From Psychrobacter arcticus 273-4 (GTDB lineage Bacteria; Pseudomonadota; Gammaproteobacteria; Pseudomonadales; Moraxellaceae), in NCBI RefSeq assembly GCF_000012305.1, contig NC_007204.1, forward strand, positions 992,001 through 1,056,000: a stretch of 64,000 nt of DNA, read 5' to 3'. This document shows, one piece after another, positions 1 to 64,000 of the stretch; position 1 is the stretch's first letter; every line of letters starts with the position of its first letter. The notes under the pieces are model-generated. The model had not been told where the DNA came from and ran no database searches. It was given only the letters and a program-made list of their open reading frames with translations. A program made the position numbers and the translations under genes.

Positions 1-103
1 ATTTATGTCTATCAATGAGAAAATGGTAAATACTTAATTAAATTTGATAGTTGGCAGGTATCTTGTTAAGGTGGCCTTCCTAAAAACTAAGGCTAACAAA
101 CAA

Positions 104-1756
104 ATGAATCATGTAAAAGTTGGCAGGTTAGGCCCTTTTCCACGGGTAAGCAAACCTGTGTTTATTACTTCAGCGTTACTTATCGTTGGATTTATCATCT
201 TTGGCACTTTTTTCACTGAAACCGCTGGCGCGCTATTTAGTTTTTTACAAAATTTTATCACGGATAAGTTCGGCTGGATGTTTATTATATTAATGAACGT
301 GGCGCTGGTCTTTTGTATTTATCTAGCGGCGAGCCGTTACGGTGATATTCGTTTGGGTCAACAAACAGAGAAGCCGCAGTACAGTCTTTTTTCGTGGATC
401 GGCATGTTGTTCTCTGCTGGTATCGGTATTGGACTGGTGTATTGGGGAACGGCTGAGCCCCTATACCACTTTATGGCACCACCACTAGGTGAAGCTGAAA
501 CAGTAGAAGCTGCCAAGCAGGCTATGAGCATCTCATTTTTGCATTGGGGATTACATGCTTGGGCGATTTATACCATAGTGGCATTGGCACTGGCTTATTT
601 CCACTTTCGCCGTGGACTGCCGTTATCGATTCGCTCGACGTTATATCCGCTATTAGGCGAAAAAATATATGGCCGCTGGGGTCATGCGGTTGACATCCTA
701 GCCGTATTCGGGACGATGTTTGGTGTGGTAACTTCCTTAGGTCTAGGAGTTATGCAAATCAATTCAGGTCTTGAAAATTTATTTGGTATACCAAATTCTT
801 TAACGGTACAGTTTATTATTATTGCCTTTGTGACTGCATTGGCCTGTGGCTCGTTGATGCTTGGGCTTGATAAAGGTATCAAGCGCTTGAGTGATATCAA
901 TATGGGTTTTACAGGTGTGCTCTTGGCCTTTATGGTTATTTTAGGGCCAACCTTATTCATTTTTGATAGTTTTATAGAAAACATCGGTAATTACATAGTC
1001 GCTATGGTGCCCTTATCAACATGGGGAGAAGCTTATGGTAATACAGACTGGCAGAGTGGTTGGACGATTTTCTATTGGGCATGGTGGGTAAGTTGGGCAC
1101 CATTTGTAGGGGTATTTATTGCGCGTATCTCTCGTGGTCGTACCATCCGTGAGTTTGTATTGGGCGTGCTGTTGATTCCAATGTTGATTTTGTTTTTCTG
1201 GTTCACCACTTTCGGTGGTGTCGCTATTCATATGGAACTTTTAGCTGCTCTTGATCCGGCTATAGCCAGTCCGGGATTGGTAGAAGCAGTACAGGCAGAT
1301 ACGGGTAGTGCTATTTTTAAACTGGTTGAGTACTATCCATTCGCGAAACCAATTACTTTTCTTGTCGTTATTATGATTGTCTTATGGTTCGTGACCTCAT
1401 CGGATTCAGCCAGTTTTGTTATCGACATGCTGACGGCTGGTGGCGATATCAATCCACCCAAAATCCAACGCTTATTTTGGGCGTTGATGGAAGGTTTGAT
1501 TGCAGCTATATTGTTAGCAGCAGGCGGACTGGGCGCATTGCAAGCAGCCGCTATTGTAGCTGGACTGCCATTTGCTTTGGTTATATTTGTCATGATGTAT
1601 GCGTTACTTCGGGGCTTAAGTCGAGATCGATTGATACTGTATCGAGCTCAACAGCACTTTATTACCGAAGAGTCGGCAGATCATAACTCAGCCAATGAGT
1701 TTGCTGATGAGCACTTGCTCACAGATCCCTCTGCTATTGAAAAGCCTGAAGGTTAA
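104..1756 (+). CDS. BCCT family betaine/choline/carnitine transporter
   Basis: Secondary transporter of the BCCT family, which takes up quaternary ammonium compounds such as glycine betaine or choline for osmoprotection. The protein is almost entirely hydrophobic, consistent with twelve membrane segments. Two family signatures are visible: a glycine-rich stretch SAGIGIGLVYWGTAEP about 100 residues in, and the tryptophan-rich FYWAWWVSWAPFVG near residue 323. The reading frame is open from a TTG at 44, but the ATG at 104 gives a more usual N-terminus; neither has a strong ribosome binding site. At about 550 residues it lacks most of the long cytoplasmic tail of E. coli BetT. The substrate cannot be told from the sequence. 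A strong terminator follows directly. Confidence 0.9.
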   Translation: MNHVKVGRLGPFPRVSKPVFITSALLIVGFIIFGTFFTETAGALFSFLQNFITDKFGWMFIILMNVALVFCIYLAASRYGDIRLGQQTEKPQYSLFSWIGMLFSAGIGIGLVYWGTAEPLYHFMAPPLGEAETVEAAKQAMSISFLHWGLHAWAIYTIVALALAYFHFRRGLPLSIRSTLYPLLGEKIYGRWGHAVDILAVFGTMFGVVTSLGLGVMQINSGLENLFGIPNSLTVQFIIIAFVTALACGSLMLGLDKGIKRLSDINMGFTGVLLAFMVILGPTLFIFDSFIENIGNYIVAMVPLSTWGEAYGNTDWQSGWTIFYWAWWVSWAPFVGVFIARISRGRTIREFVLGVLLIPMLILFFWFTTFGGVAIHMELLAALDPAIASPGLVEAVQADTGSAIFKLVEYYPFAKPITFLVVIMIVLWFVTSSDSASFVIDMLTAGGDINPPKIQRLFWALMEGLIAAILLAAGGLGALQAAAIVAGLPFALVIFVMMYALLRGLSRDRLILYRAQQHFITEESADHNSANEFADEHLLTDPSAIEKPEG

Positions 1757-1806
1757 AGGTTTTTTGGACAATGTTTAAATAATACTGAAGTTAAAAATTA
1801 ACTTAA

Positions 1807-1838
1807 AAACCCCAAGCTTACTATTAAGCTTGGGGTTT
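1807..1838. terminator. Rho-independent terminator after the BCCT gene
   Basis: Perfect 14-bp inverted repeat (arms 1807-1820 and 1825-1838) with a 4-base loop and A/T tracts on the flanks. It lies between the + strand transporter and the converging - strand DUF3144 gene, so it may work in both directions. Confidence 0.85.
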
Positions 1839-1912
1839 CGTTTTAATTGCTCAGAGGTACTTTCTACTACTAGAGAAGCTCAGATAAATTTCAACAACTA
1901 AGCATTACCGTT

Positions 1913-2269
1913 TTATTTAGTAGGCTTGTCATCTTGATTAAGCTGAATATACTTATCAAAGTTCTGTGCATAATCTGTCAAGTTATCGCTTAGCATTTGG
2001 CGATATTGTTTGGTATAAAATTCGACAATATCGTCTTTTTCTTTGGCGAAATCATCACCTTTTACAAAGCCGATAGAGGCAACAGATGCGCTATAACGTG
2101 CCGCGGAATAAAGCAGTGAAGCACCTACTTGACCTGAATGTGCATCAGGCCCCAATTGACTGTTTGCCACACCAATAATGGCATCTGCACGTTGATAAAA
2201 CGCCTGCATTTCAGGGGTGATTTCAAGACTTGCATCAATCTCATTGTTTTGAGCGTTCTCTTGAGACAT
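1913..2269 (-). CDS. DUF3144 family protein
   Basis: Small soluble protein of 118 residues matching the DUF3144 pattern: FYQRADAIIGVAN near residue 25, then GASLLYSAARYSASVAS, and a C-terminal FYTKQYRQMLSDNLTDYAQNFD. No enzyme motif or membrane segment is present and the function of the family is not known to me. The start is supported by AGGAG about 5 bases upstream of the ATG. It is read in the same direction as metK just upstream, separated by roughly 95 bp. Confidence 0.8.
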   Translation of the reverse strand: MSQENAQNNEIDASLEITPEMQAFYQRADAIIGVANSQLGPDAHSGQVGASLLYSAARYSASVASIGFVKGDDFAKEKDDIVEFYTKQYRQMLSDNLTDYAQNFDKYIQLNQDDKPTK

Positions 2270-2365
2270 AAGCGACTCCTAATAATGGTAGGTAAATTTA
2301 AATGTATCACAGCAGTCTAATAACTGGATAAGATAATAGGAACAAAAAGGGTTTCAGTAAAAATT

Positions 2366-3532
2366 TTATAAACCAGCATCCGCTTTTAAAATTTCAGCTT
2401 TGTCTATTTTTTCCCACGTAAAGGCAGTTTCAGAACCTTGGCGCCCAAAATGTCCAAAACTAGCCGTTTGCTGATACATCGGCTGCAATAAATTTAGCAT
2501 ACGAGTGATACCATACGGACGTAGATCAAAATGCGTACGAATCAGGCGAATGATTTCATCGTTGCTGATTTTGTTAGTACCAAAAGTGTTAATCGAAATC
2601 GAAGTCGGTTCAGCAACGCCAATGGCATAGCTCACTTGTACTTCACAGCGATCTGCAATACCAGCAGCGACGATGTTCTTAGCCACATAACGCACCGCAT
2701 AAGCAGCACTGCGATCTACTTTTGAAGGATCTTTACCACTAAATGCGCCACCGCCATGACGCGCCATACCACCATAAGTATCAACGATAATCTTACGACC
2801 GGTCAGTCCTGCGTCGCCGACAGGCCCACCGATGACGAATTTGCCAGTCGGATTGATATGATAACGTGTACCAGCATGTAGCAGTTCTGCTGGCAGTACT
2901 TGTTTGATAATCGACTCCATGATCGCTTCTTGTAAATCGGCTTGCGAGATACTTGGATCATGCTGCGTAGATAAGACGACCGCATCAATAGCAACGGGTT
3001 TACTACCGTCATATTTAAGGGTGATTTGTGCTTTGGCATCTGGACGCAACCAAGGTAGCTCGCCTGCGCGGCGCAGCTCAGACTGACGCTCCATCAAGCG
3101 ATGAGCATACTCGATAGGGGCGGGCATCAAGACTTCGGTCTCATTGCTGGCATAGCCAAACATCAAACCTTGGTCGCCTGCACCTTGTTCTTCAGGATCA
3201 GCGCGGTCAACACCTTGAGCAATTTCAGGAGATTGCTTGCCGAGCATGTTGATTACGGCGCATGTTTCGCCATCAAAGCCTAAGTCTGAATGATGATAAC
3301 CAATGCCGTTGACTGTATCACGCACGATGCGCTCAACGTCGATATTTGCTGTGGTGGTGATTTCGCCTGCTAGTATGACAGCACCTGTCTTAACCAGCGT
3401 TTCGCACGCCACACGGGCATGTAAATCTTGGCGTAGAATGGCATCAAGGATAGCATCTGATATTTGGTCAGCCATTTTGTCAGGATGACCTTCGCTCACA
3501 GACTCTGAGGTAAATAAGTTATATTCGCGCAT
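2366..3532 (-). CDS. metK: S-adenosylmethionine synthetase
   Basis: Makes S-adenosylmethionine from methionine and ATP in the cytoplasm. The 388-residue length and near-invariant motifs are typical of bacterial Met[17 protein letters not shown] at the N-terminus, [12 protein letters not shown] near residue 117, and [19 protein letters not shown] near residue 260. It is transcribed away from a long leader containing a short tandem repeat and a copy of the 138-bp element. The same chromosome segment carries a methionine synthase cluster about 18 kb away, so methionine supply and use are both represented here. Confidence 0.98.
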
Positions 3533-3740
3533 AATAGGATCGCTTAATTGAATCAGTAAAAATAGGAAAAAGCATAACGTCTGGGCGCTGCTTTAATTGG
3601 TATTGGCCGAACAATGTATTGCTCGGTGATTAATTGGTACTACTCAATTCACATATTCACAAATGCATGTGTTATATAGATTCAGATAAAACACGGATTT
3701 GGATAAATCATATGGGGTAAGGCTAAGACGGCGATAGCTT

Positions 3741-3793
3741 CGCGTTGTACTATGTCGCGTTGTACTATGTCGTGTTGTACTATATCGTATTGT
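3741..3793. repeat. 15-bp tandem repeat upstream of metK
   Basis: About three and a half head-to-tail copies of a 15-base unit (CGCGTTGTACTATGT and close variants) begin at 3741, 3756, 3771 and 3786. The array lies about 210 bp upstream of the metK start. It is too short and spacer-free to be CRISPR. The rest of 3533-3740 and 3794-3989 shows no gene I can support. Confidence 0.75.
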
Positions 3794-3989
3794 TAGCTGG
3801 TAACGTGTTTCAAGCTGTCGCCAATCACACGCCTATCACCTGATTGTCAGCAGGATCAACAATCTGACGTACTTGCCTAAAAATACGCTTATTCTAACTC
3901 GAAACGCAATAAAACTCTAGTGAGCTGCGCTTGTTCTATTATGAGTAATGCTCAATCATGACATTATTATAATTTAGCATCAGTATATC

Positions 3990-4127
3990 TATAGTCGGTG
4001 AAAAGTAATATCGATACAACAGGTACTACTGGTGCAAATTTTTCTTGCTTGCTGTGCCTACGCAGACAGAGGCTGCAAAAAATTTACACCAGCAATACGG
4101 TAGCGACTTTAAAGTATTTCAACTATA
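3990..4127 (+). repeat. 138-bp palindromic element, copy 1
   Basis: Begins TATAGTCGGTGAAAAG and ends TTTCAACTATA, with imperfectly complementary halves (an inner GGTGYAAATTTTT block appears inverted in both arms). The TATA at each end fits insertion at a TA dinucleotide. It lies between metK and nth. This orientation is called A below. Confidence 0.9.
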
Positions 4128-4159
4128 TTGATGCGCTTTGGGATTATTATCCGCTCATA

Positions 4160-4855
4160 TCACAACTCTAAAAACGCCGCTTTGTCTTTAAACATACATT
4201 CGTCATAAACAGGGCAAGCACCGCATTTTGGCGTCCGTGCTTGACACGTATAGCGTCCGTGCAAAATCAGATAATGGTGGGCATCCACGATATAGTCATC
4301 TGGAATACGCTCGACCAGCTTATTTTCAACGATTAAAACGTTTTTGCCAGTGGCAAGCCCAGTACGATTGCCCACTCGGAAAATATGCGTATCGACTGCC
4401 ATGGTTGGTTGACCAAAGGCGGTATTTAAGACCACGTTTGCCGTCTTGCGACCAACACCGGCAAGCGATTCTAAGTCTTTGCGATTGTCAGGGACGGTAC
4501 TATCAAATTTTTCTATAAGATCGCGGCAGGTTTTGATAACGTTTTTAGCTTTAGCATTGAACAAGCCTATATTCTTAATATACGCTTTAAGTCCTTCTTC
4601 GCCTAAAGCGAGTATCGCCTCAGGCGTATTCGCTACCGGATAGAGTTGATCGGTGGCAATATTGACGCTGATGTCGGTTGCTTGTGCTGATAAAATTACT
4701 GCGATAAGTAGCTCAAAATTGCTACCATAATTTAGCTCAGTGACGGGCTCGTCAATCGTCGCTGCCAATTTTTCAAAAAATGGACGTATGTCACGATTGG
4801 GCATGCGCCTCGATGGTGGGGTATCAGCTGTTTTATGTTTGACGGTTTTACTCAT
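4160..4855 (-). CDS. nth: Endonuclease III (DNA glycosylase/AP lyase)
   Basis: Base-excision repair enzyme that removes oxidised pyrimidines and cuts the abasic site. Visible are the helix-hairpin-helix LAGVGRKTANVVLN with its catalytic lysine near residue 136, the catalytic aspartate in AVDTHIFRVGNR, and the C-terminal iron-sulfur ligands spaced C-x6-C-x2-C-x5-C (CQARTPKCGACPVYDEC). The 231-residue length includes about 20 extra basic residues at the N-terminus. It lies 41 bp downstream of the rnfB-like gene in the same direction, a pairing seen in many gammaproteobacteria (rsx/rnf genes followed by nth). Confidence 0.96.
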   Translation of the reverse strand: MSKTVKHKTADTPPSRRMPNRDIRPFFEKLAATIDEPVTELNYGSNFELLIAVILSAQATDISVNIATDQLYPVANTPEAILALGEEGLKAYIKNIGLFNAKAKNVIKTCRDLIEKFDSTVPDNRKDLESLAGVGRKTANVVLNTAFGQPTMAVDTHIFRVGNRTGLATGKNVLIVENKLVERIPDDYIVDAHHYLILHGRYTCQARTPKCGACPVYDECMFKDKAAFLEL

Positions 4856-4896
4856 AGTGTTTTCACTATCGTTATTCGCTATTATTTTATTGATTA

Positions 4897-5757
4897 TTAA
4901 AGGTGTGAAAGCTCTGTTTGCAATGCAGTAAGCTCTGCTTGTTTACTGTCATTTGCTCGCACGCTAAGCTGCTTTTCCAGCTTTTTAATTTTAGTACGCA
5001 GCTTGGCAGCGGCAATGGTGTTTTTAGCTTGTTCTTCACTGATGTTTAAAGACAGACTGGTGGCATTGTTGAGCTTTGCTTCTACCATGCTGACCACGGG
5101 TCTGCTATTGCTGCTATCCGCAAGTTGTTCGCTGACACGATTTAAATGGGTATGGTAGCGCTGCCTTAAATCATCCTGCTCAAGCGTGCGCTCAGGCATC
5201 GAAAGCGTGAGCTCAACCGTGACCAAATCGATGCAATCAACAGGACAGGGCGCGATACAAAGCTCACAGCCTGTACACAAGTCGGTGAAAATAGTATGCA
5301 TGTGCTTACCAGTACCAACGATGGCATCAACTGGACAAGCAGGAATACATTTGGTACAGCCAATGCAATCATCTTCACGAATGACGGCGCGCACTTCAAC
5401 AGGACGCTGAGAATGGCTATCTAGTGGCCATTTTGAAGACTCAGCGCTTAGTGTGGTTATATCAGCATTGATAATCTGCGCAATAGTATCAGTCACTGGC
5501 TGACCACCCGGCACACATTTATTATGTGGCTCATTATCTAGCGCGATAGCGACTGCATAGGGTAGGCAGCCATCTGCATGATCGCAAAGACCACACTGCG
5601 TTTGCGGTAGGCTGGCATCAATGCGCGTGATCTTTTCCTGAATATCAGCAGGTAAGCGCTCTATATCCAAAGTATCGAACAAGATTGGTAGATTGGTTAG
5701 ACGGATGTGACTACTATTTTTACTAGTGGTGCTGTGCATGTGCTTTAAGACCTTCAT
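4897..5757 (-). CDS. rnfB: RnfB/RsxB-type iron-sulfur electron transport protein
   Basis: Ferredoxin-like subunit related to RnfB/RsxB. An N-terminal Fe-S domain has the pattern CGLCDHADGCLPYA near residue 57. It is followed by two 4Fe-4S motifs, DDCIGCTKCIPACPVDAI and TDLCTGCELCIAPCPVDC, between about residues 128 and 180. The C-terminal hundred residues are charged and probably helical. The N-terminal membrane anchor of classical RnfB is missing, and no other rnf genes (A, C, D, G, E) are nearby, so it may act as a soluble electron carrier. It probably shares a transcript with nth. Initiation could be at M1 or at M7. Confidence 0.85.
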   Translation of the reverse strand: MKVLKHMHSTTSKNSSHIRLTNLPILFDTLDIERLPADIQEKITRIDASLPQTQCGLCDHADGCLPYAVAIALDNEPHNKCVPGGQPVTDTIAQIINADITTLSAESSKWPLDSHSQRPVEVRAVIREDDCIGCTKCIPACPVDAIVGTGKHMHTIFTDLCTGCELCIAPCPVDCIDLVTVELTLSMPERTLEQDDLRQRYHTHLNRVSEQLADSSNSRPVVSMVEAKLNNATSLSLNISEEQAKNTIAAAKLRTKIKKLEKQLSVRANDSKQAELTALQTELSHL

Positions 5758-5829
5758 ATCAGTGCTAAGCGCTCTGAGTACTGATATTAAAATAAATGGA
5801 ATAATGGCGATATTGCTGAATTGAGATCA

Positions 5830-5967
5830 TATAGTCGGTGAAAAGTAATATCGATACAACACGTACTACTGGTGCAAATTTTTCTTGCTTGCTGTGCCTA
5901 CGCAGACAGAGGCTGCAAAAAATTTACACCAGTAGTACTATAGCGACTTTAAAGTATTTCAACTATA
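5830..5967 (+). repeat. 138-bp palindromic element, copy 2
   Basis: Full-length copy in orientation A between the divergent sides of rnfB and nudC; its right end lies 2 bp from the nudC stop codon, so it forms the 3' untranslated end of nudC. Confidence 0.9.
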
Positions 5968-5969
5968 GA

Positions 5970-7058
5970 TTAAAGCGAGATACCTTGCTCATTGGCAATT
6001 TGGGTAATCAGCTCATAAGCAATGCTACCTTTAAAGGGTATCTTTGGCAGCTTTGATAGATCAAAAAACTGGGCATGTGACAGCTCGTCTTCTTGTATAA
6101 CGATATCACCCCCAGCGTAAGATGCTCGAAAACCAAGCATTAAATTAGAGGGAAATGGCCATGGTTGACTGCTCACATAGTGAATATCTGACAAACTAAG
6201 ACCCACTTCTTCTGCCACCTCGCGTACCACCGCATGCTCTAAGCTTTCACCGACTTCTACGAAGCCTGCAATCAAACCGTATAGTAACGGTTGCGGCGAC
6301 TGTGATAAATGAGCTGCTGTTTTTTGTTGCCCATGCCGATGATGATGGGCCAATAAAATTTGCATTTCACCCGTTTGCGGGTTGAGTCGAGTAATAGCGG
6401 TAATGACGCAGGGCTGTACGCGAGGATACTGACGCAATTGGCAAACGTCACAAACCATCGCGCGCTCACCGCATTTGGCAGCTATGGTGGGCGCGGCGCA
6501 GCGACTACAAAACCGTGTGTCCGCCTGCCAACGTAATAGCTGTATGGCTTGGCTAAGCTGAGCAGCTAATGTTATGGGCAGCTGCGTGATAAGCTGCCGA
6601 TAAGGTATAAAAGCGTTCAAGCTGCTCTGAGAGTTGCTATGGCTAATACCGCTATTTTCTACGTCGCTACTGTCTAATAAGTCACTACTGCCTAATAAGT
6701 CACTACTGCCTAATAAGTCACTACTGCCTAATAAGTCACTACTGCCTAATAAGTCACTACTGTCTAAAATGCTAGGCAAGGCAATATTATGTGCTATTGC
6801 ATAATCATCAGTGATGGCGCGGCTGGCTCGTACAGTAATGGCATTAGCGTTATCAGTATTATCTACATCACTAGGTAGCCAGCTATTTGGCGCTAAGCTG
6901 TCAAATAATGTAACCTGTCCCAATTGATAAGCTTGCTCACTACTGACATCGGAGTGTGGTAGCTGAACTTGCAAAGGCCACCAGCCATTAGGCGTTTGAC
7001 GACATAAGATCGTTTCATCAGATAGGACAAAGGCACAGGTCATCATGTAGATTTCCAA
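5970..7058 (-). CDS. nudC: NAD+ diphosphatase / deNADding enzyme NudC
   Basis: Nudix hydrolase that cleaves NADH/NAD and removes NAD caps from RNA. The zinc ribbon (CSRCAA ... CDVCQ) is followed by a canonical Nudix box beginning GFVEVGESLEHA and ending REVAEEVGL near residue 270. The downstream SQPWPFPSNLM motif is typical of NudC. At 362 residues it is longer than most NudC proteins because of a serine/aspartate-rich insert encoded by an 18-bp tandem repeat between the N-terminal and zinc-binding domains. The gene lies just downstream of fimL, as in Pseudomonas aeruginosa (fimL-nudC). Confidence 0.93.
   Translation of the reverse strand: MEIYMMTCAFVLSDETILCRQTPNGWWPLQVQLPHSDVSSEQAYQLGQVTLFDSLAPNSWLPSDVDNTDNANAITVRASRAITDDYAIAHNIALPSILDSSDLLGSSDLLGSSDLLGSSDLLGSSDLLDSSDVENSGISHSNSQSSLNAFIPYRQLITQLPITLAAQLSQAIQLLRWQADTRFCSRCAAPTIAAKCGERAMVCDVCQLRQYPRVQPCVITAITRLNPQTGEMQILLAHHHRHGQQKTAAHLSQSPQPLLYGLIAGFVEVGESLEHAVVREVAEEVGLSLSDIHYVSSQPWPFPSNLMLGFRASYAGGDIVIQEDELSHAQFFDLSKLPKIPFKGSIAYELITQIANEQGISL
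6669..6766. repeat. In-frame 18-bp tandem repeat within nudC
   Basis: Five complete 18-base units (ACTGCCTAATAAGTCACT, with first-unit variation) from 6669 to 6758 plus a partial sixth. Because 18 is a multiple of three it stays in frame and encodes repeated SSDLLG-type hexapeptides in a linker. Copy-number change would not break the gene. Confidence 0.9.
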
Positions 7059-7126
7059 ACGGTCAGAGACAAGCTCATATCAGTGCCGATATAAGCTTGT
7101 CTCTATATAAATATTTAAATGAATGA

Positions 7127-8824
7127 TTAAGCGGCAAGCAATTGGCTTAAGCTATGTTGCCCAACATCCAATGCTCGTTTGCTGACAAGGCGATTGTTTT
7201 CGAAACCGTCTAGATGATAGTCAACTGCCATCATAACATCAGCGATATAAGCCAAGGTGCCATCATCAATACGGCTACCGCTGTGGATACGCTGCTGCAA
7301 ATAACTTGCCAGTTGACTGAACATACTGGCAGGCGTTGGCAATTGTAAGAAGCGCACCGCACCGCTCACTTGACGCAACATTTCAGGGATGTTTTTAATA
7401 TTAAGAATATCGCGCTCAGGCTCTGCGAGATAGTCATTGATCGCTTGTTCAGCACTGGCAATCGCCGTACGACTCTCTTCTATCAAGGTATCATAAGCGG
7501 TATTGATCTGATGTAGTGAGATATGCGGATTGTTCAACGGCAGATAAATCGCACCTGGAGTATGCATCTCAGCCATGGCGATAGTCGCGTTTTCTGCATG
7601 CATGAGTGTCAATAATAAATGATCGCAATCTTCTGGAGTAGGCGCGCGCCAGTTGCTGACCGCTTCTGCCGCTTTGGTAAGGCTATTGGCCGCATTAGAT
7701 AGACCGAGCAGATGTAAGGAAGAGCTTAAAGTGGTCAACCCTTCAATGATTTGCGAGGTCTGCAGGTCGACTGGATTGATTGAATCACCACGGGCATAGC
7801 TATCGACATTTTCTTTAATCGTATTGATTTGGGTCTGGATAATGGTATTCAAAGTATCCATTAAATCACGGTTTGGACCAAACAGGAAGCGCTCCATCTG
7901 CTGACGTTGTGGGCCTTCTAACTGGTTGGCGGCATATTGCTCACGCAGCATTTTTGCCGCTTCAGTATCACGCTGTCCGGCAAAACTGACCAAATCAGCA
8001 AAACGCGTATCCATCACTGGCAGATAGTTTTGGAACTGCTGTTCGACATAAATAAGTGTGTGTTTTTGACTGATATTAAGTGGCAGGATGGTTGCAATAT
8101 CAGTGACTGCTGCCGATGCGGCTTGCCAAAATAGACTGCTGGTATTTGCCGCTATCAAAGCACAGGCGGCCGACATGGCATCCAATTTTTGCTGATCATC
8201 TTGGTTAATATTGCCATCCTGATTGATCATAATGACGCCAAGCCCACTACGATAAGCATAGGTCAATAATGCTTGATCAAGGTTGAGCTCATTTAGCGGC
8301 TGAAAATTCTTTTCAGGGTTGGCGATAATGATGCTACTACTACCAAAAGCAGAAAAATGATCAGCAGCAATAGGCGCTATTTGGCTATGAGCATTGAGCT
8401 TATTAATGATTGGCAGTAATAAGGTAGGCTCTATCGATTCGGTCAACAGCACAAACTCAACATAACGATCAAGCGTCATGATGGCTTCGGAGAGGTCCAT
8501 AATTAAGTCAATATTGCTGTTGTCGCCACTGTCATAAAGCTGCTTCAATCCGTGTACAATCGCATTATTAAGTGCTTCTGCATCCACCAAAGATATCAGC
8601 TTAAAAATACAAGAAAGCTGTTTTAATACAATAATAGAGTCTAGTAATAATGGCGCTTGGCTATTGTCATCATTAAATTCGCCCAAATGAATCTCAGTAT
8701 CTTTAAGTATAACAGTGATCTCATCGTGCAATAAGTGCAGCGATGGCAAATTGAAGTCAGTAACACTAAGCGTTGGCGCGGTCAATTTTATTTGCGTAGA
8801 GTGATTCATAATTATTTTTTCCAT
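7127..8824 (-). CDS. fimL: FimL-like type IV pilus/twitching motility regulator
   Basis: Protein of 565 residues with no catalytic motif, rich in helices, resembling Pseudomonas FimL and the N-terminal part of the ChpA chemosensory kinase but without phosphorylatable histidine boxes that I can see. FimL modulates cAMP signalling and twitching motility in Pseudomonas. The assignment rests mainly on its length, its helical Hpt-like character and its position directly upstream of nudC, the same order as in P. aeruginosa. Start may be M1 or the ATG six codons further on (MNHSTQ). Confidence 0.75.
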   Translation of the reverse strand: MEKIIMNHSTQIKLTAPTLSVTDFNLPSLHLLHDEITVILKDTEIHLGEFNDDNSQAPLLLDSIIVLKQLSCIFKLISLVDAEALNNAIVHGLKQLYDSGDNSNIDLIMDLSEAIMTLDRYVEFVLLTESIEPTLLLPIINKLNAHSQIAPIAADHFSAFGSSSIIIANPEKNFQPLNELNLDQALLTYAYRSGLGVIMINQDGNINQDDQQKLDAMSAACALIAANTSSLFWQAASAAVTDIATILPLNISQKHTLIYVEQQFQNYLPVMDTRFADLVSFAGQRDTEAAKMLREQYAANQLEGPQRQQMERFLFGPNRDLMDTLNTIIQTQINTIKENVDSYARGDSINPVDLQTSQIIEGLTTLSSSLHLLGLSNAANSLTKAAEAVSNWRAPTPEDCDHLLLTLMHAENATIAMAEMHTPGAIYLPLNNPHISLHQINTAYDTLIEESRTAIASAEQAINDYLAEPERDILNIKNIPEMLRQVSGAVRFLQLPTPASMFSQLASYLQQRIHSGSRIDDGTLAYIADVMMAVDYHLDGFENNRLVSKRALDVGQHSLSQLLAA

Positions 8825-8959
8825 AAGATACTGACGAAAATGGCAAATGGTTAGACGGTAAATTAAAAAATGGCGCTAGATAATGTTTTAATTTTTAGCG
8901 TGATAATAATCAAGACTATATTCTCTAATAGCCAATATAAGAAGCGATTTTAATGACTG

Positions 8960-10543
8960 TTACATTTTGGCTTTTAGCTCAGGATAGTCTTGTGCGAGCG
9001 ACGCATACCAGCTTTGATTGGCGCTCTCATCAGTACTCGACTCAAGCAATAAAGCCGCTAAATTGGCAAAGCTAGCATGGGCAGTGTGTCCACCATCCGC
9101 TTGCGTGTCATCCTCAATCCCCAGTGTAACCTGCCCGCCGGTCATCGTCAGATATACTTCTGCTAAAATCTCTGAATCTAGTAATGCCCCGTGAAACGTA
9201 CGGTCTTGCTTGCCCACATCTAAGCGACGTACGAGAGCGTCCAAGGTGTTCTTTTGTCCAGGATATTGCTGCTTTGCCATGACCAGCGAGTCTGTCACTC
9301 GCACCCGCTCAGCAAAGTCATGCATCCCAACCTTGGCAAACTCCATATTTAAGAAATTCATATCAAACGAGGCATTATGAGCGATGATTTCTGCACCGTC
9401 CATAAAGTCATAGAGCGATTGAGCGACTTGGTCAAAGGTTGGCTTGTCCGTTAAAAACGCTTCAGAGATACCATGAATGCGAATCACTTCTTCATCCATG
9501 CCACGCTGTGGATTGATATAGACATGGAGCTTTTCACCGGTGAATTTACGTCCGATCATCTCTACAATACCGACTTCGATAATGCGATCGCCTTTTAGCG
9601 GATCAAGACCTGTGGTCTCAGTGTCCATAATGAGCTGACGATCAGATTCATGACGATGGATAGGTTTAGGTAGCAGCGCTATAAAATAGGGATTGGCACG
9701 GCTAGTGTCACCATCGAATTTTGGCGTTTCATTTGCTATATCAGTGTCTATATCAGTGTCTATGTCGGACATATTAGGATTCATCGTGGTATCAGTCATA
9801 AAGGTATGGGCTTCCGGTATATCTGTATTAGATGTTTGGTAATGAAAGTCTTCTAATACTTGTCCATCTAACTGGGTTTTATCAAGCTCTTGGTCAACGT
9901 CTTCCTCAAGCTCATCATCCATCATATCAAAACCTAATGGATCAAAATTCAGCCAATCATCGCTGCTTGATGGCTTTTTATCAGCCGTTATTTGCTGTTT
10001 TTTTTTAATGTTATCTTGAGCGTCTCTTATCAAATATTCACTACGTGAGGTCACACCTAAGTTCGCCAGCTCGTCCGCTTTTTCATTGCCCGCATGTCCC
10101 GCATGACCTTTGACCCAATGCCAATCAACATCACGGTGTTGGCACAGCTCATCGAGTCGCTGCCATAGGTCTTGATTGGCGACGGGTTTTTTACTGGCCG
10201 TTTTCCAGCCTCTTTTTTTCCAACCTTCAATCCATTCAGTGATGCCTTTTTTGACATAGCTTGAATCTGTCCAAATCTCGAGGTTTTGCTCATGCGGACT
10301 ATGGGTCAATGCTTGTATCGCACCCATCAGCTCCATACGATTATTGGTTGTTTCTTTATCGCCGCCATACAAATCTTGCGTACGTCCATCACTAAATATC
10401 AGGTGCGCGCCCCAGCCGCCAGCACCAGGATTGCCTTTACAAGCGCCATCAGTGTAGGCAACCGTTGTATCTGCTTTGGCAGCCAATGGGTTGATGGCGC
10501 TATTGGTCTTAAATGGTTGCACTGCACTGCGATTGTCTGACAT
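8960..10543 (-). CDS. rnhA-dnaQ: Ribonuclease HI / DNA polymerase III epsilon fusion
   Basis: Single 527-residue protein joining two replication enzymes. Residues about 25-170 form RNase HI, which removes RNA from RNA-DNA hybrids: [37 protein letters not shown] and [18 protein letters not shown] carry the acidic active-site residues and the basic loop. Residues about 300-480 form the DnaQ proofreading exonuclease with [31 protein letters not shown] and [14 protein letters not shown]. About 130 acidic, low-complexity residues link them, including a short IDTD repeat. In most bacteria these are separate neighbouring genes; fused versions are annotated in Moraxellaceae. Confidence 0.95.
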
Positions 10544-10707
10544 AAAAATTTACTGACCTAATAAAGAATAAATACAGGGTATGGCGAAGCGACTTCACTC
10601 GTGTTTTGGGGAATAACTCGACCTGCCTATGCTGGGATTGAGTATAGCAAATCTAGCATTAATAGGGGCAGTTGCCATGTACAAAAACCCAAAAACAGAT
10701 ATCCTGA

Positions 10708-10845
10708 TATAGTCGGTGAAAAGTAATATCGATACAACACGTATTGCTGGTGCAAATTTTTCTTGCTTGCTGTGCCTACGCAGACAGAGGCTGCAAAAAA
10801 TTTACACCAGCAATACGGTAGCGACTTTAAAGTATTTCAACTATA
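10708..10845 (+). repeat. 138-bp palindromic element, copy 3
   Basis: Full-length copy in orientation A between the divergently read rnhA-dnaQ and the lipoprotein gene; it lies about 110 bp before the latter's start and may carry or shift its promoter. Confidence 0.9.
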
Positions 10846-10957
10846 GTAAGCTTATCGTTTTCTGTTAAAATAGGGCAGTTGTGAGGATTTGTCTAGCCAG
10901 ACATTAACTATAATTCGTTTAACCAAAGCTTTTAATGCTCGAATGCAGGATCACCCT

Positions 10958-11515
10958 ATGATGTCCTTACCCTCAAAACCCTCTTATAAAAACCTTAGCC
11001 ATTTGATGATTGCTATGGCTGCGAGCAGTATGCTATTTTTGAGCGCTTGTAATGATAGCAATACTCAAGCCAATACCAAAAAGGTTGAGACTGTAGCAGA
11101 TTTATCAATATTTGAAGGCTGCTATACCGTCAGTCATGATGAGCCTGCGCAAATAAAAGTCAGCCAGCAAGGTGGCGCGTGGGTTATGCAGATGAAAGAG
11201 CCTGCAAGTGCCAAGCGTGTTTGGGATGATGCTGAGCCATTAGAATTGATTGAAAATAGCGACATAGCACCGTTTTTCTCTATTGACCCTGATAATGTCG
11301 ATGCGGTCATTGGTCGTCCGGATAGAGTGTTGGTACTGGCTCATGTCAAGCCTGTCTACGCCAATATCGATCCGCTACTTGATAGTGAGTATTTATCCTA
11401 CATTTATCGCGGTGCGAATACTATTTACCGTGTCGAATGTGATGAGATTAATACCGATATTTTGGCCAATCCTCATGCTAATGTCGTCATTGATAATGTC
11501 AAAGAGAGCATTTAG
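10958..11515 (+). CDS. Putative lipoprotein of unknown function
   Basis: Envelope lipoprotein with no recognised domain. The signal peptide ends in the lipobox LSAC about 31 residues after the chosen ATG. That start has AGGA seven bases upstream; an in-frame TTG at 10889 would add 23 residues ahead of the signal peptide and is less likely. The mature part is about 155 residues, with a CY...C pattern and no membrane segment. It stands alone, with a copy of the 138-bp element upstream. Confidence 0.7.
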   Translation: MMSLPSKPSYKNLSHLMIAMAASSMLFLSACNDSNTQANTKKVETVADLSIFEGCYTVSHDEPAQIKVSQQGGAWVMQMKEPASAKRVWDDAEPLELIENSDIAPFFSIDPDNVDAVIGRPDRVLVLAHVKPVYANIDPLLDSEYLSYIYRGANTIYRVECDEINTDILANPHANVVIDNVKESI

Positions 11516-11619
11516 TTAGGCGTCATTAGTCAGTATGACATACATGTGATTTGTGATAAAAAGTACTTTTTATAAATATAATCTTGTTATAAACCGTCAT
11601 ATTATTAGAGTCAGGCAAT

Positions 11620-11925
11620 ATGAATTTTTTTAGTTATGTGGTGTTGGGTGGGTTTTCTTACGCAGCTGGTTGGGCAATCAGAACCTATGTGCTCGATAAG
11701 CAGCCCAAACCTGAGCAGCCTTACAATCTAAAGCATCCTGCCATCCTAGCGTATCTAGGCGGGTTTTTTATTATTATGCTAATTGTTTCATGGCTTATTG
11801 GGCGCTACGTGCTTGGACACGCCAGCATTGATTTGCCGTTTATTGTCATAAACAGTCTGGTTGCAACCTTTGTCTATTCGTTCGGTCTTAATCCAGAAAA
11901 AGCCCGTTATGATGTGCCGGATTAA
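11620..11925 (+). CDS. Small inner-membrane protein
   Basis: Protein of 101 residues with a short hydrophobic N-terminus and two clear membrane segments (around residues 43-63 and 72-90), ending in a charged tail. No family is recognised. It begins about 100 bp after the lipoprotein gene and ends about 50 bp before a strong terminator, so both may share one transcript. Confidence 0.65.
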   Translation: MNFFSYVVLGGFSYAAGWAIRTYVLDKQPKPEQPYNLKHPAILAYLGGFFIIMLIVSWLIGRYVLGHASIDLPFIVINSLVATFVYSFGLNPEKARYDVPD

Positions 11926-11974
11926 TGACTTTCTGCACAGGTAAAATTAATAAAGATATCGTTAATCTAATACG

Positions 11975-12011
11975 AAGACAGGGTCAATGAATACCTCATT
12001 GACCCTGTCTT
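11975..12011. terminator. Bidirectional-looking terminator hairpin
   Basis: Perfect 16-bp inverted repeat (11975-11990 and 11996-12011) with a 5-base loop, flanked by A on the left and T on the right. It separates the small membrane protein gene from the converging DUF1232 gene. Confidence 0.85.
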
Positions 12012-12071
12012 TATAACAAGTACTATAGAGAATTATTCTGGCTATATCGCTTAATAGAGATGACTAAACAG

Positions 12072-12575
12072 CTATGACGACTTTTTAGAATCTGCTTGGT
12101 TGTCTTCTGCTTTAGACTTTTCATCTTTACCTTCTTTTTCTGTACTCTTATCTTTATCTTCGAGCTTTTTATTGGTAGGCTTTGAGTCTTTATCTTCAGA
12201 TGCGGTCTGTTTATCTTTCCAAGTTTGGTATTTTAACAAATCCTTTTTTATGAGCTTAAGACAAAATTTTAGTACCAACGCATCATCGACTTGACCGATA
12301 AAGGGTATAAAATCTGGAATAAGATCAATAGGGTTTATGACATATAGTAGACCAACCACTGCCGCTGAAATGGTTTTATAAGGGATATTACGATAGTTGC
12401 CTTGATAGTAGTCTTTTACTAAACTCATGAGGAGTAGTAAATCCTTGGTATAACGCTCAAGGCCGCGACCGTTTTCGAGTTGGTCGTTTATTCTGTCTTC
12501 TTTACCCAAGATGAGTTTAATACTATCCATCAGGCTTTTATTATCTTTCTCTTTCTCTTTCTCTTTGTCAGCCAT
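12072..12575 (-). CDS. YkvA family (DUF1232) membrane protein
   Basis: A DUF1232 core near residues 60-110 shows the typical hydrophobic segment and the YVINPIDLIPDFIPFIGQVDDA motif. The role of the family is not established. The last fifty residues are a highly charged Lys/Glu/Asp/Ser tail (low complexity), and the first ten are also charged. It is divergent from the peptidase gene at 12691. Confidence 0.85.
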   Translation of the reverse strand: MADKEKEKEKDNKSLMDSIKLILGKEDRINDQLENGRGLERYTKDLLLLMSLVKDYYQGNYRNIPYKTISAAVVGLLYVINPIDLIPDFIPFIGQVDDALVLKFCLKLIKKDLLKYQTWKDKQTASEDKDSKPTNKKLEDKDKSTEKEGKDEKSKAEDNQADSKKSS

Positions 12576-12690
12576 TTTTATAATCCTTTTATATCAGTAA
12601 ATATTTATGGTTTATTGCTATTAATCATCCTTTACTATAACAAGAGTAGCGACTTCATCCAAATAAGACAATGGTACAAAAGGTAAAATA

Positions 12691-13935
12691 ATGACCAAGA
12701 TATTTTCTGGGCTTAATCGTCGTCAGTTTTTACGTCAAGTCGGTATCAGTGCAGGGGCAGGGTTATTAGCGACCCAAAGCATCACTCAGACTCTGGCCTC
12801 TATTACCATTGATCAAGATACTAATAAACAGCTTACTAAAGACGACCTACCAACTGCGCTGACCGATGAGAGCTTACGATCACAACAAGCATCACACCCC
12901 GTATCGCGCGAGACGCTGCAACCACAAACAAGCTGTATCACACCAAGTATTGAGACGAGGCTTTTTGCCAGCTCCAATGTCGGTGGTAGTGACGAGCGCA
13001 ATCAATTGGCATTAGATCGTCTGGCTTGTGCTGGTTTTAAGGTAGATAATCCTGCGATTACCAATCGGCAGTATTTACGTTTTGCGGGTACTGATTCGCA
13101 GCGAGCCAGTGATTTGCAAAATATGGCCACCGGTGCTATAGCTGCGCCAAAGCTACTATTGGGGGTGCGTGGTGGTTATGGTGCCATGCGTCTATTGCCG
13201 ATGGTTGATTGGTCAACGCTGGGACGTATCATGAAGGAGCGTGGAACGATACTCGCAGGCTTTAGTGATGTGACCGCTATCCAGTGCGCATTATTGGCAA
13301 AAGGGGGTATGAGCTCGCTTGCCGCTCCGATGCTTTATAGCGAGTTTGGTAAAACCAAACCCGACCAAGTCAGCTGCCGACAGTTTGCACAAGCATTAAC
13401 CAATCCTAATCTGGCTATCAGCATACGAGATGGGTCTTTAACCAGTCAGCATTTACCGAGTATTTTGACAAGTACTGAGCTGAAAACACTAACTGGCACT
13501 ATTTGGGGCGGCAATCTGAGTGTGGTATCGGCGCTGGCAGGTAGTGAGTATTTACCACGTATTGACGGCGGTATTGTGTTCTTAGAAGATGTGGGCGAGC
13601 AAGCCTATCGTATTGAGCGTATGCTGTATGATTTGTATTTAGCAGGCATATTTAAGAATCAACAAGCGATTGTTTGTGGTGCATTATCGGGTGCAGGTGA
13701 GGACAGCTACGACAAGCGTTATGATGTGGCCACGGTGATTCGTCAACTGCAGAAGCTGACAGGATTGCCTATTTATAGCGGCATGCGCTTTGGTCATATT
13801 GGGCAAAAACACAGCTTTCCACTGGGGACGAGGTGTCAAATTAGCCCCGATACAGTGGGTGGCTATCAATTGGCATTTACTGATTACCCAACGATTAATG
13901 CCGACACCATTCATGTCGAAGGGTTGTGGCAATAA
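12691..13935 (+). CDS. Tat-exported S66 family LD-carboxypeptidase
   Basis: Serine peptidase of the LdcA/MccF (S66) family, which cleaves the L,D bond of murein tetrapeptides during cell-wall recycling or inactivates microcin C-like compounds. The RGGYGAMRLLP motif precedes GFSDVTAIQ, with the nucleophilic serine near residue 192. The later segments GGNLSVVSALAG, FLEDVGEQAYRIERML and GHIGQKHSFPLG supply the glutamate and histidine. The N-terminus NRRQFLRQVG followed by a hydrophobic stretch is a twin-arginine signal, unusual because LdcA is normally cytoplasmic. It stands alone, divergent from the DUF1232 gene. Confidence 0.87.
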   Translation: MTKIFSGLNRRQFLRQVGISAGAGLLATQSITQTLASITIDQDTNKQLTKDDLPTALTDESLRSQQASHPVSRETLQPQTSCITPSIETRLFASSNVGGSDERNQLALDRLACAGFKVDNPAITNRQYLRFAGTDSQRASDLQNMATGAIAAPKLLLGVRGGYGAMRLLPMVDWSTLGRIMKERGTILAGFSDVTAIQCALLAKGGMSSLAAPMLYSEFGKTKPDQVSCRQFAQALTNPNLAISIRDGSLTSQHLPSILTSTELKTLTGTIWGGNLSVVSALAGSEYLPRIDGGIVFLEDVGEQAYRIERMLYDLYLAGIFKNQQAIVCGALSGAGEDSYDKRYDVATVIRQLQKLTGLPIYSGMRFGHIGQKHSFPLGTRCQISPDTVGGYQLAFTDYPTINADTIHVEGLWQ

Positions 13936-14136
13936 AACATATATCTATGAAAAGTTTTGCTGAGATAAGTTTTCTTTGCTTGCTGTGAGTCTCCGACAAT
14001 ACCGGGGCGGTTCACTTTAAGATAGATGGCAATATGGTTGATGCGCCAGTGATTGAGCAGCAATTGACTCAGTAGCGAGTAAGGAGATAATGGTTTATTA
14101 TTCACCATACTTATCAGCTATTTAGAAAAGAATTTT

Positions 14137-14550
14137 ATGATTTTTATCAGTAACAGCATTAGCCTGAATGATAGCGATGTCGAGATTAGCGCGATACGTG
14201 CGCAAGGCGCTGGTGGTCAAAACGTCAATAAAGTCTCCTCTGCTATTCATTTGCGCTTTGATATCAGTGCCTCAAGTTTAAGTGACATTAATAAGCAGCG
14301 ACTGCTGGACAGTAAAGACAGCCGAATCACCAAAGAAGGCGTGCTAGTTATTAAAGCACAGCAATTTCGTACCCAAGAAGGCAATAAAATAGATGCCTTT
14401 GAGCGCTTACAGAGCTTTATCATAAAAGCCACTTACGTCAATAAAACCCGTAAGCCTACCAAACCGAGCCGAAATGCCAAGCGTAAACGCGTGGATCAAA
14501 AAACCCAGCGCGGCAAGACAAAAGCATTACGCGGTAAAGTGGATTTTTAA
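14137..14550 (+). CDS. arfB: Alternative ribosome-rescue factor ArfB (YaeJ)
   Basis: Peptidyl-tRNA hydrolase that frees ribosomes stalled on mRNAs without a stop codon. The release-factor GGQ motif sits in RAQGAGGQNVNKVSSA near residue 26, followed by the usual HLRFD. The basic C-terminal tail (KRKRVDQKTQRGKTKALRGK) is the part that enters the empty mRNA channel in ArfB. At 137 residues the length is standard. The stop codon is followed immediately by a copy of the 138-bp element, which probably acts as its transcript end. Confidence 0.95.
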   Translation: MIFISNSISLNDSDVEISAIRAQGAGGQNVNKVSSAIHLRFDISASSLSDINKQRLLDSKDSRITKEGVLVIKAQQFRTQEGNKIDAFERLQSFIIKATYVNKTRKPTKPSRNAKRKRVDQKTQRGKTKALRGKVDF

Positions 14551-14551
14551 T

Positions 14552-14689
14552 TATAGTCGGTGAACAGTAATATCGATACAACAGGTACTACTGGTGCAAA
14601 TTTTTCTTGCTTGCTGTGCCTACGCAGACAGAGGCTGCAAAAAATTTACACCAGCAATACGGTAGCGACTTTAAAGTATTTCAACTATA
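14552..14689 (+). repeat. 138-bp palindromic element, copy 4
   Basis: Full-length copy in orientation A that begins two bases after the arfB stop codon and lies between arfB and the converging sotB gene. Confidence 0.9.
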
Positions 14690-14764
14690 GAATGATTTTA
14701 AACGTAAAATGCCAGCCCATTTAAGTGGCTAGCATTTTTTATACGCTTATTTATTATTAGCTTT

Positions 14765-15973
14765 TTAGCCGAGCCTCCTGCTGAGCTCAGGGAAGCGTTT
14801 TATCATCAATAGTATCAGGAGTAGTGCTGCACTGGCGATAGCTGCCCCTACATAGCCCACGCTTGATAACGAGAGATGGATCACGGCATAACCTCCAAAC
14901 AAAGCCCCTGTACCAATCCCTAAGTTAATAATCCCTGAGAACATTGACATCAGCATGTCTTGCGCCTTGACGTCGACCATAATCACTTTGGCTTGCATAG
15001 AGACAATCAGCAGCATGAGTGCTGCGCCCCATAGTAAGGCAATCAAGCTGAGCGCCCATACCGAGGTGACGGCAAGTAATAGCGCAAGCATCGATACCAA
15101 TATTAATATCATCGATATCAGCATCAATCTGGTATTAAAGTTATCACCCCAGCGACTGAATATCACACTGCCCAAAATGCCTGCCACACCAAATAATAGT
15201 AGTACAAAAGTCGCGGCGTTTTCACTGATTGCACCGACCTGACGCATAAAAGGTTCGATATAAGAGTAAGCGCTATAGTGTGCGGTAAAGACCAGCAAAA
15301 TAAGCAGATACAGACTGACCAATAAAGGATTTTTAAGCAATGTTGGAATCTTTCTAAACGAGCCCTCAAACATACTTGGCAGGGTGGGTAATAGCCTTGC
15401 TTGCAAGATAAATACCACCAAAGCAACTGCGCCGATACCGCCAAAGGTTGCGCGCCAGCCAAACCATTGACCGACCAATCGCCCTAATGGTACGCCCAGT
15501 ACCATTGCCAATGAAGTACCGGTCGCAAGCACACTGAGTGCCATTGCTTTTTTGCCTTTGGGTGCCACTCGTATGGCAATCGCCGCCGTGATTGACCAAA
15601 ATATCGCATGCGATAGCGCAATCCCAACACGGCTGATGAGCAATACTTGGAAACTCCACGCAAATACTGATAACGCATGGCTGGCGATAAATACCGCAAA
15701 CAAGGCTAAGAGCAAACGCTTCCGTTCAAATCGACTGGTCAGTAGCATCAGCGGCAACGACATGGCAGCGACAATCCACGCATAGAGCGTCAACATCCAG
15801 CCCGTTTCTGCCGTGGTAATAGCAAAGTCTTGCGCGATGTCACTTAATAGGGCGACTGGGACGAATTCGGTGGTATTCATGATAAAGGCGCTAACCCCCA
15901 TCAAAAATACTTGAAAATATTGAGTTCGGCGAGCATCTGAGCTCACCTCAAGGTTATGTGTCATATGATCCAA
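14765..15973 (-). CDS. sotB: SotB-like sugar efflux MFS transporter
   Basis: Major facilitator transporter with twelve predicted membrane segments. It closely follows E. coli SotB, which exports arabinose and other sugars or IPTG: FIMNTTEFVPVALLSDIA near the N-terminus, SHAIFWSITAAIAIRVAP around residue 120, ATGTSLAMVLGVPLGRLVGQ, and AHYSAYSYIEPF. The 402-residue length matches. The physiological substrate in this organism is unknown. It is transcribed alone, divergent from the cupin gene with about 250 bp between them. Confidence 0.9.
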   Translation of the reverse strand: MDHMTHNLEVSSDARRTQYFQVFLMGVSAFIMNTTEFVPVALLSDIAQDFAITTAETGWMLTLYAWIVAAMSLPLMLLTSRFERKRLLLALFAVFIASHALSVFAWSFQVLLISRVGIALSHAIFWSITAAIAIRVAPKGKKAMALSVLATGTSLAMVLGVPLGRLVGQWFGWRATFGGIGAVALVVFILQARLLPTLPSMFEGSFRKIPTLLKNPLLVSLYLLILLVFTAHYSAYSYIEPFMRQVGAISENAATFVLLLFGVAGILGSVIFSRWGDNFNTRLMLISMILILVSMLALLLAVTSVWALSLIALLWGAALMLLIVSMQAKVIMVDVKAQDMLMSMFSGIINLGIGTGALFGGYAVIHLSLSSVGYVGAAIASAALLLILLMIKRFPELSRRLG

Positions 15974-16222
15974 TGCAAATAAAGAAGGTGCTAATAGTGA
16001 AAATTAGCTGAAAAATGGGGTAATAAATATCAGGGATGTGTCAGAGTGGAGGGCAAGATAGCAAGTCAATGGCTTTAGTTAAAGGGGTTTTTTGCTAATT
16101 TCATTAATGCTTAGCCTTTTAATGATAAATACTGACTTCGACAATAGGTTTATCTGGTTTGTCAAAATAGATAAATCAGAGGATAATTCCAAACAATATC
16201 ATACTTATTTAGAAGTTATATT

Positions 16223-16915
16223 ATGCTCATCAATGCAGACTTTTCATGCCGTGCTGCCTTAGCACCTGAACACTATCAGTGGGTCCAATCACCACAAAAC
16301 GGCGTTGAGCGCGTGATGCTTGACCGTGTTGGTGCTGAAAAAGCACGTGCTACCAGTATCGTACGCTACGCCCCTGAGTCAAATTTTCCGTATCACCTGC
16401 ACCCAGGTGGCGAGGAGATTTTGGTGTTGTCAGGCACTTTTTCTGCGGATAATAGCGATTATCCTGCTGGTTGGTATCTACGCAATCCACCCAAGTCAGG
16501 GCATCAGCCTTATAGTAATGTAGGTGCTGTCATTTTCGTTAAGCTTTGGCAAATGACAGCAGACGAAACCCATCATGTCGCTATCGATACCAAAGATGCT
16601 AAAAATTGGCACAGACAAGGCAATCGTGAGGTCTGTCATTTATTCTTGGATACAAGCGAGCAAGTGAGTTTGCAACGTATAGAGGCGGGTGAGATATTAT
16701 TTCCTGAGACAATTGCTAGAGGAGCTGAGCTGCTAGTGATAGAAGGTGAGTTGATAGAGGACAGTATGTTAGATAAAGGACAGAGTTATAAAAAGGGTAG
16801 CTGGATACGTTTGCCTGTCGATGCGACATCGCCGATAGTAGCAGGAGCGAATGGTGCCACGGTTTATCTAAAAACTGGCCATTTATCACGAATCATCGGT
16901 ATTGATGTTTACTGA
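16223..16915 (+). CDS. Cupin domain protein (ChrR-like)
   Basis: Two tandem cupin-like halves in 230 residues. The first half carries a metal-site pattern, FPYHLHPGGEEILVLSGTF, followed by GWYLRNPPKSGHQPYS, as in ChrR-type anti-sigma cupins and related dioxygenase-like proteins. No sigma factor gene is adjacent, so an anti-sigma role is not supported. The next gene starts within or just after its stop, so the pair is probably an operon. Confidence 0.8.
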   Translation: MLINADFSCRAALAPEHYQWVQSPQNGVERVMLDRVGAEKARATSIVRYAPESNFPYHLHPGGEEILVLSGTFSADNSDYPAGWYLRNPPKSGHQPYSNVGAVIFVKLWQMTADETHHVAIDTKDAKNWHRQGNREVCHLFLDTSEQVSLQRIEAGEILFPETIARGAELLVIEGELIEDSMLDKGQSYKKGSWIRLPVDATSPIVAGANGATVYLKTGHLSRIIGIDVY

Positions 16916-16937
16916 TTTTATAGATAATTTTGAGACA

Positions 16938-18041
16938 ATGAATATGAAAAAAGTATCAGTAGCGATTATTGGTGGCGGTTTAAGTGGCTTGTATGCTGCC
17001 TATTTATTAGAGAAAAAAGGCATTGATTATGTGCTACTAGAAGCGCGCCCTACTTTAGGGGGTCGTATTGCTACTGCCAAGTCTGCGCAAACGCTAGACA
17101 GCTTTGATTTGGGACCCTCTTGGTTTTGGCCAGATTATCAGCCGCAGTTGGCGCATCTTATCGATGAATTAAAGTTGGAATCTGTTGCCCAGTTTGAAGA
17201 GGGCGACATGATGGTTGAACAGGCGGTAGCAGACGCTGCCGTTCGTACGCACGGCTATAAAAGCTCACCACCGTCAATGCGGCTCAAAGGCGGTATGGCA
17301 GCATTGATAGAGGCTCTGTATCTTCGCTTGGATGCATCACGCATTTCGACTGGTCAAATCGTACGTCAGTTAAATAACACTGGTCATTATATTGAGATTA
17401 TTAGTAAAGACGAATCTGAGCAAGTAACGGCGTGGCAAGCACAACATGTGCTGCTAGCGCTACCACCACGTTTGGCGCAAGAAAGCATTACGTTTCAACC
17501 TGCTTTACCCACCAATCTAGCTGTGCAGTGGCAGGAGACAGCCACTTGGATGGCACCACATGCAAAATATGTGGCGGTTTATGACACGCCTTTTTGGCAA
17601 AAACAAGGTCTTTCAGGAGCGGCGAGAAGCGCACAAGGTCCTATGGTTGAGATTCATGATGCTTCAGTAGTAGACGCCAGTGGTGCGATATTTGGTTTTA
17701 TCGGAGTACCCGCGCCAGTACGTCAAGGCATTTCTGAAGAGGTGTTAAAGACTCATTGCCGTGCGCAGTTGGTGCGACTATTTGGCGTAGAGGCAGAAAA
17801 TCCTAAGAGAGAGTATCTTAAAGACTGGTCGCAAGAGCCATTTACGTCGACAGCCGCTGACGTAAGTAGTGATGGACAGCATGCGTCCGCACCTATTTCT
17901 AAAGCAACATCCGGCGTATGGGAAAATTGTCTGACGGGTATTGGCAGCGAATGGTCAACACAGTTCTCAGGTTACCTTGCTGGGGCGATCGATGCTGCAA
18001 GCATAGGAGTAAAAAATTTACCTGAGTCTGTATTTTCTTAA
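16938..18041 (+). CDS. Flavin monoamine oxidase family protein
   Basis: FAD-dependent amine oxidase. The N-terminal dinucleotide-binding motif VAIIGGGLSGLYAAYLL is followed by LLEARPTLGGRI, the typical FAD contact of monoamine and polyamine oxidases. The C-terminal FAD-contact motif is present in weak form (GEWST-like segment GSEWSTQFSGYLAGAIDAA). The length is about 367 residues. An open frame reaches back to 16902 overlapping the cupin gene; the ATG at 16938 is preferred. The substrate is unknown; the cupin partner suggests a joint oxidative pathway. Confidence 0.85.
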   Translation: MNMKKVSVAIIGGGLSGLYAAYLLEKKGIDYVLLEARPTLGGRIATAKSAQTLDSFDLGPSWFWPDYQPQLAHLIDELKLESVAQFEEGDMMVEQAVADAAVRTHGYKSSPPSMRLKGGMAALIEALYLRLDASRISTGQIVRQLNNTGHYIEIISKDESEQVTAWQAQHVLLALPPRLAQESITFQPALPTNLAVQWQETATWMAPHAKYVAVYDTPFWQKQGLSGAARSAQGPMVEIHDASVVDASGAIFGFIGVPAPVRQGISEEVLKTHCRAQLVRLFGVEAENPKREYLKDWSQEPFTSTAADVSSDGQHASAPISKATSGVWENCLTGIGSEWSTQFSGYLAGAIDAASIGVKNLPESVFS

Positions 18042-18531
18042 CTTACTGATAATCAGTTCAAAACTAAACCGCATCATCTTGAGTAATGCTGCTGGGATAA
18101 ATATTATACGCTTGTTAGGTTGTGATTTATTCTAAAGTGATCAAAGAGCACCTCCTAGCAGCACTATATTATTAAAAGTAAATCAACGATACCTATAGTT
18201 GAAATACTTTAAATTTGCACCAGCAGTACGTGTTGTATCGATATTACTTTTCACCGACTATAGTTGCCAGTCCTGCTGTCGTCTCAATGTGCGGCAATAC
18301 GCCAATGAGACTAGGTGCGGTCACGACGGCACTAAAAGTTTAATCATTGTGCTGTAAATACTATTTTAAATTAGTGCGCCATCTTCTGAAATATCAAGCC
18401 CACCGTTGAATGTAATTACTGGCATGGTTATCATAAGTAAAGGAAGCTTTCGTCACTACTATTTTTAAAATGATGATACGTTCTAGCAATAAACAACCTC
18501 CGCCTATAAAATCATTAATCTCAATTCAAAT
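18042..18531. other. Intergenic stretch with an internally deleted 138-bp element
   Basis: About 490 bp between the amine oxidase and the GST gene. Apart from the shortened repeat at 18194-18262 no gene or convincing terminator is seen. Confidence 0.6.
18194..18262 (-). repeat. 138-bp palindromic element, copy 5 (internal deletion)
   Basis: Both ends are intact (TATAGTTGAAATAC ... TTTTCACCGACTATA) but about half of the interior is missing, leaving 69 bp. It is in the opposite orientation (B) to copies 1-4. Confidence 0.85.
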
Positions 18532-19188
18532 ATGAACCATACCATGACTTCTTCTTATCATCGTTTATACTCTTTTCGCCGCTGCCCTTATGCCATGCGT
18601 GCCCGCCTTGGGATATTATTTGCCGAGCTGCAGGTAGAGCTGCGAGAGATAACGCTGAAAAATAAGCCGCCGCAAATGTTAGCAATTAGCCCAAAAGGTA
18701 CGGTGCCCGTTTTGCAGCTTTTAGATGGGGCGGTGATTGAAGAGAGTAGGGAAATAATGATATGGGCGCTTGAGCAGCAAGATCCGCAACGGCTTTTGGA
18801 CGAAAAGACTTTGCAGCAGGCCAATGCTTTGATTGATAAAAACGATAACGAGTTTAAATATTGGCTCGATCGCTATAAATACGCCGATCGTCATCTTGAG
18901 ATGACCCAGACAGAGTATCGACAAAAAGGTGAAGCGTTTTTACAGGTTTTAGAGGCGTTACTGACTAAAAATACTTATCTGTTAGGGAAGAATATAACGA
19001 TTGCCGATATTGGCATCATGCCTTTTGTCCGTCAATTCGCTCATGTCGATAGCGATATTTTTTATAGCCTGCCTTATCCAAACCTGCAGCGATGGCTACA
19101 AGACTGGCTTCAGGATCCGTTTTTTTTGCAAGCGATGAGTAAATTTCAGCCGTGGCAGGAAGGGGATGAAGCAGTAATTTTTTGCTGA
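18532..19188 (+). CDS. Glutathione S-transferase family protein
   Basis: An N-terminal thioredoxin-fold domain (LYSFRRCPYAMRARLGI, then SPKGTVPVLQL and ESREIMIWAL) is followed by an all-helical C-terminal domain including ITIADIGIMPFVRQFA, the usual GST N-capping box region. The CPYA dithiol-like motif recalls glutaredoxin 2-type members. The substrate is unknown. Start could be the first ATG or the ATG four codons later. It is a stand-alone gene. Confidence 0.88.
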   Translation: MNHTMTSSYHRLYSFRRCPYAMRARLGILFAELQVELREITLKNKPPQMLAISPKGTVPVLQLLDGAVIEESREIMIWALEQQDPQRLLDEKTLQQANALIDKNDNEFKYWLDRYKYADRHLEMTQTEYRQKGEAFLQVLEALLTKNTYLLGKNITIADIGIMPFVRQFAHVDSDIFYSLPYPNLQRWLQDWLQDPFFLQAMSKFQPWQEGDEAVIFC

Positions 19189-19335
19189 GCCTTTCTCCAA
19201 AATCTTTAATGAGTGTTAATGCTCTTAAATTCCCATCTTATGATTGTTAGGCATACCGTCTTCTAGCTACTTATCCTATAATGACATTCGCTGACAGCTA
19301 CTAGGCTGCCACTCTAACCTCACCCGCGCACGTGA

Positions 19336-19464
19336 ATGTATTTTCTCATTTTGCTATTGTCAGCCTATTTGCTGACGATTCAGCGATGTATGTCGCGCTG
19401 GGCCTATAAAAAAAGTTCCCAATCGCAGGACTTAAAGCTAAGGATATCATGGGTTTTTGTGTGA
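19336..19464 (+). CDS. Possible 42-residue small protein
   Basis: Short frame with a hydrophobic N-terminus (MYFLILLLSAYLLTI) followed by a basic, polar tail. It overlaps the start of the 22-residue peptide in another frame. There is no clear ribosome binding site. Weak support; it may be chance or an upstream regulatory reading frame. Confidence 0.2.
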   Translation: MYFLILLLSAYLLTIQRCMSRWAYKKSSQSQDLKLRISWVFV

Positions 19465-19517
19465 TTGTTCTGATTGTTAGCGGCGTTGTGATTGGTTTAG
19501 GACTGCTTTTTTTATAA
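19449..19517 (+). CDS. Possible 22-residue membrane peptide
   Basis: Frame encoding MGFCVIVLIVSGVVIGLGLLFL, a single hydrophobic helix. It has a good AAGGA ribosome binding site about 5 bases upstream and is followed 35 bp later by a strong Rho-independent terminator, so it looks like a real short transcription unit. Candidates are a small regulatory subunit of a membrane complex or a type I-like hydrophobic toxin; no antisense RNA has been identified. Confidence 0.45.
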   Translation: MGFCVIVLIVSGVVIGLGLLFL

Positions 19518-19552
19518 GTGTAATCTGGTTTTATAAAGAAAACCGAGCGTTT

Positions 19553-19581
19553 AGACCTTACCTATTTGATGGGTAAGGTCT
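19553..19581 (+). terminator. Terminator after the small membrane peptide
   Basis: 10-bp stem (19553-19562 with 19572-19581) and a 9-base loop followed by a run of T. No large gene ends nearby on this strand, which supports a small transcript here. Confidence 0.85.
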
Positions 19582-19763
19582 TTTTTTATGAAAATAATTG
19601 CAGCGGTATGTCTATCGTTGTATATCTAAAATTGTCCAAATAAGCGACAATACCCGCATAAATTCTAAGCGCATATCAAGAGGTTTATAGGCACTTAGAA
19701 GCGCTTATTGCTTTTTAATAGCAGACATTGACGAAAGCTCGCAAACATAAAAGGCCGTCCCGA

Positions 19764-20444
19764 ATGACTAATGATAACCCGTATAATTTTTTGCCGTTGC
19801 AGCCTACCGGTAGAAACGAGACTGATACTGCCAATACTTATGCACCTGAAGACATGATTAAGATATACGAGCAGCAGTTTCTAATCCAAGTACCTGAAGC
19901 GCAGCTGACCGAATTTTTACCCGCGCTAAAAAGCTTCTATGATATTGATAATCATACTTTAGATGTCAGCGCTATTATCTTTGAGGCAATCGCGGATGCC
20001 AGTATTATTTATAATCACAAAATCAAAGTAGGGCGCTACCAACTACTAGAGGGATTGGTAAAAGAAGTGCTTGAACAGGATGAAGATAATAAAAATGACG
20101 CAGGTATTGACGGTGAAGAAGCACCAGCCTATACCCTCGAGTGTAAGCGTACCTTTTTTATTAATGATGTAGAGGTGCCTTATTATTTCAATTTATTCAT
20201 TCAGGGTGATGGCTATTCAACATTAACCAAACAAGACACCTTGCTAGAAAAGATGTATTGGTTCGCGAGTGACGGTGCCGAAGATAAGGAGGGTTTAGAG
20301 GCGATTAATACGCAGTTAGCCAGCTTAGGTATTCGCGCCATGGATCTGACGACTCTCTATCAGATAGTGGATTATGTAGAAGACAGCATTATAGATGACG
20401 CTATGATAGAGACCCTTAATAAATTATTAGATGATGCTGAGTAG
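19764..20444 (+). CDS. Hypothetical protein
   Basis: Acidic, soluble protein of about 226 residues that I do not recognise. It contains an aspartate-rich loop (EQDEDNKNDAGIDGEE) in the middle and no signal peptide or membrane segment. An in-frame TTG at 19728 would add 12 residues; the ATG at 19764 with AAGG upstream is preferred. It is followed by a copy of the 138-bp element and the NADAR-like gene in the same direction, but does not look like an ADP-ribosyltransferase toxin. Confidence 0.65.
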   Translation: MTNDNPYNFLPLQPTGRNETDTANTYAPEDMIKIYEQQFLIQVPEAQLTEFLPALKSFYDIDNHTLDVSAIIFEAIADASIIYNHKIKVGRYQLLEGLVKEVLEQDEDNKNDAGIDGEEAPAYTLECKRTFFINDVEVPYYFNLFIQGDGYSTLTKQDTLLEKMYWFASDGAEDKEGLEAINTQLASLGIRAMDLTTLYQIVDYVEDSIIDDAMIETLNKLLDDAE

Positions 20445-20483
20445 TAAGATGGTTAATCAGTATTCATAATATAGCGCTCTATT

Positions 20484-20621
20484 TATAGTTGAAATACTTT
20501 ACAGTCGCTACCGTATTGCTGGGGTAAATTTTTTGCAGCCTCTGTCTGCGTAGGCACAGCAAGCAAGAAAAATTTGCAGCAGTAGTAGGTGTTGTATCGA
20601 TATTACTTTTCACCGACTATA
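20484..20621 (-). repeat. 138-bp palindromic element, copy 6
   Basis: Full-length copy in orientation B between the hypothetical gene and the NADAR-like gene. Confidence 0.9.
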
Positions 20622-20664
20622 GATGTCTGCTTATTTGAATGCTATTTATACCAGCTCAGCTATA

Positions 20665-20709
20665 AAAGAACATTGGTACAAAGAACATTGGTACAAAGAT
20701 CATTGATAT
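20665..20709. repeat. 15-bp direct repeat in the leader of the NADAR-like gene
   Basis: Two exact copies of AAAGAACATTGGTAC (20665 and 20680) and a third diverged copy at 20695, ending just before the start codon at 20723. It could be part of a regulator-binding site. Confidence 0.6.
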
Positions 20710-20722
20710 AAGGCACATCACT

Positions 20723-21457
20723 ATGGAACAAGCACAGAATCCTATGGAACAAGCACAAAACGCGGTAGAAAAAAGACCCGTATTCATGCCTAGAGTCAAC
20801 AGTGACAATCTGGTAAAAACGGACATGGTTCGGTTTGAGCGCCATGTGGGATTTGCGAGTCGGCAAAAGAAAAAATCTATCAATGAGATGCATCAAGTTA
20901 TTCGCAAAAAATATGGATTTAATCACGTCTTAGAGCTGTCGAGTAAATCGGGCAATAAGCTGAGTTTTCTACTGAGCCCATTGAGCTTAAAGCTGGCTAA
21001 TGAGCATGGTGGCGAGCAGTACAGTGTCGAAAACGCTTTCCAAAGTAGTATGGTTTTTGAGGACGGTGGTCCCTATATTGACTTGCTGACAGCACCGCCA
21101 AGACAAGCCAAAAAGGATGAGCGATTAATCACCTCGGGTGAACTGATTGGCTATAATTATTTCGGTATGGAGTGGAGTGTAGAGCCATTAACGACGTTTT
21201 ATGATTGGCTGTATGTCAATGCCCTAAAGCAAAACCCTCAGCTGCATGAAGAGGTGATGCAATATCAAGCCTTTACTGATATGGAGTTTAATCCCAAAAA
21301 ATCTATCCATTGTGCAGCTTATGCGCTGGCGATGTTTGTGGCGCTCAATAAACGCGAGCTGCTCGATAATATTGAAGACCCAGCGGTATTTTTTAACTTA
21401 TATAATGACTTTAAAGTGAGTAACACCGAGCAGCTTTTGGAAGAGGGTTGGATCTAA
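20723..21457 (+). CDS. NADAR family protein, DarT1-associated antitoxin type (DUF6977-like)
   Basis: Matches, by recall of the family pattern, the DarT1-associated NADAR proteins: RPVFMPRVNSDNLV near the N-terminus, GFASRQKKKSINEMH, LELSSKSGNKL, SVENAFQSSMVFEDGGPY, AKKDERL, TFYDWLYVNAL and FTDMEFNPKKSIHC. NADAR enzymes remove ADP-ribose from guanine and protect against DarT1 toxins. No DarT1-like gene is next to it, so here it appears as an orphan. The N-terminus holds a twice-repeated MEQAQN, so the true start may be the second methionine (20744). Confidence 0.75.
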   Translation: MEQAQNPMEQAQNAVEKRPVFMPRVNSDNLVKTDMVRFERHVGFASRQKKKSINEMHQVIRKKYGFNHVLELSSKSGNKLSFLLSPLSLKLANEHGGEQYSVENAFQSSMVFEDGGPYIDLLTAPPRQAKKDERLITSGELIGYNYFGMEWSVEPLTTFYDWLYVNALKQNPQLHEEVMQYQAFTDMEFNPKKSIHCAAYALAMFVALNKRELLDNIEDPAVFFNLYNDFKVSNTEQLLEEGWI

Positions 21458-21744
21458 TCACTAGAGCAGCGCTCTATTTTCGCGTTCAAGCTCCTTAATA
21501 CATTGCTCTTGGCTTTTTGCTTGTAAAGAGGCAGGAAAAGTCTTGCCACTTGAGGTTGCTGTTGAATCTGAAGCATGGTGTGGGACAAGACCATGCATGC
21601 CATAAAATTATAAACATGAATTTTATTCATCTTATATTTAAATAGTATCATTTTTATTCATGATTCGGTTCGGGTATGATTCATCTCATACACAAATTTG
21701 GTTTTATCTCAAATAATGAGAGTAGATTAGGGTAGCGAATCACC

Positions 21745-22755
21745 ATGAGTAAAAAGTTTAACTGTTCAATTAAGCGTATACGTTTTGATGAAAACTATCG
21801 TCCAGCAGACAGCACGCGTCTGACCACTAACTTTGCGAATTTGGCTCGTGGCGAGCATCGTGAAGAGAACTTACGCAAAACATTAAGAATGATCAATAAT
21901 CGTTTTAACGCGTTGGCGCATTGGGATAATCCAACGGCAGACCGTTATTCTGTAGAGGTGGACATCATTTCTATCGATATGGATGTTGCAGGCAATGGTC
22001 ATACATTCCCTGTCATCGAGACGCTGAAAACAACGATTGTTGACCATAAAGAGAACACCCGTATTGACGGTATGATGGGCAACAGTTTCTCATCTTATGT
22101 TCGCGATTATGATTTTAGTGTGGTGTTGCCAGAACATTTTAATAACCATTCAACATCGCCAGTATCCGCACCGCCAGAAGACTTTGGTGATTTACATGGC
22201 AAATTGTTTCAATACTTATTAAACTCAGAGGCCTATAAAGCCCAATTTAATAACAAGCTTGTGATTTGCCTCAGTGTGTCAACTAGTAAAACCTATCATC
22301 GTACGACCAATCAGCATCCGGTATTAGGAGTTGAATACAAACAAGATGACTATTCGTTAACCGATGACTACTTCCATAAAATGGGCTTAACCGTTCGATA
22401 CTTTATGCCTGCAAATAGCGCCGCACCTTTGGCATTTTATTTCGCCGGTGACTTGCTGACTGATTACACCGATCTTGAGTTAATCAGTGCCATCAGTACC
22501 ATGGAAACTTTCCAAAAGATCTACCGACCTGAGATTTACAATGCCAATGCTACGGCAGGTGAAGTGTATCAACCTAGCTTGAAGTACCAAGACTATTCAC
22601 TGACTCAAATTGTGTATGACCGCGCGGAGCGTAGCCAAATGGCAGTGAAGCAAGGCAAGTTTACTGAAGAGCAGTTTATCAAGCCATATCAAGCCATTCT
22701 TGAAGAATGGGCGGCAAGCTATGATGTTGCAAGCAAGAAAAATTTGCACCAGTAG
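21745..22755 (+). CDS. mesX: MesX (DUF1852), partner of methionine synthase MesD
   Basis: DUF1852 protein of 336 residues, reported as the partner that, with oxygen, is required by the folate- and cobalamin-independent methionine synthase MesD. The sequence is soluble, beginning MSKKFNCSIKRIRFDENYRPADSTR and containing FANLARGEHREENLRKTLRMI. The gene directly precedes mesD. The last eight or so codons and the stop codon lie inside a truncated copy of the 138-bp element, so the original C-terminus has been replaced. The SD-like sequence before the ATG is modest (TAGGG about 11 bases upstream). Confidence 0.9.
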   Translation: MSKKFNCSIKRIRFDENYRPADSTRLTTNFANLARGEHREENLRKTLRMINNRFNALAHWDNPTADRYSVEVDIISIDMDVAGNGHTFPVIETLKTTIVDHKENTRIDGMMGNSFSSYVRDYDFSVVLPEHFNNHSTSPVSAPPEDFGDLHGKLFQYLLNSEAYKAQFNNKLVICLSVSTSKTYHRTTNQHPVLGVEYKQDDYSLTDDYFHKMGLTVRYFMPANSAAPLAFYFAGDLLTDYTDLELISAISTMETFQKIYRPEIYNANATAGEVYQPSLKYQDYSLTQIVYDRAERSQMAVKQGKFTEEQFIKPYQAILEEWAASYDVASKKNLHQ

Positions 22756-22791
22756 TAGGTGTTGTATCGATATTACTTTTCACCGACTATA
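22729..22791 (-). repeat. 138-bp palindromic element, copy 7 (half copy fused to mesX)
   Basis: Only the half ending TTTTCACCGACTATA is present. Its inner edge (GCAAGCAAGAAAAATTTG) is in frame with mesX and supplies the TAG stop. Confidence 0.88.
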
Positions 22792-22822
22792 GCTGAAATA
22801 TAGAATACAAATTAATAAGAAG

Positions 22823-23860
22823 ATGAATGACATGAAACTATTATTACCGACGTCAACCGCAGGCAGCTTACCGAAACCTTCTTGGCTGGCAGAACCTGAG
22901 AAAATTTGGTCACCTTGGGCATTAGAAGGAGAGCAACTGATTGAAGCCAAGCAAGATGCCCTGCGTGTGTCATTGCATGAACAATTGCATGCAGGGATTG
23001 ATATTGTCAGTGATGGCGAGCAAACCCGTCAGCATTTTGTGACCACTTTCATTGAACATCTTGATGGCGTCGATTTTGAGAAGCGTGAGACCGTTCGCAT
23101 TCGTAATCGCTATGATGCAAGTGTGCCGTCAGTCGTTGGTGCGGTGAGCCGTCAAAAGCCAGTATTTGTTGACGATGCCAAGTTTTTACGTCAGCAAACC
23201 GATCAGCCAATCAAATGGGCGTTGCCTGGTCCGATGACGATGATTGATACGTTATACGATGGTCACTATAAAAGCCGTGAAAAATTGGCGTGGGAATTTG
23301 CTAAAATCTTGAATCAAGAAGCGCGAGAGTTAGAGGCTGCGGGTGTGGATATTATCCAATTTGATGAGCCGGCCTTTAATGTGTTCTTTGATGATGTAAA
23401 CGACTGGGGTATCGCCACGTTAGAGCGTGCCATTGAAGGTCTAAAATGTGAAACAGCAGTGCATATCTGTTACGGCTACGGCATCAAAGCCAATAACGAT
23501 TGGAAAAAGACACTGGGTTCGGAGTGGCGTCAATATGAGCAAGCCTTTCCTAAATTGCAACAGTCTAATATCGATATTGTCTCACTCGAGTGTCAAAACT
23601 CACATGTGCCCATGGATTTGATTGAATTGATTCGCGGTAAAAAAGTGATGATCGGTGCCATTGATGTGGCAACCAATACCATTGAGACACCTGAAGAGGT
23701 GGCCAATACGCTACGCAAGGCCCTGCAATTTGTCGATGCGGACAAACTTTATCCTTCGACTAACTGCGGCATGGCGCCTTTGTCTCGCCAAGTGGCACAA
23801 GGCAAGCTGAAAGCGTTAAGTGCAGGCGCAAAAATCGTTCGTCAAGAACTGACAGCCTAG
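22823..23860 (+). CDS. mesD: MesD-type core methionine synthase
   Basis: MetE-like C-terminal catalytic barrel without the folate-binding N-terminal domain; makes methionine from homocysteine using a methyl donor that is neither methyl-folate nor cobalamin. Visible are SDGEQTRQHF, the substrate-binding DIIQFDEPAFNVF near residue 173, HICYGYG, SLECQNSHVP and the C-terminal STNCGMAPLSRQVA with the zinc-binding cysteine. Length 345 residues. It lies 67 bp after mesX, with the flavin reductase following. ATG could be M1 or M4. Confidence 0.92.
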   Translation: MNDMKLLLPTSTAGSLPKPSWLAEPEKIWSPWALEGEQLIEAKQDALRVSLHEQLHAGIDIVSDGEQTRQHFVTTFIEHLDGVDFEKRETVRIRNRYDASVPSVVGAVSRQKPVFVDDAKFLRQQTDQPIKWALPGPMTMIDTLYDGHYKSREKLAWEFAKILNQEARELEAAGVDIIQFDEPAFNVFFDDVNDWGIATLERAIEGLKCETAVHICYGYGIKANNDWKKTLGSEWRQYEQAFPKLQQSNIDIVSLECQNSHVPMDLIELIRGKKVMIGAIDVATNTIETPEEVANTLRKALQFVDADKLYPSTNCGMAPLSRQVAQGKLKALSAGAKIVRQELTA

Positions 23861-23874
23861 TATTTACACGTAAA

Positions 23875-24012
23875 TATAGTTGAAATACTTTAAAGTCGCT
23901 ACAGTACTACTGGTGTAAATTTTTTGCAGCCTCTGTCTGCGTAGGCACAGCAAGCAAAAAAAATTTGCACCAGTAGTACGTGTTGTATCGATATTACTTT
24001 TCACCGACTATA
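23875..24012 (-). repeat. 138-bp palindromic element, copy 8
   Basis: Full-length copy in orientation B between mesD and the flavin reductase, 14 bp after the mesD stop codon. Confidence 0.9.
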
Positions 24013-24058
24013 TCAGTACCTGCCAGTACTTACTGAGCCAAAATTTAGGATTGCAGCA

Positions 24059-24574
24059 ATGATTAAAGGTATGATTGAAGCAACTGATTTTAGAAACGCC
24101 ATGTCGTTGCTAACGACGGCGGTTAATATCGTCACCACAAAAGGCAGCTCTGGTTGTCATGGGTTTACCGCATCTGCGGTATGTAGTGTCACAGATACCC
24201 CGCCAACCTTGCTTGTCTGCATGAATCAGACGTCTCGGTCATATACTCATTTCATTGAAAATAAAATCTTAAGTGTCAATGTGTTAGGCGCACAGTATGA
24301 AGATATATCCAATGCATTTGCCTCCAAATTGTGTTCAGAGGAGCGATTTAAACAAGGCTCTTGGACTGAACTAGTAACAGGCGCTCCTGTTTTAGAGGAT
24401 GCATTGGTCAGTTTTGATTGTGAGATTGATCACATTCAGGAAGTTGGTACGCACAGTGTTTTTATGTGCCGTGTTGTCGCCATCAAACAAGCTGAGCAAC
24501 AAGGCAGAGCTGATGAAAGTTTGGTTTATTTTAATCGTGCTTATCATCAAGTTGGTCAAGTAGAAAGCGCTTAA
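24059..24574 (+). CDS. Flavin reductase family protein
   Basis: FMN-binding split-barrel reductase of the HpaC/RutF type: FRNAMSLLTTAVNIVTTKG, GFTASAVCSVTDTPPTLLVCMN, KILSVNVLG and a C-terminal YFNRAYHQVG. Such enzymes reduce FMN or FAD with NAD(P)H to feed monooxygenases. Its position after mesX and mesD suggests it supplies reduced flavin for the oxygen-dependent methyl-donor step. Start may be M1 or the ATG five codons later (MIEATD). Confidence 0.88.
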   Translation: MIKGMIEATDFRNAMSLLTTAVNIVTTKGSSGCHGFTASAVCSVTDTPPTLLVCMNQTSRSYTHFIENKILSVNVLGAQYEDISNAFASKLCSEERFKQGSWTELVTGAPVLEDALVSFDCEIDHIQEVGTHSVFMCRVVAIKQAEQQGRADESLVYFNRAYHQVGQVESA

Positions 24575-24662
24575 GTCATGAAAAGCGTAAAAAATTGCAC
24601 GGTAATTTTAGCTTTGCAAGGGAAATTCTTTAAATAGAATTTCCGTATAATATGACACTTAC

Positions 24663-24720
24663 TATAGTTGAAATACTTTAAAGTCGCTACCGTATTGCTG
24701 GTGTAAATTTTTTGCAGCCT
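24663..24720 (-). repeat. 138-bp palindromic element, copy 9 (half copy)
   Basis: Begins TATAGTTGAAATACTTTA and stops after TTTTTTGCAGCCT; the other half is missing. It lies between the flavin reductase and the TauE-like gene. Confidence 0.88.
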
Positions 24721-24771
24721 ACGCCTTAAGTAACTCTTTAACCAATCATTTAAACGAGAAGTAATTATCCT

Positions 24772-25596
24772 GTGGAACTAATAATTTTCTTAATAATAGG
24801 GGCTCTAGCAGGATTTGCTGCTGGGCTCTTCGGTGTGGGCGGTGGAACGATTATCGTACCGCTGCTATTTATCGTCTTTACCCGAATGGATTACAGTCCT
24901 GATAGCATCATGCATTTGGCTTTAGGTACGTCACTGGCGACCATTATTGTCACGTCTATAAGCTCGTTGATGGCACACAATAAAAAGGGTGCAGTCATGT
25001 GGCCTGTTTTTAAAAACCTAGCACCAGGCTTAGCGGTTGGCTGTTTTTTAGGGGCAGGGATCGCAGGACAGATATCTGGGCTGTATCTTCAGCTTATTGT
25101 TGGTGTGTTTTTGCTTTGGCTCGGCTATAAGATGTTTACTGATGGCAAAAAGAGGCTAGATAGTAATATTAATAGTGCCAGCAATGGCAATGCAGTATTG
25201 CCTTCAAAGTCTAAGCAATTAGCGGCAGGCGGGGTTATAGGTGTGGCTTCTGCCATTTTGGGTATCGGCGGCGGCAGCTTAACGGTACCTTACCTCACGC
25301 GTTATGGTGTGGTCATGCAAAAAGCGGTTGGCACGTCAGCGGCATGTGGTCTGCCTATCGCCATTGCCGGTGCGTTAGGGTTTATGGTTTTTGGGATGCA
25401 GCAAGAAGTCAATGTTCCCAATACGATTGGCTTTGTGCACATTTATGCCTTTTTAGGGATTAGCATCATGAGTTTTTTCACCGCTAAGCTAGGTGCGAAA
25501 GTCGCTCATATGTTATCACCACAGCTCTTAAAAAAATGTTTTGCGGTATTATTAACCGTCGTGGGATGTTACTTCCTTTTTAAAGGGCTGCTTTAA
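24772..25596 (+). CDS. TauE/SafE (TSUP) family anion exporter
   Basis: Membrane protein of 274 residues with about eight segments in two homologous halves, each opening with the family glycine motif: AGLFGVGGGTIIVPLLF near residue 18 and AILGIGGGSLTVPYLT near residue 162. TSUP proteins move sulfite, sulfoacetate or other sulfur/organic anions. Translation starts at GTG. It follows the methionine cluster in the same direction, so a link to sulfur metabolism is plausible but not shown. Confidence 0.87.
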   Translation: MELIIFLIIGALAGFAAGLFGVGGGTIIVPLLFIVFTRMDYSPDSIMHLALGTSLATIIVTSISSLMAHNKKGAVMWPVFKNLAPGLAVGCFLGAGIAGQISGLYLQLIVGVFLLWLGYKMFTDGKKRLDSNINSASNGNAVLPSKSKQLAAGGVIGVASAILGIGGGSLTVPYLTRYGVVMQKAVGTSAACGLPIAIAGALGFMVFGMQQEVNVPNTIGFVHIYAFLGISIMSFFTAKLGAKVAHMLSPQLLKKCFAVLLTVVGCYFLFKGLL

Positions 25597-25661
25597 GTAT
25601 TCATAGTTGTGTCTAGGTGCCACGGTAATCATCCCAAGCATAAGACACTTAATCAATAGAA

Positions 25662-26489
25662 TTAAGCTGCCTGGTTTAGTTTCTGTATAGGCGTAAAGCC
25701 GCCATTACCCATATTAGGGCGCTCATTATTATAGTGGTATAACCAGTCTTCAGCTTGCTCTCTGACTTGATCTAAATATGTAAACAACTCCTGATTTAGC
25801 CAATCATAGCGCATGGTTCTATTATAGCGCTCCACATAGGCGTTTTGTTGTGGATTGCCAGGTTCAATATAGCTTATCGTAATGCCTTGTTCTAAGGCCC
25901 AGTCTTTGAGCGCATTACTGATATATTCAGGGCCGTTATCACATCTTAATTGATCAGGGCGACCTCGACATTCAATCAGCTGATTTAAGCTACGTATGAC
26001 TCTTTGGGCTGGTAGTGAGAAATCAATCTCAACCGTTAAGGCTTCTCGGTTGTAATCATCAATGACATTAAACAGTCTAAATGCCCTGCCATCGGTTAAA
26101 GCATCATGCATGAAGTCCATGCTCCAGCTTTGATTCGGTTCTACAGGTACGGCAAGTGGTACGGGTTTAACGCGTTTAATACGGCGCTTAGGTTTGATTC
26201 TAAGGTTTAATTCAAGCTCGCAGTAGATGCGATACACACGCTTATGATTGTAAGGTAGTCCAATCACATTACGCAGGGTTAAGAAGCACAACCCAAAGCC
26301 CCAGTTCTTATTCTGGGTGGTCAGCTCTATAAGCAAGTCAGCTATTTGCTTATTCTCGTCAGAAGCCGCAGACTTATGATAATAGCAGGTCACGCTGATA
26401 TTAAAGATCAAGCAAGCCCTGCGGATACTGATGCCATAATCTTTAATATAGTGACTAGCTAATGCTTTGCGCCCAAGCGGCGCTACCAC
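25662..26489 (-). CDS. IS3-family transposase OrfB (DDE integrase)
   Basis: Catalytic part of the transposase, 275 residues in this frame. It has the HTH_21-like N-terminus and the rve integrase core: [12 protein letters not shown] (first D), [10 protein letters not shown] (second D), [16 protein letters not shown] (E). It is probably made as an OrfAB fusion by -1 frameshifting on AAAAAAG near the end of orfA (26488-26496), because it lacks a good start of its own. Confidence 0.93.
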
Positions 26490-26749
26490 TTTTTTGACAT
26501 AGCATCCTGTAGGATATCTGACTTGAGACGCTCTTCGGCATACATCTTTTTAAGACGAGCATTTTCAACTTCAAGTTCTTTTAAACGCGCAATCAAAGAG
26601 GCATCCATGCCGCCATACTTTGAACGCCAGTTGTAGAAGGTACTTTGACCGACATTGTGCTCGCGGCACAGCTCAGCAATAGGTACGCCTTGTTCTGCTT
26701 GTTTGAGGATGTTGACGATTTGGTTGTCGCTAAAGCGTGTCTTTTTCAT
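26483..26749 (-). CDS. IS3-family transposase OrfA
   Basis: Helix-turn-helix and leucine-zipper protein of 88 residues: [35 protein letters not shown], then the coiled [18 protein letters not shown]. It binds the IS ends. Its last codons hold the slippery run used to reach orfB. AGGAG lies just upstream of the ATG. Confidence 0.93.
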
Positions 26750-26863
26750 AAGAATCTCCTGCTGGTAGTTTAGCAGTTAATCTCTATTTCTAGGTGTTCT
26801 TATTTATTGGGGGGATTACCCCACAAACTATGACGACCTAGAAAATGCTGCTGAGACGATTGC

Positions 26864-27277
26864 TTAATCATGCTTGGGTGGTACGGAATATGTGCCAACA
26901 ACATGTGCGACCAATTCGCTAGAGCCTTCTGAGTACAAAGAAACCTCACCTACGATGAGCGTGCGACCTGTTTTTAGCAAGGTGCACTTAGCAATAATAC
27001 GAGCTTCTGCTGATGGTTTACGCAAAAAATTGATGGTAAGGCTCGTCGTCACTGTCAACGGTACAACACCAATCTTACCAAGTATCGCTACATAAATTGC
27101 GACATCAGCAATGCTCATCAATACAGGGCCAGAGACCGTACTACCAGGACGCAGCTCATTTATACCAATATCATGTGATAAGGTCGAACCATTGTCACCT
27201 ACTGCTTCAACCCTACATTTGGTTTGAGGAAACTCTAATGCCATAAAGGCAACTATCTCTTCTTTGGTCGCAGACAT
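26864..27277 (-). CDS. PaaI-like hotdog-fold thioesterase
   Basis: Protein of 137 residues with a hotdog domain of the PaaI type: GSTVSGPVLMSIADVAIYVAILG, VTTSLTINFLRKPSAEARIIAKCTLLKTGRTLIVGEV. Members hydrolyse acyl-CoA esters, often aromatic ones. It is the last gene of a - strand block with a lactonase and an alcohol dehydrogenase; its 3' end is only about 45 bp from the IS at 25624-26820. Confidence 0.87.
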   Translation of the reverse strand: MSATKEEIVAFMALEFPQTKCRVEAVGDNGSTLSHDIGINELRPGSTVSGPVLMSIADVAIYVAILGKIGVVPLTVTTSLTINFLRKPSAEARIIAKCTLLKTGRTLIVGEVSLYSEGSSELVAHVVGTYSVPPKHD

Positions 27278-27437
27278 ACATACTCCTGTGGTTTAATTAT
27301 CCTTGTTGTTCACTATCCGTTCTTCGCACTCAGGTTCATTGTGACCTGGTCAACTCTAGTTCCTTACTATAAATAATAAGTAGTATCTAGATATATTTTT
27401 GACGCTTGCGAAATATTTTTAGTTGAGTATTCTTAAG

Positions 27438-28337
27438 CTAGGGCGTACCAGCATGCCCAACTTTAACTTGTGTAGATAGCATACGACCTTTAGTCTCAGC
27501 GGTACGTGACGCCTCATCCCAGTCAGGTGCCGCACACATAAACAATGTTTTGCCGTTTTGTCCGCCAAGAGCAACAGCAAAAATACCGTCAGGTGCAGTA
27601 TTAACTATGTCTAAAATTTCACCACCTTCACTAATACGAACAGCACGCTGGTTCAAAGTATCTGCAATCCAAACAGCACCCTCGCTATCTAGTGCGAGAC
27701 CATCAGGTAAGATATTTGCGTTCTCTATACGCGCGCCTAAATTCGGCTCATCCCCTAAATCTCCAAAATTAGCAAAGTCACGTTTTTCTCCCAGAGTGCC
27801 GTCTGCATTAATATCGAACTGTGATATTTTATTGCCAAACAGCTCATTAACGATCAAAGTTTTTTCATCTGCAGAAATAACCATGCCATTTGGAAAGGCC
27901 AAACCTTCTGCCACAATCTGAGAATTACCATCAGGTTTAACCAATACAAGACCAGTTTGTTTATGGTCAGCCCCACCCATCAAGTCAAAACCGAAATTCC
28001 CAACATAAGCATTGCCATTAGGCGCAACGACCATATCATTAGCATGCCCCTCACAATGATCCCAGATATCAGCATGAACGACTAACTCACCATTGTCCTC
28101 TAAACGTAAGACTTTACGATCTTTCATAGAGACGATAAGCATACGACCGTCAGGAAGCCAACCTAAACCAGATGGCTGTTGTTCTACATGGACAATCTTT
28201 TCTGCAACGCTTTCATCATTGACACGATAAACACCTTTAGTATAAAAATCGACAAACCATAAAGCATCTTTATACCAGCGAGGTCCTTCTAGGTAATGAA
28301 ATCCATCAACAACCACTTCTGACTCATATTTTGACAT
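27438..28337 (-). CDS. SMP-30/gluconolactonase/LRE family protein
   Basis: Six-bladed propeller lactonase-like enzyme of 299 residues. Typical elements are the N-terminal EGPRWY, WLPDGRMLIVS, HANDMVVAPNGNAYVGNFGFD, FPNGMVISADEKTLIVNE and PDGLALDSEGAVWIADT, which carry the metal-binding Glu/Asn/Asp residues. The substrate is probably a sugar- or hydroxy-acid lactone. It lies between the dehydrogenase and the thioesterase, all read in the same direction, suggesting one catabolic pathway. Confidence 0.88.
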   Translation of the reverse strand: MSKYESEVVVDGFHYLEGPRWYKDALWFVDFYTKGVYRVNDESVAEKIVHVEQQPSGLGWLPDGRMLIVSMKDRKVLRLEDNGELVVHADIWDHCEGHANDMVVAPNGNAYVGNFGFDLMGGADHKQTGLVLVKPDGNSQIVAEGLAFPNGMVISADEKTLIVNELFGNKISQFDINADGTLGEKRDFANFGDLGDEPNLGARIENANILPDGLALDSEGAVWIADTLNQRAVRISEGGEILDIVNTAPDGIFAVALGGQNGKTLFMCAAPDWDEASRTAETKGRMLSTQVKVGHAGTP

Positions 28338-28388
28338 AACTATCTTCCTTGATTTATAGACAAAATTATTGAAGAAACTTGGTGCTTA

Positions 28389-29552
28389 TTAGAGTATCTC
28401 TTTGTATATCATTTTTACCTCTTCTAAAGACATGTTCATTGGATTGGTTTCAATGAGACGAGCATAAGTATTAATGACTATATCAGCTAACGCAGGGATA
28501 TCTTGTTCTGTTATATCTAACTCATTTAAGCGATACTTTAGACCACTTGTTTTTAAGAAGTCTCTTAGTTGATTGATAAATTGATTGGCAGCCTCTAGAT
28601 CATTCATGCCAGAAGTTTCGATAGGCATCACCGCACGAGCTAATTCTGCATAAAGGGGTGCTGCTACCGGTAAGTTGAAATTAAATACACCGCACATGAC
28701 GAGCGCGTTAGCATGCCCATGAGGTACATGAAAGTTGATGCTAAGTGGGTAGGAGAGTCCATGTACAGCTGCTACGGAAGCGTTGACAAAAGCAATGCCA
28801 GCTAGAGTTGAACCTAATAACATCTCAGTGCGAGCATCAATGTCATCGCCGTGATTGAGCACTTTGTCAAAATTGCTCCACAGCATTTGCAAGCCTTTAA
28901 CAGCCAGTGCATCTGAAATGGGGTTCTTCTTAGTGCGGCTCGTGTAAGCTTCAATGCAATGAACCATAGCATCTAGAGCAGTGGCAGCAGTGATATGGCG
29001 AGGAAGCTTAAGGGTAAGCGTTGCATCTAAAATCGCGACATCAGGTAAGATTTTAGGCGTGTATATGGCTTTTTTGCTGCCATCTTTTGCTGTGATTACA
29101 GATACAAAGGTAGCTTCTGCGCCAGTACCTGCAGTGGTGGGAATCGCAAACAGCGGCATTTTTTTAAAACCACTAATATCTGCCTCTAAAAGCTCATTGA
29201 CCGACTCAAATTCATTGGGGTATAGCGCGACAATTTTCGCAGTATCAATAGAGCTGCCACCTCCTAAGCCGATGACCAAATCACACTGGTTCGCTCTGGC
29301 AAGTTCGATAGCTTCTTCGACGACTTCAATAGGTGGATCAGCAACGACACTATCGAAAACAACGACATTAGCACCGGCCTTCTCTAAAGACTTCCGTGCG
29401 ATATCAACGTAGCCCAGCTCAGAGATGCCAGCGTCTGTAATAATAATGGCAGATGTTGCATAGTATTGCTTTGCTAAATCCCCTAGCTTTTGGCGCATGC
29501 TGTCAGCTTCGCTAACGATGTGTCCGTTAGTATAAAACTCTATTCCTATCAT
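28389..29552 (-). CDS. Iron-containing alcohol dehydrogenase
   Basis: Group III dehydrogenase of 387 residues. The NAD-binding motif LGGGSSIDTAK lies at residues 96-106, and the iron ligands are in LDAMVHCIEAYTS (near 194-198), AVHGLSYPL (near 263) and VPHGHANAL (near 277). It oxidises an alcohol or hydroxy acid, or works in reverse. It is the first gene of the - strand trio and is divergent from the TRAP binding-protein gene. Confidence 0.92.
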   Translation of the reverse strand: MIGIEFYTNGHIVSEADSMRQKLGDLAKQYYATSAIIITDAGISELGYVDIARKSLEKAGANVVVFDSVVADPPIEVVEEAIELARANQCDLVIGLGGGSSIDTAKIVALYPNEFESVNELLEADISGFKKMPLFAIPTTAGTGAEATFVSVITAKDGSKKAIYTPKILPDVAILDATLTLKLPRHITAATALDAMVHCIEAYTSRTKKNPISDALAVKGLQMLWSNFDKVLNHGDDIDARTEMLLGSTLAGIAFVNASVAAVHGLSYPLSINFHVPHGHANALVMCGVFNFNLPVAAPLYAELARAVMPIETSGMNDLEAANQFINQLRDFLKTSGLKYRLNELDITEQDIPALADIVINTYARLIETNPMNMSLEEVKMIYKEIL

Positions 29553-29940
29553 TCTATTCTTCCTTGTATAGATGAGCGGTTATTCGAAATTGTCATGAAC
29601 CTAATAGGCTAAATAAAGTATCTATTTAGCCATAAGTTCCTGTTGAAATTTTAATTATTTGAAACTCCAACATTTCATGTTATTAGGGTTTCTGGCTTAA
29701 AAAAACTGTCTGAAATGCAATAATTATAATATGCCAGACTAGCATAACTTCTAGACAATCGTCATTAAATGATTTGACAGTTATTATTTTAGCTGTTAAT
29801 TTTAAGTAGTGTTTTGAATATGAAGTGATTTTTAATTTAAAGTGATTTTTAAAAAGTGATCAAGTTTATTGAGGCGGATTAATTAAGTCTTAATATCAAT
29901 CAAATGTTAAAAAAATAATCACTATCAAAAGGAATTGATA
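29553..29940. other. AT-rich divergent intergenic region
   Basis: About 390 bp between the dehydrogenase (-) and the TRAP protein gene (+). It should contain both promoters. Short direct repeats of AAAGTGATTTTTAA-type sequence occur at 29837-29855. No regulator gene is seen next to it. Confidence 0.5.
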
Positions 29941-30993
29941 ATGAAATTAGCACCTTTTTTTTCGATAGGTGCATTAGCAGCTATTAGCCTTTTTGGTTGT
30001 TCTAACCATTCTGATAATAGTAGCGAAGTTGCCTCAACTCAAGAAGTTACCGTTCTACGTTTCTCCCATTTTTATCCCGCAACTGCTGATGTAAATAAAG
30101 AAATCTTTGAGCCATGGGCCAAAAAAATTGGAGAAGATTCTAATGGGCGTCTTAAGGTTGAGGTATATCCATCGGCAACGCTCAGTAAAGCAGATACAGC
30201 TTATGAATCCACAGTAAAGGGAACGATTGACATCGGTTCTCAAGTACAGGGTTACACTAGTGGTCGGTTTCCGCTGACCCAGATTGCAGAGCTTCCCGGT
30301 TTGTCTAGCTCATCGACACAGACAGGTTGCATGCTGCAAACTCTTTATGAAAATGGCACTATATCTAGCGAATATGAAGATTCGCATCTCCTTTTCATGT
30401 TCGCTACCGGCCCTGGTACATTACATAGTGCTAATAAGCTTATTCGAACTCCCGAAGATATGAAAGGTATGCGTATCCGCAGGCCTTCTGCTGTGGCAGG
30501 CGATATTATCGAAAGTATGGGTGCCTCTCCTGTGGGTTTACCTGCAAACGATATATATACGTCTTTACAGCGCGGTGTGGTTGATGGTTTAAGCTTTCCA
30601 TGGGAGGCAATCACAACTTTCAAGCTTGATGAGTTAACCAAATATCATACCAATATCCCATTTTATAGTTCTGCTCTGATGATGACTATGAATAAAGATA
30701 AATATGAAAGTTTGCCTGATGATTTAAAAAAGGTAATTGATGATAACTCGGGCATGGCGCTTACTAAGAAAGTCGGTGAAATGTGGGATAAGGCTGATTT
30801 AATAGGGCTTCAAGCGGCTAAAGATAGAGGTGATGAGATTATTGATGTTCCAGATCCGCTCAATGACCCCGATTGGAAAGGGCCTCTCGAAAAAGGCACA
30901 CAAAAATACCTAGATGATGTAAGCGCATTAGGACTCGATGCTGAAAGTGTTTATGAAAAAGCAAAAGCTGCTAGTTTGGCCTGTAAGGTTTAG
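29941..30993 (+). CDS. TRAP transporter solute-binding lipoprotein (DctP family)
   Basis: Periplasmic binding protein of a TRAP transporter. The N-terminus has a lipoprotein signal (LFGC), followed by VLRFSHFYPATADVNKEIFEPWAKKI, the tail motif MKGMRIRRPSAVAGDIIESMGASPVGLP with the conserved arginine for carboxylate binding, and a C-terminal DctP fold. The ATG at 29941 has AAAGGA upstream; an open frame starts two codons earlier with TTG. The DctQ and DctM membrane subunits that should follow are missing; an IS256-type fragment begins immediately after the stop codon. Confidence 0.9.
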   Translation: MKLAPFFSIGALAAISLFGCSNHSDNSSEVASTQEVTVLRFSHFYPATADVNKEIFEPWAKKIGEDSNGRLKVEVYPSATLSKADTAYESTVKGTIDIGSQVQGYTSGRFPLTQIAELPGLSSSSTQTGCMLQTLYENGTISSEYEDSHLLFMFATGPGTLHSANKLIRTPEDMKGMRIRRPSAVAGDIIESMGASPVGLPANDIYTSLQRGVVDGLSFPWEAITTFKLDELTKYHTNIPFYSSALMMTMNKDKYESLPDDLKKVIDDNSGMALTKKVGEMWDKADLIGLQAAKDRGDEIIDVPDPLNDPDWKGPLEKGTQKYLDDVSALGLDAESVYEKAKAASLACKV

Positions 30994-30995
30994 TT

Positions 30996-31185
30996 TAGTA
31001 GAGGCTTTTGGTTTATCTGCTTTCTCATGCTTAGGGTAGCCGAGATGGTCTTCCATCTCAGCTTCTAGTGCAGTGTTGATAAAGGATTGCATGAGCTGAT
31101 TCTGGAAGTCTTTGATGTCATCAAAGACTTTCATGCTAGTGGCCATTTGCTCGGCCAGTTTTTTAATGTCAGATTGAGTAGTCAT
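30996..31185 (-). pseudogene. IS256-family transposase N-terminal fragment
   Basis: The first 60 or so residues match the start of IS256/mutator transposases (MTTQSDIKKLAEQM, then ALEAEMEDHLGYPKHEKADKP). The frame then runs into the 3' end of the TRAP gene read backwards, so the remaining 300 or more residues are gone. The fragment marks a recombination or deletion junction at about 30995. Confidence 0.85.
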
Positions 31186-31565
31186 TGCTTATTCTCCGGT
31201 TAGTGGATTATAAGCAGTTACACACTTTTGAGGAAAGTCTCGGTAGTTACACAGAATGTGGGGTGGGCTCATTTACTTATACTAGAAAATGAAAGCTTTG
31301 CTTTCACTGCCGGATAACGCTTCGTTTATCCGTTCTACATTTTTCAATTCCTTTAGTTTTTTGAACCTTTGATATCATGAATAAGCCCTTTTAACGCCAT
31401 CCCGATTTATACGATTCTGGATATATTTCTAGGTTTTTGCCTATCTCTGCTGAAATGGGTACTGAATTTCCTATATAATACGAGCCATCTCGTTGTTGAT
31501 GATTCATTCAATTTAGGCTTTTTTCTTAACAAGAAATGCTTTTTATTAGGTAAAAACGGTGCTTT
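31186..31565. other. Non-coding region between the IS256 fragment and rluF
   Basis: Probably the outer end of the IS256-type element followed by the rluF leader. It holds two small hairpins: GAAAG/CTTTC at 31291-31305 and CGGATAA/TTATCCG at 31311-31332. No gene seen. Confidence 0.5.
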
Positions 31566-32564
31566 ATGTTTAACGCTTCCTCGACTCGTTTAAATAAATA
31601 CATCAGCGAAAGCGGTATTTGCTCTCGAAGAGACGCTGACCGCTTTATTGAACAAGGCAATGTGTACCTCAATGGCAAGCGTGCTGCGGTGGGTGATCAA
31701 GTGGTTGCTGGAGATACGGTGAAAGTTAACGGGCAGCTTATTGAGCCGAAAGAAGCTGATGACTTTGTTTTTATTGTATTAAATAAGCCAGTCGGCATTG
31801 TGAGCACCACGGAAAGCTCCGAAAAAAACAACATTGTTGATTTTGTCAGACATAGCGTACGTATTTTCCCGATTGGCCGTTTGGATAAAGACTCTCAGGG
31901 TTTAATCTTTTTGACTAACAACGGCGATCTGGTGAACAAGGTATTGCGTGCTGGTAATAATCACGAAAAAGATTATGTGGTGACGGTGAATAAGCCGATA
32001 ACGGATAGTTTTATTGAGGGTTTGGCTGGCGGCGTGCCTATGTTAGGGAAGATGACGAAAAAATGCCCTGTTACTAAGGTGGCGCCTAACGTGTTTAACA
32101 TTACGCTAGTGCAAGGTTTGAACCGTCAAATTCGTCGTATGTGTGAGCATTTTGGCTATGAAGTCGTGAAGCTTGAGCGTACACGGATTATGAATGTAAG
32201 TCTCAAGGGTACACCCGTTGGAGATTGGCGAGATTTAACCCCACAAGAGTTGTCTGTTTTACTTAAATCTATAGAAGATTCTTCTTCGGAATCCAGTACT
32301 CCGGCCAAAAAATCTCGTAATACGCCACGGAAAAATGCTCGCACTGATACCTCGGAAAAGCCGAAAGTATCTTCAAAACCAAAGGGCGCAGCAAAGGGTA
32401 ATGCTAAACATCCCAAAGATGGTGCCAGAAAACCAGCGGGTTCTAAAGGTAAAGATTGGCGTCCTTTTAGTGATGGCAAAAAGTCTGGAGGCAAGGGCAA
32501 ACCTGCTACGAATGGCAAGCGCCCTTCAAAAGGTCGAGGTTCTTCGCGGTCCTCAAAACCATAG
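31566..32564 (+). CDS. rluF: 23S rRNA pseudouridine(2604) synthase RluF
   Basis: Modifies U2604 of 23S rRNA. An S4 RNA-binding domain ([30 protein letters not shown]) precedes the pseudouridine synthase core with catalytic aspartate in [18 protein letters not shown] (near residue 107) and [20 protein letters not shown]. It is very close to E. coli RluF over the first 240 residues. The last 90 residues are a basic Lys/Ser/Pro-rich tail. It lies between an IS256 fragment and an IS3 relic, suggesting recent gain or rearrangement. Confidence 0.94.
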
Positions 32565-32631
32565 AGTGATCAGCTATGTGAATTTTTAGATGTGAACCGC
32601 CCCGACTATATCGGAGGCTGATTTACTTGAG

Positions 32632-32847
32632 TCAAGCAGCGATGCCTGACAGGATTAAATTATCATAATACCGCTTTTCAAACTCAAAAGGTGACACATA
32701 ACCAATCGTGCTATGCAAACGGGTTTTATTGAACCAATCCACCCATTCAAGGGTTGCCAGTTCAATATCATTAAGGCCAGTCCAGCTCTCTTTGAAATAA
32801 TGAATTACTTCAGCCTTATAAAGCCTGTTGTATAGTGGCAGCGACAC
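32632..32847 (-). pseudogene. IS3-family transposase OrfB C-terminal fragment
   Basis: About 70 residues matching the end of IS3-type OrfB: AEVIHYFKESWTGLNDIELATLEWVDWFNKTRLHSTIGYVSPFEFE. The DDE core upstream is absent. A related but more damaged copy of the last 100 bp lies at about 60269-60372 in the opposite orientation. Confidence 0.88.
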
Positions 32848-32992
32848 TCAAAAGGCACCGATTCTCATCCAAAGAGTAGCACCTGTGTAGATAATGACTT
32901 TTGATGAAGTAGAGCATACAAGTTAGGTTAGCAACCAAAGTAAGTAGTGATATAATGCCCCGATAATCGATATTTTATGAAGGGTTTACATT

Positions 32993-33271
32993 ATGGCTCG
33001 TACAGCTAGCGCATTACACATTTTAGTAAAACACAAAGAACTGGCTGACGACATTATTGCCAAGCTTAAAAAAGGCGCCCAGTTTGATGTGCTGGCTAAG
33101 AAACACTCAACCTGCCCATCAGGTAAAAAAGGCGGCAGCTTAGGTGAGTTTAAACAAGGCCAAATGGTACAGCCATTTGATAAAGTCTGCTTCAGCGGCG
33201 AACTCTTCACCCCACATTTAGTGAAAACCAAATTTGGCTGGCATGTGGTTAAAGTGCTTTACAGGACGTAA
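32993..33271 (+). CDS. ppiC: Parvulin-type peptidyl-prolyl isomerase
   Basis: Single-domain cytoplasmic parvulin of 92 residues that speeds proline isomerisation: [42 protein letters not shown], and the final [15 protein letters not shown]. Length and motifs match E. coli PpiC. The gene is trapped between IS3-type inverted ends; a promoter close upstream is likely, as the region 32850-32980 is AT-rich with TATAATGC at about 32950. Confidence 0.93.
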
Positions 33272-33290
33272 GAGTTAGAGTCGGGGCGGT

Positions 33291-33339
33291 TCAGGATAAT
33301 GTTTAAGCCGACTGAAGTATGCCTTAAACATTATCCTGA
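33291..33339 (+). terminator. Long inverted repeat after ppiC
   Basis: Perfect 17-bp arms (33291-33307 and 33323-33339) with a 15-base loop. It overlaps the outer base of the IS3-type right end. It lacks a long T tract, so it may be a weak terminator or an insertion-sequence-related structure. Confidence 0.6.
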
Positions 33340-33550
33340 CTTATACATGATCTAACATCATGGCAATCAAGATTTGAGCTACCATGAGTAACTCATTTAT
33401 GCCCCAAAACGATTTACTATCTAATGTCAGTGTCATAACTATATGAACCGTCATGAAAACGGGCTTTTTGTTTGAGTAGTTAGACTTAACTATATTCAAA
33501 AAGATATTTCGATAAATCTTCTACAAACCCCGAAAATTAGACAAAAAAAA

Positions 33551-33581
33551 GCCTCACTACTCATATAAAGAGTAGTGAGGC
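33551..33581 (-). terminator. Terminator of the tRNA-Gly gene
   Basis: Perfect 12-bp stem (33551-33562 and 33570-33581) with a 7-base loop; read on the - strand it is followed by a run of eight T. It lies 12 bp downstream of the tRNA. Confidence 0.9.
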
Positions 33582-33593
33582 TTTTTAAGTATT

Positions 33594-33668
33594 TGGAGCG
33601 GGAAAAGAGATTCGAACTCTCGACCCCAACCTTGGCAAGGTTATGCTCTACCACTGAGCTATTCCCGC
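33594..33668 (-). tRNA. tRNA-Gly (anticodon GCC)
   Basis: 75 bases including an encoded CCA. Read on the - strand it starts GCGGGAATAGCTCAG and has the anticodon loop TTGCCAA, the T-arm GTTCGAATC and a matching acceptor 3' strand. All four arms fold. Confidence 0.97.
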
Positions 33669-33920
33669 TAATTATCAATTAACTATTGTCAGTTGATGAT
33701 GGCGTATTATACGCAGTTTTTTGAGCGTGTCAACAGCTAGTATGAAAAAAAGTAAAAGATAGTAAATTGGCATATTATCCTATTGTCTATCTATGTTATA
33801 AAAGATTGTTATAATATATATTCCAAAAGATTTGCTTTCTATAAATAGGCTGGAATGCAGTTTTATAATTACTTTCATCATATTCATGATTTATAAACAT
33901 AACACTTAAGGATAAGTAGT

Positions 33921-35591
33921 ATGAGTCAACAATATACCATCGCTGATTATTTGTTTGATCGTATCGCAGAAGCGGGTGCATCAGAGGTATTTGGCGTACC
34001 TGGTGATTTTAACTTAACTTTTTTAGACAATATTATCGCCTCTGATAAGCTGCGCTGGGTGGGCAATACCAATGAGTTAAATGCAGGTTACGCAGCTGAT
34101 GGCTATGCACGTGAGCGTGGGTTTGCGGCGATGGTGACGACCTTTGGAGTCGGGGAGCTGTCTGCTATCAATGCCACGGCAGGCTCGTTTGCAGAGTATG
34201 CGCCAGTGCTTCATATCGTAGGCGCGCCAAGTACAGCATTACAAGATTCAAAGCGCCGCATTCATCACTCACTTGGTGATGGCGTGTTCAATCATTTTAT
34301 CAAAATGGTAGAGCCGGTCACGGTAGCACGGGCGCAAATTACGCCTGAAAATGCCGCCTCAGAGATTGACCGCGTGATTCGCTTGATTCTTAAAAAGCAT
34401 CGCCCTGGTTACTTAATGCTATCGCCTGATGTTGCGCGTCAACCTATTTATCCACCGACGACCAAGCTCGTTGATAGCCAAGAAGATATTACCAGTCAAG
34501 CAGCGCTGGCAGATTTTAAGCAAGCACTAATAGCGTTCTTACCAAACAAAACCACGACTCTCATGGCAGATTTGATGGTGCATCGTTTAGGGCTGCAAAA
34601 TCAGCTTAAGGCTTTGATTGCTGATACTGATATTCCTTATACGACGTTATCGTGGGGCAAAACCTTACTCGATGAAAACAGCGATCGTTGGGCAGGGACT
34701 TATGCGGGCGTTGCATCGCGCCCTGTGGTCAAAGATGCGGTCGAGAACTGTGAGTGTCTGATAAAAATCGGTGTGCAATATACTGACACCACCACCGCAG
34801 GATTTAGTCAAGATATCGATGAAAATGTCGTGGTTGATTTGCATTATGAACGTGCTAGTATTGCTGGCAAAAACTTTGCGCCCATTGCCCTAAAAGATGC
34901 CCTAAAAACACTGCATGAGGTGATGACTTCAGACATTAATATTGTGCCGAAGCAGTTCTATAAAGAGGTGAAGCCGCATGAGCAACATGGCAAGGATAAT
35001 GAGGCTATCCGTCAAGATGACCTCTGGCATATCATTGCCGATCATCTAGATCATAATAACTTGGTGTTTGCAGAACAGGGAACGGCATATTTTGGTATCA
35101 GTGATGTACGTCTACCAGAAGGCGTGACTTGTTATGGACAACCAATGTGGGGGTCCATTGGTTATACTTTACCGGCAAGTTTGGGTGCAGCGATTGCATC
35201 ACCAAGCAAGCGCAGTGTCTTGTTGATTGGTGATGGCTCAGCGTTATTAACTATCCAAGAGATTGCAGTGATGATTCAAGAACGGATCAATCCAGTGATT
35301 GTGCTGATTAATAATGACGGCTATACCGTTGAGCGAGCGATTCATGGTGAGAACCAGCGCTATAATGACATTCCTAAATGTGATTGGCAAGCGATGCCAA
35401 AAGCCTTTGGTGCGACAGAAGAAAACAGTCTAATGCTTAAGGTAGCAACAGCGGGTGAGCTAAAAGCGTCCCTCGAAAAAGCCGCTGCTACTACGGACAA
35501 GTTGGTCATGCTAGAGGTAATAGCGGCTAAGCATGATATCCCGCCACTACTAGCTGATATCAGCGCTGCGCTTAAGCCAAAAGCTGATTAA
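33921..35591 (+). CDS. Thiamine diphosphate-dependent 2-oxoacid decarboxylase
   Basis: Enzyme of the pyruvate/indolepyruvate decarboxylase group, 556 residues. Three active-site regions are clear: the catalytic glutamate in NTNELNAGYAADGYAR near residue 50, the double histidine RRIHHSLGDG near 114, and the ThDP/Mg motif IGDGSALLTIQEIAVMI ... NNDGYTVERAIHG beginning near 436. It converts a 2-oxoacid to an aldehyde plus CO2; whether the substrate is pyruvate, phenylpyruvate or a branched-chain acid cannot be told. It has AAGGATAAGTAGT upstream of the ATG and no operon partner. Confidence 0.92.
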   Translation: MSQQYTIADYLFDRIAEAGASEVFGVPGDFNLTFLDNIIASDKLRWVGNTNELNAGYAADGYARERGFAAMVTTFGVGELSAINATAGSFAEYAPVLHIVGAPSTALQDSKRRIHHSLGDGVFNHFIKMVEPVTVARAQITPENAASEIDRVIRLILKKHRPGYLMLSPDVARQPIYPPTTKLVDSQEDITSQAALADFKQALIAFLPNKTTTLMADLMVHRLGLQNQLKALIADTDIPYTTLSWGKTLLDENSDRWAGTYAGVASRPVVKDAVENCECLIKIGVQYTDTTTAGFSQDIDENVVVDLHYERASIAGKNFAPIALKDALKTLHEVMTSDINIVPKQFYKEVKPHEQHGKDNEAIRQDDLWHIIADHLDHNNLVFAEQGTAYFGISDVRLPEGVTCYGQPMWGSIGYTLPASLGAAIASPSKRSVLLIGDGSALLTIQEIAVMIQERINPVIVLINNDGYTVERAIHGENQRYNDIPKCDWQAMPKAFGATEENSLMLKVATAGELKASLEKAAATTDKLVMLEVIAAKHDIPPLLADISAALKPKAD

Positions 35592-35661
35592 ATAATTCGC
35601 ACAAACCAGTGTTCGTTGAATCCATCATACGTCAATAAGTAACCTTGTCAAAGTATCAAGA

Positions 35662-35799
35662 TATAGTCGGTGAAAAGTAATATCGATACAACACGTATTG
35701 CTGGTGCAAATTTTTCTTGCTTGCTGTGCCTACGCAGACAGAGGCTGCAAAAAATTTACACCAGCAATACTGTAGCGACTTTAAAGTATTTCAACTATA
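35662..35799 (+). repeat. 138-bp palindromic element, copy 10
   Basis: Full-length copy in orientation A between the decarboxylase gene and the inferred island border. Confidence 0.9.
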
Positions 35800-35865
35800 G
35801 TATTAAAAGAAAATTGATACCTTACCTTACTAGACTTAAAGAATAAAAATTAAACGCCATAAAAA

Positions 35866-35896
35866 ACCCTTACAATCATTAGATTATAAGGGTTTC
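35866..35896 (-). terminator. Terminator-like hairpin beside the tRNA fragment
   Basis: Imperfect inverted repeat with arms AAACCCTTACAATC and AGATTATAAGGGTTT; read on the - strand it would follow the 3' end of a tRNA, as seen for the real tRNA-Gly at 33551-33581. Confidence 0.6.
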
Positions 35897-35901
35897 ATAT
35901 A

Positions 35902-35920
35902 TGGTACCGGTGGTCGGAAC
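35902..35920 (-). other. tRNA 3'-end fragment, putative island attachment site
   Basis: Read on the - strand this is TTCCGACCACCGGTACCA: the T-arm 3' strand, acceptor 3' strand and CCA of a tRNA, most like a tRNA-Leu. No tRNA body is attached. Integrases often insert at tRNA 3' ends and leave such a partial copy at the distal border. Beyond it the sequence becomes AT-rich and gene content turns to mobile-element functions. Confidence 0.6.
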
Positions 35921-36107
35921 CAATATTGTTTTATAAGTATTTGATTTTTATTAAAATATTTATTTTAAAATAAATTAGTATACTCTTCAGTATACTTGTA
36001 ACAACTATTTCATATTAAGTATTATTTGGTAGCTAAGTATAGCTTGCCAGCTTTGCTGGTCTCAGTATGCATGTTGATATTTTGAAAATATCAACAATCG
36101 AGTTGTT

Positions 36108-37196
36108 TTATTTTTTAGATTTAATCTCATTGTACTCTTTATCTATCAACGCTTTTAGGTAAATTACCATATTTTCACCGTAAGCCTCTGCAATCACATT
36201 AAGTTTCTTTTCATAACCATGGGGCAACTTGAGCTTTTTTTCAGGTTTAACTATTTTCTTATCCCTAAACACCTTTTGATTCCAAGCAGTGCGCATTCTC
36301 TGGATCAATTCCCTCTTAGCATCACTATCCTTGTTTACTTTGCTAACTAATGTCGCAAAAGCTTTAGGATTTTGCCAATTAGTTTTGCTAGCTTGATCAA
36401 ATTCCTCATTTCTCGCAATTAATTGTTCTTCCTGTGAGTGTATACCTTGCTCTGATGTTTGATCAGGCTTATCTGTATTTTTAGCTTTCGTAGTTTGAAT
36501 ATCAATTAGCTTGCTCTTTAGATCTGAATGTAAATCGAGCGCATCTAATGATGCACATACTTGTGCATAACATTCTTTAGTGTTGTTAGGTAAAAAGGTA
36601 GGAGTATTTATTAATAGCTCTTTTTCTTGAAGGTAGTCAAATGCCCAATCCATTTGTTCTTGATCTTTTCTATCCAACCAACTCAAATATTTATGATTGG
36701 TTTTAAAATTATTGTAAAAATAAATTGCATTTTTCATGATATTTTTTTTACCGAATAAAAGAAAGTCTCTGCATAAAAAACCATTTTTGTTTCCAGCTCT
36801 ATGGAAAAGATCAAAGCTTAGTATTAGATCTTTTGGAAATACGGTGTGCTCCATGATTATATCGAACTCCCATTTACAGCAGAGGATAAGAAATGAATAA
36901 AACCAAAGCGTCGCACGTAAATCATCTTTTAACCAGCGTATATAATTATCTGGAACTAAAGTAGTTGTCGGAAAAAAATAAACCCTTTCATATATATTTA
37001 TTTTGAATTCTAAATCAATAGCAAGTTTAAGGTTGAACAAAGTATGTGGATATCTTGAAATTTTCCCATCTAGTTCTAAATTATGAAATATAAAGTCAAC
37101 TTCTCTTTGAGAATACTTTAATTTATTTGTCAATATAAAATTATCAGTCATTTTAGTATACCTTGAATATAGAGACCAGATTGGCACCTTTGCCAT
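36108..37196 (-). CDS. Hypothetical island protein
   Basis: Protein of up to 362 residues that I do not recognise. The N-terminal half is rich in aromatic residues and helices (LRATLWFYSFLILCCKWEF); a polar linker rich in Gln/Glu/Lys lies around residues 240-270; the C-terminal third is basic (KKIVKPEKKLKLPHGYEKK). The ATG 45 bases inside (37151, MTDNFILT) has AAGG upstream and may be the true start. It is the first gene inside the inferred island border and faces outward. Confidence 0.6.
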   Translation of the reverse strand: MAKVPIWSLYSRYTKMTDNFILTNKLKYSQREVDFIFHNLELDGKISRYPHTLFNLKLAIDLEFKINIYERVYFFPTTTLVPDNYIRWLKDDLRATLWFYSFLILCCKWEFDIIMEHTVFPKDLILSFDLFHRAGNKNGFLCRDFLLFGKKNIMKNAIYFYNNFKTNHKYLSWLDRKDQEQMDWAFDYLQEKELLINTPTFLPNNTKECYAQVCASLDALDLHSDLKSKLIDIQTTKAKNTDKPDQTSEQGIHSQEEQLIARNEEFDQASKTNWQNPKAFATLVSKVNKDSDAKRELIQRMRTAWNQKVFRDKKIVKPEKKLKLPHGYEKKLNVIAEAYGENMVIYLKALIDKEYNEIKSKK

Positions 37197-37577
37197 TAAT
37201 TATCTAGTAATTTTAACATCATTTAATCGTAGTATTATTAGTAATTTTTTAGTAATCGATTATTAGATAGCACCTTACCGTTTATAAGTATAGTATAGGG
37301 TAATAACTATATTTTTCTTATTATTCTATAAAATCAACTGCATCCCGTCTTGAACCAAAAAAATACGTAACTCCCCACTCAGCGAAATCACGCATGGGTA
37401 GGCTTTTTCAAAAACCAAAGTCACGCTGCAGCGTGATATTTATCAGCCTCAAAATCCGGTTATTAATATTATTATATGTATCAACCCTAATACTATGTGA
37501 CTAGCTACCCTTATCAATAAAAATAATAATTTACTCATCTGCCTAAGATTATGAACGTATAACTTTAGGCCAATAGC
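37197..37577. other. AT-rich intergenic region with a 16-bp perfect palindrome
   Basis: About 380 bp between the outward hypothetical gene and the Rep-like gene. At 37421-37436 lies the perfect palindrome TCACGCTGCAGCGTGA. Such a site upstream of a Rep-like gene could be an operator or part of an origin; iterons are not obvious. Confidence 0.5.
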
Positions 37578-38516
37578 ATGATCATCCCAAACTTAAGCCA
37601 TGAGGTAGTAGTCGCTAAAGTCGACAAACTCGTGAGCGATATACTTAACCCTAATACTCGAATTAGCATTCAACAAATCAGTGAGCAACTGAATCTTTAC
37701 TATCAGCCAATGACACTGCTTTACGATAATGATTTGGTATATGTCAATTCGATAAAATGGTTTATAGGCAGCTGCCATATTGTTTGTGGTTATTGTTATC
37801 CTCATGAAATTATTTGGGATGAGGCTATGACACAAAGGTTTTTAGATGCGCTAAAATTTTACCAGTATGAATATGCCACTGCTATGACGGATTTTGCTTT
37901 TCAAGAGCAGCGCAATAGCCAATCACTTAACAAATATATGAGTTACTTTTTAGAAAAGTACGCACGTGTGCTCATCGTAAGAGTAGATGTCAAAATAAAA
38001 GTAGAGTTTGCGCACCTTGTAGACATTGAAACATTTAACGGCTTCGTCAATCAGCTTATGGAAACAATTCAAAGGGATAGAGAGATAGAAAAGAAAAGAA
38101 AGGCTGGAAAGGTGGCTGATAAGGATAAAGGTTCTTTCGAAGATTTAAGGGGTTATGCTTGGGCTATAGAGCAGGGTGTTGATAATGGTGGTTTACACTG
38201 TCACTTGGTATTGATTTATAACGGTGACAAGCGTCAGCACGACTGGTTTCTAGGCGAAGCTGTCGGTAAGAAATGGGTAGAGATAACGGGGGGTTTAGGC
38301 TGGCACAACAATGGTAATACTACTGAGCGTAAACGACACTATGAGCGTCAGGGTACGCTTGGTATTGGCATGATTCACGGAAATAATCCCTTAGAAGTAA
38401 AAAACGCTATATATGCAGCACTGTACTTAACTCGACCTGACAAGTACGAGCAGCGCCTTAAAGCATGGACGCCAAGCATGCGCAGCTTTGGTCGCGGAAT
38501 TATCCCTAAGAATTAA
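37578..38516 (+). CDS. YagK/YfjJ-type, inovirus Gp2-like putative Rep protein
   Basis: Protein of 312 residues resembling the YagK/YfjJ C-terminal domain family (inovirus Gp2-like) found in integrative elements and satellite phages. A HUH-like pair occurs in GGLHCHLVLIYNG near residue 212, preceded by a region with LIVRVDVKIKVEF that would be an earlier core strand. This suggests a rolling-circle-type nicking replication protein. The C-terminus contains NPLEVKNAIYAALYLTRPDKYEQ. It has its own terminator at 38615-38639. Confidence 0.75.
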   Translation: MIIPNLSHEVVVAKVDKLVSDILNPNTRISIQQISEQLNLYYQPMTLLYDNDLVYVNSIKWFIGSCHIVCGYCYPHEIIWDEAMTQRFLDALKFYQYEYATAMTDFAFQEQRNSQSLNKYMSYFLEKYARVLIVRVDVKIKVEFAHLVDIETFNGFVNQLMETIQRDREIEKKRKAGKVADKDKGSFEDLRGYAWAIEQGVDNGGLHCHLVLIYNGDKRQHDWFLGEAVGKKWVEITGGLGWHNNGNTTERKRHYERQGTLGIGMIHGNNPLEVKNAIYAALYLTRPDKYEQRLKAWTPSMRSFGRGIIPKN

Positions 38517-38614
38517 GTAGTGCTTGGCATAGCCCATAGCTAACTAATTTCAAATACATACTACTTTCATGAGATCGAGCATTAGCGTGCTAATGCCTAT
38601 CCTTACTCATCATT

Positions 38615-38639
38615 AAAGGTCTGCCTCGTGCAGGCCTTT
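38615..38639 (+). terminator. Terminator after the Rep-like gene
   Basis: 10-bp stem (38615-38624 and 38630-38639, one G-T pair) with a 5-base loop and a T run. Confidence 0.85.
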
Positions 38640-38666
38640 TTTATGCCCAAAATAAAAGGAGTCTTT

Positions 38667-38963
38667 ATGAAATCAGTATGTCCATGCTGCCACTCATCAG
38701 CTGTGTATGAGATGACTGACAGTGCTCATGATCATTTGATCGACGAGCTGTTGTCTCCTGCTGCACTGATCGGTCTTGGCGTCAGCCTATGCAAGTCATT
38801 CAGAGTGCATCCTGTGATCGGTGTGATGGTAGGTACTGCCTTAGCAACCATGATCGAGATGGCTCAATCAAATACCGCTTTACCGATGCTGATTAATAAG
38901 CAGTATCGCTGTGATGACTGTACTCACGTGTTCTCATCAATCCATTCATCTAGCTCACTCTGA
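38667..38963 (+). CDS. Small zinc-ribbon protein
   Basis: Protein of 98 residues with an N-terminal CPCC and a C-terminal CDDC that could bind zinc, and a glycine-rich hydrophobic middle (AALIGLGVSLCKSFRVHPVIGVMVGTALATMI) that may be membrane-associated. AAGGAG six bases before the ATG at 38667 settles the start; the frame is open further upstream. Similar small proteins occur in integrative elements, function unknown. Confidence 0.7.
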   Translation: MKSVCPCCHSSAVYEMTDSAHDHLIDELLSPAALIGLGVSLCKSFRVHPVIGVMVGTALATMIEMAQSNTALPMLINKQYRCDDCTHVFSSIHSSSSL

Positions 38964-39024
38964 TTAATTAAACAAAGCAATCCATCAACTTACTTAACCA
39001 ATCAAATCTAAAAGGAATATTCTC

Positions 39025-39411
39025 ATGGCACATTTAATCGAATCAATGGCATATGTTGGCGAAACCCCTTGGCATGGCTTGGGCAATGAGCTTGCACCCA
39101 AGCAGCCTATTGAAGTCTGGGCCAAGCAAGCAGGTATGGACTGGCGTATTGAATCATCGGACGTTAGCTACATGGCTAATAACGATAAAGGGCATAACTT
39201 GATCTTGCCCTTTGCCGAGCAGAAGGTATTGTACCGTAGCGATAACTTCGAGCCGTTATCCGTCGTCAGTCAACGCTACCAAGAAGTTCAGCCTCGCGAG
39301 ATTCTAGAATTCTATCGTGATCTCACCGAACAGTCTGACTTTGAGCTGGAAACCGCAGGTGTATTAAAGGGTGGTCGTAAGCTATGGGCACTCGCTCGTA
39401 CAGGCCAGTCA
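39025..39411 (+). pseudogene. DUF932 (TIGR03299-type) protein, N-terminal fragment
   Basis: About 129 residues matching the start of DUF932 plasmid/phage-like proteins: MAHLIESMAYVGETPWHGLGNEL, VLYRSDNFEPLSVVSQRYQEVQP and VLKGGRKLWALARTGQS. The frame is cut by an IS at 39412 and ends a few codons inside it. Function of the family is unknown; it is common in integrative conjugative elements. Confidence 0.88.
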
Positions 39412-39428
39412 TGTAGTGGTCAACTAAT

Positions 39429-40271
39429 TTAGGACAGCTGATAAGAGGTTTGGTTAAAATAACGTTTCTCTTTCTCTGCTGGTGATAAATAATCGTTAAA
39501 CGCATGCGGTCTTATGGTTTGATAATAGCCCCAGATATAATCGACAATAGCAGTTTTAGCCTCAGTCATATTTTCATAGCCATTTTTTGGCATCCATTCG
39601 GTTTTAAAGCTTCTAAAGAAGCGCTCAGTCGGAGCGTTGTCCCAACAGTTGCCCTTTCGGCTCATACTATGCGTCATACCACTGCAATCGGCTACTGCTT
39701 TTGCAAACGCCTGGGAGCTATAATGGCTGCCCTGATCTGAATGAAACAACACGCCACTGGGTTTCATTCTGCTGTGATATGCCATTTGTAGCGCTTTGAC
39801 GGTAAGCTTACTATCCGGTGAGCTTGATATGGCAAAGCCCACCAAACGACGGGCGTACAGGTCTAAAACGACGGCAAGATAACACCAACCGCCTTTGATG
39901 CGAATATACGTCACATCCCCCGTCCAGACCTGATTGGGTGCTTCTGGGCTAAAGTTTCGATCTAATATATTGTCATAAATGCTATGTTTTTCATCAGCTT
40001 GTCTGTAGTGATGTCGCTTTATCTGACAGCTTTTGAGTCCCAGTTTTGCCATAAGCTTTGCTACTTTATATCGGCTAAGGGTGATGCCATGCTCATTGTT
40101 TAAGATGGCACGAATCGTTCGAGCCCCTGCCGAGCCGTTTGATTGCTTAAATATTTGGCGAATTAAAGCTTTGATCCTAATTAAGACAAGGCTGATGGAT
40201 TTGGGATTTTTGCCATAGTAATAGCTGCTCTTATTCATGCCAAACAGCTTGAATAGTTGGTTTTTGCTCAC
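39429..40271 (-). CDS. IS3-family transposase OrfB
   Basis: 280 residues with HTH_21 and integrase core: QVWTGDVTYIRIKGGWCYLAVVLD (first D), VLFHSDQGSHYSS (second D), SRKGNCWDNAPTERFFRSFKTEW (E). It resembles the IS51-type group. Translation is probably coupled to orfA by -1 frameshifting; the frame is open back into orfA. Confidence 0.94.
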   Translation of the reverse strand: MSKNQLFKLFGMNKSSYYYGKNPKSISLVLIRIKALIRQIFKQSNGSAGARTIRAILNNEHGITLSRYKVAKLMAKLGLKSCQIKRHHYRQADEKHSIYDNILDRNFSPEAPNQVWTGDVTYIRIKGGWCYLAVVLDLYARRLVGFAISSSPDSKLTVKALQMAYHSRMKPSGVLFHSDQGSHYSSQAFAKAVADCSGMTHSMSRKGNCWDNAPTERFFRSFKTEWMPKNGYENMTEAKTAIVDYIWGYYQTIRPHAFNDYLSPAEKEKRYFNQTSYQLS

Positions 40272-40300
40272 CCGTTTATCCTGCTCTGCCAGCTGGTTTA

Positions 40301-40612
40301 TTAGCGATAGTCGTTTAGATTGTCCAACGCCAGCAGAGCGGAAGCCTTTTTTAAGATGTCGCGCTCCATCCTCAAGCGCTTATTCTCTTTACGCAGTTCT
40401 TGGAGCTCTCGCTGTTCATCCGTTAAAGCATTGCCGACTTTAGGTGCTTGGCCACTCATTTCTTGACGGTATTGACTCAGCCATTTCTGCAAGGTGGATT
40501 TGCCAATGCCAAGTGAGCTTGCCACGTCAGTTATGCTACGGTTGTGATCAATCACTAAGCTTATGGCTTCTAGCTTGAATTCTCGAGTATATTGGTTGCG
40601 TTTTTGGCTCAT
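40301..40612 (-). CDS. IS3-family transposase OrfA
   Basis: 103 residues: QYTREFKLEAISLVIDHNRSITDVASSLGIGKSTLQKWLSQYR is the helix-turn-helix, followed by a zipper RELQELRKENKRLRMERDILKKA that contains the A6G slippery sequence (near 40348-40354). Confidence 0.94.
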   Translation of the reverse strand: MSQKRNQYTREFKLEAISLVIDHNRSITDVASSLGIGKSTLQKWLSQYRQEMSGQAPKVGNALTDEQRELQELRKENKRLRMERDILKKASALLALDNLNDYR

Positions 40613-40677
40613 ACGGTTTTCCTCTTTGGGTTAATATAAACCTCTTATGCGCTGTCCAGTTTTATTATGCCACTACA

Positions 40678-41049
40678 CACAGCTATGAGATGAAGCAGTT
40701 GTCAGAGCGCCGTGTCACTCAAGCGGAAGCGGCTAACTATCTAAGCCGTGTGTTCAACGATCAGGACAATGACATCATTTTATTTAACCGTGCTAAGAAA
40801 GAGAAAGATGCGGTGCCCAATGCCAAAGCGATGAATCAAGTCATGAGCATGTTCAACGGTCAAGGTCGCGGTGCCACACTCGATGCGGCTAGTGATACCG
40901 CCTATGGTTTGCTGTGCAGCATCACTGAGTACGTGGATCATGAACGACGGGCGATGAATACGGACAATCGCCTGAACTCAGCATGGTTCGGTGCTGGCGC
41001 TAAGCTGAAACAAAAAGGTTTGGAGCAATCGCTATTGCTGCTTGCTTAA
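40678..41049 (+). pseudogene. DUF932 protein, C-terminal fragment
   Basis: Continues the DUF932 reading frame after the IS: YEMKQLSERRVTQAEAANYLSRVF through NRLNSAWFGAGAKLKQKGLEQSLLLLA. Compared with family members of about 330 residues, roughly 80-90 residues from the middle are absent, so DNA was lost during or after IS insertion. Unless the IS leaves with repair, no full protein can be made. Confidence 0.85.
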
Positions 41050-41081
41050 CCAGTGATGAAGACACCGCTGAACACACAATC

Positions 41082-41103
41082 AACCACGCCTTTGAGCGTG
41101 GTT
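41082..41103 (+). terminator. Terminator after the DUF932 gene
   Basis: 8-bp stem (AACCACGC with GCGTGGTT) and 6-base loop followed by seven T. Confidence 0.85.
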
Positions 41104-41153
41104 TTTTTATGCCGTTTATTTAACCAATAATAAATCTAACGAAGGAATTCACT

Positions 41154-42278
41154 ATGAACCTGATCGCATTAAACACGACGACTCAGCCAAGACACACCAA
41201 GCGCACTACCGTTAAGGTTAAGACGCCAATAAAGACTAAGCATGGTATCGAAGATATGCCGAAGTCCAAGCTAGAGAGCAAACCCGTTAAGTCGTCTAAC
41301 AATCAATCAAGCACAGCTAAACGTCTGGTCAATACCAAATCTTTGAGCCATGAGGACTGGCTACAAGTACGCAGACAAGGTATTGGCAGCTCTGATGCCG
41401 CTGCTGCCTGTGGTATCCATCCGTATTTGTCTATGCTGGAGCTGTGGATGATTAAGACCGGTCGTATCGACTCTGATATCGATGAGAGCATCGAAGGGTA
41501 CTCGCCATTGTATTGGGGCAATACCTTAGAGCCGATGGTGGCTAAATACTATCAAGCGCATACCGGCAATAAGGTGCGCCGCGTCAATGCCATCTTGCAG
41601 CATCCTGAGCAGCCATTTATGCTGGCGAACTTGGACTATGCAATCACTGGTAATGACGAGGTACAGATACTGGAATGTAAAACTGCTGGTGAACATGGTG
41701 CCAAGCTCTGGAAGCATGGCGTACCTTTGTACGTCACTTGCCAAGTACAACACCAGTTGGCGGTCACAGGCAAACAAGCAGCGCATATCTGTGTGCTGCT
41801 GTGTGGACATGAAGCGAAGATTTACAAGGTTGAGCGTGACGAGCGCTTAATTGAATCTATCATCGAACATGAGCGTCTATTCTGGCAATACGTAGTAACA
41901 GACACGCCGCCCACACCTGATCACTCTGAGTCAGCAGCGCGGGCATTAAAACAGTTGTATCCAGCGCCTAAACCCTCAAGCAAAGTTGATCTACGAGAGG
42001 ATGACGGTGCTAACAAGTTGTTTGAGAAATTACTTAGCTACCGTGATTACATGCAGGAGTTAGAAGAACGCCATGATCAGGTCAAGCATCAGCTACAAAC
42101 GCTGATTGCAGACAATGAGATTGCGGTATTCGAGAAAGGCGCTATTTCGTGGAAGCGCTCGAAAGACAGTGTCAGTCTTGATAGCAAGGCGCTCACTAAA
42201 GCGCATCCTGAGTTGCTTGAGCAGTTTAGTAAAACCCGTCAAGGTAGTCGTCGCTTTATGATCCTTAACGATAACTAA
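41154..42278 (+). CDS. YqaJ-family recombination nuclease
   Basis: Protein of 374 residues with a YqaJ viral-recombinase (lambda exonuclease-like) domain from about residue 60 to 250: SHEDWLQVRRQGIGSSDAAAACG, YWGNTLEPMVAKYY, MLANLDYAITG and the catalytic D/ExK in VQILECKTAG near residue 175, then VPLYVTCQVQHQLAVTG. The first 60 residues are basic and the last 100 form a coiled helix. It would resect DNA for single-strand annealing recombination in the mobile element. It has its own terminator at 42343-42363. Confidence 0.9.
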   Translation: MNLIALNTTTQPRHTKRTTVKVKTPIKTKHGIEDMPKSKLESKPVKSSNNQSSTAKRLVNTKSLSHEDWLQVRRQGIGSSDAAAACGIHPYLSMLELWMIKTGRIDSDIDESIEGYSPLYWGNTLEPMVAKYYQAHTGNKVRRVNAILQHPEQPFMLANLDYAITGNDEVQILECKTAGEHGAKLWKHGVPLYVTCQVQHQLAVTGKQAAHICVLLCGHEAKIYKVERDERLIESIIEHERLFWQYVVTDTPPTPDHSESAARALKQLYPAPKPSSKVDLREDDGANKLFEKLLSYRDYMQELEERHDQVKHQLQTLIADNEIAVFEKGAISWKRSKDSVSLDSKALTKAHPELLEQFSKTRQGSRRFMILNDN

Positions 42279-42342
42279 GCTAATACTCAGTCATCAAACA
42301 TACTCAATAAATGAATCCACTCAATCAAATAAGCGCATAACT

Positions 42343-42363
42343 GCCCAGCTATCGAAGCTGGGC
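42343..42363 (+). terminator. Terminator after the YqaJ gene
   Basis: Perfect 8-bp stem (GCCCAGCT/AGCTGGGC) with a 5-base loop and a T run. Confidence 0.9.
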
Positions 42364-42412
42364 TTTTTTATGGCTTAACACATTCTATTAAATCCATAAA
42401 AGGAATATCACC

Positions 42413-43324
42413 ATGATTAAAGGTCTAACGATTACTCCACCAGTTTTAGGTCGTATCAGTATTGGACGTGTCGTTGTCAAAGATGGCAAGCGTCTCCCTG
42501 CTAAAGACGATCAATTCACCATTACCAGTCAAATCCAGAATAAAGACGGCTGGATCAATCATCCACTAGACGAAAAGCTACGCGAAAACAGCAACGGAAA
42601 GCTCAGACAAATACCGGTTCGTATGCTGTTCAATGACCCTGAGCTCAACCTACGAGCTGAGTACACCTTGTTTGATAGACAGACAGGTCGTCCACTATGC
42701 GTCGGTGACGGTGAAAAGTGTCAGCGCAGAACCAATAACGGTGTCGAGCAACTGCCTTGCCCATCACCTGATCGCTGTCCACTGGCGCAAGGCGGTGCTT
42801 GTAAACCATATGGCAGGCTTTACGTGAATCTGTCTGAAGATGATGAGCTAGGCACGTTTATCTTTCGCACCACGGGATTTAATAGTATTAGAACGCTTGC
42901 CGCACGCTTAAGCTACTTTGTCGCCGTGTCAGGCAATAAGCTGTCATGCTTGCCATTGCAGTTAACCTTACGCGGCAAAAGCACGACGCAAAGCTATCGG
43001 ACGCCAATTTACTTTGTGGATTTAACGCTGCGTGATGGGGTGACGCTTAAAGATGCGGTACAAGATGCGCAATCGATAGATGCGGAGCTTAGCGAGCATG
43101 GCTTTGATCAAGCCGCGCTAGAGGTAGCGGCTAAGCAAGGCTATGTAAATTCATGTTTTGGCATCGATGGCGATGAGACGTTTGAGGTAGTGGATGAGTT
43201 TTATCCGATGGAGGTAAGCGATGCGAGCAATAGTCAGCAAGGTCATACAAGAAATAGCTCAACGACTCATGACGTGACCAGCATTGAGCAAGGGCTACGA
43301 CAGAGTGTGACGGCTGTGAGTTAA
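42413..43324 (+). CDS. Cys-rich ICE-type protein (annotated elsewhere as hydrolase or metal-binding protein)
   Basis: 303-residue protein of a type common in integrative elements next to DUF932 and YqaJ genes. The opening MIKGLTITPPVLGRISIG and a cysteine cluster (CVGDGEKCQRR, then LPCPSPDRCPLAQGGACKPYG, near residues 100-140) suggest a bound metal. It resembles recombination directionality-type phage proteins. The C-terminal 40 residues are polar and probably disordered. Function not known. Confidence 0.75.
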   Translation: MIKGLTITPPVLGRISIGRVVVKDGKRLPAKDDQFTITSQIQNKDGWINHPLDEKLRENSNGKLRQIPVRMLFNDPELNLRAEYTLFDRQTGRPLCVGDGEKCQRRTNNGVEQLPCPSPDRCPLAQGGACKPYGRLYVNLSEDDELGTFIFRTTGFNSIRTLAARLSYFVAVSGNKLSCLPLQLTLRGKSTTQSYRTPIYFVDLTLRDGVTLKDAVQDAQSIDAELSEHGFDQAALEVAAKQGYVNSCFGIDGDETFEVVDEFYPMEVSDASNSQQGHTRNSSTTHDVTSIEQGLRQSVTAVS

Positions 43325-43348
43325 CGCAGTTAAAGAAGAGTGTCGAAA

Positions 43349-43370
43349 AGGAGCTGATTATTCAGCTCCT
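43349..43370 (+). terminator. Terminator after the Cys-rich gene
   Basis: 9-bp stem (AGGAGCTGA/TCAGCTCCT) with a 4-base loop and seven T. Confidence 0.88.
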
Positions 43371-43486
43371 TTTTTTATGGCTTCAACCAAGGCTAACAGT
43401 CGGACTGTATGGGATGCAGTAAAAAAATATAGGACTCGATAAGTATATGAGGGGAAATGCTCTCATTCACTTACAAGGAGATAATC

Positions 43487-43738
43487 ATGGAAACTTTAAA
43501 CACAGCGCACCCAGTAATCGAGCAATGCAATCATATTCCACAGCTACTGAATATTAAAGATGTTGGTAGCTATACAGGCCTTAGTCGTTCGACTATCTAT
43601 GAGATGGTTAACGAAAAATCTGATCGTTATGATCCAACGTTCCCTAAGAAGGTACAGCTGACACAGGTAAGGGTAGTATGGGTAGCCAGCGAGATTGCAG
43701 AGTGGATTAATAATAAGATTGCTAAGCGCTCAACCTAG
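43487..43738 (+). CDS. AlpA-family helix-turn-helix regulator
   Basis: 83-residue DNA-binding protein with the MerR-like HTH of AlpA: LLNIKDVGSYTGLSRSTIYEMV, a wing DPTFPKKVQLTQVRVVWVASEIAEWI. AlpA proteins switch on integrase or excision in prophages and islands. AAGGAG seven bases upstream fixes the ATG at 43487 rather than the longer open frame. A terminator follows (43747-43777). Confidence 0.88.
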   Translation: METLNTAHPVIEQCNHIPQLLNIKDVGSYTGLSRSTIYEMVNEKSDRYDPTFPKKVQLTQVRVVWVASEIAEWINNKIAKRST

Positions 43739-44104
43739 ATTTATCGAACCGCCTTAAACGTGAAGGGTAGGGCGGTTTATTTTTTTTTGTAAGTTTAGCC
43801 ATTTTTAGCTCATTTAGATAATATCGTTTGAATTGAAACACGCCCTAGTAAAAACCTCTTGTATAAGTCAACGCTAGGGTTTGCAACTACCATTATTGGC
43901 AAAGGGCAATGAAATTTTACTTTCACAAGAGGTATGGTTTTTATTTGTTGCATAAATATTTCTCATATATTACTATCCGTAAATTAGTCGACATTCTTCA
44001 TGATTTAGACTTAGGTTTTCAAGTAAAACTCTAGAAACCGATTATTAATAGATTTGTAAAGGCTATTCACGATTGACTATGAGTAATAAATATTAAGGAA
44101 ATTA
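43739..44104. promoter_or_regulatory. Leader of the defence-like module with nested inverted repeats
   Basis: After the AlpA terminator (stem AACCGCC 43747-43753 with GGCGGTT 43771-43777) there are two inverted pairs: CCCTAG (43843-43848) with CTAGGG (43874-43879), and ACCTCTTGT (43854-43862) with ACAAGAGGT (43925-43933). They are out of register and could be operators, a small RNA or an old junction. No clear promoter is identified; no gene seen. Confidence 0.45.
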
Positions 44105-45163
44105 ATGCAAAACTCTAATACAGCAAGACTAAACGAAGAGATGAATCAAAGTATTAGATCTTCAAACATATTTAAAACTCCTGCCTTTGCTGACAAAAAA
44201 AACTCAAAAACTAATGATAGCGATGAAAATACTATCGTTTATCAAGCTCAAACATCTAAATATCATTTAGATACTGATGTCATTCTGACAACTCATACAC
44301 GTAACGAACTTGAAGAGAGTTTAGCAAAATTAAAATTTCATAAAGTTATCTATGAAGACTGGGGTTTTAGTGAAGTTGATAAACTTGGACGCAGTAGTAT
44401 TTTAAATTTCTATGGAAAACCTGGAACCGGTAAAACTTTAACCGCTGAAGCGTTCGCAGGCCGATTAGATTTGCCCATCATTAAAGTCGGTATAGCTGAA
44501 ATAGAAAGCAAGCTCATGGGAGAAACGTCAAAGAACATACAAAAGGTTTTTCAGGACGCTTATGATCAAAATGCAGTTTTATTTTTCGATGAAGCAGATA
44601 CTTTGCTAGGTAAGCGTTTGTCTTCCGTTACTCAAGGTGTAGACAATGAAATCAATGCTATGCGCTCAACTATGCTTATTGAGTTAGAGAAATTTGATGG
44701 TGTTGTTATCTTTGCGACAAATTTTGCTAAAAACTACGATGAAGCTTTTCGTTCACGTATCACTTATCACGTTGAATTTATACTTCCTGATTTAGACACT
44801 CGCAAAAAGCTTTGGTCAAGAATGTTAGTTGCAAAAATTCCATTGGCTGATGAGAGAGACAGCCTCGTTAATCAATCTGCAGAACTATCAGATGGTTTTT
44901 CAGGACGTGAGATAAGAACTTGTATGCGTTTAGCCCTACCAAAAGCATTAATGCAGCCGGGTGTATTAATTGAAGAGGCAATGTTAAGTGTTGAGCATCT
45001 GATATCAGCTATCGAAAACGTAAGAAAGTCCCAAAGGGAAGTTGGTAGCAGTACGGATACTAGTAGTAAACGCAAATTCGCTGCTCAAGAAGCTTTGATC
45101 GCAAAAAAACTACTAGGTACAACAGATAAATCATTAGATAAAGAAGAATTACTCGAACAATAA
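44105..45163 (+). CDS. AAA+ ATPase, first gene of a Zorya-like module
   Basis: 352-residue AAA+ ATPase of the FtsH/CDC48/spastin-like type. Walker A is GKPGTGKT at residues 104-111, Walker B LFFDEAD at 159-165, sensor 1 FATN near 203, arginine fingers in AFRSRITYHVEF near 215-222, and sensor 2 in GFSGREIRTCMRLAL. About 60 polar residues precede the domain. It would use ATP to remodel a protein partner. AAGGAA five bases before the ATG supports the start. It is followed after 44 bp by the helical protein and the ZorA/ZorB-like genes, all on the same strand, forming one operon. Confidence 0.88.
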   Translation: MQNSNTARLNEEMNQSIRSSNIFKTPAFADKKNSKTNDSDENTIVYQAQTSKYHLDTDVILTTHTRNELEESLAKLKFHKVIYEDWGFSEVDKLGRSSILNFYGKPGTGKTLTAEAFAGRLDLPIIKVGIAEIESKLMGETSKNIQKVFQDAYDQNAVLFFDEADTLLGKRLSSVTQGVDNEINAMRSTMLIELEKFDGVVIFATNFAKNYDEAFRSRITYHVEFILPDLDTRKKLWSRMLVAKIPLADERDSLVNQSAELSDGFSGREIRTCMRLALPKALMQPGVLIEEAMLSVEHLISAIENVRKSQREVGSSTDTSSKRKFAAQEALIAKKLLGTTDKSLDKEELLEQ

Positions 45164-45207
45164 AATAATGATGGTTAGGTAATATCTAATACATTTAGGG
45201 GTCAAAA

Positions 45208-46503
45208 ATGGGTTTGTTTAGTTATGTATATTCGCGGGTAGCCAGTGCAGTTAGTAGCGCTGTTTCTTACGCTTCAGAAAAGGTCAGTCAGGGTCTATCT
45301 TGGGCAAGAGAAAAGGCAGCTAAGGCTTGTGATTGGATAGCCGAAAAAGGCGAAAGTTTTATTGATAAAGTTAAAGACGTCTATAAAAAAGTAAAGCCTT
45401 TTTTACAGAAAGTGAAACCGTGGCTTGAAAAAGCAGCACTACTACTTGCTCCATTCCCATGGCTGAGCTCAGCGTTAATGACCACAGCTAAAGCAATTGA
45501 CGTATTATTAGCGTTAGAAAACAGCCCAGTGTTACATGCTTTAGAAAAAGCAGCTAGGAAGACTATTAAGTTGGCTCAGTTTATACAAGAAAGATATCTA
45601 ACACCAGAAGAAGTAGAGGAAGCTAAAGAGAACCGTGATGCCTTTATGCAAGCTGAGCAACAGTATGAGTCACAATTAAGTGAAGAGCAGCAAAAAGCTT
45701 TACAACTTAATGAGATGTTGAATAATTATGGAATTTTAAAAGTAGAGTTAAGAGACGTGCTAGAGATGGGTGTCATTGACTTCCAGCACTACTTGAGACT
45801 AAGAGCTACCCAAAAACTATTAGATATGACAGAAAAAAAGATTATGACGGTTGAAAGTATTAATGATATCAACAATGACGACATTTATTTGATTAAAACA
45901 GCAGAAAGTCTCCTCTCTACTGCTCAACTTTCTGATAGCGATGCTATTAGATTAGATAGCATCATCCAGCAACGTTTTGGTAAATCACTTATACCTTTCG
46001 TCTTTGAAGAATTGATGGTGGTGTGGGTTGAAAAGCAGCAAACTTTAGAACAAGACTGGACAGAATTGAGTAAAAAGCTAGCCAAGGACAGAGTACTAAA
46101 AACTCGTTTAGATGTTGCAAAGCGTACTTCAGAGCTAACAGAAGAAGAAACTGAGGTTTATAGTGAGTTGCTGACCAAAATGAGTGGAGAACAAACTAAG
46201 CTTACTCGTTTAGACAGCGAACGTCGCTCAATGAAAAGCTATGTTTATGCTGCAGAAGGCTTTATGCAGATTCTAGAAAAAGATGATGTAACTTTGGAAG
46301 AGGAAGACAAAGATTACCTTCTCGAGGATAGTGAGGAAATTGCCAGCATTATTATGAGAGTAGCACAAAATAATATTGCTTGGGAGTCTTTGACTAGTGA
46401 TGAGCAAAGCCTAATTACAGACTACGCTAATATTTTTGAGGCAGAAGGTAGAGCGCGTGCAGACAAATTAAAACACGAAATTGAAGTGGGAGTAGCAGCT
46501 TAA
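45208..46503 (+). CDS. Helical protein of unknown function in the Zorya-like operon
   Basis: 431-residue protein that I do not recognise. The first 70 residues are repeated amphipathic helices rich in Lys/Ala (AREKAAKACDWIAEKGESF, VKPFLQKVKPWLEKAALL), followed by one moderately hydrophobic stretch around 75-105 that could insert in or lie on a membrane. The rest is charged and mostly coiled-coil-like. The stop overlaps the start of the motor gene by one base, indicating translational coupling. It occupies the place of the effector or adaptor in the operon. Confidence 0.75.
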   Translation: MGLFSYVYSRVASAVSSAVSYASEKVSQGLSWAREKAAKACDWIAEKGESFIDKVKDVYKKVKPFLQKVKPWLEKAALLLAPFPWLSSALMTTAKAIDVLLALENSPVLHALEKAARKTIKLAQFIQERYLTPEEVEEAKENRDAFMQAEQQYESQLSEEQQKALQLNEMLNNYGILKVELRDVLEMGVIDFQHYLRLRATQKLLDMTEKKIMTVESINDINNDDIYLIKTAESLLSTAQLSDSDAIRLDSIIQQRFGKSLIPFVFEELMVVWVEKQQTLEQDWTELSKKLAKDRVLKTRLDVAKRTSELTEEETEVYSELLTKMSGEQTKLTRLDSERRSMKSYVYAAEGFMQILEKDDVTLEEEDKDYLLEDSEEIASIIMRVAQNNIAWESLTSDEQSLITDYANIFEAEGRARADKLKHEIEVGVAA

Positions 46504-48275
46504 TGAAAGTAGCAGAGATTGGTGCATTCTTAAATCCTTTTGGCGAAACGCTGTCTACTATTTTTGTAGTGAGTCTCATTACTTTAACCATAGCTACTGT
46601 TGTATGGTTACTGATCTCAGCTAAAGAAGCTAACTGGGAAGCCAACTGGTATGGTGGCGACTTAAATGACGATACTAATAATTTGGCAGGCGAACATGGT
46701 TCTGTGCATGAATTAAGCCAAGCCATCGCTACAAAAGCTGAAAAAGTGGCTGAAATCATGCCTAGTATGCTGTTGATTGTGGGTTTGCTTGGAACATTTT
46801 TGGGGTTAGGTATAGCACTTAACAAAGCGTCTACTGTACTTGCCATGGCAGACACAGCTGGAATGGATTCAGCCATGACTCAATTAATGGGTTTGATGGA
46901 TGGTTTGGGAGCCAAATTTAAAACCTCTACTTGGGGTATCCTTTGTTTCATTATTCTTAATTTGCTCTTCAATATATTTGGATTCCAAGAGAAACGTCTT
47001 GTATGGGCAGTTAAAAAAGTTCGCGAAGAAGCACAAGCGAAAGAAATGGTTTTGAATAGTAAGGAGCTAGAAAGACATCAAGTAATGATTGAGACACTAA
47101 AAAGTATTGATAATAATGCGCAGCAACATAGCCAAATACTTGTAGATAGTATTATGTCATTACAAAAAGAAAGTGCTAAAGAGTTAAATAATAGCTTCTT
47201 GATATTCGGACAAATCAGAAACGATATCAACAATAATAATCGAAATTTGGTTGATAGCTTTAATAAAGCACATGAGCATAGTTTATCCAAGTATGAAGCA
47301 CTGTTTGGTCAAGTACAAAGTAGCCTCAATAACAACAATAAAATAGCCACGAAAAATGCCAAAGACAATATTACTGAACTACAGGAGATTGCTAGCTACA
47401 ACAAAGCCACTCAAAAATCCATGCAAGATTTTGTTGAACAAACGGTTGAGAGTATGGCGTCAATTGGGAAATCTGCAGACAAAATGGCTGTAGCAGCAAC
47501 TGCTGTCGGTAGTTCTGCAGAGGGGTTAAATGGGGTTGTCAAAAACCTACGCGATGAGCTGGAAGGCGTTATGTCAATGATTAAGCAAGATTTGTCAGAC
47601 ACTATTAATAATATGGGTGACAATTTTGAGAGCAACATGGCAACGATGTCAAAAAATATGAGTAAGGCGACTTTAGGTATCTCAAAAGCTGTTGATGAGT
47701 TATCTACCAGTGTCGACAAAACAATGACTGATGTGACTGGTATTATTGGCGAATCAATGGATTTACAGCGTAAATCTGCTAACGAATTTACAGTTACTAG
47801 TGAAGCTTTAAATAGTCAAGTATTTGAAATGACTGACTTGGTTAAACAGTTATCAGGTGATATAACCAGTGGACTAAAAGCAGTATCTGAAAGCGGACGT
47901 CGAATGAAATCACTTGATTCGCGTTATGAAAAATACTCAGAACTTATTGAAAAAATTACAGATACTAACATTCAGCTATTAAATGATAATCAGCACATAA
48001 CCAGCTACTTGCCACGAATCATTGATTCTATACCAAACCTGAGCGACAATATTAATGATACCTTCTTGGAATCTGTAAAAATACAACGTAATTCTACTGA
48101 TATTTTTGATCAGCTATCAAGTGATATCAAAAATGCATTAACAGTGATATCTCACAGTGCAGATAGGTTAGAAGTATTAAATTCGCGCTATGAAAATTAT
48201 TCTATATTGGTAGAGAGCATCACCCAGAGTAATCAAAAATTAATTGCTAAAATTGATGAAAAAACTATGGCATAA
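46503..48275 (+). CDS. ZorA-like MotA/TolQ/ExbB motor protein
   Basis: 590 residues. A first membrane helix lies near residues 18-40. Two more follow: MPSMLLIVGLLGTFLGLGIAL (about 88-108) and STWGILCFIILNLLFNIFGF (about 140-160), with the MotA/ExbB proton-channel signature between them. About 420 residues of cytoplasmic coiled coil follow, containing many Asn-rich and Lys/Ser/Asp heptads, reminiscent of the long ZorA tail. Such proteins form a pentameric stator around a ZorB-type dimer and use the proton motive force. The tail also contains a diverged internal repeat (SLDSRYEKYSELIEKIT and VLNSRYENYSILVESIT). Confidence 0.87.
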   Translation: MKVAEIGAFLNPFGETLSTIFVVSLITLTIATVVWLLISAKEANWEANWYGGDLNDDTNNLAGEHGSVHELSQAIATKAEKVAEIMPSMLLIVGLLGTFLGLGIALNKASTVLAMADTAGMDSAMTQLMGLMDGLGAKFKTSTWGILCFIILNLLFNIFGFQEKRLVWAVKKVREEAQAKEMVLNSKELERHQVMIETLKSIDNNAQQHSQILVDSIMSLQKESAKELNNSFLIFGQIRNDINNNNRNLVDSFNKAHEHSLSKYEALFGQVQSSLNNNNKIATKNAKDNITELQEIASYNKATQKSMQDFVEQTVESMASIGKSADKMAVAATAVGSSAEGLNGVVKNLRDELEGVMSMIKQDLSDTINNMGDNFESNMATMSKNMSKATLGISKAVDELSTSVDKTMTDVTGIIGESMDLQRKSANEFTVTSEALNSQVFEMTDLVKQLSGDITSGLKAVSESGRRMKSLDSRYEKYSELIEKITDTNIQLLNDNQHITSYLPRIIDSIPNLSDNINDTFLESVKIQRNSTDIFDQLSSDIKNALTVISHSADRLEVLNSRYENYSILVESITQSNQKLIAKIDEKTMA

Positions 48276-48287
48276 GGGTGTATTTAA

Positions 48288-48923
48288 ATGCAAAAAAAAC
48301 CAAGTGAATGGATATCTATTGCAGATTTGATGTCGGGAGTCATGGCAGTGGTTATGCTACTGCTAGTCATTTCTGTCCTTCAAAATACTTATGCTGAAAT
48401 TAAGCATAAACAAGTAATGGAAAACAGTCAACAAAGTGACCGTCAGAAAATAGCTACCTTATTAGAGGATATTCAGACATCAGTTGCCACACAAGGTGCA
48501 GGTAATCTGATTGACTTTAATATGGAACAAAGCAAAATCACACTAAAAGATAATGTCTTTGCTAGGGGTAGCGCTTGTATTACCCCAGAAGCAAAAACGG
48601 CATTTAATAATATAGAAGATAAAATAACGAGTTTTTTGCAACAGTCTTCGAATGCTAAAATATTTGTAGAAGGCCATACGGATAATATTCCAGTATCACA
48701 ACCTGTGACAGATTATCGACGTTTTTGCACAGTATATGATGATAACTATACGCTATCAGCAGCAAGAGCTAGAGAAGCTCGTAAACTTCTAGTTGGGCAG
48801 TTAGATACTTCTATAGCTAAGCGTATTGTCGTAGCTGGTTATGGTGACTCTCAGCCTATTAAAGGAATATCTCCTGAAGATGATGCCAATAGACGTGTTG
48901 AAGTAAGACTAGCATTAGAATAA
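48288..48923 (+). CDS. ZorB-like OmpA/MotB-domain protein
   Basis: 211 residues. A short N-terminus leads into one membrane helix with the proton-carrying aspartate: SEWISIADLMSGVMAVVMLLLVI (Asp at residue 13). A linker and a C-terminal OmpA/MotB peptidoglycan-binding domain follow: IFVEGHTDNIP, TLSAARAREARKLL, VVAGYGDSQP and NRRVEVRLAL. It should pair with the ZorA-like protein, anchored to the cell wall. It lies 12 bp downstream of that gene and is the last of the four. Confidence 0.9.
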   Translation: MQKKPSEWISIADLMSGVMAVVMLLLVISVLQNTYAEIKHKQVMENSQQSDRQKIATLLEDIQTSVATQGAGNLIDFNMEQSKITLKDNVFARGSACITPEAKTAFNNIEDKITSFLQQSSNAKIFVEGHTDNIPVSQPVTDYRRFCTVYDDNYTLSAARAREARKLLVGQLDTSIAKRIVVAGYGDSQPIKGISPEDDANRRVEVRLALE

Positions 48924-48927
48924 AGAA

Positions 48928-49116
48928 GTGAAAAAGCTCATCGACGAGAAGGCTAAATACACTGACTGGAACAAGCGTGACGACATCAGAGCTGAGCTAC
49001 AGTTTGATTTGATGGTGTTGCTTGATGAATGGGGTTATCAACCTGTTGACTCAAAAGAGGTCTATAAAGAGATATTTGAGCAGACTGAGAATTTTAAGAA
49101 GCATAGGGTGGTTTAG
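48928..49116 (+). pseudogene. Orphan copy of the hsdR C-terminus
   Basis: Encodes about 62 residues matching the last 60 of the intact HsdR at 60060-60248 (AKYTDWNKRDDIRAEL, SKEVYKEIFEQ). The last 80 bp are almost identical in DNA, including the bases just after the stop codon; the 5' part is more diverged. It begins with GTG 5 bp after the ZorB-like stop and has no functional domain of its own. It is best read as the remnant of another type I restriction locus. Confidence 0.85.
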
Positions 49117-49149
49117 TTATAATTACACAGAGTTTGGGAAAGTTTCCTG

Positions 49150-49194
49150 GTAACCCTACCAAGCATAAGACACTTATCCAATAGAATTAAGCTA
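49150..49194. repeat. Solo left end of an IS407-like element
   Basis: About 45 bp starting GGTAACC that closely match the left end of the IS at 25624 (shared AAGCATAAGACACTTA and AATAGAATTAAGCT). The rest of the IS is missing, so this is a relic. Confidence 0.8.
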
Positions 49195-49265
49195 CTATAT
49201 TATATAAGTAGCTTCTAATCACGGTCTATTTTTAACAACCGGTAAAATTTAAAGAAGAGTTGTTT

Positions 49266-49745
49266 ATGAGTTTTTTGATAGGTCCATTTTTAAAAAGTTT
49301 TATTGATAACGTGATAAAAGATACAGTCATTCCTGTCAAGGGTAGCGTTGTCTATTGTGGATTATTCGGATATGCAGAACATTCTGGGATATATATAGGA
49401 GACAATAAAATTGTACACCTTGATGGTTCTGGAATAATTGAAGTTGTTTCTCCTCAGCAGTTTATAGAGAGACTGAGTGGGCTTAACCCTGCTATGAGCA
49501 TTTATGTGTCATGCAATGGCTCATCCGCAACAGGAACAAATACGATTGCAAAAAGAGCTAAGAAAATGGTCGGTAAAAGTAGGAAGTATCACGTTATTTT
49601 AGATAATTGCCATCAGTTCACATCAGGATGTATAACAGGAAATTTTGACAACGCAGATAATTTTTTGTGGATGTTAAAGAGCACAGCTGGTAATAAACTC
49701 AGTACTAATAAATGGAGAGTTTGGGAAAGAAAGTACAGTAGTTAA
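49266..49745 (+). CDS. LRAT-domain (NlpC/P60-like) protein
   Basis: About 159 residues with a lecithin:retinol acyltransferase-like domain, a circularly permuted papain fold. The histidine motif EHSGIYIGDNKIVHLDG comes first, and the cysteine motif ILDNCHQFTSGC later, as in bacterial LRAT proteins that act as acyltransferases or phospholipases/proteases. An N-terminal hydrophobic stretch could associate with membranes. The ATG at 49266 has GAAGAG upstream. It is followed closely by a small membrane protein, probably its partner. Within the island cargo it may be an effector. Confidence 0.78.
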   Translation: MSFLIGPFLKSFIDNVIKDTVIPVKGSVVYCGLFGYAEHSGIYIGDNKIVHLDGSGIIEVVSPQQFIERLSGLNPAMSIYVSCNGSSATGTNTIAKRAKKMVGKSRKYHVILDNCHQFTSGCITGNFDNADNFLWMLKSTAGNKLSTNKWRVWERKYSS

Positions 49746-49823
49746 GTGAGCATCTTGAGAATGTATCTATGTAATAAGATAGTGTATATAATTTATTTTC
49801 TAAACTATATTTGGGATTTATTA

Positions 49824-50309
49824 ATGTTACCTGTTGCCGCTATACCTATGATAAAAGTTGCCGTAGCTTCTACTACAACTAAAGAACTACTGAAAAACGC
49901 CCCAGCAGCGCTTGCGTTTTTGAAGACATCGGAACCCAAAGATTGGTCAGAATCCGATATGAAACTAGTAGAACAATTTTATAATAAGCTTGGCGATTTT
50001 AGCGCTCAAAACGGACAAACTCTTGTAAATAATGCTATACGCTTTCAAGAACTATCACATGCTCAAATAATGGAAACGTTTGCAGAGCTTGATCTATCAA
50101 AGTTAGATTCAGTCGGTACAGCTAAAGTAGCCGAAACAACTATTAAAGAAAACCATAAAACGTCAAGATTTAATACTCTCGCAACTGTTGTCGGTGTCAC
50201 AGTTGGTGTCTTAGCTGCATTTTCTTCAGCCAACAATGCTTCAAATAATAACTATAAACTTAGACGCCCTAGAAGCGTCTCAGAAAAGTTATTTGGCGAT
50301 AAAAAGTAA
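49824..50309 (+). CDS. Small membrane-associated protein paired with the LRAT gene
   Basis: About 161 residues from the ATG at 49824, which has GGGA eight bases upstream; an open frame extends to 49746. The N-terminus is hydrophobic (LPVAAIPMIKVAVAS), the middle is acidic and helical, and a hydrophobic segment FNTLATVVGVTVGVLAAFSSA lies near residues 117-137, followed by a basic tail. No family recognised. It lies about 80 bp after the LRAT gene. Confidence 0.6.
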   Translation: MLPVAAIPMIKVAVASTTTKELLKNAPAALAFLKTSEPKDWSESDMKLVEQFYNKLGDFSAQNGQTLVNNAIRFQELSHAQIMETFAELDLSKLDSVGTAKVAETTIKENHKTSRFNTLATVVGVTVGVLAAFSSANNASNNNYKLRRPRSVSEKLFGDKK

Positions 50310-50378
50310 AATAAAAAGTATGTAACTGCTCACAACCCTTTGTTAATAAAAAAGCCACCTTGCAAAATGCTAAAAAAG

Positions 50379-50424
50379 TGAACTGACCCCCATAAGTTGT
50401 GTCCAACTTAAGGGGGTCAGTTCA
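50379..50424. repeat. Back-to-back IS-like inverted ends
   Basis: TGAACTGACCCCC (50379-50391) and its inverted copy GGGGGTCAGTTCA (50412-50424) with AAGTT/AACTT inside, resembling the two ends of an IS3-type element joined with almost nothing between. It sits within a larger imperfect terminator-like pair (AAAAAAGCC at about 50348 and GGCTTTTTTT at 50431). Likely an IS excision scar or very short remnant. Confidence 0.6.
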
Positions 50425-50465
50425 CATGAGGGCTTTTTTTAGAATTATTATTCATCTACTATTTA

Positions 50466-51458
50466 TTAAGTACAGTTGTTCATATACTGTGCTTCTGTTA
50501 AATCTGGGTTGCGACAGTCTGTTAATCCATCATACCCATCCTCATAACCTGAACGTTCGATAACGAATTTACGCAAATCAGCCTCTGTGCCACCACCAAG
50601 TGTAAAATCATTTAATAAATCTATCATGTCTTGTGATGTTTCAATATCATTGTCAACAAGATAATCAATGCGTGCTGCTTGTGCTGGTGTTAGTGGTCCC
50701 GTTATTTCTACAGCGTTAGCACCTGTTTCATTATTGTAGTAGTCGTCATTCAAAGTATCAGAAGTAACCTCACTTACGTCTGATATTGATGTCATGTCAG
50801 TATCCTGCTGCTCACCTAGATCTTGGAATACATCATCATAGGCTTCACTTGCACTCTCTTCATCAGCCCAGCCTAAGTCAGCGACGGGTGATTCTTCGAC
50901 GTTCTTATTAGACTTTTTATCTTTTGAGTCTAACGAAAAAGAAATCCTTGTGACTTTCCAGCTAAGGCCGTCTCTATGCATAATCACATCTAATGACTCA
51001 TCAGAATCATCTGTATCAATGATCTGAACTTTGAATCGATTAAATGACAGGTAGCCGGCTTTATAATCAATATCCTCATTTTTGGCTTCAGGCTTATCTT
51101 CAGACGTGTCATTATTTAAGTCAAAATCTAATTTTTGCCCTTGAAGCATTAATGCAACACCATCAGGTGTGACCACACCATCAATGATTGGGTCTATCAT
51201 TGCAGCGGCTAACATAGTGCCTAAAGCCTCAAAGCCATCTTGCTCATCACTTGCAGCAAGCTCTTCAACCATAGCGGCTTTGACTTGATCCTTCATGCTC
51301 TGCTTAACGCTAGGGAAATCAATATAACCTGAAAGCTTATCTGCGTCTTTCTGTTCAGCAGCATTTTTAATGTTATACAAAGCTATATATGGTGAAGCGT
51401 AAAGATAAATCGCAAATATAACTAACAAGCCAGCCAACCAAGGTAAAAGCTTTTTCAA
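50466..51458 (-). CDS. DUF2939 domain protein
   Basis: 330-residue protein with one N-terminal membrane helix (LLPWLAGLLVIFAIYLYASPY), followed by a DUF2939 region: YNIKNAAEQKDADKLSGYIDFPSVKQSMKDQV and a glycine/alanine stretch up to about residue 110. The rest is acidic and low in complexity, with a compact Cys-containing end (GYDGLTDCRNPDLTEAQYMNNCT). The function of the family is not known. It is the only - strand gene in the cargo section. Confidence 0.75.
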   Translation of the reverse strand: MKKLLPWLAGLLVIFAIYLYASPYIALYNIKNAAEQKDADKLSGYIDFPSVKQSMKDQVKAAMVEELAASDEQDGFEALGTMLAAAMIDPIIDGVVTPDGVALMLQGQKLDFDLNNDTSEDKPEAKNEDIDYKAGYLSFNRFKVQIIDTDDSDESLDVIMHRDGLSWKVTRISFSLDSKDKKSNKNVEESPVADLGWADEESASEAYDDVFQDLGEQQDTDMTSISDVSEVTSDTLNDDYYNNETGANAVEITGPLTPAQAARIDYLVDNDIETSQDMIDLLNDFTLGGGTEADLRKFVIERSGYEDGYDGLTDCRNPDLTEAQYMNNCT

Positions 51459-51583
51459 AAAATCTCTCCTGAATTTCTAACAATATTAAAATACGATGAA
51501 GCAATACTGATGGCTAACGCCTAGTCTAAAGTTATTAGCTGCCATGCTGACAAAACGTGATTTTCGCCAATTTTCTGTATTTA

Positions 51584-51725
51584 TATAGTCGGTGAAAAGT
51601 AATATCGATACAACACGTACTACTGGTGCAAATTTTTCTTGCTTGCTTGCTATGCCTACGCAGACAGAGGCTGCAAAAAATTTACACCACCAATACGGTA
51701 GCGACTTTAAAGTATTTCAACTATA
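51584..51725 (+). repeat. 138-bp palindromic element, copy 11
   Basis: Full-length copy in orientation A with a 4-base duplication (CTTG) near the centre, giving 142 bp. Confidence 0.9.
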
Positions 51726-51909
51726 CAGGTTTACATAGTAGTAACATTTAGAAATTAATACTAACATTAGTTGACTTGTAAAACAATTTAATAAATTCTT
51801 ATTAATCAAAAATATCTTTCAGGATTCGATGGGAAGATCACCGTTGTCGTTCGTAAAATACTCTTCTTAGGTCTATATAAATTCTGAACCCAGTAGGATA
51901 AAAATTAAC

Positions 51910-52047
51910 TATAGTCGGTGAAAAGTAATATCGATACAACACGTACTACTGGTGCAAATTTTTCTTGCTTGCTGTGCCTACGCAGACAGAGGCTGCAAAA
52001 AATTTACATCAGCAGTACTGTAGCGACTTTAAAGTATTTCAACTATA
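51910..52047 (+). repeat. 138-bp palindromic element, copy 12
   Basis: Full-length copy in orientation A about 180 bp before the hsdM start. Confidence 0.9.
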
Positions 52048-52226
52048 TTATTTTCGATCTATATTGAGCACGAAATAATAGTTCCCTCCAAAAATTAGTT
52101 TGTAGATAAGCTTGCTTAAAAGCATAATCCAGCTAAAATTGTTACCACAATGTAAATTCCTTTCTTGTATGGTTAATCACTCACTGGTTGCGTGATTAAC
52201 CATTAAAATATAGAGAATAAAGAAAA

Positions 52227-53816
52227 ATGGCTAAAACACCTGCAAATAAGAACGATCAAACCAAAGACGGTCGCTTTGAAGAAGCCCTTTGGGATGCTGC
52301 TAACAAGCTACGAGGTAGCGTCGAATCATCAGAATATAAGCACATTGTTTTAAGCCTGATTTTCTTAAAATTCATCAGCGATACTTTTGAGCAGCAGCGC
52401 CAAAAGCTTATTGATACAGGTTATGAAAAGCATATCGACATGGTGCAAGCCTATACCAAAGATAACGTGTTCTATTTGCCAGCAGAGAGCCGTTGGAGCT
52501 TTATCCAGCAAAATGCCAAGCAAGAAGACATCGCCCTTAAAATCGATACGGCGCTTAGCACGATTGAAAAGACCAACCAATCACTGAAAGGCGCATTGCC
52601 TGACAACTACTTCTCGCGTCTTGGTTTGACTGCCAGTAAGCTTGCCGCCTTGATTGATGTGGTGAATAACATCGATACCATTGGTAATCCAGAAGAAGAC
52701 ACCGTCGGGCGCGTGTATGAGTATTTCTTAGGCAAGTTTGCCGCGACTGAAGGTAAAGGCGGTGGTGAGTTCTATACGCCCAAATCTGTGGTCAATCTGA
52801 TAGCAGAAATGGTTGAGCCGTATCAAGGCAAAATCTATGACCCATGCTGCGGCTCCGGCGGTATGTTCGTCCAGTCGATTAAGTTCATTGAGAGTCACCA
52901 CGGCAATACCAAAGACGTGTCTATCTATGGGCAAGAGTACACCAGTACCACTTATAAGCTTGCCAAGATGAACCTTGCCATTCGTGGTATCTCTAGCAAC
53001 TTGGGTGATGTGGCTGCCGATACCTTCTTTAAAGATCAGCACGAAGACTTAAAAGCTGACTTCATCATGGCAAACCCCCCCTTTAACCAAAAGGATTGGC
53101 GTGCGTCTGATGAGCTGGTCGATGATCCACGCTGGGCAGGCTATCCGACACCGCCGACAGGTAATGCTAACTATGCTTGGATATTGCACATGATATCTAA
53201 GCTCTCTGAGCATGGTACAGCAGGTTTCGTACTGGCAAACGGTTCTATGTCTACCACTACCAGTGGTGAAGGTGAAATACGCCAGCAGATTATCGAAAAC
53301 GATCTGGTCGATTGTATGATTGCGCTACCGGGTCAGCTATTTTATACCACCCAAATACCGGTGTGCTTATGGTTCATCAATAAAGACAAACAAGCCAAGT
53401 CAGCAGATAGCAAAGCGCGTGGATTGCGTAATCGTAGCGGTGAGACGCTGTTTATTGATGCTCGCGCTATCGGCAGCATGATTAGCCGTACCAATAAAGA
53501 ACTCACGAAAGATGACATTGAAGCGATTGCCAAGACTTATCATGCATGGCGCGGTGAGAAAGAAGCGGGCGGCTATGAAGCTTATACCGATGAAGCAGGC
53601 TACTGTAAATCTGCCACTCTAGACGATATGAAAGCCAATGATTATGTACTCACGCCTGGGCGCTATGTCGGTGCTGCGGCAATAGAAGATGATGGCATAT
53701 CGTTTGAGACTAAGATGTTAGAACTCAGCCAAACGCTATATGCACAGATGCAAGCGTCTGAAAAGCTAGATGCGACCATTCGTCAAAACTTGGAGGTGTT
53801 AGGTTATGGTGAGTGA
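52227..53816 (+). CDS. hsdM: Type I restriction-modification methyltransferase subunit HsdM
   Basis: N6-adenine methyltransferase subunit of 529 residues. An HsdM N-terminal domain (LWDAANKLRGSVESSEYKHIVLSLIFLKF) is followed by the SAM-binding motif YDPCCGSGGMFVQ near residue 205 and the catalytic NPPF near residue 283 (IMANPPFNQKDW). It methylates host DNA at the site chosen by HsdS. The start has AAAGAAAA upstream. It overlaps hsdS by 11 bp, indicating coupled translation. Confidence 0.96.
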   Translation: MAKTPANKNDQTKDGRFEEALWDAANKLRGSVESSEYKHIVLSLIFLKFISDTFEQQRQKLIDTGYEKHIDMVQAYTKDNVFYLPAESRWSFIQQNAKQEDIALKIDTALSTIEKTNQSLKGALPDNYFSRLGLTASKLAALIDVVNNIDTIGNPEEDTVGRVYEYFLGKFAATEGKGGGEFYTPKSVVNLIAEMVEPYQGKIYDPCCGSGGMFVQSIKFIESHHGNTKDVSIYGQEYTSTTYKLAKMNLAIRGISSNLGDVAADTFFKDQHEDLKADFIMANPPFNQKDWRASDELVDDPRWAGYPTPPTGNANYAWILHMISKLSEHGTAGFVLANGSMSTTTSGEGEIRQQIIENDLVDCMIALPGQLFYTTQIPVCLWFINKDKQAKSADSKARGLRNRSGETLFIDARAIGSMISRTNKELTKDDIEAIAKTYHAWRGEKEAGGYEAYTDEAGYCKSATLDDMKANDYVLTPGRYVGAAAIEDDGISFETKMLELSQTLYAQMQASEKLDATIRQNLEVLGYGE

Positions 53817-55080
53817 TTGGAATGAGGACATTTTATCTAATATCGCTGAAATAATTGACTCTAGACATAAAACTCCTGTTTATTCTGACTCAGGCTATCC
53901 TATGGTTCGAGTTGTGGATGTTAACGGTGGTGCTCTAAACCTAGAAAGTACAAAAAAAGTTTCTGATGATATATATGAGGATTTCTCTAGAGGAAGAGAT
54001 CCACAGATTGGAGATTTAGTAATTTCTCGTGTTGGAAGCTATGGTGTTGTCTCCTATGTGAACTCAAATGAAAAGTTTTGTTTAGGTCAAAATACTGCAT
54101 TTATAATTCCTAAAATAAACAGTCGATTTTTATACTATCAACTTATTTCACCTTTTGTTAAATGGCAAATAGAGCAATTTGTTGTTGGAGCTGTACAAAA
54201 GACAATTAGCTTGAAAAGTATTCGCCAGTTCCAAATAAAACTACCTCCAGTAACAGAACAAAAAGCCATTGCCCATATTCTCGGTTCTTTAGATGACAAA
54301 ATCGAGCTAAACCGCCAAATGAACGAGACGCTAGAAGCGATGGCGCAGGCGTTATTTAAGAGCTGGTTTGTGGATTTTGATCCAGTGATTGATAATGCGC
54401 TTGCGGCTGGTAATGCTATTCCTGATGAATTTATCGAACGTGCCGAGCAGCGTAAAAAAATTGAGAGAAAAGAGAGCTCGGATATTCAGGGTTTATTCCC
54501 TGATGAATTTGAGTTTACGGAAGAGATGGGTTGGATTCCGAAGGGGTGGAACAGTGGCACGCTAGGGGATTTTGCAATATTAGGAAATGGTAAAACATCA
54601 CCTGATAGAGCCGTTGGTGATATTCCAGTGTTTGGCTCGAATGGAAAGATTGGTGACTGTGATGAGTCAAATAGAGACAATACTATAATAATCGGCAGAG
54701 TCGGTAGTTACTGCGGTAGTTTGCAGTACTATCCTTTCAAATGTTGGATAACTGATAATGCAATGTCAGCGGAAATGAAAAATAAAGATCATAATATTTA
54801 TCTGTTTCAACTTCTCTCAAGAGATAATTTGAATGACCGAAGAACGGGTAGTGGGCAACCATTACTTAATCAAAGTATTTTACGTTCTATTAAGACTATT
54901 ACGCCCTCTGTACCTTTAATAGATGAGTATTCAAGAATAGCAAATAGCTTTTATAAAAAAATTAATAAGGCTAATAGAAATAATGCAGCCCTCGCCAAAC
55001 TCCGTGACACCCTTTTACCTAAATTAATGTCAGGTGAGCTACGCATTGCAGATGCTGCGGCGATGGTCGAGGACGTATAA
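53806..55080 (+). CDS. hsdS: Type I restriction-modification specificity subunit HsdS
   Basis: 424 residues with two target-recognition domains (about 1-150 and 240-390), separated by the conserved helical spacer LPPVTEQKAIAHILGSLDDKIELNRQMNETLEAMAQALFKSW, and a closing helix LRDTLLPKLMSGELRI. The first domain and the second are AT-rich compared with the spacer, the pattern expected where recognition domains are exchanged. The recognised sequence cannot be predicted. Its stop directly abuts the RhuM-Fic start. Confidence 0.94.
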   Translation: MVSDWNEDILSNIAEIIDSRHKTPVYSDSGYPMVRVVDVNGGALNLESTKKVSDDIYEDFSRGRDPQIGDLVISRVGSYGVVSYVNSNEKFCLGQNTAFIIPKINSRFLYYQLISPFVKWQIEQFVVGAVQKTISLKSIRQFQIKLPPVTEQKAIAHILGSLDDKIELNRQMNETLEAMAQALFKSWFVDFDPVIDNALAAGNAIPDEFIERAEQRKKIERKESSDIQGLFPDEFEFTEEMGWIPKGWNSGTLGDFAILGNGKTSPDRAVGDIPVFGSNGKIGDCDESNRDNTIIIGRVGSYCGSLQYYPFKCWITDNAMSAEMKNKDHNIYLFQLLSRDNLNDRRTGSGQPLLNQSILRSIKTITPSVPLIDEYSRIANSFYKKINKANRNNAALAKLRDTLLPKLMSGELRIADAAAMVEDV

Positions 55081-56073
55081 ATGAGCGTAAACTCTGAACA
55101 TAACCACGCAAAAATAGAAATCTATCAAAGCCGTGATGGTCAAGCACAGGTAGATGTCCGTTTTGAGCAGGAAACGGTATGGTTGTCACAGGCACAAATG
55201 GTGGCGCTGTTTGGTCGTAACCAGTCCGTGATTTCACGCCATATTAACAATGCCTTAAGTGATGAAGAAATCTATGAAAAAAGCAATATGCAAAAAATGC
55301 ATATTGCAAATTCTGACCGACCTGTGGTCTTTTATGACTTGGATGTGGTTATCTCGGTTGGCTACCGTATCAAGTCACCTCAAGGCGTACAATTTAGACG
55401 TTGGGCGACCCAGCGTTTGCGTGACTATCTCGTGCAAGGCTACGCCATCAATGAGCAGCGCTTTGATAAAAACGCTGCCGAGTTAAAACAAGCCTTAGCA
55501 TTGATAAAAAAGACCGCCCAAAGCCCTGAGCTAAAAACGGATGAAGGACGCGGCTTGATTGAGATTATCAGCCGCTATACGCAAACTTTTTTATGGCTAC
55601 AGCGTTATGACGAGGGGTTACTTGACGACCCAGCAGGGCAAGTGGGCGGCGTATTGCCGAGCACTGATGACGCTATGTCCGCCCTGAACCAGCTAAAAGC
55701 GCAGCTGATGGAACGCGGCGAGGCGACCGACTTGTTTGCCAAGCCTCGCGGTGACGGCTTGGACAGTGTACTGGCAAACCTTGAGCAAACCGTGTTTGGT
55801 GAGCTGGCTTATCCGACTATCGAGAGCAAAGCGGCGCATTTACTCTATTTTATGGTCAAAAATCATGTCTTTACTGATGGCAATAAGCGCAGTGGCGCGT
55901 TTTTGTTTGTCGATTTTTTGCATCGTAATAACCGCTTGCTTAACAGCGAGGGCGACATGGTGATTAATAATACCGGACTGGCTGCTTTAACATTATTAGT
56001 CGCTGAATCTGATCCCAAGCAAAAAGAAACCCTGATCAAGCTCATTATGAATATGCTGTCATTAGAGGGCTGA
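55081..56073 (+). CDS. RhuM-Fic fusion protein
   Basis: 330 residues. The N-terminal half is a RhuM (virulence protein-like, DNA-binding) domain: TVWLSQAQMVALFGRNQSVISRHINNAL, VVFYDLDVVISVGYRIKSPQGVQFRRWA. The C-terminal half is a Fic/Doc domain with the motif HVFTDGNKRSGAFLF near residue 262, which has Val in place of the usual Pro and should still bind a nucleotide. Fic proteins transfer AMP or other groups onto targets. It is translated directly after hsdS, an arrangement seen in many type I systems, and may be a guard or regulator. Confidence 0.88.
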   Translation: MSVNSEHNHAKIEIYQSRDGQAQVDVRFEQETVWLSQAQMVALFGRNQSVISRHINNALSDEEIYEKSNMQKMHIANSDRPVVFYDLDVVISVGYRIKSPQGVQFRRWATQRLRDYLVQGYAINEQRFDKNAAELKQALALIKKTAQSPELKTDEGRGLIEIISRYTQTFLWLQRYDEGLLDDPAGQVGGVLPSTDDAMSALNQLKAQLMERGEATDLFAKPRGDGLDSVLANLEQTVFGELAYPTIESKAAHLLYFMVKNHVFTDGNKRSGAFLFVDFLHRNNRLLNSEGDMVINNTGLAALTLLVAESDPKQKETLIKLIMNMLSLEG

Positions 56074-56136
56074 TGACCATAGAGCTGTACCATAAGTCAT
56101 TATTTAAAATAATTATAAAACTCAATGGAATTGTGT

Positions 56137-56988
56137 ATGAAAAAAATATTACTTAGTATGGCACTCAGCTTAACTGTCCTATCAGCGAACCCTGTAATGG
56201 CTGCTGCTCCTGCTTTCTCAGCCAGTCAAATGGCTCAGGTTAAAATCAAAGAATTAAGCTTTAAAGAGGTTATGCGTCAGTTTTATAGTGGTGAAATGGT
56301 TTCTTTTTTTATAGATGATGAAACTATTGAAGCGGTGCCACACGTTGGTTTAGGTCAAGCGAATAGCGACGATGAAAGAACAGTCGCTTTAATGAACCCT
56401 ATTATTGACTATACAAACAATGCAGGAGAATCACGTTACTTAGTTATTATTGAGAAGGTTCAGGTCGATAGTAATACGGGGTCACTTGTATCTTGCCACG
56501 TATGTAAAGCAACAGCTGATATTTATAGCTTTAAAAAACTAAATAACGGTCAGTTTCAATTGGTAAGTCGAACACCGAAAAATGTAGAACCTTCTGGTAT
56601 TAATGGTCGTGTAATGCTTGATGAAAAAGATATTAAAAATACGATGCAACCTTTAGGCAAAGAGATAACAGGTAGCGTGTTAAAAAACGGCTCTTTTTAT
56701 CATGGTATCTTCGTACAGTGGTGGGACGTTTTGCATTTGCCTGAAAACGACTTCATTAATTTGTATGGTTTAGGCGATGCTGGGATGGAAAACGGTGTTC
56801 ATGATGAAGACTCGCCTTTGTATTATGGTTATGAAGGGACTTTAAAAGTATTGTCCGACAATACTACCTACTATCCCATCATGCTGAGCTACAAAGGCGA
56901 AAAGCCCACCGAAGACTATGAGCATATTGAGCATGTTAACTACAGCAAAATTATGAAATTCAATTCAACAAAAAAAGCTTATGAATAA
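56137..56988 (+). CDS. Secreted hypothetical protein within the hsd operon
   Basis: About 283 residues with a clear signal peptide (KKILLSMALSLTVLSANPVMA) and no lipobox. The mature part has two cysteines in CHVC and tryptophan/tyrosine-rich segments (HGIFVQWWDVLHLPENDF); no family is recognised. The ATG at 56137 has GGAA seven bases upstream and is preferred to one at 56125. It sits between RhuM-Fic and hsdR in the same direction. An exported protein inside a restriction operon is unexpected, so it is likely an insertion into the operon. Confidence 0.72.
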   Translation: MKKILLSMALSLTVLSANPVMAAAPAFSASQMAQVKIKELSFKEVMRQFYSGEMVSFFIDDETIEAVPHVGLGQANSDDERTVALMNPIIDYTNNAGESRYLVIIEKVQVDSNTGSLVSCHVCKATADIYSFKKLNNGQFQLVSRTPKNVEPSGINGRVMLDEKDIKNTMQPLGKEITGSVLKNGSFYHGIFVQWWDVLHLPENDFINLYGLGDAGMENGVHDEDSPLYYGYEGTLKVLSDNTTYYPIMLSYKGEKPTEDYEHIEHVNYSKIMKFNSTKKAYE

Positions 56989-57065
56989 TTTAGCTTTGGT
57001 TTAGCCGTGGACTGGCATATTAATTGTTGAGAAAGATAATACAGAATAATAAAAAGGACTTATCA

Positions 57066-60000
57066 TTGAAATTCACCGAAGACAGACTTGAGCAAGCCAT
57101 TATTGAGCTACTAGCAGCGGAAGGCTATCCGCACACGGTTGGTGAAGCGCTTGACCGCAACCCTGATGATGTGCTGATTAAGTCTGACCTTCGACAGTTT
57201 CTAGCGACCCGTTATAGAGATGACTTGATCACTGATTACGAGATTGAGTCCATCATTCATAAGCTCGAATACCTTCCTGCCTCCGACCTGTACGAAACCA
57301 ACAAAGCCATCATGAAGTTTGTCGCTGATGGCTTTTTACTCAAGCGTGAAGACCATACCCAAAAAGACTTATACATCCAGCTGATTGATTATGAGGCACT
57401 CGATAACAATCGCTTTCGCATCGTCAATCAGATGGAAATACAAGGTTTTGAGCGGCGTATTCCTGATGGCATTCTCTATATCAATGGCTTACCACTGGTG
57501 GTGTTTGAGTTTAAGAGCAGCATCCGTGAAGATGCCACCATGTTTGATGCCTATACCCAGCTGACCACCCGTTATAAGCGCGATATTCCAGAGCTGTTTA
57601 AATACAACGCCCTATGCGTCATCAGTGATGGGGTCAACTCAAAAATGGGGTCATTCTTTGCCCCTTATGAGTTTTACTATTCTTGGCGCAAAGTGACGGG
57701 CGATGAGAAGCTTGAGAAGGATGGCATCCATTCCTTACTAACGATGATAAGCGGCTTATTTGATAAAGCACGTTTGCTTGATGTCATTCGAAACTTTATC
57801 TATGTGCCTGACAAGTCAAGCAAGGAAGAGAAAATCGTTTGTCGTTATCCACAGTATTATGCCGCCACCAAACTGTTTGACAATATTAAGCGCCATATGA
57901 AAGTGCTGGATACAAACGGCAAGTTTGATGAGAGTGATGCTTTACGAGACGGTAAAGGTGGTACGTACTTTGGCGCGACTGGCTGTGGTAAGAGCTTTAC
58001 CATGCTATTTCTAGCCCGTCTGCTGATGAAAGACGCTGCGCTTGGTAGTCCAACCATTATCTTAATCACTGACCGCACCGATTTGGATGATCAGTTATCA
58101 AAAACCTTTACCAATGCCAAAACCTATATTGGTGATGACGAAATCATCAGTGTCGAGAGTCGAGCTGAGCTACGAGAGAAGCTGAAAGGGCGTAAAAGTG
58201 GTGGCGTGTTCCTGACGACCATTCATAAGTTCACCGAAGACTTAGCCTTACTGACCGAGCGTACCAACGTCATCTGTATCTCTGATGAAGCGCACCGTAG
58301 CCAAATCAATCTCCAACAAAAAATCACCGTCACCGAAGATGGGGTCAAAAAGACCTACGGCTTTGCTAAATACCTGCATGATTCATTGCCTAATGCTACT
58401 TACGTCGGCTTCACAGGTACGCCAATTGATGCCACCCTAGATGTCTTTGGTCCAGTCGTTGATAGCTATACCATGGTCGAGTCGGTATTCGATGAAATCA
58501 CTGTGCGTATTGTCTATGAAGGTCGCGCTGCCAAAGTACTCCTTGATAGCAAGCAGCTCGATGAAGTAGAAAAGTATTACAAGCACAGCGTAGAATCGGG
58601 CGCCAATGAGTACCAGATAGATAAAAGCAAAAAAGCCATGGCGAGTATGTCTACCATACTAGTTGATCCTGACCGCATCCGCGCCATCGCAGAAGACTTC
58701 GTTCAGCATTATGAAGCGCGCGTTGCTGAGGGCACCACACAGAAAGGCAAGGCGATGTTTGTCTGTAGTAGCCGTGAAGCCGCCTATCAGTTATATAAAG
58801 ACATCATAGAGCTGCATCCTGAATGGGATGAGATCAGAGCGTGCGAGGAAGGCTCAACCTTATCTGAAAGCGACAAGAAAAAAGTCATGCCTATAGAGCG
58901 AGTCAAAATGATCATGACTCGTAACAAGGACGATGAAAAAGGCATGTGGGACAATCTTGGTAATAAAGACTACCGCAAAGAGCTCGACCGCCAGTTTAAA
59001 AACGGCAAGTCTAACTTTAAGATCGCCATCGTCGTCGATATGTGGCTTACAGGCTTTGACGTGCCATTTCTAGATACCATCTACATTGATAAACCGCTGC
59101 AAAAGCATAGCCTGATTCAAACCATCTCACGGGTCAACCGTAAGTTCGAAGGCAAAGAAAGCGGCTTAGTGGTTGATTACATTGGCATCAAAAAGCAGAT
59201 GAACCTTGCGCTCTCGCATTACACCGGCGGTCAGATTCAAAACTTAGAAGATATCCAAAAATCAGTCGTGGTAGTGAAAGACCACTTAGACCTACTGGAT
59301 ACGGTCTATCATAAGTTCGACTCTAGCCTTTACTTCAACGGCACGCCACTAGAGCAGCTCAATTGCTTAAACGCGGCGGCTGACTTTGCCCTGCAATCCA
59401 AAAAGCTAGAAAAGCGTTTTATGGATTTAGCCAAGCGTCTTAAGTCTGCCTATGATATTTGCGTGGGTAGTGAGGCGCTAACCAAGGCGCACAAGGACAA
59501 GATTCATTACTACTTAGCTATTCGTACCATCATCTTTAAAATCACCACCGGCGGCGCGCCTGACGTTGAACAGATGAACCAAAAGGTACGTGATCTGGTT
59601 AAAGATGCGCTAATGAGTGACGGGGTAGAAGAAATCTTTAAGCTCGGTGATAACACCGACGGTGAAATCGATATCTTCGATGAAGACTACTTAGCCAAGC
59701 TTGAGGTGATTAAGCAGCCCAATACCAAGTTAGAGCTGCTACAACAGCTGCTCGCAAAAGCCATTGGTGAGCTGAAAAAGACCAACAAGGTGAAGGGTGT
59801 CGATTTCAGTAAAAAAATGAATGCGCTCGTTGAGAAGTATAACGACCGCGACGAGAACGATATCTTAAACTCTAAGGTCTTCAATGATTTTACTGACCAT
59901 ATTATCGACTTAATACATGGCGTGAAGAAAGAGATGCAAGCTTTTGGTGAGATGGGCATTGATATCGAAGAAAAAGCTTTCTATGATATTTTGCTACTGT

Positions 60001-60248
60001 TAGCTCATAAGTATGATTTTAGCTATCCAGAGGATAAACTCATTGAGTTATCCAAAGAGGTCAAAAATCTTGTAGACGATAAAGCTAAGTATACTGACTG
60101 GAATAAAAGAGACGACATTAAAGCTGAGCTGGAATTTGATCTGATGATATTGCTCGATGAGTGGGGCTATCCACCTGTTGACTCAAAAGAGGTCTATAAA
60201 GAGATATTTGAGCAGGCTGAGAATTTTAAGAAGAATAGGGTGGTTTAG
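57066..60248 (+). CDS. hsdR: Type I restriction-modification endonuclease subunit HsdR
   Basis: Restriction and translocation subunit of about 1060 residues. The nuclease motif is RIPDGILYINGLPLVVFEFKSS near residues 130-152 (D...ExK). The DNA translocase has Walker A FGATGCGKSFTM near 303, DEAH box ISDEAHRSQ near 406, and helicase motifs GFTGTPID, DMWLTGFDVPFLDT and QTISRVNR. The C-terminal EcoR124-type region follows. The probable start is the TTG at 57066 (AAGGA about 8 bases upstream), though the frame is open to another TTG at 57024. The last 60 codons also occur as an orphan at 48928-49116. Confidence 0.95.
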   Translation: MKFTEDRLEQAIIELLAAEGYPHTVGEALDRNPDDVLIKSDLRQFLATRYRDDLITDYEIESIIHKLEYLPASDLYETNKAIMKFVADGFLLKREDHTQKDLYIQLIDYEALDNNRFRIVNQMEIQGFERRIPDGILYINGLPLVVFEFKSSIREDATMFDAYTQLTTRYKRDIPELFKYNALCVISDGVNSKMGSFFAPYEFYYSWRKVTGDEKLEKDGIHSLLTMISGLFDKARLLDVIRNFIYVPDKSSKEEKIVCRYPQYYAATKLFDNIKRHMKVLDTNGKFDESDALRDGKGGTYFGATGCGKSFTMLFLARLLMKDAALGSPTIILITDRTDLDDQLSKTFTNAKTYIGDDEIISVESRAELREKLKGRKSGGVFLTTIHKFTEDLALLTERTNVICISDEAHRSQINLQQKITVTEDGVKKTYGFAKYLHDSLPNATYVGFTGTPIDATLDVFGPVVDSYTMVESVFDEITVRIVYEGRAAKVLLDSKQLDEVEKYYKHSVESGANEYQIDKSKKAMASMSTILVDPDRIRAIAEDFVQHYEARVAEGTTQKGKAMFVCSSREAAYQLYKDIIELHPEWDEIRACEEGSTLSESDKKKVMPIERVKMIMTRNKDDEKGMWDNLGNKDYRKELDRQFKNGKSNFKIAIVVDMWLTGFDVPFLDTIYIDKPLQKHSLIQTISRVNRKFEGKESGLVVDYIGIKKQMNLALSHYTGGQIQNLEDIQKSVVVVKDHLDLLDTVYHKFDSSLYFNGTPLEQLNCLNAAADFALQSKKLEKRFMDLAKRLKSAYDICVGSEALTKAHKDKIHYYLAIRTIIFKITTGGAPDVEQMNQKVRDLVKDALMSDGVEEIFKLGDNTDGEIDIFDEDYLAKLEVIKQPNTKLELLQQLLAKAIGELKKTNKVKGVDFSKKMNALVEKYNDRDENDILNSKVFNDFTDHIIDLIHGVKKEMQAFGEMGIDIEEKAFYDILLLLAHKYDFSYPEDKLIELSKEVKNLVDDKAKYTDWNKRDDIKAELEFDLMILLDEWGYPPVDSKEVYKEIFEQAENFKKNRVV

Positions 60249-60268
60249 TTATATTTACACAGATTTAG

Positions 60269-60372
60269 TATGACCTCTTTGAGTTTGAAAATGCTGTAAC
60301 GATAATTTGACACTGTCAGGCATGGCTGCCTGACTCAAGTAAATCAGCCTCCGATATAGTCGGGGCGGTTCA
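60269..60372 (+). pseudogene. IS3-type element relic, 3' end
   Basis: About 100 bp homologous to the end of the relic at 32593 in the opposite orientation: a frameshifted piece of the OrfB C-terminus (FEFEN-like) and the IS end finishing AGTCGGGGCGGTTCA at 60372. Confidence 0.8.
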
Positions 60373-60550
60373 ATGTGTCATCAGGTATTTTAGTCGGTGC
60401 TTTATTTTTCGTTATTTTAGGGACTAAATTCTGCTGCCAACTGTGAATGGTGCTGGTACTAAGTCAATAAAACAGGGAAGCTTCTCGAATGGTCATACCA
60501 TCAGCTATGCTAGAAAGTACCTGTTTGCGATAGTCGATTGAATAAGTCAT
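60373..60550 (-). pseudogene. IS630-like transposase N-terminal relic
   Basis: Starts MTYSIDYRKQVLSSIADGMTIREAS, the HTH opening of IS630-type transposases, then is interrupted by a stop and continues in another frame (STIHSWQQNLVPKITKNKAPTK). Cut off by the adjacent IS3 end. Non-functional. Confidence 0.75.
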
Positions 60551-60898
60551 CGTTTATTTCATTAAATGCGATTGCTAATAGGATTGTATCGGTTTTATTT
60601 GGATTAGAATAGAGCCTGTTCGGTAAAGTGATGTACCATAAAAACATACTTATTTTCAGTAATAAGTATCTTGATAGTGTATGTATATTTTGCATTCTAT
60701 GTAAATTAAACCTCATACCATTAATAATTTGAATTAGCTTTCTGTAAGAAATTTTTTCTTAAAAATCAATAAAAAGTAGAATTATTTTTTTTGGGATTAA
60801 TACTAACATTTGTTTGTTTTTTGTGTATAATGGGTTAATTTAAAATCTAGTAAAAAAATGATAAAGGTAGCTAGAAATTTTCATTAAAAGGATGAGTT
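60551..60898. promoter_or_regulatory. AT-rich leader of the exported-protein operon
   Basis: About 350 bp of AT-rich DNA. A perfect -10 box TATAAT lies at 60826-60831, about 70 bp before the start codon, with no good -35 at the usual spacing (TGTG directly precedes TATAAT, so an extended -10 is possible). AAAGGAT precedes the next ATG. Confidence 0.45.
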
Positions 60899-62404
60899 AT
60901 GAAAAAGGCTATATTGGCACTTTTGTGTTTGGGGGCTGTTCAAGTTAGTAATGCTGAAATTATTAAAGTAAATGGGGAAGGTGCTACACCTATTATCAAA
61001 AAAGATCTGAATGGCACACGTAATCAAGCATACAACAATGCAAAAACTGATGCTGTTATTGCTCTCATTAAGCGTATTAATGGTCCGCAGGCGATGAATG
61101 AAGCGAATCAATACTTAAATGACATTGTAAAACAAGTTGACAGTAATTATGTGCTAAACCGAGGCAGTAGTACCAATAGCAACAATGAATTAGTCACTCA
61201 AGTTAGTCTGGAAATAGATGACCAAGAATTTCGTTCAATTCTTAATGATTTAGGATTGGCAAAGAAAAATAGTCGAACCAGTCCGATTATGATTGTGATG
61301 GATGAATACTTCGGCGTACCAAAAGATAACTCTAAGCCAGTTAAAGAATTTACTTCTTATTTTTCAGATCGTAGCTATAGCTATGATGAAGATGCAAGTT
61401 ACAAAGCTAGTGAAAGTGCTAAAGCCAGTGCGTCAGATTCTTATTCTTCAAAAGGACGTTCATCTGCCGCCTCAGGTTATGCCTATGATAATTATTATGG
61501 GGCCGGTGTAGGTGTTGCTGCCCGCTCATCAAGCCATAATAATTCAGGTAAATCAGCATCCTCAAGTAGCTACAATGCCAGTGAGTCGGCAAAATATAGC
61601 CAATCTGAAAGTCAGAAGGATATTCAAAGTTTTGTGAAATATGTGGAATATCAAACACCAAGTACTAAAGCTGAGCGTAATAATCAAACATTAAATTCAA
61701 TTGCAAGTTCTGCATCTCGTTATGATTTGCGGTTGCTCGATTCTGACCGTTTCAGAAGTCAGTATTTAAATGGTCGTAGTATGACGATTCAACAACTAAT
61801 GAGTGATGTAGAGCTTAATAAGCTAGTAATCGCGGCGCGTAAAGAAAAAGTGGACTGGTTTATGGCTGGTAGCTCTTATATTTATGATCGTGGTCGTTCG
61901 AGTGCCACGGGTCAATTTGTCTGCGATGGTGCGATCAGTTTTAAAATTTATTCAGTAGATGATTCGACTTTAATGGGTGGGGAAACTCGTACAGAGTCAT
62001 CGACAGGTGCGACCACAGATTCATGCCGTACCAATGTAGCAAAGAAACTAGGTGAATTAGCAATTAGCCAAGTTGGACCACAGATTTTAGGTTATGCAAA
62101 AAATCGTTCTATGTACGGTAAAGAAATTACCGTTTTTGTGAAAAGTGTGTCTGGCAGTGTTTCTTCACGTCTAGGGGATGATTTGTATATTGCCCTAGAT
62201 GAGATGGATGGCGCAGAAAATATCGATATTCGCACTCAAGACGGCAAATTGGTTGAAATGACCTTGACCTATAAGAGTGAAAAACCGATTAGTGCAGAAT
62301 TGGCTAAAGCGCTACGTAAAGTAAGCCCAACGTTATCAAGTGCCGAGCGATTACTAGCTGGAAATACGATCACACTCTGCATTGGTGGTACACAGTGCAC
62401 ATAA
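60899..62404 (+). CDS. Exported protein with FlgT-N-like N-terminal domain
   Basis: 501 residues with a signal peptide (KKAILALLCLGAVQVSNA). The first 100 mature residues (VNGEGATPIIKKDLNGTRNQAYNNAKTDAVIALI ... LVTQVSLEIDD) resemble the FlgT/LPP20-type domain found in outer-membrane-associated proteins. A serine-, alanine- and tyrosine-rich spacer from about 160 to 240 separates it from a C-terminal domain with CDGAISFKIYSVDDSTLMGGE, similar in style to CsgG/penicillin-binding protein activator domains. AAAGGAT before the ATG supports the start. It overlaps the next gene by 10 bp. Domain assignments are tentative. Confidence 0.65.
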   Translation: MKKAILALLCLGAVQVSNAEIIKVNGEGATPIIKKDLNGTRNQAYNNAKTDAVIALIKRINGPQAMNEANQYLNDIVKQVDSNYVLNRGSSTNSNNELVTQVSLEIDDQEFRSILNDLGLAKKNSRTSPIMIVMDEYFGVPKDNSKPVKEFTSYFSDRSYSYDEDASYKASESAKASASDSYSSKGRSSAASGYAYDNYYGAGVGVAARSSSHNNSGKSASSSSYNASESAKYSQSESQKDIQSFVKYVEYQTPSTKAERNNQTLNSIASSASRYDLRLLDSDRFRSQYLNGRSMTIQQLMSDVELNKLVIAARKEKVDWFMAGSSYIYDRGRSSATGQFVCDGAISFKIYSVDDSTLMGGETRTESSTGATTDSCRTNVAKKLGELAISQVGPQILGYAKNRSMYGKEITVFVKSVSGSVSSRLGDDLYIALDEMDGAENIDIRTQDGKLVEMTLTYKSEKPISAELAKALRKVSPTLSSAERLLAGNTITLCIGGTQCT

Positions 62405-64000
62405 AATTCAAAGTCTTATGTTTGGCTATGCCGATGCTTGTTTCAGCATGGGCAAATGCGAATATTCAAATCTACCCATCGAAAGGTATTTTTGGATTGG
62501 AGCAAGGTTGTCGTACCGATCCTAGCAAATATGAAGCGAATGGTTCTTCTTATAAAGCCAATGGTTCTTCAATTGTGTGTGATTTTAGTCAGGCTGTTGA
62601 CAATGAGGTCATCCGTAAGCAAGCCGAACAACTGTTTGTACAAGGTTTAAAACAGAATTTTGGTGAGCAAGTCGTTGATACCATTTCACAAAAAACTAAG
62701 AGTCGTACTTATATCGCATCGTTAGAAGTTTTACGGGCGAGTGAATACATGGTGAAAAAGGATTCAACCACAGAAATTTTCCTGCCTGTTACCTTAAGTA
62801 TAAAGCTTACCAATATATTATCGGGTGAAGTGATTTATAGCGACAGTGCAACCTTGTCGCAACCGATTCAAGTCTTAAGTTCTGATATTGAATCAGCTAC
62901 AACAAAAGCAGCAATTAAGCAGCAATTTCAAAGTACTTTGTTGACCTTGACTCAACAAGTCACTCAAGAATTGAAGTCGAAACTTAAAGTTTCTGAAACT
63001 GAAACTCAAGTGATCGATCAATGGAAATCTTATCTGGTTCTAGATAAAGGTTTTAAGCAAGGAATTGCTGCACAAGATGAGCTGAGTTCAACAGAGGGTG
63101 ATTTGATTCGTGTGGTACACGCGGACAGTGATTATGCTGTGGCTGTGCCAATATTGATGCAGGGCAATAGTAAGCGCTTTAGCAAAGTATCGACCAATAC
63201 ACGTCAGGCCATGAATAAGCCCAAAGCTTTGGTGGTTGATGTATTGACCTATAAAAGTGAATCGGAACAAGGTGAATCGGAAGATCTAATTGAGCAAATT
63301 TTTTCTGATGCAGTAGGTGAGCAAGCCTCGTTTACTTTGACCCCAGTCAATCGACGTTATAGCGCTATGGCACAAAGCATTAGTGAACAGACTGCTTTGG
63401 CGCAAAGTGAAGATATTAATCAACGTGAGTTACCTGAATTTTTTATTCGGATTAATGTCATTCCTGTCATTGCTTATCAACAGCAGATTGGGAAAATGAC
63501 TCAGCAACAAGTTCTCCATAGTGAAGTTTTTGCTGAAATGATTGATCGTTCTGGTCGCGTGATCTACTCCGCACATGCAACAGATGATATTAAAGACGTG
63601 TTTTCAGAAGGAATGGGATTTTCTCTAGAGGCACGTAAAGAAGTTGTATTGAAAAATGCACTTTTGAAATTAGGTCAACAATTTCAAAAAGGGATTCAAT
63701 TTACTCGTTCTGATTTAAAAGTCTCGAGTTCAAGTGGTCATAACATTACCATTGATGATGCGGGGGAACGCTTAAGTACCGGAATGAAAGTCCATGTTTA
63801 TCATTCAGATAAGGCAGCAGGACGTAATATTCTGATTCCAACATGGGAAGCGACTGTTTTGGAACGTCAAGGTGCGAAAGTTACAGCGCAATTAGATTTC
63901 CCTGTCAACAGCAGTGATCGTTTACCCGTGCGTTCTGGAGACAGGATTTTGCTTGATAGTTCTGCTCCAGTGGGTGACTCGAAACAATCGCGTGTTTTAT
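62395..64000 (+). CDS. Exported protein, partial at window end
   Basis: The frame is open from a GTG at 62395 to the end of the window (at least 535 codons) without a stop. The N-terminus MHIKFKVLCLAMPMLVSAWANA is a signal peptide; later ATGs would destroy it, which favours the GTG start overlapping the previous gene by 10 bp. The middle shows SLEVLRASEYMVKKDSTTEIFLPVTLS and FFIRINVIPVIAYQQQ. The last visible part (LSTGMKVHVYHSD ... RLPVRSGDRILLD) looks like SH3-like barrels of FlgT-type C-terminal domains. It is probably a partner of the preceding protein in the envelope. Confidence 0.75.
   Translation, partial: MHIKFKVLCLAMPMLVSAWANANIQIYPSKGIFGLEQGCRTDPSKYEANGSSYKANGSSIVCDFSQAVDNEVIRKQAEQLFVQGLKQNFGEQVVDTISQKTKSRTYIASLEVLRASEYMVKKDSTTEIFLPVTLSIKLTNILSGEVIYSDSATLSQPIQVLSSDIESATTKAAIKQQFQSTLLTLTQQVTQELKSKLKVSETETQVIDQWKSYLVLDKGFKQGIAAQDELSSTEGDLIRVVHADSDYAVAVPILMQGNSKRFSKVSTNTRQAMNKPKALVVDVLTYKSESEQGESEDLIEQIFSDAVGEQASFTLTPVNRRYSAMAQSISEQTALAQSEDINQRELPEFFIRINVIPVIAYQQQIGKMTQQQVLHSEVFAEMIDRSGRVIYSAHATDDIKDVFSEGMGFSLEARKEVVLKNALLKLGQQFQKGIQFTRSDLKVSSSSGHNITIDDAGERLSTGMKVHVYHSDKAAGRNILIPTWEATVLERQGAKVTAQLDFPVNSSDRLPVRSGDRILLDSSAPVGDSKQSRVL

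Follow-up and report, generated by a model that had tools for sequence, protein, structure and literature searches.

In the genome of Psychrobacter arcticus 273-4, a Zorya-like operon is followed directly by the 3′ end of a type I restriction gene, hsdR, and an intact hsdR lies 11 kb downstream. How did a second hsdR end come to stand behind the operon, does it have a function, and do the two copies mark a site at which defense genes are exchanged? We analyzed a 64,000-nucleotide window around the locus (G000:C1:992001–1056000 of the 2.65-Mb genome; window coordinates are used unless the genome is named) together with a comparison set of 105 Psychrobacter genomes. Judged from sequence comparison, it is quite likely that the 213-bp segment represents a second type I hsdR reduced to a nonfunctional relic, lying in the cargo slot of a genomic island and joined illegitimately to ZorB.

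An Orphan hsdR Tail behind ZorB

The orphan tail (48922–49134, +) consists of the last ~65 hsdR codons, the stop codon and 18 bp of native 3′ flank, and extends from the ZorB stop codon (TAA, 48921–48923) to 18 bp past the hsdR stop. BLASTN aligned it without gaps to the end of the intact hsdR (60054–60266, +) with 183 identities in 213 bp (86%; E 2e-69), and the same native flank is recognizable in three relatives (G052, G093 and G012). The intact gene (57024–60248, +) has 1,074 codons and matches PADLOC REase_I with 1241 bits as well as Pfam HSDR_N, SWI2_SNF2 and T1RH-like_C. Within the orphan, a residual 62-aa reading frame with a GTG start (48928–49116, +) appears in the ORF list, with no evidence of being a gene; it matched the last part of T1RH-like_C (PF11867; E 2.4e-14, profile positions 273–328 of 329) and positions 967–1025 of 1029 in PADLOC REase_I. 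An earlier note had recognized a 62-codon HsdR C terminus at this place and its match to the end of the intact gene, and both observations are borne out. In hsdR numbering, the orphan covers residues 1009–1074 only, and Pfam found the HSDR_N nuclease and SWI2/SNF2 motor domains in the intact copy and not in the orphan.

The identity between the two copies is uneven: it is 78% over the first ~112 bp, reaches 96% in the final 80 bp and stands at 84% across the 19 bp past the stop. The earlier note had described this gradient correctly and had ascribed it to drift in the 5′ part of the tail, but comparison with other alleles places the change in the intact gene. Over the first part, the orphan is 95% identical to the allele of G052 and 91% identical to those of G018, G088 and a third hsdR copy at 863 kb in the same genome, against 78% to the window hsdR. 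When compared with the consensus of eight close alleles, the intact hsdR contains a divergent patch of ~280 bp (59856–60134, +) with differences at 87 of 279 positions, as opposed to 54 of 921 outside it, a contrast reached by none of 2,000 permutations; at the protein level, residues ~943–1047 of the intact HsdR resemble more distant lineages. The gradient thus stems from the divergent patch and not from decay of the tail, and the window hsdR, rather than the orphan, is the odd copy, which by this pattern acquired a foreign patch; of a particular relationship between the two window copies the pattern gives no sign. Near-identical ends with a drifted middle can have such an origin. The best candidate donors matched at only 79–80% from position 70 on, and the tail shared by G026 and G027 matched at 85% over the second half; no donor was found among the 105 genomes or plasmids. 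Gene conversion between the two window copies was considered and rejected, as the final 80 bp of the window hsdR show no preference for the orphan (96%) over several other alleles (95–97% to the 863-kb copy, G012, G018, G088 and G093).

Over the tail as a whole, G052 and the 863-kb copy show 92–93% identity to the orphan; the 863-kb copy is truncated at its 5′ side, and its end (93%) is nearer to the orphan than the window hsdR is. A tree of the tails, too short a sequence to give resolution, did not pair the orphan with the window hsdR. The orphan has two private changes, both altering an amino acid and by themselves too few to give a selection test any power. Taken together, the orphan is an ordinary Psychrobacter hsdR allele, close to those of G052 and the 863-kb copy and with no special kinship to the window hsdR.

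The Genomic Island and Its Variable Slot

The locus is a tRNA-integrated genomic island. A tRNA-Leu(CAA) gene (genome positions 1060465–1060551) adjoins a P4-type tyrosine integrase of 454 aa with Arm-DNA-bind_3 and Phage_integrase domains. At the far end, 17 bp of the tRNA 3′ end are repeated (attL, 35902–35918, +), and the partner attR lies beyond the window (genome positions 1060465–1060481). With the left flank joined to the tRNA side as the query, contiguous matches were obtained in at least nine genomes (91% identity in G089; also G030, G024, G061, G013, G092, G033, G053 and G045). Contiguous matches across the join represent the unoccupied site, and the island therefore spans from 35902 to genome position ~1060481, or ~32.6 kb.

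The left module of the island encodes YagK/YfjJ, DUF932, a YqaJ exonuclease, a Gp3-like directionality factor and AlpA, and it has relatives in 60 of the 105 genomes. An IS3-type element (39429–40612) interrupts the DUF932 gene (39025–39432 and 40690–41049). No satellite packaging or capsid-size domains were found among the island ORFs scanned against Pfam and PADLOC, which were some of the total.

The limits of the sequence common to relatives define a variable cargo slot of ~6.5 kb (43789–50322, +): shared island sequence ends at 43785–43798 in many relatives and restarts at 50323 (G088) or 50431/50434. The left anchor of the slot is an AlpA-type regulator (43457–43738, +; PF05930, E 1.5e-15), and the right anchor is a DUF2939 gene (50466–51458, −; PF11159) that neighbors hsdMSR, a linkage also found in G088, G018 and G016. 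The slot contains a pair of ATPase genes together with IS genes in G018 and copper genes (read from translated ORFs) in G088; in G098 it carries the Zorya-like operon of the window, behind which come an IS relic and a type I locus that is unrelated. The window's own cargo includes an LRAT/NlpC-P60-like protein (49269–49745, +; PF04970, E 1e-11), which has family relatives but no close DNA match within the genus. Four genomes with both anchors adjacent (G017, G047, G004 and G021) were rejected as empty slots and provide no clean ancestor, the DUF2939-like gene beside AlpA being reduced there to its C-terminal part.

IS remnants are present in and beside the slot. A 45-bp relic of an IS3-family element end (49149–49193, −) begins 14 bp past the end of the tail homology and matches, at 89% identity, the outermost 45 bp of complete copies that encode OrfA/OrfB, one of which lies in the window at 25624–26816. 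In the terminator after DUF2939, we read an inverted repeat (50376–50427, no strand assigned) resembling two IS3-type ends a few base pairs apart with the interior lost; it is missing from the G088 terminator and is possibly a minimal internal-deletion derivative. A separate family of ~140-bp repeats with 92–99% identity, in appearance a MITE or REP-type element, occurs at 3990, 5830, 10708, 14552, 20484, 23875, 35662, 51584 and 51910 and also near the 863-kb hsdR relic.

The type I locus next to the slot comprises hsdM (52227–53816, +; PADLOC MTase_I, E 1e-185), hsdS (53806–55080, +; PADLOC Specificity_I) and the intact hsdR, followed by an IS3-associated fragment (60273–60372, −) that is found at the same place in G018, G088 and G093. 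Between hsdS and hsdR lies a gene for a RhuM/Fic-type protein (55081–56073; PADLOC PDC-S23 candidate, E 5e-134), common to G016; G018, G088, G052 and G012 have another gene there. G018 and G088, which belong to two other species, have the DUF2939–hsdMSR unit at the corresponding island position but lack an upstream tail, and the unit recurs in a different context in G016. Because the unit also follows the slot in G018 and G088, the intact hsdR is an island resident, and the stretch from 49 to 60 kb does not form a unit of cargo. The earlier note had taken the two hsdR ends for direct repeats bounding such a cargo; the natural edge is at ~50.32–50.43 kb. Campbell-type insertion of an hsdMSR-bearing circle is ruled out by the same synteny. 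The tail indicates turnover of cargo in the AlpA–DUF2939 slot of this widespread Psychrobacter island by illegitimate joins near IS remnants, with the adjoining hsdMSR staying in place.

The Zorya-like Operon and Its Junction with the Tail

The operon upstream of the tail consists of four genes (44105–48923). The first encodes an IetA-like AAA ATPase (44105–45163, +; PADLOC IetA, E 6e-34; Pfam AAA) and the second a 431-aa all-helical protein of no known family (45208–46503, +), which is kept in the operon in 43 of 53 ZorB loci. The third and fourth encode a ZorA-like, MotA-type protein (46503–48275, +) and a ZorB-like, MotB/OmpA protein with an OmpA domain (48288–48923, +); these matched the PADLOC models with E values of 1e-13 and 1e-20, respectively, yet fell far below the NCBIfam cut-offs. 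The 431-aa protein had no match in PADLOC, Pfam or NCBIfam, and its structural model (pLDDT 76) matched no PDB entry at E ≤ 0.001. PADLOC detected no ZorC, ZorD, ZorE, ZorF or ZorG in the two genes accompanying the ZorAB pair. The complete set is found in 42 of 53 other proteobacterial ZorB loci, and on plasmids the operon gave only a weak 404-bp match to one Paraburkholderia plasmid. In a literature search that covered papers outside subscription, we found no published description of the set. The four-gene ZorAB operon may thus be a candidate for an undescribed Zorya-like type; it is of more interest than the tail behind it and is directly testable.

At the ZorB/hsdR junction (48920–48925, +), the ZorB stop codon is fused to hsdR codon ~1010 with a 4-bp overlap, TAAA. 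The comparison involves the zorB end of G005, AAATAAATCT, the hsdR of G052, TGTCTAAAGAAG, and the window, GAATAAAGAAG; in other excerpts of the same joint, the hsdR of G052 reads TGTCTAAAGAAGTG and the window GAATAAAGAAGTG, TAAA being common to both parents. As the ZorB side shares only TAAA and has no hsdR homology at the crossover, the join appears to be illegitimate and not homologous, with the caveat that a 4-bp overlap can occur by chance. None of the 53 other ZorB loci, which come from many proteobacteria, has the tail after ZorB, and neither do G098 and G005. The exact junction was not found in IMG/VR, and the plasmid search gave no match spanning it.

Other hsdR Relics in Psychrobacter

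The hsdR tail is present in 27 of the 105 Psychrobacter genomes, mostly as part of full genes. At one chromosomal site, G054 has a full hsdMSR, whereas G026 and G027 retain only the last 230 bp, with ~6.7 kb lost and the flanks collinear; this comparison demonstrates that type I loci in Psychrobacter can be lost down to tails. The remaining tail in G026 and G027 has an open frame of 101 codons. The copy at 863 kb, flanked on both sides by IS-type ORFs, starts at residue 603; the other relics start at residues 771 (G064:C2), 991 (G064:C3), 998 (G026/G027) and 1009 (window). The G064:C2 relic contains stops and the G064:C3 relic a stop. The 5′-shortened copies in G093 and G102 are located close to contig ends and were excluded from the relic count. 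Private changes alter the amino acid in both cases in the window relic and in all four in the G026 relic; those of intact genes are mostly silent. Ahead of the G064:C3 relic (L083) lie three very large ORFs (1488, 2840 and 1261 aa).

The five independent relics all retain the 3′ end, and a single comparable case of an hsdM 5′ relic was found (G085); a bias toward 3′ relics is possible, though not established. Three of the five (window, G026/G027 and G064:C3) break within residues 991–1010, and in a simulation of uniform breaks a clustering of three of five breakpoints within 19 residues had p ~0.01, for a threshold set after viewing the data. That cargo change in Psychrobacter preferentially uses the last ~70–80 hsdR codons as a joint, with breakage or rejoining favored there, seems to us improbable.

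Origin of the Tail

If the tail is what remains of a second hsdR, the arrival of the Zorya-like operon or a later deletion would have removed hsdM, hsdS and hsdR codons 1 to ~1009. The joining step would most likely have been end joining or slippage over TAAA onto the second hsdR, and the tail would have persisted since nothing removed it. It probably does nothing; at most, it may serve weakly as a substrate on which RecA-dependent recombination occasionally deletes the 11 kb separating the copies. With the frame open for 62 codons and two private changes only, its decay is not proven.

The earlier note had proposed an exchange site at which one type I locus was replaced by the Zorya-like module. 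The exchange site and the R gene cut to a tail and joined to the operon are upheld; that the second locus formerly stood in this slot is something we infer. Such replacement in place has, in our estimate, about an even chance of being correct. A search of the relatives for a full hsdR of the orphan's family inside the slot found none, which agrees better with a second version of the same explanation, differing only in the place of the join. Here, the operon and the tail were joined elsewhere, on a plasmid or another island, and entered the slot as a single piece of cargo that also included the IS3 end and the LRAT gene. Psychrobacter plasmids do carry related hsdMSR loci, and the IS3-end relic lies immediately beside the tail. 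No composite contig was found, however, and the lack of the junction in IMG/VR and among plasmids makes joint arrival rather unlikely, if a serious contender.

A more distant reading, also raised in the earlier note, makes homologous recombination at hsdR 3′ ends the route by which the 49–60 kb block entered or can leave. The block is flanked by 213-bp direct repeats that share one perfect run of 43 bp, and one contig of G064 likewise combines an intact hsdR with a second hsdR tail of like orientation (89% identity over 432 bp, 3′ flank included). Against this, G018 and G088 have the DUF2939–hsdMSR unit at this island position without the upstream tail, its left edge lies ~1.2 kb inside the repeat-bounded block, the likeness of the last 80 bp is common to several other hsdR alleles, and ZorB brings no hsdR homology to the join. 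With the orphan not specially related to the window hsdR, we regard recombination at shared ends as quite improbable. Highly implausible is a real small gene, such as a decoy or regulator that derives from the C-terminal domain of HsdR and is translated together with ZorB: the frame is open, its GTG lies 4 bp past the ZorB stop and G026 and G027 also keep an open tail, but no conserved independent gene was found when one was sought, the tail is absent after ZorB in 53 loci, the G026/G027 tail is plainly a leftover of the locus intact in G054, private changes in the relics alter amino acids where those of intact genes are mostly silent, and the G064 relics contain stops.

The tail is best understood as the remnant of a second hsdR, a small fossil of one past cargo change: it would be ordinary gene debris and no recombination device.

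Comparison with Known Systems

The orphan resembles type I restriction-modification hsdR genes of the HindI-like C-terminal family (PF11867) in its last ~65 residues, stop codon and 3′ flank. It differs from a functional type I HsdR in that the nuclease and the motor are missing and only a small part of the C-terminal domain is left, and it would be unable to serve as an R subunit.

Zorya types have been given as I (ZorCD), II (ZorE) and III (ZorFG) only (PMC11890865). The operon resembles these types in its ZorA- and ZorB-like membrane pair, but in place of ZorCD, ZorE or ZorFG the pair is accompanied by an IetA-like AAA ATPase and the helical protein of 431 aa.

The island has the P4-type integrase, AlpA and small high-turnover slot between two conserved genes known from P4-like satellite hotspots (PMC9122126). 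Unlike those, it has no packaging genes recognized in the tested ORFs, and its 6.5-kb slot also takes nondefense cargo, such as the copper genes of G088. As in the Escherichia coli immigration control region and the tRNA leuX hotspot (PMC12707154), variable defense content lies between fixed anchor genes, and like leuX the island is bounded on one side by a tRNA with a site-specific integrase. In contrast to both, the anchors are AlpA and DUF2939, the setting is a Psychrobacter tRNA-Leu(CAA) island, and what appears to be a relic of earlier cargo is still readable in the slot.
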